From a virus: a stretch of DNA of 29,131 nt. The translations under genes were made by a program, and so were the position numbers. Within the stretch, counting starts at the first letter, position 1; every line of letters starts with the position of its first letter. The notes beneath the pieces were generated by a model. That model saw only the letters and a list, made by a program, of their open reading frames with translations, was not told the DNA's origin and did not search any database. Of this stretch, positions 1 to 29,131 are shown piece by piece. The stretch covers positions 1 to 29,131 of the IMG/VR virus record IMGVR_UViG_3300046517_000200, one strand, 5' to 3'.

Positions 1-149
1 GAATCCTACATAGTAGAGCAAAGGAAATACTTACCTATTGTTTGTAAGCGGTAGGCAAAGGTTTCCGAAAAGCCCATGTTAAACAGACATGGTACAGTTT
101 CATTATCTAACAAGTAATGAAAGGGTACTGAGCAACTACGCTAGGATTC
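1..149 (+). ncRNA. Predicted multi-stem structured RNA (family not recognised)
   Basis: The stretch folds by eye into a closed multi-branch structure. The closing helix is GAATCCTA (1-8) with TAGGATTC (142-149), followed by GTAG (13-16) with CTAC (136-139). Inside are GGAAA (23-27) with TTTCC (62-66) enclosing CTTAC/GTAAG (30-34/44-48), then CCATGT/ACATGG (74-79/87-92), then TTTCATTA/TAATGAAA (98-105/115-122) extended by CAG/CTG (95-97/128-130). No open reading frame fills it. I do not recognise a group I intron core, a tRNA or a known riboswitch signature. AGGATTC (143-149) can alternatively pair with GAATCCT (199-205), just upstream of the ribosome site at 225-230, so a switching leader is conceivable. 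The 5' end may lie outside the window. The helices are seen; the function is unknown. Confidence 0.45.
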
Positions 150-235
150 AAACCTAAATCGAGAAAAACGAAACACTACGATACATATCAAATATGTTGA
201 ATCCTTTGTTCCTAAATCAAACTCAGGAGAATAAC

Positions 236-283
236 ATGAAAGACTTCTTAGAAGAAATTGAATTTTTCGCAGGTCGACGGTAG
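236..283 (+). CDS. 15-codon leader ORF with strong ribosome site
   Basis: The reading frame MKDFLEEIEFFAGRR begins five bases after a clear AGGAGA (225-230), the best ribosome site in this leader. It stops at TAG (281-283), three bases before the ATG of the next ORF, which has no good site of its own. It could be a leader peptide whose translation feeds the downstream ORF. It resembles nothing I know. The initiation signal is the main support; a real peptide product is uncertain. Confidence 0.4.
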   Translation: MKDFLEEIEFFAGRR

Positions 284-286
284 GTT

Positions 287-463
287 ATGAAACCTGAACC
301 AAAAATGATTCTTCAATTCATTGAACCCTTTCGTAAGGTTCCACCTTATGATAAATTTCGGAATCATGAGAATCAATCAATCGCAATCCTTTTTAATATC
401 ATGGAAAGTAAATTCCTAAGAGAAGGATTGCAAGCATACATTACAGCATCTAAAACAAAGTAA
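287..463 (+). CDS. Small protein (58 aa) related to the C-terminal part of the 134-aa protein at 600-1004
   Basis: This 58-residue frame aligns without gaps to residues about 77-127 of the protein at 600-1004. Shared positions include FIxP, R, a Pro near residue 20, an IL pair, and FLxEGLxxY near the end, about 15 identities in 50. That makes it a short paralogue or the remnant of a duplicated gene. It starts at ATG 287, right behind the 15-codon leader ORF, with only a weak GTAGG upstream, so coupled translation is likely. Its TAA stop (461-463) lies inside the first strand of the hammerhead ribozyme, so any ribozyme cleavage happens in the 3' untranslated part of its message. Function unknown. 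Confidence 0.55.
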   Translation: MKPEPKMILQFIEPFRKVPPYDKFRNHENQSIAILFNIMESKFLREGLQAYITASKTK

Positions 464-517
464 GACGAAACGGCCTACGGGCCGTCCATGAGTAATGCTC
501 ATGCTGATGAGTCTAAC
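460..517 (+). ncRNA. Type II hammerhead ribozyme
   Basis: All core elements are present in the circular order of a type II hammerhead (open at stem II). Stem II is GTAAGAC (460-466) with GTCTAAC (511-517), with one A-A mismatch. The GAAA core is at 467-470. Stem III is CGGCC (471-475), loop TACG, GGCCG (480-484), with A470 pairing U485. The cleavage triplet is GUC (484-486). Stem I is CATGAG (487-492), loop TAATG, CTCATG (498-503), with no mismatch. CUGAUGA is at 504-510. Known hammerheads cleave 3' of the H in NUH, here after C486. The element overlaps the stop codon of the preceding ORF and precedes the gene at 600. No core position deviates from consensus, so I expect an active ribozyme. 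Confidence 0.93.
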
Positions 518-524
518 TTAACTA

Positions 525-553
525 TTGCTTTCCTATGTTCACTCTGTTACATT
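525..553 (+). promoter_or_regulatory. Candidate sigma70 promoter with extended -10
   Basis: TTGCTT (525-530) and TACATT (548-553) are separated by 17 bases, and TG sits at 545-546 as an extended -10. Initiation would be near 560, giving a short leader for the gene at 600. If used, the hammerhead lies upstream of this start and belongs to the preceding transcript. Confidence 0.4.
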
Positions 554-599
554 AAAGAGGCATCATAAAGGTGCAATATAGAAAGGTAAGGTTAAACAC

Positions 600-1004
600 A
601 TGGCTCGACAGAAATCCGACAGTTTCAAACGTACCGTTCCGTTTTACGATGACAATTTTGATCTTCAGACTAAGACAGTTGAGGGAAAGATTGTCACGGC
701 AAAGTCATTGACCGAGGCAAAAGAATTGTTCGGGAATGACGATGCGAAAGTTTTGGATGCACTCAATTCACAGTTGCGGGAAAATCAAATTTCCCTTGCA
801 ATGAACGCTGCATCCGGCGGAATGGAGGAACGATTCATCATGGGATTCATTAAACCCATGCGTTCAATGGTACCGTTTAATACCATTGAGGATGAAAAGG
901 CCCAGACAAAAACAATTTTGGAACAAGTCAAGACCGTTCCATTTTTGCTCGAAGGTTTGAAGTCTTACTGCAAGATTCGTTCTACGGAAGGTGACGAGGA
1001 ATAA
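600..1004 (+). CDS. Conserved-looking phage protein of unknown function (134 aa)
   Basis: A soluble, charged protein without signal peptide or membrane segment and with no family I recognise. The C-terminal part (about residues 77-127, containing FIKPMR and FLLEGLKSY) is similar to the 58-aa ORF at 287-463, so this fold appears twice in the first kilobase. ATG 600 is preceded by TAAGG (587-591) at eight bases. Codon choice looks less A/T-biased than in the small genes further right and resembles that of the ssDNA-binding candidate at 12902, which may mean high expression. It has its own candidate promoter (525-553) and is closed by a strong terminator (1048-1078), so it is probably a monocistronic, abundantly expressed gene. 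Confidence 0.8.
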   Translation: MARQKSDSFKRTVPFYDDNFDLQTKTVEGKIVTAKSLTEAKELFGNDDAKVLDALNSQLRENQISLAMNAASGGMEERFIMGFIKPMRSMVPFNTIEDEKAQTKTILEQVKTVPFLLEGLKSYCKIRSTEGDEE

Positions 1005-1047
1005 ACAAAGTTCGGCCGATAATATTTCATACAATTCATAAACAAGA

Positions 1048-1078
1048 ACCCTACTGAATCGGCCAGTAGGGTTTTTTT
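1048..1078 (+). terminator. Rho-independent terminator after the 134-aa gene
   Basis: ACCCTACTG (1048-1056) and CAGTAGGGT (1064-1072) form a perfect 9-bp stem with a 7-base loop, followed by a run of seven T (1072-1078). The loop bases ATCGGC plus the first stem base are complementary to GGCCGAT at 1014-1020, which could compete with the stem or form a pseudoknot. Confidence 0.9.
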
Positions 1079-1162
1079 GTTTTGCAAACATAATTAAATT
1101 ATCGCAGTTGAAGCAAGTTTCTGAAATAAAGTAGCGCGTCAATGGCAGTTGGATGGCACGGT

Positions 1163-1188
1163 GTGAGTGCTACGTGAGATCACTCACG
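1163..1188. repeat. Hairpin-forming inverted repeats
   Basis: GTGAGTG (1163-1169) is complementary to CACTCAC (1181-1187), and alternatively CGTGAG (1173-1178) pairs with CTCACG (1183-1188) around a four-base loop. There is no T-run, so it is not a terminator. It lies at the left edge of the repeat-rich intergenic region. Confidence 0.5.
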
Positions 1189-1236
1189 AGACAAGTTACC
1201 TAGAATCAACAGTTTAGCGAAAAAAAGACAAAAACC

Positions 1237-1255
1237 TGTATGTATGGTACTTACA
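1237..1255. repeat. Hairpin next to the poly-T tract
   Basis: TATGTA and TACATA pair around the loop TGGTACT. The hairpin sits between the first TAGAATCA copy and the T tract and adds to the secondary-structure potential of this non-coding region. Confidence 0.4.
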
Positions 1256-1276
1256 TAGTGTGCAGACGTATGGGTA

Positions 1277-1298
1277 TTTTTTTTTTTTTTTTTTTTTT
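1277..1298 (+). repeat. Homopolymer run of 22 T
   Basis: Twenty-two consecutive T lead directly into the second TAGAATCA element. This is the only homopolymer of this length in the window. It may be an easily melted tract at an origin; its exact length may be affected by sequencing slippage. Confidence 0.9.
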
Positions 1299-1419
1299 AG
1301 AATCAACGACTTACACTAACATACTGATAACAAGTGACTTTAAGTCCTTTAGAATCAGCCGCTTACGCGGACGCAATAATATTCACTTTTTGAGTGCATG
1401 AAATGGTAAAGCCTGTAGA

Positions 1420-1502
1420 ATCAGTCACTTACAGAACAGGATACAGGCAGGCTGCAAGATCATACATATAGGTTAGAGCGTAAAAGCCTGTAAGTGACTG
1501 AT
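1420..1502. repeat. 15-bp perfect inverted repeat overlapping the fourth TAGAATCA element
   Basis: ATCAGTCACTTACAG (1420-1434) is the exact reverse complement of CTGTAAGTGACTGAT (1488-1502), with 53 bases between. Thus a fifth, inverted copy of the element's core is present. The 7-mer CTTACAG/CTGTAAG recurs as another inverted pair at 1806-1812 and 1834-1840. Confidence 0.75.
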
Positions 1503-1522
1503 ACAGTAGGCATTTAAAACGC

Positions 1523-1553
1523 TTGACAGGTATCGTAGCACTCATGGTACACT
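1523..1553 (+). promoter_or_regulatory. Candidate sigma70 promoter (TTGACA with extended -10)
   Basis: A consensus -35 TTGACA (1523-1528) is followed by TGG-TACACT (-10 hexamer 1548-1553). The spacer is 19 bases, longer than ideal, which the TGn extension may offset. Initiation would fall near 1560 and would transcribe rightward through a 300-base leader into the large operon beginning at 1872. Confidence 0.55.
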
Positions 1554-1581
1554 CTCAGGATGGTAGCAGGATACTCACAAT

Positions 1582-1607
1582 CGCTTAGAGCGCACGGCAA
1601 AGCCGTG
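1582..1607 (+). promoter_or_regulatory. Two adjoining hairpins in the operon leader
   Basis: CGCT-TAG-AGCG (1582-1592) is followed immediately by CACGGC-AAA-GCCGTG (1593-1607). Together they form a compact, coaxially stackable structure about 25 bases after the putative start site. No U-run follows, so a terminator is unlikely; 5'-end stabilisation or a protein site is possible. Confidence 0.45.
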
Positions 1608-1625
1608 GTAAGTAAACTGCTATTA

Positions 1626-1689
1626 ATTCTTTATTAATGAATTGATAAGTAATTTAAAACTAAATGAAAGTCACAATTTAATAAAGAAT
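1626..1689. repeat. 10-bp inverted repeat in the leader
   Basis: ATTCTTTATT (1626-1635) and AATAAAGAAT (1680-1689) are exact reverse complements 44 bases apart. The sequence between is A/T-rich with no gene. It may be fortuitous in such composition. Confidence 0.35.
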
Positions 1690-1805
1690 ACTTTCTAGGT
1701 ACTAACAAGTTCCGATAACTTCGACAATACAGAAGGAATAGGAAATCCAAAATAAAACTTTGGTAGCGTGAGATTAAATCTTATCAAGATTTGAAAAATC
1801 TGATC

Positions 1806-1840
1806 CTTACAGTTGATTTTGATATCGTAAATTCTGTAAG
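1806..1840 (+). promoter_or_regulatory. Hairpin upstream of the first operon gene
   Basis: CTTACAG (1806-1812) pairs with CTGTAAG (1834-1840) across a 21-base loop that contains GATATC. The same CTTACAG motif is found in the repeats around 1428 and 1488. It ends 32 bases before ATG 1872. Confidence 0.4.
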
Positions 1841-1871
1841 CCGCGCCGGTACTAGAAAGGATAAAAAGATT

Positions 1872-2039
1872 ATGAACACAGAAAAAGAACTCGATAAAAT
1901 GTCCGACGCTGAATTGAGTCAATATAGGAAAGATCTTTACAATAAGATCAAAGAAATCAGACTCGAAGAAAACAAGAGATCTATTGTCGAACAGATTAAG
2001 CATGACAGGTTTATGGATAAGTACAAAAATCATGCTTAA
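1872..2039 (+). CDS. Small charged protein (55 aa), unknown
   Basis: A highly charged, probably helical protein beginning MNTEKELDKMSD. I chose ATG 1872 over a TTG at 1791 in the same frame because AAAGGAT precedes it, and because the extra codons overlap the hairpin at 1806-1840. It is the first gene after the long leader and the promoter at 1523. No family recognised. Confidence 0.55.
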   Translation: MNTEKELDKMSDAELSQYRKDLYNKIKEIRLEENKRSIVEQIKHDRFMDKYKNHA

Positions 2040-2070
2040 AATCCCGACGGCCCCACCCGAAAGGCATAAT

Positions 2071-2244
2071 ATGAAAGAATTAGAAGATCAAATCGAATCT
2101 CTTTTATACCAAAGAAAACAGATAGTCAAAAGCCATCTAACAGGATGGGATTTTATAGACACTATCTTTGATATAGACAAAGAATTAAATGCTTTAGGGT
2201 ATGATGTAAAGTCTCTCTATTCTAAAGAAGAAAAATATGTCTAA
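2071..2244 (+). CDS. Small helical protein (57 aa), unknown
   Basis: Starts at ATG 2071, six bases after GAAAGG. A longer frame back to TTG 1984 would overlap the preceding gene and is unlikely. The protein (MKELEDQIESLLYQRKQ at its N-terminus) looks like an amphipathic helix, possibly a coiled coil. Its end overlaps the next start by eight bases, so the two are co-translated. Function unknown. Confidence 0.6.
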   Translation: MKELEDQIESLLYQRKQIVKSHLTGWDFIDTIFDIDKELNALGYDVKSLYSKEEKYV

Positions 2245-2911
2245 AATAACTCACAATCACGTTAACTACTGTCCTATGTCAAAAGTAGATGATAAGGGAC
2301 AAAGCAGAGTTAAATCGTGTCCCGGTAAAAGTATTCTACCTTGTGACAACGAAGGCACAGAAATAGAATGCTCGATAACGTCTACAGATTTTGTCTGTGA
2401 TAACTTTGAGTGTAAAGTAATGGCTAATTTAGATCGTTACGCAAACGATCTGGAAATAGCACAAACCGAAAACGCAAAGCTGAAAGCAATTAATACTCAA
2501 TTTAGAGTATTAATGCTGATGCCCGATTCTGCTGAAAGACTCATAAAAAAGAATGAGTTAGACTTTTCTGGGATCAAAGGCTTAATTGCAAAGCATAAAA
2601 AGTCTTGGGAATCCTGCGATGATGTTACAATCTTATATATGCTTGAATATCATCAAAAGTTTTCTGAAGCATATGCCGAATTTGCTCATGAACGTAATTC
2701 TAAGATAAGAATTAAAGACGCTATCGCCGACAGAGCAAAAGCAGAAACAAAAACTGCTATCAAAAAAGTAGATAGCATGAAACAAGAAGTAAAAGAAAAA
2801 GCAGCAAAACTTTCTGAATTTGGAAAAGCAGTAGCAGGATTTGTAAAAGTAGGGATGAAAGAAGATAAAGCAAAAGATTTAGTTAGAGCGATGGGATTGA
2901 AGGAAGTTTAA
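2237..2911 (+). CDS. Cysteine-rich N-terminus plus coiled coil protein (224 aa), unknown
   Basis: Residues 1-62 contain several Cys and His (HNHVNYC near the start, then five further Cys), suggesting a small metal site. Residues about 65-95 and 150-200 are long charged helices rich in Lys, Glu and Ala, likely coiled coils. The C-terminus (VKVGMKEDKAKDLVRAMGL) looks like a compact helical tail. No enzymatic motif is visible and I do not recognise the family. It is the last gene before the structured RNA stretch at 2941-3093. Confidence 0.7.
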   Translation: MSKITHNHVNYCPMSKVDDKGQSRVKSCPGKSILPCDNEGTEIECSITSTDFVCDNFECKVMANLDRYANDLEIAQTENAKLKAINTQFRVLMLMPDSAERLIKKNELDFSGIKGLIAKHKKSWESCDDVTILYMLEYHQKFSEAYAEFAHERNSKIRIKDAIADRAKAETKTAIKKVDSMKQEVKEKAAKLSEFGKAVAGFVKVGMKEDKAKDLVRAMGLKEV

Positions 2912-2940
2912 AGGTAGGTGCAAAATGTGAAATAATGTAG

Positions 2941-3022
2941 AGTCTTAAGCTAAGGTAACCTTAAGATTCGAATAAAACTAAAGGATTGCCTAATCCGAAT
3001 CTATTACAAGGTCACGTAATAG
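2941..3022 (+). ncRNA. Chain of three or four hairpins, possible structured RNA
   Basis: TCTTAAG/CTTAAGA (2943-2949/2960-2966), GATTCG/CGAATC (2965-2970/2996-3001) enclosing GGATT/AATCC (2983-2987/2992-2996), and CTATTAC/GTAATAG (3001-3007/3016-3022) are all exact complements packed without gaps in a stretch with no ORF. The first two helices share two bases and may be alternatives. The stretch leads into the tRNA-like fold at 3042-3093, so both may be parts of one RNA. Family unknown. Confidence 0.4.
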
Positions 3023-3041
3023 AAGGAACATAGAGAAACCT

Positions 3042-3093
3042 AGCTATATTCCTAACTGGAAGGTTAAATGTGGTTCGAATCCACAATATAGCT
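3042..3093 (+). ncRNA. tRNA-like structure lacking an anticodon arm
   Basis: AGCTATAT (3042-3049) pairs perfectly with ATATAGCT (3086-3093), an 8-bp acceptor-like stem. TGTGG (3069-3073), loop TTCGAAT and CCACA (3081-3085) make a canonical 5-bp T arm; GGTTCGAATCC is the standard tRNA T-arm consensus. Only 19 bases (3050-3068) lie between, enough for one 3-4 bp hairpin (TCC/GGA, loop TAACT) whose ACTGG resembles a D loop. A normal tRNA would need about 20-25 more bases. No CCA is encoded. It ends two bases before the ATG at 3096. It may be a decayed tRNA, a minimal tRNA, or a tRNA mimic acting on translation of the next gene. Confidence 0.5.
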
Positions 3094-3095
3094 TT

Positions 3096-3287
3096 ATGAG
3101 ATCACAAAAAGATGAAGACCATTTCCTTAATTGTAAGTTAAGATTTAGTAAATGTGAAGAATGTCAGAAAATAGCTAAGGAAATAAATAGGGACGATGAT
3201 AATGAGATTTCTTCAGTAATGAAAGAAGAAACAAGAAATAATGATTCAAGAATTAATAGAATTAAACATCAAAAGGAAATATATTAA
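3096..3287 (+). CDS. Small Cys-containing charged protein (63 aa), unknown
   Basis: Starts two bases after the tRNA-like structure and has no recognisable ribosome site; the upstream bases are all locked in that structure. The N-terminal third carries C-x6-C-x2-C, possibly a metal site; the rest is strongly charged and helical. An alternative start would remove the Cys motif. Function unknown. Confidence 0.5.
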   Translation: MRSQKDEDHFLNCKLRFSKCEECQKIAKEINRDDDNEISSVMKEETRNNDSRINRIKHQKEIY

Positions 3288-3288
3288 T

Positions 3289-3519
3289 ATGAAAAGATCA
3301 GATGAAAGCCCAGAATTAGATTTTGTTGTAAGAGCAACAATACAAGAGAAATTAAATAGAGGAGAAGACATTATATGTTCTATTTGTGGCAAGAAAATAG
3401 ACACAATAGGATGTATGGTAATAACTCTAAAAACTGACCCAGAAAATGAGAATTTAGCTACTGGATTCTTTACAGACCATGAAGAATGTGATAAGAAAGA
3501 ATCAGCTAAATTAAACTAA
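3289..3519 (+). CDS. Small zinc-finger-like protein (76 aa)
   Basis: ATG 3289 is preceded by AAAAGGA at about 12 bases and follows the previous stop by one base; a longer frame from 3241 would overlap that gene. The sequence has CSICGKKI near residue 30 and DHEEC near residue 68, a C-x2-C...H-x2-C pattern typical of small treble-clef or zinc-ribbon folds. No known partner or substrate. Confidence 0.6.
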   Translation: MKRSDESPELDFVVRATIQEKLNRGEDIICSICGKKIDTIGCMVITLKTDPENENLATGFFTDHEECDKKESAKLN

Positions 3520-3520
3520 T

Positions 3521-3613
3521 ATGAATCTCAAAAAAGCATTCTTTGAATTTCTGCTTCTAATACTTGTATTTTTGATTTTACTTTATTTACCACTCCTATT
3601 TAAAGGAATTTAA
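3521..3613 (+). CDS. Candidate single-span membrane mini-protein (30 aa)
   Basis: The frame starts at ATG 3521 one base after the previous stop and encodes MNLKKAFFEF followed by a hydrophobic stretch (LLLILVFLILLYLPLLF). This is long enough for one membrane span, with positive residues at the N-terminus. The ribosome site is weak. Without it there would be a 100-base gap in a tightly packed operon. Role unknown; a lysis accessory or a membrane-acting early protein are both possible. Confidence 0.45.
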   Translation: MNLKKAFFEFLLLILVFLILLYLPLLFKGI

Positions 3614-3621
3614 ATATCTTT

Positions 3622-3828
3622 ATGACACAACCTAAAAAAGATATTAAAAGAGCACAAAAAGATGCCATAAAGATAGGCTTCAAAATGCTATGGTTAGACT
3701 CCGATAATAAATGGAGACCATGTAGGGATATTAATTCCGCTCCATTTTTCTGTAAAGATGTAGTTGAAGTAAAAACATTAGTCTCTTTTAAGACTGAATT
3801 AATGAGACTAGAAAGGAAATGGAAGTAA
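3622..3828 (+). CDS. Small basic protein (68 aa), unknown
   Basis: A Lys-rich N-terminus (TQPKKDIKRAQKDAIK) followed by a mixed segment with aromatic residues and two Cys (WRPCRD, FFCKD). Its stop codon overlaps the ATG at 3828 as TAATG, so the helicase downstream is translationally coupled to it. AAAGGA lies about 14 bases before the start. No family recognised. Confidence 0.6.
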   Translation: MTQPKKDIKRAQKDAIKIGFKMLWLDSDNKWRPCRDINSAPFFCKDVVEVKTLVSFKTELMRLERKWK

Positions 3829-5522
3829 TGACCGCGTTAACTGAAACCTGCAAAACCTGTAATAAGCCAATAAAGCATATTCAATCTGAAATACCTTCAG
3901 GTGCATTTATTACTTATGTTTGGGGTTGTGGGCATATTGAAACTAAGATTAAACCTAAAGTAACGGAAGTAAAGTTTAATGTTTTCAGTTCAACAGACTC
4001 ACCCATAACTATAAAAGTACCGGAACCAACACATGAAGAACTATATAATGATTTAGAAAAATGGGTTAACGAGGGTGGCAGCTTCAAGAAAACCCCTGAA
4101 ATGATTGCGGATGAGGAAAGACTCAAAAGATGGCAGCATGAAAGTTTCAATGCAATTAATGGTTCCGCGAAGCGGGCTTATGAACATCAGTTTGAATGTG
4201 TAGAGTTTGGAGAAGCCGCACACGGATGTTTTTTAAATGCCGACGACGTTGGAGTAGGAAAAACAATCGAGACAGCAATATTAATTAAAAGAAATCTCGC
4301 AGCATTTAAATCAGTATTGATTCTGGTTCCAAACAGTATAGTTTTCCAGTGGGTAGATGAAATTAGAACATGGACTGGAATGAAAATTAATACTGTAATG
4401 CCAGTAATGAAACGAGAGCATTTAATGCCGGGATTTGATATTTATGTAATGTCCCGTGACTTGCTAGGCCGTAAAGGTGTTTTAGATTTAGTAGCAAAAC
4501 TAAAGATTAAATGTGTCGTAATAGATGAGATTCATGATTTTAAAGATACTGAATCCCTAAGAACAAAGGCACTCTATAAACTTATTAAAGATAATGACAT
4601 TAAGTTTAAACTGCCAATCGGCGGGACGTGGATTAAGAATAGATTTAATGAGGCTTTCGTTCCACTAAACTTAGTAGATCCTTTACATTGGCCGAATCAA
4701 GCAGCAATAGATAAGTTTAGCTACGGCGACAGATTAAATCCTTATCGTGAAGATGAGTTTAAAAAGATTACAAAAAATACAATAATTAGGCGCGAGAAAC
4801 ACGACGTTCTAAAAAATCTTCCGCCACTTTCACGAGACTTTCAACTTATTGAAATAGACGACGAGGGAATTAAAGATTCTTATAATCACCAATTAGGATT
4901 ATATGAAAGTTTCTGTAATCATAATGATCCTAGAATCCAAAGTCAGCAACTTTTAGGATGGTTAGCTAGATTAAGAGCAATAACTGGAATGGCTAAAACA
5001 CCCTATGCTGTAAAGTGGGTTAAAGAATTTCTTGAGGCTAGTGAAGATTCGATAGTAATATCAATTCAACATCACGATGTTCTAGATTTACTTGTAAATG
5101 TATTTAAAGCTAATAATCTAGACCCTTTAAGTTTATCAGGACGAGACGACGCTTATGCAAAACGTAGGATAGTAGCTGAGTTTAATAATAAACGTAATGT
5201 TCCATTGATTATGAATGGACTCGCCGGTGGCGTAGGATTAGATGGTTTACAATCATGCGCCAATGCTTTAATTCTTGAAAGACAATGGAATAGTGCATTA
5301 GAAGAACAATTTGAAGGAAGATTACATAGAAATGGACAATTAAGAGCCGTAACAGCAACTTATCCATTAGCAAAAGGTACAATAGATGAATTTTTCCACG
5401 ATAAAGTATTTAATAAACGTAATATTCTTGCAAGTGTAGGAATAGGTAGTTTTGATGATGGTTTAAACAGTCTACAAACATTAAAGGAATTTGCTGAATT
5501 TGTAGCATCAAATAAAATTTAA
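3828..5522 (+). CDS. SNF2/RapA-type DNA-dependent ATPase (helicase superfamily 2)
   Basis: Two RecA-like lobes with SF2 motifs: Walker A DDVGVGKT at residues 139-146, motif II DEIH at 233-236, motif V region GGVGLDGLQ near 467-475, and motif VI QFEGRLHRNGQ at 494-504. The last is the hallmark QxxGRxxRxGQ of the SNF2 family. A short N-terminal extension carries C8-x2-C11 and C34-G-H36, a zinc-finger-like pair not usual in phage SNF2 proteins. I take ATG 3828, coupled by TAATG to the gene before, because the in-frame ATG at 3819 sits only two bases from AAAGGA. Such proteins translocate on duplex DNA and are common in phage replication blocks, probably remodelling replication or recombination intermediates. 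The specific role here is inferred. Confidence 0.93.
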   Translation: MTALTETCKTCNKPIKHIQSEIPSGAFITYVWGCGHIETKIKPKVTEVKFNVFSSTDSPITIKVPEPTHEELYNDLEKWVNEGGSFKKTPEMIADEERLKRWQHESFNAINGSAKRAYEHQFECVEFGEAAHGCFLNADDVGVGKTIETAILIKRNLAAFKSVLILVPNSIVFQWVDEIRTWTGMKINTVMPVMKREHLMPGFDIYVMSRDLLGRKGVLDLVAKLKIKCVVIDEIHDFKDTESLRTKALYKLIKDNDIKFKLPIGGTWIKNRFNEAFVPLNLVDPLHWPNQAAIDKFSYGDRLNPYREDEFKKITKNTIIRREKHDVLKNLPPLSRDFQLIEIDDEGIKDSYNHQLGLYESFCNHNDPRIQSQQLLGWLARLRAITGMAKTPYAVKWVKEFLEASEDSIVISIQHHDVLDLLVNVFKANNLDPLSLSGRDDAYAKRRIVAEFNNKRNVPLIMNGLAGGVGLDGLQSCANALILERQWNSALEEQFEGRLHRNGQLRAVTATYPLAKGTIDEFFHDKVFNKRNILASVGIGSFDDGLNSLQTLKEFAEFVASNKI

Positions 5523-5530
5523 GGGGAACT

Positions 5531-5794
5531 ATGAGATTATATCACGTTGAAAGAACAGATGAGATAGATTATGATGAATTTTCTGATTTTGTTTGTGTAG
5601 CAGAAAATGATGAAGAAGCAAGAAATATTCACCCAAGAGAAGATAAAAAGGTATGGGGAGAAGATTATGACTACTGGAACAACGGATCTTGGATAAATAA
5701 AGAAGATATTAATTCTTTAAAAGTTAAAGAAATAGGTTTAGCTAAACCAGAATTAACTAGAAGTGTAATCTGTGCTTCATTCCACGCGGGATAA
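5531..5794 (+). CDS. Conserved phage hypothetical protein (87 aa)
   Basis: Preceded by AAGGGG five bases before ATG. The layout matches a type of small phage protein I have met in several phages. An N-terminal YHVER...DEFSDFVCVA strand is followed by an EEAR-x-IHP helix, a Trp-rich middle, and a C-terminal ICASFHAG. No function is known to me. Acidic, soluble, no membrane segment. Confidence 0.7.
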   Translation: MRLYHVERTDEIDYDEFSDFVCVAENDEEARNIHPREDKKVWGEDYDYWNNGSWINKEDINSLKVKEIGLAKPELTRSVICASFHAG

Positions 5795-5797
5795 ACT

Positions 5798-5941
5798 ATG
5801 ACTGAAATAGATAATAGAAATCAAGATGAAATGCTTAGATATTATGAGGATAGGATTAAAGCATTAAAAGATAAGATTACAGAATTAGAAGATATTAATT
5901 TTAACCTTATGATGTATGTTGATTCTTTAAGATATGAGTAA
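5798..5941 (+). CDS. Small coiled-coil protein (47 aa)
   Basis: Fills the gap between its neighbours: it starts three bases after the previous stop and overlaps the next ATG by eight bases. The sequence (YYEDRIKALKDKITELEDIN in the middle) has a heptad-like pattern and is predicted to be one helix. No strong ribosome site. Function unknown. Confidence 0.5.
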   Translation: MTEIDNRNQDEMLRYYEDRIKALKDKITELEDINFNLMMYVDSLRYE

Positions 5942-6203
5942 GTTAGCCCGCGAGCGTAAGAAACATTGGAGAGTAGTTAAGGCTATAGCTAAAGAACAAA
6001 GTATAGCTATATTAGAACCTAAGAAACCTAGTAGGGGATTTTGGAAATATTGGGAAGAACTCTATAGTATACCATTTATTAGCTTTCAACCTCCTATTAT
6101 CACAGAGGAGGAAGCGGAAGAAAGTGGAATAAGGGGATTAAATATAAATGGTTTCTGGTATGATGAACTAGGAGAAGAAGATGATAAAAATAAATCTAAC
6201 TAA
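5934..6203 (+). CDS. Small protein (89 aa), unknown
   Basis: Basic N-terminus (SKLARERKKHWR), Trp-rich middle (GFWKYWEEL), and an acidic C-terminus (DELGEEDDKNKSN). It overlaps both neighbours, which supports a real member of the operon. No motif recognised. Confidence 0.6.
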   Translation: MSKLARERKKHWRVVKAIAKEQSIAILEPKKPSRGFWKYWEELYSIPFISFQPPIITEEEAEESGIRGLNINGFWYDELGEEDDKNKSN

Positions 6204-6429
6204 CGAAATTTACTCTAAACAGAAGACTCAGTATGCTAGACCAGCAGATAAGACTTTAATAGAATATATCTCACACTGGTTCTACAATGGAAAATATACA
6301 AATACAAATCCAGCTACAGAATTTATGTATGGAGAAGGTAGACAGAAAATGCAACTTATAGATAATTGGAAGCATAGATACTCAATATTAAGACGGATAA
6401 CTCAAATACTTAAACCTAAAGGAGAATAA
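6181..6429 (+). CDS. Small basic protein (82 aa), unknown
   Basis: Overlaps the preceding gene by 23 bases and ends one base before the next start. Rich in Lys, Arg and Tyr (IDNWKHRYSILRRITQIL at the C-terminus), possibly nucleic-acid binding. A GAAGAAG lies just ahead of the ATG. Family not recognised. Confidence 0.55.
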   Translation: MIKINLTNEIYSKQKTQYARPADKTLIEYISHWFYNGKYTNTNPATEFMYGEGRQKMQLIDNWKHRYSILRRITQILKPKGE

Positions 6430-6430
6430 A

Positions 6431-7012
6431 GTGGATTCTAACGATAAACTATATCACGATCAAACTAAAGTAAATCAAAGTGCAGGAAACAGAATTACTT
6501 CAAGTTTGCTTAATCGTATTAAGGATTTTAACGAAGCCGCGAAGCATAACTTACTTATAGATGTTTCTGGATCTATGGAAGATATGGTTCATGAGGAAGG
6601 AAAGTCGCGTAATGAAGCTGTCTCTAAAAGACAAATACTTGAGAATCTTTTAACTAAGATTCCAGATGGTATAACCAAATTTGCTTTCAGTTATACTGTA
6701 AAAGAGTTTAAAGGCCCGCTACCTTTTGAAGGTTCTGGAACAGATATGACTACAGCATTTAATCGAATGAAAGAACTAGGAAAAACAGAAATAGTATTAA
6801 TCACAGATGGTTTACCAGATCACGCTCCAAGTGCGTTACAGGCAAGTAAAGGATTAAAAATAGATATTATTTACATTGGGCCGCAACCTAGACCAAAATT
6901 CTTAGAAGAACTAGCAGGTAAAACCGGCGGGTCTTTCACTAACATTAATTTAATTAAGGCGGGAGCAACTAAAGAACTGGAATCTAAAATTACTCTACTT
7001 TTAAATGCTTAA
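6431..7012 (+). CDS. von Willebrand factor A (VWA) domain protein
   Basis: The protein contains a full metal-ion-dependent adhesion site: DVSGS (D44, S46, S48), T104 in GSGTDMT, and D126 in ITDGLPD, in the right order and spacing for a VWA Rossmann-like fold. It starts at GTG 6431 with GGAG six bases ahead. VWA proteins bind Mg-dependent protein partners. In phages and bacteria they often work with a MoxR-type AAA ATPase, but neither direct neighbour shows a P-loop; the next gene (7017) may be its partner. There is no signal peptide or membrane span, so it acts in the cytoplasm. The target is unknown. Confidence 0.88.
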   Translation: MDSNDKLYHDQTKVNQSAGNRITSSLLNRIKDFNEAAKHNLLIDVSGSMEDMVHEEGKSRNEAVSKRQILENLLTKIPDGITKFAFSYTVKEFKGPLPFEGSGTDMTTAFNRMKELGKTEIVLITDGLPDHAPSALQASKGLKIDIIYIGPQPRPKFLEELAGKTGGSFTNINLIKAGATKELESKITLLLNA

Positions 7013-7016
7013 GTAA

Positions 7017-8111
7017 ATGTTAAAGAAGACAGGAACAAATAACCATTACACTACTTGTAATACTCAAGTACCCTTAGCACGAAGATTTTTTGGTGGTAAC
7101 TTTACATGTACTTGTAGGAAACTAGAAATAGAAGAAAAAGCTAAAGTAGCCAGAATAGCCCAAAATAGTATTCCAGCAGGGGGTTATGGTCGAATAAATA
7201 CTAATTATGGTACAGTATCATACCAAACAAATGCTAATCAATATTATAGTTCCGCTATACCATTTTCTAGTACTGTAAATGGTAAACCTTTTAATCCATT
7301 TAGTGAGCAAAAAGATGAAGAACCTAAAGTAAGATATAAAAAGCTAGATTCCTATGAAGACATAATTGAAGATGTTTTACTTGTTTTAAATGAGGATATT
7401 TTTTATGCAAATAGTAGCAACCTCGATATTGGGTTAATATTTTTAGATAGGTTAGACTATAGAATAGCTCAGGTTAAACATAAGAAGAAACTTGAAGAAC
7501 CAATGCCTAAAACAACTTTAGTTCAACTAGGAATGGAAGTAGATTTAAGAAATCTTAGTTCTAATTCATTCGTAGTTAAACCGTTAAAAGGTGCCTACGG
7601 ATTAGCTGGAAATAGTTTAAGAAAAGATTCGTTCTGGGTTCTAAGTGAACGAGATCCTGGGAAGCCGCCATTTTATCTTTTTGAGTTCCCTGTTAATCAG
7701 TTTATATATCCCAAAACTGATATAGTGATGTTAATTGACCCTTATACTTGCGACCAAGATTATCTAACTGAAGAAATATTTCATGCTTACGGAATTAAAC
7801 TTATGAAAAAATTTGATATTAAAGACGCTAGAAAGTTACTGGAAACGCGCAGGAAAGCATTCGAGGCGGCCCCGACAGCTACGAATGTTATTCTTTTATT
7901 TCAACTTATGGACGCTATCATTCTTAATGACTTTAAGACTGGTACTTTAGACCTGAATAAGACAGGTGAAAAGAATCTAGTTAGGTTAGAGAAACTTAAA
8001 AGTCTTGCACTTGATACTAAGTTTAACGAAGAACGAAAGAATGCGGTAGATAAATGTTTCTTGCAGTATAACATCCTTACTTCTTATTTAGATCAGGAGA
8101 AAGTAGGTTAA
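7017..8111 (+). CDS. Protein of unknown function (364 aa) next to the VWA gene
   Basis: The N-terminus (about residues 1-40) has three Cys (TTCNTQVP..., then FTCTCRK), perhaps a metal site. Residues 45-95 are low-complexity, rich in Asn, Tyr, Gly and Ser, and probably disordered. The remaining 270 residues are a mixed alpha/beta body with a strand-rich middle and helical C-terminus (NLVRLEKLKSLALDTKF). I find no P-loop, nuclease or protease motif. It starts four bases after the VWA gene, so co-expression is certain if the operon is real and a partnership is plausible. Not a recognised family. Confidence 0.75.
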   Translation: MLKKTGTNNHYTTCNTQVPLARRFFGGNFTCTCRKLEIEEKAKVARIAQNSIPAGGYGRINTNYGTVSYQTNANQYYSSAIPFSSTVNGKPFNPFSEQKDEEPKVRYKKLDSYEDIIEDVLLVLNEDIFYANSSNLDIGLIFLDRLDYRIAQVKHKKKLEEPMPKTTLVQLGMEVDLRNLSSNSFVVKPLKGAYGLAGNSLRKDSFWVLSERDPGKPPFYLFEFPVNQFIYPKTDIVMLIDPYTCDQDYLTEEIFHAYGIKLMKKFDIKDARKLLETRRKAFEAAPTATNVILLFQLMDAIILNDFKTGTLDLNKTGEKNLVRLEKLKSLALDTKFNEERKNAVDKCFLQYNILTSYLDQEKVG

Positions 8112-8113
8112 TT

Positions 8114-8320
8114 ATGGAAGATGATGACGCCCCAATTATTAAATCTCTAGATGAGATTCTAAAGGAATTGCAGAGAAATACTCTAGAAACTATAAGTAAT
8201 GACTTTATAGCGCATTTAAGTATGTGCCCTCAATCAGAATCCCCTTACATTTTAGGTTATAAACAGGCTCTAAATTTTGCTATTGAATACATTGAGAAAA
8301 ATAAAAAGGTAATAGTATGA
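8114..8320 (+). CDS. Small acidic helical protein (68 aa), unknown
   Basis: Starts two bases after the previous gene and overlaps the next by ATGA. Predicted mostly helical, with an acidic start (MEDDDAPIIKSLDEILKEL). No motif recognised. Confidence 0.6.
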   Translation: MEDDDAPIIKSLDEILKELQRNTLETISNDFIAHLSMCPQSESPYILGYKQALNFAIEYIEKNKKVIV

Positions 8321-8856
8321 GCTGCCAAGACGATACTAACGATAGACCTTATATTTATGAGTGCTGCCCAGAATCTATAGATGGGATAACAGCACAGTAT
8401 TTAATAGATTTATGGAAAGAACGTGATATAGAAAACTATCACATCTATTGCTGTAAGTGTAGAAAGATATACCATATCTTTAAATTAGGTTTAAAGTGGA
8501 CTGGATACATAGCTACAGATGAACAGTTAAAAGACTATAAAGAGCAAGAAGCTAACTTTATGCTTCGTAGGGAAGAAAAAGAACATAAAGTAGAGGTAGT
8601 TTTTACTTTAACTGATATTACTAAATTCAGATGTATAGTATGTAAACAAGGTATGTTTGAAACTGAGCCTTTAGAAATAAAGGAAAAGTTTCTAGATGAT
8701 CTAAATATGACAGTAGGAGTACTTTTAAATAAGTATACAACTCCAACTAAAGAACAGTATATAGCAGAGTGGAACATATGTAAAGGTATAGTAAACTCGT
8801 GCCGGCGGTGTACAGAAATAGCTCAGAAAAGAATGAACTCAGGAAAATATAACTAA
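8317..8856 (+). CDS. Cysteine-rich protein, probable zinc-binding (179 aa)
   Basis: Cysteine clusters occur in three places: ECC near residue 15, YCCKCRKIYH near residues 45-53, and CIVCKQ near 107-112, with CRRC near the C-terminus. C-x2-C pairs of this kind usually bind zinc in ribbon folds. The start overlaps the previous gene by four bases (ATGA). No catalytic motif is visible; nucleic-acid or protein binding is a reasonable guess only. Confidence 0.65.
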   Translation: MSCQDDTNDRPYIYECCPESIDGITAQYLIDLWKERDIENYHIYCCKCRKIYHIFKLGLKWTGYIATDEQLKDYKEQEANFMLRREEKEHKVEVVFTLTDITKFRCIVCKQGMFETEPLEIKEKFLDDLNMTVGVLLNKYTTPTKEQYIAEWNICKGIVNSCRRCTEIAQKRMNSGKYN

Positions 8857-8864
8857 TTAAACTT

Positions 8865-9755
8865 ATGATAACTATTGCACTTGATTCTTCTCAATTATCT
8901 ACTTACTTAAAATGTAATGAAAAATGGAATCTTTCAGGACGCCAGCACCTAAGATTATCTGGCGCAGCTACAGGTCCATTAGATAATGGAACAGTATTCC
9001 ATAAACTTTTAGAACTATATTACATTGAAAGATTTACTTCTAACGTATATGATTCTGCACAAGAGGCTTTAACTAAGTTTCTAGCTTCAGAAGAAGCAAA
9101 GTTAGTAGACGAACCTACTAGACTATTTTTGGTAAGCAGATTTAGAGACTATATTATATTTTACTCTCAGTCTGATTTCCAGCCTCTAAGGATAGACGGG
9201 ATACCTAGTATAGAACTAGGTTTCTCTAGCGTTTTCTATGAGGATAATCATAGAAAGTTTATTCTTGAGGGTAAAATAGACTTACTTACTTCTTATCGTG
9301 AAGATTTAAGTTTTGTAGATCATAAGACTCAGGGCCACGCCATGCAGATTTATCCATATACTCCACAGTTCTTAACTTATGCTATGGTTACAAAAAGTAA
9401 GAAAGCTGTGATAAATATCATTAGACTTCATAAAGAAGTTACAAAAGATACTTTTATAAGGGTTCCCATAACCTTCGCGGACCATCAGATCGAAAGATGG
9501 AAACAGACAGTAATGAAAGTATTCGTAGAAATATATGCAGTATTAATTAGAGCAGAAGCTACAGGACAAGATCCTATATTTAACCAAAATCAAGGTGAAT
9601 GCGGTGGAGCATTTAATTCAAATCCGTGTCCGTTCACAAGTCTTTGTGAAATGAATCCAGACAATAAAGTTATGTATAATAATATTAAAAGTTTTAAATA
9701 CCATGAACGGATCTGGCGTCCGTGGGATATTAATGAAGTTAAGGAGTTAGTTTAA
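8865..9755 (+). CDS. Cas4/RecB-like PD-(D/E)XK nuclease with iron-sulphur cysteines
   Basis: Motifs in order: C17 in YLKCNEKW; GTVFHKLLE (H46); E135-GKID139; VDHKTQ (D152, K154); QFLTYAM (Q168); and a C-terminal triad C246, C255, C261. This is the RecB-like nuclease core (H...D...D-x-K...Q) plus the four-cysteine [4Fe-4S] arrangement of the Cas4/AddB group. Such phage enzymes resect or process DNA ends during recombination-dependent replication. No CRISPR genes are nearby, so a phage recombination exonuclease fits better than spacer acquisition. The length of 296 aa is normal. It is followed by a TAATG-coupled zinc-ribbon gene. Confidence 0.9.
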   Translation: MITIALDSSQLSTYLKCNEKWNLSGRQHLRLSGAATGPLDNGTVFHKLLELYYIERFTSNVYDSAQEALTKFLASEEAKLVDEPTRLFLVSRFRDYIIFYSQSDFQPLRIDGIPSIELGFSSVFYEDNHRKFILEGKIDLLTSYREDLSFVDHKTQGHAMQIYPYTPQFLTYAMVTKSKKAVINIIRLHKEVTKDTFIRVPITFADHQIERWKQTVMKVFVEIYAVLIRAEATGQDPIFNQNQGECGGAFNSNPCPFTSLCEMNPDNKVMYNNIKSFKYHERIWRPWDINEVKELV

Positions 9756-10081
9756 TGGCAAGTTTAAAGCATCTTCATAGTTACGAACGTAGTGTTAAAA
9801 ATATGGAGATTTATAAGTGTATTCACCCACAATGTACACACTTTACCCGCAGGGAGCTAATTGTTGGTAAAGAAGTAATTTGTACAAAGTGTCATCAACC
9901 TACGATTGCTAGAAATGAACAATTACATGCAGGGCATAATCAATTAGGAGTTAGAAGGTTGACGTGTCTTATGTGTAGTAATAGCCCAAAGCGTTTTCAG
10001 ATTCAGGCTATTGAAGATGTTTTGGCTGGAGTTTTAGATAATTTAGATTCAGATAATTTAGAAGGGAGTAAAAGTGCTTAA
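9755..10081 (+). CDS. Zinc-ribbon protein (108 aa)
   Basis: C-x4-C (CIHPQC) followed about 16 residues later by CTKC forms one zinc ribbon (residues 22-50). A further CLMC lies near residue 72. Small ribbons of this type are frequent beside phage replication genes. Coupled by TAATG to the nuclease gene, which suggests an accessory function, but no direct evidence exists. Confidence 0.7.
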   Translation: MASLKHLHSYERSVKNMEIYKCIHPQCTHFTRRELIVGKEVICTKCHQPTIARNEQLHAGHNQLGVRRLTCLMCSNSPKRFQIQAIEDVLAGVLDNLDSDNLEGSKSA

Positions 10082-10520
10082 AACAATTATAACTAAAGAC
10101 TTAGTAAATAGATCAGATTGGTCTTCAGGCCCGTGGGATGATGAGCCTGATAAAAAACAATGGGAAGACACTGAAACTAAATATCCTTGTCTTATAGTTA
10201 GAAATAATCTTGGTAATTTATGTGGTTATGTTGGAATAAGTAAATCTCATCCAATGTTCGAAAAAGACTATGATAGTATAGATGTTACTTGTCATGGTGG
10301 ATTAACATATGCAAGTAAGTGCTACCATAATATTTGTCATGTAGTTTCTGAAAATGAGGATGATAATATTTGGTGGTTAGGATTCGATTGTGCCCATTAT
10401 AATGACTTGTCTCCCCATCTAAAAATGTTTAATAGGGAAGGAATCTATAGAGATTTTAACTATGTAGAAAATGAATGCACTAACTTAGCTAAACAACTTA
10501 AGGAGCTAGAAAGTGCCTAA
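10074..10520 (+). CDS. Conserved phage hypothetical protein of the HGGLTY/GFDCAH type (148 aa)
   Basis: Starts at GTG 10074, six bases after GAAGGGAG. Contains SGPWDDEPDK, CGYVGI, CHGGLTYASKC, WWLGFDCAHYND and a YR...YV...E...LAKQL tail. I recognise this as a widespread phage protein seen across many tailed phages. Its conserved His, Cys and Asp suggest a metal-dependent enzyme, but to my knowledge its function is not established. Soluble. Confidence 0.8.
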   Translation: MLKTIITKDLVNRSDWSSGPWDDEPDKKQWEDTETKYPCLIVRNNLGNLCGYVGISKSHPMFEKDYDSIDVTCHGGLTYASKCYHNICHVVSENEDDNIWWLGFDCAHYNDLSPHLKMFNREGIYRDFNYVENECTNLAKQLKELESA

Positions 10521-10722
10521 GAATATTAAAGTATGGGAATGCAAAATAGGTGGAAAGAGAGTAGAATTACCTGATGGTGCTGATGCCCCATTAAGACAAG
10601 CAGTACAAAAAGCATATTTTGAATTAACTGGAACTTATGCAGAGTTTTGCTTTTCTGGTTGGGGAGGAAAGTTAGATGAGATTGAAATTGAAATAGCATA
10701 TAAGGAAAATAAAGATGCCTAG
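10513..10722 (+). CDS. Conserved phage hypothetical protein (69 aa)
   Basis: Begins at GTG 10513 overlapping the previous gene by eight bases, with AGGAG just upstream. The LPDGADAPLRQAVQKAYFELTG and FSGWGGKLDE blocks match a small hypothetical type that I associate with tailed phages. Compact alpha/beta composition; function unknown. Confidence 0.7.
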   Translation: MPKNIKVWECKIGGKRVELPDGADAPLRQAVQKAYFELTGTYAEFCFSGWGGKLDEIEIEIAYKENKDA

Positions 10723-10942
10723 AATTAAATCACCAATATCAATAATTGAACAAAACTATAATAAAAGATATGACCCAGAAACACAAAGAATATATTTAAA
10801 TATGATAGATCAGCGTAAACTAGATAAATATGCTAACGACTTCATTATGTCATGTAAGTTTAATGATGCCGCGGGGAATTTAATTTTGACAGAAAAGCAA
10901 GCAGATTACCTTGCTGAGCTTTACACTAAATATTCTTCTTAG
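10715..10942 (+). CDS. Small protein (75 aa), unknown
   Basis: Overlaps the previous gene by eight bases. Helical composition; the C-terminal ADYLAELYTKYSS looks amphipathic. The segment around residues 30-58 (KLDKYANDFIMSCKFN...LTEKQADYLAEL) resembles short phage proteins with a helix-turn-helix-like layout, but I cannot assign it. Confidence 0.6.
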   Translation: MPRIKSPISIIEQNYNKRYDPETQRIYLNMIDQRKLDKYANDFIMSCKFNDAAGNLILTEKQADYLAELYTKYSS

Positions 10943-10950
10943 GAGTAAAT

Positions 10951-11133
10951 ATGCTTACACAAGAACAAAGAAAATGGTGTAGAACTGCTTATGTAAATGC
11001 AGGCAGTTTTGTATCTACCTTTGCTGTAGCTTGTTTAAAAGCTGATGATGAAAACGCAGAACTATTAAAAGACTCATTAAATAAAATGATAGAAAAGTAC
11101 CCACAATATTCTACTATGAAAGAACCAGAATAA
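10951..11133 (+). CDS. Small conserved phage hypothetical protein (60 aa)
   Basis: Good ribosome site TAGGAG six bases before ATG. The sequence (SFVSTFAVACLKADDENAEL...MIEKYPQY) matches a common pattern of short phage proteins. Helical, one Cys in the middle. Function unknown. Confidence 0.65.
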   Translation: MLTQEQRKWCRTAYVNAGSFVSTFAVACLKADDENAELLKDSLNKMIEKYPQYSTMKEPE

Positions 11134-11137
11134 AACT

Positions 11138-11959
11138 ATGCCTACACTAGAAAATGTCTCACCAAACCCAAGAATATTTGCTCTCCATGTATCAGAATCA
11201 GGTGATGGTAAATCTGATGCTGCCGCAAGTTATCCCGGACCATTTCATCAATGGGATTTTGATGGAAGAAACGAAGCACTTTTAAGTAAAGTCAAACCTC
11301 GCGGCCCGCTGGAACCAAAAGATGTTAGTTTTACTCGATTCTATCCTAAGAATGGATATGAACCATTTCAGGATGAATTAAATATTTTAGAAATGCAAAG
11401 AATATCTCGTCAGTTTCCCTACGGAACATGTGAATTAGCTTCTATAACGTCTTTCAATCGTGCTTTAATTGTAAGCTCACATAATATACAAAAAGGGAAA
11501 ATGATAGGTAAATTAAGGATGAGCGGCCCTGGAGATTTTAACTTTGAAGTTTCAGGAATGGCTCAATTAATGGATCAATTAGAGATATTCCCATGTAATG
11601 TTATAGTTTCTGCTCATATCATAGACAAGTGGGGAAAACCAGACACAGGAAATCCTGAAAAGGATCAATATGCGGCAAATGAAAAGATCGGAGAAAAGAT
11701 AGCTTTACGTGATCAGCCCGGAGCCGTTTTGCCTAGTATGTTCTCTAATGTTTTTAGGTTCTCAAGAAAAGTAGTTTCAGGTCAGATGCACTATTTCGTT
11801 AACTTTGCTACTGACTTAGCTAAAAATAGTTTCGGTATACCACCCGGTGAGCATGATATTACGGGTAAAATGTTTTATCCTTACTTACAGGATTTAATTA
11901 AACAAATTAGGGAAGGCAGTTTTAAACCACCTTCGGTTAACGCTGGGATGCCATTTTAA
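11138..11959 (+). CDS. Sak4-like / RecA-fold ATPase, probable single-strand annealing or recombination factor
   Basis: A P-loop lies at residues 19-26 (SESGDGKS), followed by a hydrophobic-small segment and QWDFDGR; the first Gly of the classical GxxxxGK is Ser. Later strands VIVSAHIIDKWG (about residue 155) and the FSRK segment fit the compact RecA-like core of the phage AAA_24/Sak4 type. The C-terminal tail after the core ends in MPF, like the neighbouring ssDNA-binding candidate (VPF). Sak4 proteins promote strand annealing in phage recombination. Starts four bases after the previous gene with a poor ribosome site. Assignment rests on layout and context more than on close similarity. Confidence 0.75.
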   Translation: MPTLENVSPNPRIFALHVSESGDGKSDAAASYPGPFHQWDFDGRNEALLSKVKPRGPLEPKDVSFTRFYPKNGYEPFQDELNILEMQRISRQFPYGTCELASITSFNRALIVSSHNIQKGKMIGKLRMSGPGDFNFEVSGMAQLMDQLEIFPCNVIVSAHIIDKWGKPDTGNPEKDQYAANEKIGEKIALRDQPGAVLPSMFSNVFRFSRKVVSGQMHYFVNFATDLAKNSFGIPPGEHDITGKMFYPYLQDLIKQIREGSFKPPSVNAGMPF

Positions 11960-11961
11960 TT

Positions 11962-12159
11962 ATGAATTTACCAATAAGAATGCCTCAGAGAGCAAATAAA
12001 AATGTAATTCCTAAAACAGTCGAAGAACTTAAATCAATTCCTTGTAAACGTGGACATAGTAGAGAAGATGCTTATGTATTTAAAGACCCTTATTCTACTA
12101 GAATTGTAGTTAACTGTAAAACTTGCGCTATACTCTATCACAGAAAGAAGAAAAAATGA
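11962..12159 (+). CDS. Small zinc-binding protein (65 aa)
   Basis: C-x2-GH (CKRGHS) and, about 22 residues on, C-x2-C (CKTC), followed by a basic tail (YHRKKKK). This pattern is shared by small phage zinc proteins and the zinc part of HNH nucleases, but the HNH catalytic residues are absent. Overlaps the next ATG by four bases. Possibly DNA or RNA binding. Confidence 0.65.
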   Translation: MNLPIRMPQRANKNVIPKTVEELKSIPCKRGHSREDAYVFKDPYSTRIVVNCKTCAILYHRKKKK

Positions 12160-12524
12160 AAGAATCAGAAAAAGCACTAATCGGATCAGCATTTCATATT
12201 TTACAAGGTGAAATATTTATCAATGCACGTAGTAAAGGATTTTATGGTGATCCATACATCCCATTAGACTTAACAAAAGTAAATAAAGGCGAACGAATAG
12301 CTTTAATGCACTCTGAGTTAAGTGAAGCGTTAGAAGGTATTAGAAAAGATAAAATGGATGAACATATTCCAGAATATACTTCTGAAGAAGTAGAATTAGC
12401 AGATTGTATCATCCGAATTTTAGATCATGCAGAGGCTTTTAATTTACGTTTAGTAGATGCTATTATTTCCAAGCATGAGTATAATACTACTAGAGAATAT
12501 ATGCACGGAGGTAAGAAGTTTTAA
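12156..12524 (+). CDS. MazG-like nucleotide pyrophosphohydrolase
   Basis: A 122-aa all-alpha protein with the metal-binding pattern of the MazG superfamily: E54-x2-E57 in HSELSEAL and E80-x2-D83 in EVELADCI, with KHEYN...HGGKKF at the C-terminus. These enzymes cut (d)NTPs to (d)NMP and pyrophosphate. I chose ATG 12156, which overlaps the previous stop as ATGA and follows AAAGAAG, rather than a TTG at 12123. With the diphosphohydrolase-like gene at 13424 it may shape the nucleotide pool during replication. Confidence 0.85.
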   Translation: MKESEKALIGSAFHILQGEIFINARSKGFYGDPYIPLDLTKVNKGERIALMHSELSEALEGIRKDKMDEHIPEYTSEEVELADCIIRILDHAEAFNLRLVDAIISKHEYNTTREYMHGGKKF

Positions 12525-12525
12525 T

Positions 12526-12753
12526 ATGCCATGTGGAGGAATAGATAAATATAAAGACGTCCATCCAGGAGATTGTTTTCTTTGTGGAAAACCAGATGCG
12601 ACACATTATTGTCATGAATGGGATTGTATGTTACATGCGGATTGTATAGTCCCATTCTTAGAAACAGAAGAAGGTAAGATAGTAATTAAACATGGGCATA
12701 GAGTAACAATTTGGTATGAAGACTCTACTGATTCTGAAGTAGAAAAAGTTTAA
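12526..12753 (+). CDS. Small Cys/His-rich protein (75 aa), probable zinc finger
   Basis: C-x2-C (CFLC) at about residue 17, then HYCHEWDCMLHADC, gives eight potential metal ligands in 30 residues, like a cross-brace or B-box style finger. ATG 12526 sits one base after the previous stop; GGAGG lies 15 bases upstream. It ends eight bases before the tRNA gene. Function unknown. Confidence 0.65.
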   Translation: MPCGGIDKYKDVHPGDCFLCGKPDATHYCHEWDCMLHADCIVPFLETEEGKIVIKHGHRVTIWYEDSTDSEVEKV

Positions 12754-12761
12754 TATGCCTA

Positions 12762-12846
12762 GCTTCGCTGGCGGAACTGGTATACGCTACGGACTTAAAA
12801 TCCGTCGAGATTTAATCTCATAAGGGTTCGACTCCCTTGCGAAGCA
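12762..12846 (+). tRNA. tRNA-Leu, anticodon UAA
   Basis: A complete class II cloverleaf. Acceptor stem GCTTCGC/GCGAAGC, discriminator A12846, D arm with GCG/CGC and AACTGGTA loop. Anticodon arm ACGGA-CTTAAAA-TCCGT with anticodon TAA, extra arm GAGATTTAATCTC, T arm AAGGG-TTCGACT-CCCTT. CCA is not encoded, so host nucleotidyltransferase must add it. UUA is a very frequent leucine codon in this AT-rich genome, so the tRNA likely supports phage translation. Confidence 0.97.
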
Positions 12847-12847
12847 A

Positions 12848-12867
12848 TCCGTCGATAAAAAGACGGA
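12848..12867 (+). promoter_or_regulatory. Hairpin directly after the tRNA
   Basis: TCCGTC (12848-12853) pairs with GACGGA (12862-12867) around an 8-base A-rich loop, with no T-run. The bases ATCCGTCGA (12847-12855) exactly repeat 12800-12808 in the anticodon arm of the tRNA. It may act as a processing boundary. The following 34 bases are an unstructured A/C-rich leader for the next gene. Confidence 0.45.
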
Positions 12868-12901
12868 AATCCAAAAACAACAAACAAAGAAAGAAGATAA
12901 A

Positions 12902-13303
12902 ATGAAAATTACATTGACTCCTGCCGATATGTTGAAAGGTGAGCCTCATAAAGAAGGTTGGGTAAAAGCGACTGTTACAGAAGCCATTGCAAGCCCTAAT
13001 AAGGCTCAGGATGGTATTAACTACATCGCAACCTTTCTTATTGAAGATGACCCTGACAAACGAACTATTGATAAAATCTTTAGTTCAAAAGGTATCGGTT
13101 TTATGAAACCATTTCTTGCTGCCTTGGCTGGAAAAACAATTCAACAGTTTATTGAAGAAAAGAAAGCAACAGGTGTTGAATTTGAATTTGACCAAGTTAA
13201 AGGCGGTAAACTTCACATTAAGATTGGATCTAGGTTGTATGATGGCCGCCCGGTTTCTGAAATTCAGGACTTTGCGCCATATAACGCAACGGTTCCTTTC
13301 TAA
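12902..13303 (+). CDS. Putative single-stranded DNA-binding / DUF669-like replication protein
   Basis: A 133-aa protein that begins with a beta-strand-rich region (GWVKATVTEA, YIATFLIEDD, HIKIGSRLYDGRPVSEI) compatible with an OB-like fold, and it ends in VPF. A terminal Pro-Phe is the protein-docking tip of many SSBs, although here the tail is not acidic. Size, place beside a Sak4-like ATPase and polymerase, and the end motif fit the phage ssDNA-binding/DUF669 group. The leader is A-rich and unstructured. Codon use is less A/T-biased than in its neighbours, suggesting high expression. A direct family match cannot be verified here. Confidence 0.6.
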   Translation: MKITLTPADMLKGEPHKEGWVKATVTEAIASPNKAQDGINYIATFLIEDDPDKRTIDKIFSSKGIGFMKPFLAALAGKTIQQFIEEKKATGVEFEFDQVKGGKLHIKIGSRLYDGRPVSEIQDFAPYNATVPF

Positions 13304-13305
13304 AT

Positions 13306-13423
13306 AAACTAACGGGTTCCCGTAAGACTTAGGTTACATGCTTGAAAGAGTAATTCCTTCGCGCGGGATTAAATTAGAGTAAGCGACAACTTTAAGCCCA
13401 CTATTTAAACTTAAGGAGAAGAG
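13306..13423 (+). promoter_or_regulatory. Structured intergenic segment before the 198-aa gene
   Basis: ACGG/CCGT (13312-13315/13320-13323) and TAATTCC/GGGATTA (13351-13357/13365-13371, one G-U) form small hairpins. TTAAG (13392-13396) can pair with CTTAA (13410-13414), next to the ribosome site AAGGAG. Bases 13397-13415 are an exact 19-base repeat of 18550-18568. No T-run is present, so no terminator is claimed; translational control is possible. Confidence 0.4.
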
Positions 13424-14020
13424 ATGAAGAAGAAAGTAAATACTGTTCATATCAATGAGATGGAGAGACTTAATAAATTTAATAGTGATTTGATAGAAGA
13501 AAATAATAGACTACATAATGCTTTAACAGCTTCTATTGATAGAGAAGCTAAGGATACTGGGCCTCAAGATGCTAAGGTAGAACTAACTCCACAATATCAT
13601 TTCAATGATAACTTTAAAACTGGTGCTATTGGAGGGTATAAAGAACAAGAAACTACATTCTCAGGAGGCGCGAAGCGTAAAGTAATCTCAGAATGTTCTC
13701 ATTTAATTTGTCCTGAACTTATGAGAAGGGTAGGACTTATTTATACTGAGGGTCTTAATTCTTACCCAGATAAAAGTGTAACTCATTATGCACAAATTTC
13801 TACAGCACGTTTTGGATTACCACTTGACAATCTTCTCCGCCACCTTGATAATCATTATTTACGTTATCGTCATGGTGATACTAGTGAAGATAACCTCGCG
13901 AAAATAGCTTGGGCTATTCAACAGATAATGCACCAAGAAGATTCAAGTTGCCAACACTATAATATGTTTCTTAAACATGAGGATAGGACAACTAAACCTA
14001 ATACACTTTATGTTGGATAA
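13424..14020 (+). CDS. DUF5664-like dATP/dGTP diphosphohydrolase family protein
   Basis: An N-terminal coiled segment (residues 1-40) precedes a helical core with FSGGAKRKV, ICPELMRRVGLIYTEGLN, LPLDNLLRHLDNHYLRYRHGD and DNLAKIAWAIQQIMHQE. The LLRHLxxH...GD...D-x-LAxxxW pattern is what I associate with the phage DUF5664 family, renamed dATP/dGTP diphosphohydrolase. Such enzymes remove purine dNTPs and in some phages belong to the 2-aminoadenine pathway. No PurZ gene is in this window. Good ribosome site AAGGAG. Moderate confidence in the family, low in the exact substrate. Confidence 0.7.
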   Translation: MKKKVNTVHINEMERLNKFNSDLIEENNRLHNALTASIDREAKDTGPQDAKVELTPQYHFNDNFKTGAIGGYKEQETTFSGGAKRKVISECSHLICPELMRRVGLIYTEGLNSYPDKSVTHYAQISTARFGLPLDNLLRHLDNHYLRYRHGDTSEDNLAKIAWAIQQIMHQEDSSCQHYNMFLKHEDRTTKPNTLYVG

Positions 14021-14216
14021 AAAAGTAGAAAAATGTGGACTCTCGCGGCCACAAGTAAATGTTACTGTGTTAAGTGCAGAAAATAAAGTGGGCCATAATG
14101 GTTCTCTAATTCATGTATGTTCATTGGATAGGGGGCACACTAAACTTGAAAAGAATGCACTAGAATACTGTAGATGTGAATGTGGATATCAGTGGAGGAA
14201 GTTTCATAATGAGTGA
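14010..14216 (+). CDS. Small zinc-ribbon-like protein (68 aa)
   Basis: HVCSLDRGH and, near the C-terminus, YCRCECGYQW give clustered Cys/His. I place the start at ATG 14010, inside the end of the previous gene; an earlier ATG at 13977 is possible and neither has a clear ribosome site. Overlaps the next gene by eight bases. Function unknown. Confidence 0.5.
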   Translation: MLDKKVEKCGLSRPQVNVTVLSAENKVGHNGSLIHVCSLDRGHTKLEKNALEYCRCECGYQWRKFHNE

Positions 14217-14367
14217 AACACATGAGGGAATGTTAGATAAACAAGATAATGATCCAGAAAAGGATAGGTTTAATACAGGAATTTGGGGTCTATGTGAAAG
14301 CTGTGATTACTATACACAACTATGCTTAAATCATGAACATTGTTCTAAATGTTGTAAATGTGAATAA
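14209..14367 (+). CDS. Tiny Cys-rich protein (52 aa)
   Basis: GGAGG lies about ten bases ahead of ATG 14209. The C-terminal half holds seven Cys and two His (CESCDYY, CLNHEHCSKCCKCE), a density suggesting one or two zinc ions or a redox role. A longer frame from TTG/ATG upstream would overlap its neighbour more. Unknown function. Confidence 0.5.
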   Translation: MSETHEGMLDKQDNDPEKDRFNTGIWGLCESCDYYTQLCLNHEHCSKCCKCE

Positions 14368-14368
14368 G

Positions 14369-14542
14369 ATGAATAAAAAAGAATACTCTAATCTCCAAGA
14401 TGGTGATATAGTAGAAAATGTTCAAACTAAACGTAAGTATGTAGTGCGTGTAGAAGATACAGAAACTATACCTAAACTTAGATTAGTAAACTATCAGAAT
14501 GAGTTTAAAGTAATAAGTAAGGTAGTTAGAGAAGAACTATGA
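14369..14542 (+). CDS. Small beta-rich protein (57 aa), unknown
   Basis: Starts one base after the previous stop and overlaps the polymerase start by ATGA. Repeating short strands (DGDIVENVQTKRKYVVRV, KLRLVNYQNEFKVIS) suggest a small beta-barrel. Role unknown; translational coupling to the polymerase is evident. Confidence 0.55.
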   Translation: MNKKEYSNLQDGDIVENVQTKRKYVVRVEDTETIPKLRLVNYQNEFKVISKVVREEL

Positions 14543-17088
14543 TCGAGACAGAAAAAGTTCTAGTTGCTTCCCACGGCTATTCCGATGCAGATATATTTTT
14601 CCTAGGCGGCCATCCTTTAAAAGATGATATTTTAAATGGGATTGCACTTGTAGGATCAATCGAAGGCACTTTAAATTCCTACTTAAGGCCACACGGTATA
14701 AACATTAAGAACTGTTACCGTAGTACCTTCATTAAGGAGAAACTTGCTTACTCAGGTACTAACATTAAACTCTTAAAAGAAGCACTAAATAATGTAGACT
14801 TAAAATATTATGAAGAAGTTTTACTTCAAGAATTACGTGACATTAATCCGACTGTTATTATTCCTCTCGACGATATTGCTCTTGGCGTTGTCTATCCATA
14901 TATCAGTACTATATCTAAACCCAGAAGTAGGAAGTATTGGGTCTATTGTTATCGCGGGAGTGTTTTACCTCTTAGGGCTGATTGGATACTTAGTCTTGGA
15001 TCACAAATTAAAGTTATACCAATAGTAGGCCCGCAACTTTTATACTCCGATGCCACGGCAAGATCCTATACACAATTAGACTTTCAGAAAATAGCAAAAG
15101 AACGACAAAATAGAGATATATCTTCTGAAGGAATAGTTTGGGTATGCCGCCGGTATGAAGAATTTGATAGATTTTTAGACCGTCAATGGAAGAAAGAACC
15201 TAAAAGGGTTACGTTTGATATAGAGACTTACGGTGGTTTAATAACCTGTATTAGTTTTTGCTTTGATGGTTGGGAAGCAGTATCAGTCCCAATGGGAGAC
15301 TATACCTTAGATAAGTATGAACGAGTCTTATTCTGGAAACGTATAGCTAAGATACTTTCTTCAAGTCTTGAGAAGAATAATCAGAATATTAAGTATGACT
15401 GGATTATCCTTGAACGGCATGGATTCTATCTAAATAATGTAACATCTGACTCCATGTTAAAGGGTGCATTAATCTATCCAGAGTTACCTAAGGGACTAGA
15501 TTTCTATACTAGTATCTATACTAACATCCCATACTATAAAGATGAAGGAAAAGAATTTGACCCAAAAAAGCACGATAAAGACAGATTATACTTATATAAC
15601 GCAAAAGATAGCCTTGCGGCCCACATCGTTTCAGTTGAAGAAGATAAAGAGTTGGAAGAAGACCCATATGCAAAACAGTTATATAATAACGAGATTGCTC
15701 CATCAATTCTTATATACAAGAACCTAGACAATACAGGACTTTTAGTAGATAATGAAGTTAAACATAAGAAGCTCGAAAAGTATCATAGACTTTATGATAA
15801 TAATGAATTTATCTTAAGGTCACTTGTAGGCAATAAAGAGTTTAATGCAAGATCCCCTAAACAAGTAGGAAGTTTAATCTATGACCAACTTGGATTTCCC
15901 CTTAGATATAAAACTAACGAATTTGGAGTTAAATCCTTTAAGACCGATAAAGATACGCTTGATGACTTACTTATACACCACGGAGATGACCAAAAAACTG
16001 GTAAAATTGGATATAATATATTATCCAGAATTATCGTATGTAGAAAACTTGCAAAAGTGGTTGAGTATCTCAATACACCATTACATCCAGATAATACTTT
16101 TAGAGGATCTTATAATCTGTCTGGTACAGAAACAGGACGAAGTTCTTGCTCTAAAACTATTGATGAAAGATTTAGAACTTCCGATGATCCTAACTCTACA
16201 AAGGCTACCAAAAGGTTGGGTAGAAGTCTCCAAACAATAAGTAAACATGGCTTTGCTATAGATGAGGAAATATTTAATGATTTCGATGACGCGGAAATTG
16301 CTTCGGATATGCGAGAAATCTTTATCCCACCGCATAACTTTATTTTTATTGAAGGTGACGGAGCAGGAGCAGAAGCGAGGGTTGTTTTTGTTCTTGCTGA
16401 AGACTATGAAAACTTGGCTAATATGGATCTTAAACCAAAGATTCACGCAAAAACTGCTGCGGCGATCTTTAACATGGATGCAAATTTAATTACGTCTAAA
16501 GGTCCCGCGATCCCTAAAGTAGGAATAACTTATTATGACCTTGGAAAAAAAGTGAGACACGCGGGTAACTATCTTATGGGCGCATTTAGAATGGCTCAAA
16601 TGACACATTTACCTTTAGGATTCTGTATAGATGCACTAGAAAAATTTCATGCTAGGGAACCGCAACTTAAGGACGTGTTCCATAAAGAAATAGAAGATAT
16701 TATAAGAAGGACTCGTGTCTTAAGAACTCCTTGGGGCCGCAGCAGGACATTTTATGCTAAATATGATGAATCCTTGCTTAAAGAAGCAATAGCATATATA
16801 CCTCAAAGTACAATAAGTGATCTAACTAAATTTACTATGTGGAGAATAGCAGACCAACTTCCAGGATACATGACGGAATACAAATTTAACTCAGAACAAC
16901 ACGACTCAATACTAGCAACAGTACACAAAGACTTAAAAGAAAAATACTTAGAAACATTCAAAAGAATTTACGAACGACCTATAAACTTTTTAAATTGTAG
17001 CTTAAGTAGGGATTTCGAATTAGTTATTCCTACAGAACTATTCATTGGCGAAGCCAACTGGATGAATATGGTAGAAGTTAAAATATGA
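14539..17088 (+). CDS. Family A DNA polymerase with N-terminal uracil-DNA-glycosylase-like domain
   Basis: Residues about 17-190 resemble a family 4/5-type UDG fold: FFLGGHPLKDD, GIALVGSIEGTLNSYLRPHGI, then VIPIVGPQLLYSD where active enzymes have an HPS motif. Here His is absent, so the domain may be inactive. The 3'-5' exonuclease follows: motif I DIET (D227, E229), motif II IKYDW, motif III YNAKD. Polymerase motifs: A EGDGAGAEAR (D607), B KKVRHAGNYLMG (670-681), C QHDS (H788, D789). The variant motif A and KKxxHxxNYxM motif B are typical of phage polymerases rather than bacterial Pol I. At 849 aa it is a full replicative enzyme, coupled by ATGA to the gene before. The polymerase is certain, the UDG-like domain likely. 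Confidence 0.95.
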   Translation: MIETEKVLVASHGYSDADIFFLGGHPLKDDILNGIALVGSIEGTLNSYLRPHGINIKNCYRSTFIKEKLAYSGTNIKLLKEALNNVDLKYYEEVLLQELRDINPTVIIPLDDIALGVVYPYISTISKPRSRKYWVYCYRGSVLPLRADWILSLGSQIKVIPIVGPQLLYSDATARSYTQLDFQKIAKERQNRDISSEGIVWVCRRYEEFDRFLDRQWKKEPKRVTFDIETYGGLITCISFCFDGWEAVSVPMGDYTLDKYERVLFWKRIAKILSSSLEKNNQNIKYDWIILERHGFYLNNVTSDSMLKGALIYPELPKGLDFYTSIYTNIPYYKDEGKEFDPKKHDKDRLYLYNAKDSLAAHIVSVEEDKELEEDPYAKQLYNNEIAPSILIYKNLDNTGLLVDNEVKHKKLEKYHRLYDNNEFILRSLVGNKEFNARSPKQVGSLIYDQLGFPLRYKTNEFGVKSFKTDKDTLDDLLIHHGDDQKTGKIGYNILSRIIVCRKLAKVVEYLNTPLHPDNTFRGSYNLSGTETGRSSCSKTIDERFRTSDDPNSTKATKRLGRSLQTISKHGFAIDEEIFNDFDDAEIASDMREIFIPPHNFIFIEGDGAGAEARVVFVLAEDYENLANMDLKPKIHAKTAAAIFNMDANLITSKGPAIPKVGITYYDLGKKVRHAGNYLMGAFRMAQMTHLPLGFCIDALEKFHAREPQLKDVFHKEIEDIIRRTRVLRTPWGRSRTFYAKYDESLLKEAIAYIPQSTISDLTKFTMWRIADQLPGYMTEYKFNSEQHDSILATVHKDLKEKYLETFKRIYERPINFLNCSLSRDFELVIPTELFIGEANWMNMVEVKI

Positions 17089-17101
17089 AAGAAAATAAAG
17101 A

Positions 17102-18319
17102 ATGCCGTCAGATTATGTTAGCCTATTCATTGACTATACTCGTGAATACGAGAGTCCTACAAGTTTTTGGAAATGGGCTGCTTATAGTACTATTGCTTCT
17201 TCTTTAAGATTTAATGTATTTCTACAATATAAAAGAAGTAAGATATATCCTAATACATATACCGTACTCTTAGCAGATTCAGCTAAATACCGTAAAGGCG
17301 AGCCAATGAAAGTGTCAAACGCACTTTTAACGGAGACTAATACAACTAAGACTTTTACAGGGACAGCCTCGGTTCAAGGTATACTTGATAAATTATCTCA
17401 AGACTTACCTATAAAAGGAAAAGGTATCACCTTGCGGGGCGGCGCGTGCTTAATTCTTGCAGAAGAATTATCATCATTCTTTGTGGACGATCCTAGACTT
17501 ATTCCGATGTTAACAAGAATGTATGATTTCTCGGAGACATTTCCTTATGACCTCAGATCAGGAACGATTATTATTAAAAACCTATGTGTCAGTATGCTCG
17601 CAGGAAGCAATGAAACATTACTTAGAGAAGTATACACTTCAAGAGCTAACTACGGTGGGTTATTACGAAGAACTCTCCTTATCAAACCAGACGAATTTAG
17701 ACCACCTAATTCATTATTTAATCCAGATAAGATTGTAGATGAACTTAAAGATACAGAGCATTGGAATGAATTAGTCAAAGTACTTTTACAAATTAGTAAA
17801 ATGGCCGGTAGGGTAACTTTAGATGATTGTTCGGCTAGATTTTTTACAACATGGTATGAAGACCTATATAAAAACTATGAAAAGTATGGTAGTAAAACTG
17901 GGGTAGTAGAAGGGATTCATACTCTAATATTAAAGATAGCTATGATATTAGCTGTCTCAGATTCAAGGATGACAATAGAATTAAAGGACATAGAACGGTC
18001 TATACTTGAGGTTACAGCATTAAGACCGAATTATGAAATATATGCTATGGGAAGTGGAAGATCAGAAAAAGCCGGCAGCTCTGCTTTTATATTTAACTTA
18101 TTTTGGCAGGCAAAAGAGAATACGTTAAGTAAACAGGAGATCCTATTTCAATATTGGAATGAGGTTCAAGCTGAGGAATTAGACAGTATTATTGATACTT
18201 TTATTCAAGCTAATTTACTTATGATGGTTCATAAAGGAAATAAAATTTACTTTCAAATGACTCAAAAGGGTATAGATGCTATGACGGCGGCATTAAATAA
18301 TAAAGGTATTAAACCATGA
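17102..18319 (+). CDS. DUF3987-like phage helicase/primase-associated ATPase
   Basis: A RecA-like ATPase core: P-loop-like LLADSAKYRKGEPM (residues 56-69), Walker B-like LILAEELSSFF (116-126), a sensor strand VSMLAGSNE (162-170), and GGLLRRTLL (184-192) that fits an arginine finger. Its order matches DUF3987 proteins, which sit next to polymerases in many phages and are thought to unwind DNA. The last 90 residues (LFWQAKENTLSKQEILFQYW) look like a winged-helix tail. It follows the polymerase by 13 bases, so the two likely form the replisome core. Confidence 0.8.
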   Translation: MPSDYVSLFIDYTREYESPTSFWKWAAYSTIASSLRFNVFLQYKRSKIYPNTYTVLLADSAKYRKGEPMKVSNALLTETNTTKTFTGTASVQGILDKLSQDLPIKGKGITLRGGACLILAEELSSFFVDDPRLIPMLTRMYDFSETFPYDLRSGTIIIKNLCVSMLAGSNETLLREVYTSRANYGGLLRRTLLIKPDEFRPPNSLFNPDKIVDELKDTEHWNELVKVLLQISKMAGRVTLDDCSARFFTTWYEDLYKNYEKYGSKTGVVEGIHTLILKIAMILAVSDSRMTIELKDIERSILEVTALRPNYEIYAMGSGRSEKAGSSAFIFNLFWQAKENTLSKQEILFQYWNEVQAEELDSIIDTFIQANLLMMVHKGNKIYFQMTQKGIDAMTAALNNKGIKP

Positions 18320-18328
18320 GGGCTAAAA

Positions 18329-18514
18329 ATGAGATTTAAATGTGTTTGTTTAATATGTGGAGAGTTTATATGGGTTCGAGGAGAATATGAGTCAGATACG
18401 AATGCTACTACATTGAATGAAAATGATAGTGCATGGGATGAGGCATGTGAACATATTAAGGATGGTAGCGATTATAGTATTATTGATTCTGAACCAATAG
18501 ATGATGAATATTAA
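18329..18514 (+). CDS. Small acidic protein with a C-x2-C motif (61 aa)
   Basis: Begins MRFKCVCLICGEFIWVRG, with three Cys in a C-x-C-x2-C arrangement, then becomes strongly acidic (IDSEPIDDEY at the end). Could be a half zinc ribbon. A GAGGG sits nine bases upstream. Function unknown. Confidence 0.6.
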   Translation: MRFKCVCLICGEFIWVRGEYESDTNATTLNENDSAWDEACEHIKDGSDYSIIDSEPIDDEY

Positions 18515-18517
18515 ATT

Positions 18518-18640
18518 ATGAAAATACAGTATAGAGGATACTACTATATCCCACTATTTAAACTTAAGTTTTGTTATCATAGTGGTCACATATTTATCTT
18601 ATTAGGTTACTGGAGATTTACTTTCTATTTAGGAGATTAA
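18518..18640 (+). CDS. Candidate small aromatic protein (40 aa)
   Basis: Frame from ATG 18518, three bases after the previous stop, to TAA 18640. Rich in Tyr, Phe, Leu and Ile; the stretch HIFILLGYWRFTFYLG could insert in a membrane. The ribosome site is weak. Bases 18550-18568 inside it are an exact repeat of 13397-13415, which raises doubt that it is an ordinary gene. Confidence 0.35.
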   Translation: MKIQYRGYYYIPLFKLKFCYHSGHIFILLGYWRFTFYLGD

Positions 18641-18641
18641 A

Positions 18642-18716
18642 ATGTTAATATATTTCATTGCGTTCTTCTTAGTATGGTTATGGTCTGGTCGATACCCTAA
18701 ACATAGACATAAGTAA
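18642..18716 (+). CDS. Candidate membrane micro-protein (24 aa)
   Basis: A strong ribosome site TTAGGAGA precedes ATG 18642. The product has a hydrophobic stretch (MLIYFIAFFLVWLWSG) and a basic His/Arg/Lys tail. The stop codon TAA (18714-18716) abuts the stop of the opposite-strand gene. As the last + strand gene it could be a lysis or inner-membrane effector. Function unproven. Confidence 0.45.
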   Translation: MLIYFIAFFLVWLWSGRYPKHRHK

Positions 18717-18722
18717 TTACTT
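18711..18722. repeat. 12-bp perfect palindrome at the convergent junction
   Basis: AAGTAATTACTT is identical to its reverse complement and contains the TAA stops of both convergent genes. No stem-loop plus T-run on either strand is found around it, so neither block has an obvious intrinsic terminator here. The palindrome may be a protein site, or a by-product of two abutting TAA stops. Confidence 0.6.
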
Positions 18723-20993
18723 AACTGGTCTGATTTTACCATCAGTACCAACTACTGCTTCTTGTTTAGATCCATCTTTAAGAGTCAAAGTAATATGCCC
18801 ACCAGACATACCTTGGACTAAAAGCCTGGAAGCAGCCTGAAAACTCATACCTAGCGGCCGGCCATGTAATAAACCTAATAAAATTGGAGCATAATTATCG
18901 TTAGACATGATTCTTGCTACTACACCCATTCCTATATAACCAGAGACTATAGCCCCACGAGTTAACATAGCTGAGTCTGAATGTTCTGCTAATAATTCTC
19001 CTGCTAAACCTAATGTGGCTGTACCAAACCTAAACTTAATATAGTTATTATTATTATTTAACTGGTTAGTAGTCTTCTGAACAGCATCAACAAAATCGTC
19101 CCATCGGCGAGCTTTAGCACTGTTTAAAGTACCTAATAGTTTAATTCCTTCAGTTGACTGTCTAAACTTATTATAGTCAGTAGCATATTGATCTCCATTT
19201 AATACCCCCACATCACGATTTTCTGGACTATAGGGTGTCCAGTTATCCTGCTCTAATTTCTTAAAGAAATAACCTTGAAGATCTTTCCTACCATTAGTAG
19301 AAGTTACAGTCTGACCATTAACTGTAGCCTCCCCGGACTCTAAGAACCTTCCCATCTTTTTATAATCCCCAAGGATGGAATCCATTACTTCTCTTGGAGC
19401 ATTTTCAGTATTTAATAATGTGTCAGCAGATTTACCAGTTTCTCCTATTGGTCCCCAAAGTTCATGTCTTTTTTGAACTATAGCCTTGCTTTGTTGCCAA
19501 GATTGATTTATACTTGCAAGTTGTGGAGCTTGTGATGGATCATTCGACCATTTAGGAATACTCTCATCAATATCTTTATTTAAAGAATTTGAAATCCTTC
19601 TAAATCTTCCATCTACTGCATTAATGTTTTCAGTTAAATGGCCATAACCTAAAGCATCAATAGCCTGTTTAGCATCCCACGCTTCTTTAAATCCTAATGG
19701 ATTAGATGAAATTAAATTACCTTGAGGATCAAATTTTGCATCAATCGCTTTAAAAATATCATTTATAGTTCTAGAAACAGGAGTATTTACATCTGGAGTA
19801 ATAATACCATTAGGGTACATTTCACTACGAATTTTTAATAGTTCAGGTAATGTTCTATTTAGATCTATAGGACCATTAACTACTTTTCCAGCAACAACAC
19901 TTGAAGCATTTACAGTTTGAGTTCCTGTTTGTATTCCTCCAGACATTACTGGTACTTGAATAGGAGTTTGAACAACAGTTCCAGGAAGTTGTTTAGGATA
20001 TAAGTCAGCACCAGCTACAGCATTTTGTGCTTCTTTATTTGAAGTTGCTACAAACTTATCATAACTAGCCCTATTTTCTGCCATCATTAATTCAGCCCTA
20101 GCATCATTACTAATAGAAGATACTGGGCCGCTGACATTAGGAATAGTTAAATCTGCAATCAACTCATTAGATCTTATCTTTGCACGTTTAGTACTATCAG
20201 CAATAGATGCTTCCTTGGCACCTCGGCCAAAATAATCTTCTATTAAAGAAGAATGCTTTGGACTAGCTTCATATTGAGAATAAGTAGGATTTAGATTTTT
20301 TAATTCATCAGTTACTCCTGGAACTCGATCTATTAAATCTCCAGGAGCTAATGCTTTTCCAGCCACGCCAATAACTCTACCAGCTAATTCATTCAATCCT
20401 GTTTGTTCTATTCCAGCATATAAAGGATTATGTGGAAAAGTACTTGATCCAGTTCCTTCCCCAGAAGCATGCCTTAAGTATTGATCTACAGTTGCCATAA
20501 CTGCTGAACCGGCTAAAGTAGCTGGTAAAGTTACTTCAGGAAATGCTCCAATAGCTAGGGCACCAGCACCATCAGAAATAATATCGCGAGCAAGAGGCGC
20601 AACTTCTGATTGACTTTCTGGAGTTTTATTAATTAAACTTTGAATAAGTGGATGATTATAAGTATCCGCAGGTAATAATCTCTGTAGGGCTTCAGCAACT
20701 AAACCTTTTGCATTTGTATCTTGACTAGAAATACCTGTAGCGTGACCTGGAAGCGAGCCAGTATAAACTGGATTTGTAGTATCTTTTGCAGTTAAATCAA
20801 TTGTTGGCTTTATAGTAGGATTTGTAACATCTTGAGAAGTTAAGTTAACCGCCGGAGTTGTAACTCTAGCCTTAATCTTTTCATAGGCCGCGGCTGCTGC
20901 TTTTCCTATGTCTTCTTTAGAAGCATTATCTGGACCAGTAATATTAAATTTAGTTCCATCAGGAGCTATAATTGGATATGTTTTTTCTGCCAT
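18717..20993 (-). CDS. Putative internal virion (DNA ejection) protein, 758 aa
   Basis: The last and largest of three consecutive genes with the composition of ejection proteins. Residues about 45-95 carry a repeated LT(S/A)(Q/K)D(V/T)TNP element, probably disordered. Residues 140-170 (GALAIGAFPEVTLPATLAGS) are Ala/Gly-rich and hydrophobic. The C-terminal 110 residues contain another hydrophobic part (GLAGELLAEHSD, VSGYIGMGVVARIM). Long helical stretches lie between. This resembles short-tailed phage internal proteins that leave the head with DNA and cross the cell envelope. No lytic transglycosylase motif is seen. The start has no good ribosome site. The role is inferred from composition and position. 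Confidence 0.6.
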   Translation of the reverse strand: MAEKTYPIIAPDGTKFNITGPDNASKEDIGKAAAAAYEKIKARVTTPAVNLTSQDVTNPTIKPTIDLTAKDTTNPVYTGSLPGHATGISSQDTNAKGLVAEALQRLLPADTYNHPLIQSLINKTPESQSEVAPLARDIISDGAGALAIGAFPEVTLPATLAGSAVMATVDQYLRHASGEGTGSSTFPHNPLYAGIEQTGLNELAGRVIGVAGKALAPGDLIDRVPGVTDELKNLNPTYSQYEASPKHSSLIEDYFGRGAKEASIADSTKRAKIRSNELIADLTIPNVSGPVSSISNDARAELMMAENRASYDKFVATSNKEAQNAVAGADLYPKQLPGTVVQTPIQVPVMSGGIQTGTQTVNASSVVAGKVVNGPIDLNRTLPELLKIRSEMYPNGIITPDVNTPVSRTINDIFKAIDAKFDPQGNLISSNPLGFKEAWDAKQAIDALGYGHLTENINAVDGRFRRISNSLNKDIDESIPKWSNDPSQAPQLASINQSWQQSKAIVQKRHELWGPIGETGKSADTLLNTENAPREVMDSILGDYKKMGRFLESGEATVNGQTVTSTNGRKDLQGYFFKKLEQDNWTPYSPENRDVGVLNGDQYATDYNKFRQSTEGIKLLGTLNSAKARRWDDFVDAVQKTTNQLNNNNNYIKFRFGTATLGLAGELLAEHSDSAMLTRGAIVSGYIGMGVVARIMSNDNYAPILLGLLHGRPLGMSFQAASRLLVQGMSGGHITLTLKDGSKQEAVVGTDGKIRPVK

Positions 20994-20998
20994 TTCAT

Positions 20999-22291
20999 TT
21001 ACTGTCCTATTCTAAATCCACCGGGCAGCGTATTTTCATCAGTAGTAGGTTGAGTAGTTCTAGTTTCAGGCACAGCTTCTTTTCTATTAGATTTACTATT
21101 TGAGAGAACAGTTTCTAATCTAGCTTGCCTAACTGTAGGAATAAGTTTATCAAATATAGCTTTAGCTCTATCAGGGGTTAAAGACCTTTCAATCCCACCA
21201 GCATAAGATTTTACCCACTTTTCTTCTTGTGGAGAAACAACAGACCCTACCTTAGCATTTTCCTTCATTGCAACAAATATTTTACCTATATCAGGTCTAA
21301 TATTTTCTACAACTGGATCAGCTTGACCAGCAATATTTTGTAATCTATCTGCAATACTACCAAATCCTGCCCCAAGAAAATACTTCTGATAACCTGTTTG
21401 ACCATCAGAATAAGTTTTTTCTAACGCATCCTTAACTGTAGTAGCTAAATCTTCTACAGTACTGTATTGTTTAAATTCATCCTGAGCCTTAGCCGGCATC
21501 TTAGCCCCAGGAAAAGCATCATTCCAAGTAGCCCCAGGAGGTAACTTTAATTTAGCTCTAGTATCAGGATCAAGTGTTAATAAACCCCAAGTTTCTGGAA
21601 GGTTCGCGGCCTTAGCACCTTCTTTTTGTAACTCAAAGTTACCTTTTATATTAGCCAAATTAAGATCATGTTCATATTTAAGTTGTTCCATAGTCTTATC
21701 ATGAGCATTCTTAATATTTAACTGACGAACTTCAGCACTATCCTTACCTTGGGCTAAACTTTTAGCGGTTTCTTCTTGAAGATTACTTTCGAATAATTTT
21801 AATTGCTTTTCATAATCTATATTCTGCTCTAATGCTGGTTTAGCTTCAGTGGCTTTTAATGTTCCAGTTTCCTGAGCCGCTGATCTAGGTGCCCTAAATT
21901 GAATAGTTTCACCTGTAGCGGGATTAGTAGCAGTAATTCTAGTTCCAAAAACATTAGGACTCATCTCATATTGATCTTGAGAAGTAATATTATACCCTGA
22001 TGGAACATTCCCAGTTTGTTCAGCCCCTTGAATTAATTGTTGTCTAGCTGACTGTTGCTGTAAATCTAATTGAGCTTGTTGAAGTTTATGAGTAGCAAGT
22101 TGATTAGCTTTATCATTAGCTAAAGATTCTTCAAACTGTTGCTTTTGAGCATCAATCTGAGCTTGTTTCTGCTCATTCTCAACTTGAGTCTGTTCTTGTT
22201 TCTTTTTTAATTCTTCAGCAGTAGTAGCTTCTTGCTTACCTAATGCGTAGGCACTTATAATACTATTTGATACATCTAATTTAACTGGCAT
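20999..22291 (-). CDS. Putative internal virion protein with long coiled coil, 430 aa
   Basis: Residues 20-95 are an uninterrupted Gln/Lys/Glu/Ala-rich coiled coil (EELKKKQEQTQVENEQKQ...), a second helical stretch covers about 150-225, and a helical C-terminal domain follows. A good ribosome site AGGAG precedes the ATG, and five bases separate its stop from the next start. The Gln-rich coiled coil and neighbourhood fit a T7-like or similar ejection protein; a scaffold is less likely because it sits downstream of tail genes. No enzymatic motif is seen. Confidence 0.55.
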   Translation of the reverse strand: MPVKLDVSNSIISAYALGKQEATTAEELKKKQEQTQVENEQKQAQIDAQKQQFEESLANDKANQLATHKLQQAQLDLQQQSARQQLIQGAEQTGNVPSGYNITSQDQYEMSPNVFGTRITATNPATGETIQFRAPRSAAQETGTLKATEAKPALEQNIDYEKQLKLFESNLQEETAKSLAQGKDSAEVRQLNIKNAHDKTMEQLKYEHDLNLANIKGNFELQKEGAKAANLPETWGLLTLDPDTRAKLKLPPGATWNDAFPGAKMPAKAQDEFKQYSTVEDLATTVKDALEKTYSDGQTGYQKYFLGAGFGSIADRLQNIAGQADPVVENIRPDIGKIFVAMKENAKVGSVVSPQEEKWVKSYAGGIERSLTPDRAKAIFDKLIPTVRQARLETVLSNSKSNRKEAVPETRTTQPTTDENTLPGGFRIGQ

Positions 22292-22300
22292 CTTAAACTC

Positions 22301-23002
22301 CTAATATCCAGGATTATAAACAGGAGTACGATTTATATTAAATGTAGAAGGAAGAATAAATGGTGGAGTAGTATTCTTATTATATAAAGTTCCAGGATTA
22401 AATGAAGGAGTTTTATATACATTAGGTACAGTTGAAGGTAATGTAGAAGCATTTGGTTTTTTAAATGCCCCTTGACCTAAGAAATAAGCTAACGTAGCTG
22501 CCGCATTAGATAAACCGCCACCTACAGCATTATTAGGAGTAGTTCCTGTTCCTACAACATTCTTAGGCGTAGCAGTAAATAAACTTTGGCCGGTCTGGAG
22601 AGCATTAGTCTCTAATTGATTCTGAAGCATAGGAATCTGTTGATGTAGTTTAACTATATCCCCATACCTTTGTGAGTCTACACTATTTTCAGCATTTCCT
22701 AAAGCATCACCAGTTATTCCTCGCAAGGCCGCATTTTCTTGAACATTCTGTAACTGTAATGCTCTAGTTTTATTTATATCTGAAACTTGTCCAGCTTCGT
22801 AACCAGTTAAATCAGTTCCAGCACTTAATTTTGCTTGCTGTTCCATTAGTTGTTTAAGTAGTAACTGTTGTTCTGGAGTTAAGTTTGTATTTTGAGTCTG
22901 GGTCGTAGTTTCTTTACGATTTCCCAAAGCTCCGCCGGCCGCAGATAAACCTACAGCTAAAGCTGCTGGATTACTATATAACGATTTAAAATCAAACGGC
23001 AT
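22301..23002 (-). CDS. Putative internal virion protein, 233 aa
   Basis: Starts with a hydrophobic Ala/Gly stretch (AALAVGLSAAGGALG), followed by a Gln-rich helical middle (LTPEQQLLLKQLMEQQAKL) and an Asn/Thr/Pro-rich low-complexity tail. AAAGGA lies ahead of the ATG. The layout is common in small proteins at the head of podovirus ejection clusters. Assigned by composition and position only. Confidence 0.5.
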   Translation of the reverse strand: MPFDFKSLYSNPAALAVGLSAAGGALGNRKETTTQTQNTNLTPEQQLLLKQLMEQQAKLSAGTDLTGYEAGQVSDINKTRALQLQNVQENAALRGITGDALGNAENSVDSQRYGDIVKLHQQIPMLQNQLETNALQTGQSLFTATPKNVVGTGTTPNNAVGGGLSNAAATLAYFLGQGAFKKPNASTLPSTVPNVYKTPSFNPGTLYNKNTTPPFILPSTFNINRTPVYNPGY

Positions 23003-23006
23003 TTCT

Positions 23007-23222
23007 TTATCCTTTCACTTCATCATCAACGAAACAATATTTCCATTGCCCAGCAGCAAAAGTAACAACTGTGGTTTCTACTTTGAGTTCATTCATTCTA
23101 TAGATATAAAGTTCATTAGACATGTTTAAATGTCTATCTATCATACGCACTGTACTATGGAAAGCATTTTCAAATTCAAGTTTCGTTTCTTTCTTATCAT
23201 TTAAAACTACAGTTAATTTCAT
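23007..23222 (-). CDS. Small protein (71 aa) in the virion operon, unknown
   Basis: Compact alpha/beta sequence (MKLTVVLNDKKETKLEFENA, then WKYCFVDDEVKG at the end). A good AGAGG ribosome site is present. It lies between the tail fibre and the internal proteins, separated by four and eight bases, so it is co-expressed. Could be a minor virion component or chaperone. Confidence 0.55.
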   Translation of the reverse strand: MKLTVVLNDKKETKLEFENAFHSTVRMIDRHLNMSNELYIYRMNELKVETTVVTFAAGQWKYCFVDDEVKG

Positions 23223-23230
23223 AAAACCTC

Positions 23231-24388
23231 TTAAAGTCGAACATATGGAATAAGTTGAAAAGCTAATGGACTACCATCATTTGAAATAGTTAAACTAGAT
23301 CCAGAATGAGTATGATCTACACTATCTACACCTGAAGCAGCCGGGCTTCCAGTAAAAGTAGCAGCTAAAGTTAAATCTACATCACCACCTACTGCATCAT
23401 CTGTAGTATCTTCAAAAGAATGTGTATGTGTTGCATCTTCTGTTCCTGTATTACTTGAACCACTAATACTTGCTGAAAATCCATGTGTATGTGAATCTGA
23501 TGCTACACTTGCAGAGCCTTCTAATCTTGGAGTAGTTCCACTTGGACCTCCTGTAGTTCCTGAAACTGAAAGTCCACTAACATCTACAGAATGTCCATGA
23601 GGGGCACTTTCTACACCAGTACTAGAATGGTAAGTATGACTATGAGTTAAACTAGGTAAATGAACTGTTCCACCTACAGTTCCAGTAGATGTAGTAGTAT
23701 GAGTATGTTTAACTGATTCATTTCCTGTATTCCCAGAAATAGTAGGAGCATTAGCCACTACAGGAGTAGTAGTAGCCCCATACTTTAAAAATCTTCCTCT
23801 AACATCATTAGGAGTAAATCCAGTAACTACAGAAGCATTATCTGTAGAATATGTGTAGGTACTTCCATCAACTATTCCCCATCCGGGTTTTGTTGGAGCA
23901 ACCCAGAATCCTTCTACATATAAATTTGCTCCACCTAATCTTTTCCATGTAATTAAATTCCATCTATAGTACCAATCAAAATCAGTAGCATAGATCATAT
24001 ATCCATTATCATATAATACACTAGGACTAGGTTTAGTATCTGGAGATAATGTTACATCTTGTATTCCATCATAATAATACCAGTGACCCCCACGAGCAAT
24101 ATATGTTACATTTCTATCCGTAGCAAAATAAGTTGTACCTACAACTACATTTGAAGGTTGCGGCCGTTGTGCTAAAGTCCCAACTAAAGTACCGTTTAAT
24201 TGCCTTTTAGTTACATAGTCCCCCGGATTAATAGCGTCTTTAGCTTTTCCTATACGCCGGCCATGTAAATTTTGTTTCTGAGTAAGTAAACTATTTACTT
24301 GCCTAAGTAAATAATCTTGCTCTGGACCTATAGATTGTCCAGGATCATAACCTAATACACTTAAATCGGGAAGTTCATAACTAACCAT
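23231..24388 (-). CDS. Tail fibre / collar-type protein with HxH metal motifs, 385 aa
   Basis: An N-terminal helical part (residues 1-75), then a WYYRW segment and GFWVAPTKPGWGIVDGSTYTY leading into DVRGRFLKYGA, as in phage tail-collar/tail-fibre tips. The C-terminal half has at least six H-x-H pairs (KHTHT, HSHTYH, HGHS, SHTHG, THTHS, DHTHSG) within Gly/Ser/Thr-rich strands. In T4 gp37 such HxH motifs bind iron along a trimeric fibre; the same is expected here. It probably recognises the host surface. Its ATG overlaps the stop of the 827-aa gene by one base (TAATG), so they are coupled. Confidence 0.8.
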   Translation of the reverse strand: MVSYELPDLSVLGYDPGQSIGPEQDYLLRQVNSLLTQKQNLHGRRIGKAKDAINPGDYVTKRQLNGTLVGTLAQRPQPSNVVVGTTYFATDRNVTYIARGGHWYYYDGIQDVTLSPDTKPSPSVLYDNGYMIYATDFDWYYRWNLITWKRLGGANLYVEGFWVAPTKPGWGIVDGSTYTYSTDNASVVTGFTPNDVRGRFLKYGATTTPVVANAPTISGNTGNESVKHTHTTTSTGTVGGTVHLPSLTHSHTYHSSTGVESAPHGHSVDVSGLSVSGTTGGPSGTTPRLEGSASVASDSHTHGFSASISGSSNTGTEDATHTHSFEDTTDDAVGGDVDLTLAATFTGSPAASGVDSVDHTHSGSSLTISNDGSPLAFQLIPYVRL

Positions 24389-26871
24389 TAGATAGCTCCC
24401 TTACCATCTAAGAAAACCCACTTTTCTTCAGTATCTAATCCAGACTTAGCAATTTGAATCCTGGTGGCAATATGTCTAAATCTCCCAGCACCTATAGGAC
24501 CAATATCTATTTTAAGTAGACTGCCTGCAATAGTTTTAGGTAGTGGGATACTACAGATTTTCTCTCCGTCTGTGGCAATATCTATTGAACTTGAAATAAG
24601 ACTAATTCCGTCTAAATAGATAATATAAGGAAGTGAAGTTACTGCAAGTGTATCTATTCGTATTTCAAGTGCTTTAATCTTACCATAGCGTAATATTTCT
24701 ATCTCACCTATAGTATTATATACTTTAGGTCCCGGCTGTTGATAAACTACATCGGGTGGTAATACCTCATAAAACTCAAAAGGTAAACTAGCACTTGATT
24801 GTAAGGTAGCACTAAAATCAGTACCAAAACAATCACTATCTTGAAAGAAAGTATATGCTACAGCTGATTTTCGTGTAGTATTAAATATACTTGATGAATG
24901 TGCTACCCCATCTACTATAGGAGTAAATGTAATATCATTTCCTAAAGTATCAATAATAAAATTAATCGTACGAATCCTCTTTTTATTTATAGAATCCAAA
25001 CCTAAATTAAGTAACCTTAAAAATGTAAGTTGTGGTGGTCGTTTATCATAAGATAAACTTAATTCTTTAAATCTTAAATCTGTTGTTTGACCTGAGACTC
25101 TAAATTGTATATCTCTACAAGGAGTTATTGCTGATGCACCGGATATAGATTGAATATCAAACCTAGATCTAAATTGATAGTATCCTACTCCAGTGTCATT
25201 TACTTTAAATGCGGTAGTACTAATGTCATTTGCTTCATATCCAGTATGTCCATCAACACCGATACCTATTACAACACCAAATAAACTTGAACCTGTGCCT
25301 CCTGCTATACCTAAAGTATAAAGATCTTTTCTAACGGTAGGTAAATTAAAATCAAAACAGCCAGATAATATTTGTACAGTTTGTCTAGTTTGAGCACCGT
25401 CATCTAACCTACGAGTTATATCATCATATACTTTAATAAATTTATCAGTATCATCAAAACCTAAAAGACTTCCATTCTCATGGGCTACATACATTTTAGG
25501 TGAAAGATTTACATAGGCTACTCTCCAATATTTTCTTTGAAAGTCATAAACTTCAGTATGTATTGAAGTAAATGATCCACTAGCTAAAGGTGCTCCAACA
25601 GGGACAATACAAAATAATTTATTCTTTACTATAGTACACGAATACCTTGTTGCCCCAGTCAAATCAATAGTTACTGCTCCACATTCAAATGTAGCTTCTC
25701 CTTTATATAAAAGATCTGTATTAGGAAAACAAAGATTAACTATATTACCTGAAGTATTACATGCAACCCATCCAGATTTAGACATGTAAACTGCTGAGTT
25801 TTGATATAAAGCAACATCTATACCTATAGGTGGGTCTGATACACCTAAAGGATCTAAACTTACATCAAGGAAACCATCAGGTAATTGAACATATGTTCCT
25901 GAAAGAATATAGACATCTCGATCAGTTCCAACTAATACTGTATTCTTAGCTACTTTAATAGCCCATTTAAATGTTTCAGAGCCGCTGGCTCCAGTAACAT
26001 TCATAGTTGTTCTTGAGTCTGTAGAATCTGGAGAATTAATATCTCCAAAATATATTTGCTTAGCAGTAAAATAAATCATCCTTCCGTAAACAGGACCAAC
26101 ACAAGAAATAATTGCATCTGGTATCCCTGTAGAATTAACTGGAAGTAAGAAATCATTTAAAGTTATACCTAATGCTAAAGCATCATAATCAGACATATTA
26201 TCTGTAAATGCTCCAAAACTAGTAACTCTAGCAATTCTATACCATGTATCTAAATTTACACCTCTCCGGAATATCCATGCTTCATTAGCTGTAGAGCTAG
26301 GAACACTAGGATTTTGAGGAGTAACAGTTACTACTTGAAGACTTGGAGAAACTGTATTAATAGCTGATCTTACACTTTTAGCTCTATAAGATCCATTAAC
26401 TAATACATTAACTTGGCAGTATTCATAATCTCCAGTTAAAATTCCAGCAGCACCAACTACTACTGTAGGTCCAGCACTAGGACCAATTATACCTAAATCT
26501 GTTGCAGTAGTCCCATCATCTTTAAATCTTTTATTTCCTGAGAAACCAAAAACATAATTATATGCTGCATTAAAACATGCTCTAGTAGCACTACCGCCAG
26601 TTTCAATTTGTGTATTCCCTCTAAAGACTAATCCTGTAGTATCGGCTGAATAAATGTATGGAGTGCCATTTATATATTTTTGATAGATTGTATGCAATGT
26701 ATTAGTAAACACAGATAGTTGTCTAGTTGTTCCCCCAGACATTTGTATAGCACCATTCAGATCTAGCTCTACATTTTCCATCCTTAATAGGCCATTTTTA
26801 CGCCCATTTAAAGCATCATCAGATGGACACCATCCTGCACTAAAATCATTCCAATTAAATACTTCAGGCAT
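24388..26871 (-). CDS. Large tail/virion structural protein, 827 aa (tail-tube or stabilisation type)
   Basis: Begins with EVFNWNDFSAGWCPSDDALNG...LRMENVELDLNGAI, a start pattern I associate with large tail-tube or connector-stabilising proteins of short-tailed phages. The rest is beta-rich with many Thr, Ser, Gly and Asp, no coiled coil, no membrane span and no enzymatic motif. It stands between the beta-repeat protein and the tail fibre and overlaps both neighbours. The exact role cannot be fixed from sequence alone; a distal tail or fibre-anchoring part is possible. Confidence 0.65.
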   Translation of the reverse strand: MPEVFNWNDFSAGWCPSDDALNGRKNGLLRMENVELDLNGAIQMSGGTTRQLSVFTNTLHTIYQKYINGTPYIYSADTTGLVFRGNTQIETGGSATRACFNAAYNYVFGFSGNKRFKDDGTTATDLGIIGPSAGPTVVVGAAGILTGDYEYCQVNVLVNGSYRAKSVRSAINTVSPSLQVVTVTPQNPSVPSSTANEAWIFRRGVNLDTWYRIARVTSFGAFTDNMSDYDALALGITLNDFLLPVNSTGIPDAIISCVGPVYGRMIYFTAKQIYFGDINSPDSTDSRTTMNVTGASGSETFKWAIKVAKNTVLVGTDRDVYILSGTYVQLPDGFLDVSLDPLGVSDPPIGIDVALYQNSAVYMSKSGWVACNTSGNIVNLCFPNTDLLYKGEATFECGAVTIDLTGATRYSCTIVKNKLFCIVPVGAPLASGSFTSIHTEVYDFQRKYWRVAYVNLSPKMYVAHENGSLLGFDDTDKFIKVYDDITRRLDDGAQTRQTVQILSGCFDFNLPTVRKDLYTLGIAGGTGSSLFGVVIGIGVDGHTGYEANDISTTAFKVNDTGVGYYQFRSRFDIQSISGASAITPCRDIQFRVSGQTTDLRFKELSLSYDKRPPQLTFLRLLNLGLDSINKKRIRTINFIIDTLGNDITFTPIVDGVAHSSSIFNTTRKSAVAYTFFQDSDCFGTDFSATLQSSASLPFEFYEVLPPDVVYQQPGPKVYNTIGEIEILRYGKIKALEIRIDTLAVTSLPYIIYLDGISLISSSIDIATDGEKICSIPLPKTIAGSLLKIDIGPIGAGRFRHIATRIQIAKSGLDTEEKWVFLDGKGAI

Positions 26872-28039
26872 TGTCGTTTCCGTATCGCCTCACGTAAGAT
26901 TCAAAATCATTATCTGTTGAAGTCTCACTTAATCCAATAGTTTCAGTAGCTAATCTTTCAGTAGTATCTAAAGCATCTCGGTCATTACAGTACCTACGAA
27001 AATAATTTTCTGTTTCTGTTTGATCTGGATGTTCTCCAGTATCCTCAGAAATTACTTTTGCTGCACTATAATTTAAAGTTACTGTTCCTCCGAGAATATC
27101 ATAGTTTGTTGATCCCGAAGCTATGACATATGTTCGCCTAAATCCTACAGCAGTCCCAGTAATAACATAAGAACCACCACTAACTGAAAGTGTATATCCT
27201 TTACTTAAAGTTGCACTTGAACCATTAATTGAATAAGTGCCACTTGCAACAGATAACTTTCTAGTTGCCTTTAATCCAGCAGCAGTACCTGAGATTGTAT
27301 ATGTTCCTGAAGAAGCAGAAACTTTACGGCCTACAGCTAAAGTCGCCGCCGTCCCACTAATTGTATAAGTCCCACCACTTGCAGTTAAAGTATAAGCTGT
27401 AGTTGATTCTTTAAATGCAACAGTACTTCCCCAAAACTTATTACCTGCTGTCATATCCCATGCAGGAGTATATGTTCCAGTAGAAGAAGCTAATAAAGAA
27501 CAAACAGCATCACCAGAAGAAATTGTACCGCCTGAAGTAAAAGCATTTCCAGAATGAGGATTTGCTGTTATATTTCCAACCATTCCAAATGCAACAATTG
27601 CTGCAACTGTCGCAGTTGTTGTAACAGCAGCACCATTCTGGTTTGCAGAACAAGAAGCAGTATTAGTTACATTATGAACGTCAACAACAGGATTAGTAAA
27701 TCCAGAGATCTCAATAAATAGAATTGATTTAAAGTATGATCCTGTATTACGACTAAATGTAGCTGTAATAGTCGTTTTTCCTGATGTAGAAACAGGTAAA
27801 TACCAAACATCACTTCTTACAGTAGTTCCAGATAAATTATCCATTGACGGAACTTGTGTAAATGCGTTAGTTCCATCTGATACTCCAGTAATACTACCTA
27901 CATTTCCTGGAGTTGCATCAAAGTTATCAGGACAAACTACTAATAAGTTTCCAGTCCCAGTAGCACTAACTGTAACTGATACAGTTGTATTAGTATCAGT
28001 TACATTTGCTCCATGAGCCTGTACAAAAGCTAAAGCCAT
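26864..28039 (-). CDS. Beta-repeat virion protein, 391 aa
   Basis: Residues 1-210 form a beta-sandwich-like domain. Residues about 217-325 hold four to five repeats of 18-19 residues of the form GGTYTISGTAATLxxxRK, a short repeat that is frequent in phage surface proteins. The C-terminus has two similar blocks, NYFRRYCNDRD and SYVRRYGNDNA. The start has no clear ribosome site (TTAATTAAATG). Overlaps the 827-aa gene by eight bases. Likely a decoration or fibre-associated protein; function inferred. Confidence 0.7.
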   Translation of the reverse strand: MALAFVQAHGANVTDTNTTVSVTVSATGTGNLLVVCPDNFDATPGNVGSITGVSDGTNAFTQVPSMDNLSGTTVRSDVWYLPVSTSGKTTITATFSRNTGSYFKSILFIEISGFTNPVVDVHNVTNTASCSANQNGAAVTTTATVAAIVAFGMVGNITANPHSGNAFTSGGTISSGDAVCSLLASSTGTYTPAWDMTAGNKFWGSTVAFKESTTAYTLTASGGTYTISGTAATLAVGRKVSASSGTYTISGTAAGLKATRKLSVASGTYSINGSSATLSKGYTLSVSGGSYVITGTAVGFRRTYVIASGSTNYDILGGTVTLNYSAAKVISEDTGEHPDQTETENYFRRYCNDRDALDTTERLATETIGLSETSTDNDFESYVRRYGNDNA

Positions 28040-28043
28040 TTAA

Positions 28044-28481
28044 TTAAGCAATAGTAAAGATGCTTGCACCAAATGTTACTGTGAATGTTTCTGTATCATT
28101 TAACGTAATTGAAGAACCATAATCCCAATAACCTATTAATGGTTTTAATGGACTTCCAGGAGTACTATTATACAATACAGCGTATCTAAATGGTCCTATT
28201 GTTCCTCCAGAAGCAGTAAAAACAATATTTGTTCCAGCCGCAGTAAAAGTTCCACCAGATCTAGTTCCAGATAATGTAGCAGTAGTTCCGCCTGCGGTAT
28301 AACCGTTTCCTGCTCCAATTTCAGTAATATCTGCTAATAATTTATGCGTTCCCACAACTGGAGCAGTATTAGTTAAGGCTACTTTTAATACATCAGCAGT
28401 TGATCCAGATGTTCCAAATAGATCATGTACTTTCTGGCATAAATCTTCTACGAACTGTTCATATTTTGTAAAGGCTGCCAT
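28044..28481 (-). CDS. Small phage structural protein, 145 aa
   Basis: Contains LADITEIGAGNGYTAGG, TASGGTIGPFRYAVLYN and IGYWDYGSSITLNDTETFTVTF, blocks shared by a widespread family of small virion proteins in tailed phages. AGGAG ribosome site seven bases before ATG. Probably a head decoration or tail accessory protein; I am confident it is structural, less so about the place. Confidence 0.7.
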   Translation of the reverse strand: MAAFTKYEQFVEDLCQKVHDLFGTSGSTADVLKVALTNTAPVVGTHKLLADITEIGAGNGYTAGGTTATLSGTRSGGTFTAAGTNIVFTASGGTIGPFRYAVLYNSTPGSPLKPLIGYWDYGSSITLNDTETFTVTFGASIFTIA

Positions 28482-28490
28482 TTAAATCTC

Positions 28491-28943
28491 CTATAACTGA
28501 ATATTTGCAATATAAAATAGCGTTGATACTATAAGAAGATTTCCAGCCGCGCCACCTGTCAAATTGCCTAAAGCATTATCCATCTTAATATTTAATGCTT
28601 TATTAACTACATCAGTATCAGCATCAGTCATTATAGCATCTAATAAGTCTGTAGCAGGACGCATTATACTTGTATAATTAACTGTCTGACCTAATAAAAG
28701 ATCAGGTGAATTATGGTACTGAATCCTACTTCCTCCACTCCCGCGAGCCAAATAAAGTGCCATTAAAGTATCGAAATTAGTATAGGCCGCGGATGACCTA
28801 AAATGAAGTATAGTATGAATAGGAACTATAATTCTATTGGCCCCTGGGGCTGGAATCAATTCAATACCTGTAGTAGGTAATGCTAAAATATCAGCATTAA
28901 TTAATCTGACTGCGGCTAAACTAACTGACTTTTTTTCTATCAT
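28491..28943 (-). CDS. Small phage structural protein, 150 aa
   Basis: IELIPAPGANRIIVPIHTILHFR is typical of small beta-rich phage virion proteins. The remainder is strand-rich, with GGAAGNLLIVSTLFYIANI at the C-terminus. AGGAGA five bases before ATG gives a strong start. Ends nine bases before the next gene. Possibly a capsid decoration protein. Confidence 0.65.
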   Translation of the reverse strand: MIEKKSVSLAAVRLINADILALPTTGIELIPAPGANRIIVPIHTILHFRSSAAYTNFDTLMALYLARGSGGSRIQYHNSPDLLLGQTVNYTSIMRPATDLLDAIMTDADTDVVNKALNIKMDNALGNLTGGAAGNLLIVSTLFYIANIQL

Positions 28944-28944
28944 C

Positions 28945-29131
28945 TTATTCTCCTGGATCTACTCCATATCCTTGCATTGCTATTGGTAACTGAGGTTGAG
29001 CTAGATATTGTCTTCTCATCCCTATACCAGAATTAGATATTAATCTTCGTGGTGTATTTAACTGGTCATATACCTGTTCCCCATAAGATCTCATTAAATA
29101 ATTCCACTTTGCGGACCAGTATTTTGCTGCT
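28945..29131 (-). CDS. C-terminal 61 residues of a virion-block gene (truncated by window edge)
   Basis: An open - strand frame enters from the right edge and stops with TAA at 28945-28947, one base before the ATG of the next gene. The visible part (from AAKYWSAKWNYLMRSYGEQV to LPIAMQGYGVDPGE) is basic and Arg/Gln-rich. Too little is visible to name it; position suggests a head or connector protein. Confidence 0.6.
   Translation of the reverse strand, partial: AAKYWSAKWNYLMRSYGEQVYDQLNTPRRLISNSGIGMRRQYLAQPQLPIAMQGYGVDPGE

Follow-up and report, generated by a model that had tools for sequence, protein, structure and literature searches.

Perreault et al. described type II hammerhead ribozymes from bacteria, archaea and phages in 2011 (PMC3088659; Rfam RF02276). 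In that study, clustered bacterial and prophage hammerheads cleaved in vitro, one triple arrangement flanking ardA showed cleavage in E. coli, and message processing by prophage hammerheads and by clusters flanking single genes was proposed (PMC3088659). A related case is HHphage of the haloviruses HF1 and HF2, where the 5′ end of a message lies near the cleavage site (PMC3088659). The DNA analysed here, hereafter the window, is the whole of a 29,131-nt stretch of the viral record IMGVR_UViG_3300046517_000200 (positions 1 to 29,131). Its ribozyme resembles HHphage in lying upstream of a phage gene (an early one in HF1/HF2), but HHphage has a variant core, belongs to an archaeal virus and precedes a helicase gene. 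With the published type II ribozymes, the window shares the permutation, the core, the predicted cleavage after C17 and the intergenic phage setting (PMC3088659). The class, the phage setting and the processing idea have therefore been known since 2011, and the window ribozyme adds one example to them.

A complete type II hammerhead at a phage gene boundary

The minimal ribozyme occupies positions 463-514 of the plus strand. With both hairpins (III and I) closed and only stem II open, it has the type II order, in which GAAA is followed along the RNA by hairpin III, the cleavage site, hairpin I and CUGANGA. The 5′ strand of stem II (AGAC, 463-466) pairs with its 3′ strand (GUCU, 511-514), both covarying in relatives, and is followed by the core GAAA (467-470; G12, A13, A14 and A15.1), invariant across 40 aligned copies. 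Hairpin III (471-484) consists of five base pairs, CGGCC (471-475) with GGCCG (480-484), around a UACG tetraloop of the UNCG type (476-479), and is extended by the pair A470-U485 (15.1-16.1). G484-U485-C486 is the cleavage triplet, and the core sets the predicted cleavage site between C486 and C487 (C17 and 1.1). Hairpin I (487-503) is a perfect 6-bp stem, CAUGAG (487-492) with CUCAUG (498-503), bearing the loop UAAUG (493-497); both hairpins are defined by sequence, fold and covariation. The second core segment, CUGAUGA (504-510; C3 to A9), assigned from the sequence and the 40-copy alignment, leads to G511, which pairs with C466 (10.1-11.1), a pair invariant in the alignment, as is A470-U485.

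An earlier, sequence-only reading of this DNA had announced a complete hammerhead of type II between phage genes, and on every testable point (core, stems and covariation in other phages) it was right. CUGAUGA, GAAA, the GUC triplet and the two core pairs are all present, stem I is perfect, and the minimum free energy (MFE) fold of 460-517 computed with RNAfold contains the same three stems (-21.1 kcal/mol, z = -3.85), with 0 of 200 shuffles folding as well. The span of 460-517 given by that reading does hold the ribozyme, the minimal element being slightly shorter.

The ribozyme separates two plus-strand genes. The upstream gene (287-463) encodes 58 amino acids and ends with a TAA at 461-463, the last A of which is the first base of stem II, so that the ribozyme indeed begins inside the stop codon, as had been proposed. 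Upstream, in the same direction, lies a possible 15-codon leader ORF with an AGGAGA ribosome site (236-283). The downstream gene (600-1004, 134 amino acids) is followed by a strong intrinsic terminator with a 13-pair stem and a T run (1044-1076, which is 4445-4477 of locus L003), and this terminator closes a small transcription unit. A search upstream gave no good match to a promoter consensus, promoter-like sites being no commoner than in shuffles.

The two proteins share 33% identity over 49 amino acids (E = 4e-9, for a single comparison), and the 58-aa gene matches only the C-terminal half of its neighbour and is therefore a partial duplicate. Both proteins match a small family with 27-34% identity; its members are single-copy in three distant relatives found via DNA polymerase. 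No hammerhead above noise was detected in the records of these three relatives, which may be incomplete and in which the neighbourhood of the homologue is present. Since the homologue is single-copy and no hammerhead accompanies it, the ribozyme and the duplicate were found, among the lineages compared, only in that of the window. The sequence-only reading had seen the novelty of the locus in its placement between paralogues; the neighbours are related, but this is the sole case in 161 gene pairs. Paralogous neighbours as a general rule were thus rejected, the only one of 161 testable ribozyme boundaries to show them belonging to the window's own lineage, and the arrangement is therefore probably incidental. 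The 134-aa protein had no Pfam or PHROG match, its single-sequence AlphaFold model (mean pLDDT 47) was too poor for a structure search, and no phage records similar to the region were found.

Covariation and a pseudoknot-free subclass

The permuted core pattern matches once in the window and in 0 of 100 dinucleotide shuffles. IMG/VR was scanned with a pattern requiring only the core and the adjoining stem II bases, the spacers being left free; since the pattern asks nothing of hairpins I and III, their formation is a genuine test. Both hairpins, with at least 4 bp each, were formed in 192 of the 296 distinct matches on the collected contigs, against 0.2 expected with shuffled spacers. Among the matches listed for the same core pattern, they were formed in 87 of 139 on viral contigs and in 1 of 122 in bacterial and archaeal genomes, both sets being samples.

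Forty phage copies of equal length, including that of the window, were aligned without gaps. All 16 pairs form in every copy (640 of 640 pair cells are standard), a percentage that is partly built in because the rows were pre-filtered for pairing, the unfiltered test being the 192 of 296 given above. Thirteen of the 16 pairs show changes on both sides, with 206 cells so changed versus 61 in shuffles, and the covariation score reaches 0.843; shuffles give 0.159, and slid versions of the alignment no more than 0.124. The close relatives of the window are 99.98% identical over 5 kb of shared stretch and therefore offer no natural conservation test within its lineage; in other phages of the subclass, covariation is overwhelming. 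A covariance model built from the 40 copies, R1, in which the window copy is one row, gave 72.2 bits on the window (E ~1e-18), its match spanning 459-522 and being the sole one in the record. No type I or III hammerhead and no second hammerhead were found in the window or in the loci of the polymerase relatives.

The Rfam type II model proved less sensitive. RF02276 did match the window, but at 26.9 bits (E = 0.012, 2.4 kb against 4227 families), below its gathering score of 37. At this cut-off, it matched none of 33 copies of the subclass to which the window belongs (14 loci, 128 kb), and the low score of the window therefore reflects a limit of the Rfam model. This subclass is characterized by a 4-bp stem II, a 6-bp stem I, a UNNNG-like loop and the lack of the pseudoknot of the published consensus. 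In the window, loop I and the 3′ tail could form only 3 pairs, where at least 4 were required to call a pseudoknot. Across the copies in which stem II has 4 bp and hairpin I 17 nt, a pseudoknot of at least 4 bp was possible in 6 of 121, versus a shuffled mean of 8.9; with the whole subclass at chance level, a pseudoknot in the window was dropped. Where stem II is short and hairpin I longer, it could form in 57 of 63 copies, against 17 in shuffles, and it is these copies that match the published type II consensus, unlike the window subclass. The window thus departs from that consensus in its missing pseudoknot, its 4-bp stem II and its score under the Rfam cut-off. Many hammerheads without a pseudoknot were nevertheless reported in 2011 (PMC3088659), and the subclass is therefore not unknown.

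Several positions outside the core vary little or not at all among the 40 copies, namely A462, U493 and the pair G492-C498, which closes stem I, and the window has them all. A462, which flanks stem II on its 5′ side, is invariant. As judged from sequence, conservation of this A and of the U points to a contact of the loop-loop type instead of a pseudoknot, A462 and U493 being candidates for a tertiary contact between stems I and II. The type III hammerhead of sTRSV has a 4-bp stem II and a 6-bp stem I, lengths at which loops I and II come together. The window has the same stem proportions in a different permutation, its stem II being open, and the flanks of this stem would replace loop II. Stem III is closed by a GNRA or UNCG tetraloop in 64 of the 121 subclass copies.

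Ribozymes at stop codons of phage operons

The core-only IMG/VR scans yielded 248 non-redundant hammerheads of type II. In 154 of them (62%), the end of the upstream stop codon lies between -2 and +5 nt from the ribozyme start, compared to 2.3% at random positions of the same contigs, and fusion to the stop codon is therefore the norm in this family. Offsets of +1 (59 copies), 0 (36) and -2 (36) are the most frequent. The downstream start codon, with its ribosome site, usually lies 10-40 nt past the ribozyme (median 27 nt); at 85 nt, the gap in the window is longer than usual. The genes that flank the ribozymes differ among phages. The window ribozyme is hence not unusual among phages, where the family is common and poorly annotated.

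The window record carries a single hammerhead, and other phages carry series of them, often with one copy per gene boundary: 9 copies in 3300048837_000975, 8 in 3300047160_000799 and 6 in 3300005444_000023. The longest observed, at 13400-20400 of IMGVR_UViG_3300036832_000364 (locus L356), comprises 11 type II hammerheads within about 5 kb of an operon, with one at nearly every gene boundary and most abutting stop codons. Similar series were noted in loci L357 (8 copies), L358 and L359 (9 copies each).

A search of the open-access literature after 2011 found no report of phages processing their messages gene by gene at type II hammerheads, although this does not establish that none exists. As far as this literature shows, three things are new: the strict fusion to stop codons measured across many phages, the long series with ribozymes gene by gene, and a common subclass that lacks the pseudoknot and falls under the Rfam threshold. 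The survey outweighs the single ribozyme in this respect, since it shows a subclass that is common in phages and falls below the Rfam cut-off in every copy tested. These observations raise the question of whether compact pseudoknot-free hammerheads at stop codons form a widespread, largely unannotated phage system that punctuates operons (up to 11 copies in 5 kb), with RNA catalysis, rather than host RNases, yielding single-gene messages in some phages; we regard the chances for and against such a system as evenly balanced. The regular placement, by stop-codon fusion and, in some operons, at nearly all gene boundaries, makes message processing by phage ribozymes directly testable.

Proposed processing of the two-gene message

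At the locus studied here, a complete ribozyme of conserved architecture sits at a gene boundary, as in many phages, within a small unit closed by a terminator. We consider it likely that this ribozyme cuts the two-gene transcript co-transcriptionally at the predicted site, C486/C487, to give two messages. This role is supported by the stop-codon placement, the multi-copy operons, the terminator and the precedent of cleavage by related ribozymes (PMC3088659). An active, compact, pseudoknot-free hammerhead would cut the nascent phage transcript between C486 and C487. The upstream message, encoding the 58-aa protein, would then end 23 nt past its stop codon, with the stable hairpin III and a 2′,3′-cyclic phosphate, and the downstream message, encoding the 134-aa protein and running on to the terminator, would start with a 5′-OH on hairpin I. 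The two messages would thus have defined hairpin ends and could differ in stability and translation. That hairpin III is stable is compatible with protection of the message end, though also with plain good folding. We infer that the site is transcribed, that cleavage takes place in the cell and that it affects the messages. The three distant relatives keep the downstream gene with no ribozyme found in their records, so in related phages that gene does not seem to need the ribozyme.

The same placement could also reflect control linked to translation, a reading that we consider unlikely. A ribosome terminating on the upstream gene would cover the 5′ strand of stem II and GAAA, so that cutting would occur only when the upstream gene is unread or the ribosome has gone, which would couple the fate of the downstream message to translation upstream. 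The fusion of the stop codon to stem II here, its proximity in most copies and the offset peaks at +1, 0 and -2 are in agreement with such a link. However, tightly packed genes in phages account for such spacing as well, the ribozyme filling the gap between a stop codon and the next ribosome site.

Still less probable is a passive role for the ribozyme, as a mobile or selfish RNA motif or as a recent insertion, in which it cleaves itself without benefit to the phage. Its absence from the searched records of the three distant relatives, in which the downstream gene is single-copy, and the variation of neighbouring genes from phage to phage would suit this explanation. But a strict stop-codon placement in unrelated phages, with one copy per boundary, argues against it, as do copies that have diverged in sequence and yet remain structurally intact, a state that drift would not maintain.

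A switch in the leader has very little to recommend it. Here, the 3′ strand of the ribozyme (504-513) would pair with codons 2-5 of the downstream gene, folding leading either to cleavage or to a hidden start region. The MFE fold of 487-640 does pair CUG.UGAGUC with GGCUCG.CAG, and the predicted probability of stem II drops from 0.83 to 0 once the transcript passes position 620. However, stem II is predicted with low probability in about two thirds of all copies, probably for want of tertiary contacts in the energy model, and the window therefore does not stand out. Pairing of the Shine-Dalgarno region is predicted at about 95% whether or not the ribozyme strand is included. With its support gone after the comparison across copies, this switch was dropped. 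Finally, that chance hairpins merely look like a hammerhead, as the RF02276 score under the gathering cut-off might hint, is next to impossible, and was rejected on the core shuffles (none of which matched even the core alone), the spacer shuffles (both hairpins expected in only 0.2 of 296 core matches) and the presence in the window of the conserved non-core positions A462, U493, G492 and C498.

Other features were noted around this unit. Upstream of the first base of the window, non-coding positions 3140-3200 of L003 hold a minimal tRNA-like hairpin, with a 7-bp acceptor-like stem and a T-arm-like GATGG-TTCGATT-CCATC, that opens about 500 nt without long ORFs; neither ARAGORN nor Rfam gave a call for it. 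In the non-coding stretch past the terminator, a 26-nt repeat occurs four times around TTTAGAATCAnnnnCTTAC (1192-1432), together with a run of 22 T (1277-1298). Similar AAGTCCTTTAGAATC motifs are found in the distant polymerase relatives (loci L490 and L491) and upstream in L003, and the repeats may serve as an origin, as promoters or as binding sites. Positions 18717-29130 carry large genes on the minus strand, of up to 827 amino acids, with almost no PHROG match, and the phage family appears to be poorly represented in references. The phage also encodes its own tRNA-Leu (TAA), at 12762-12846.
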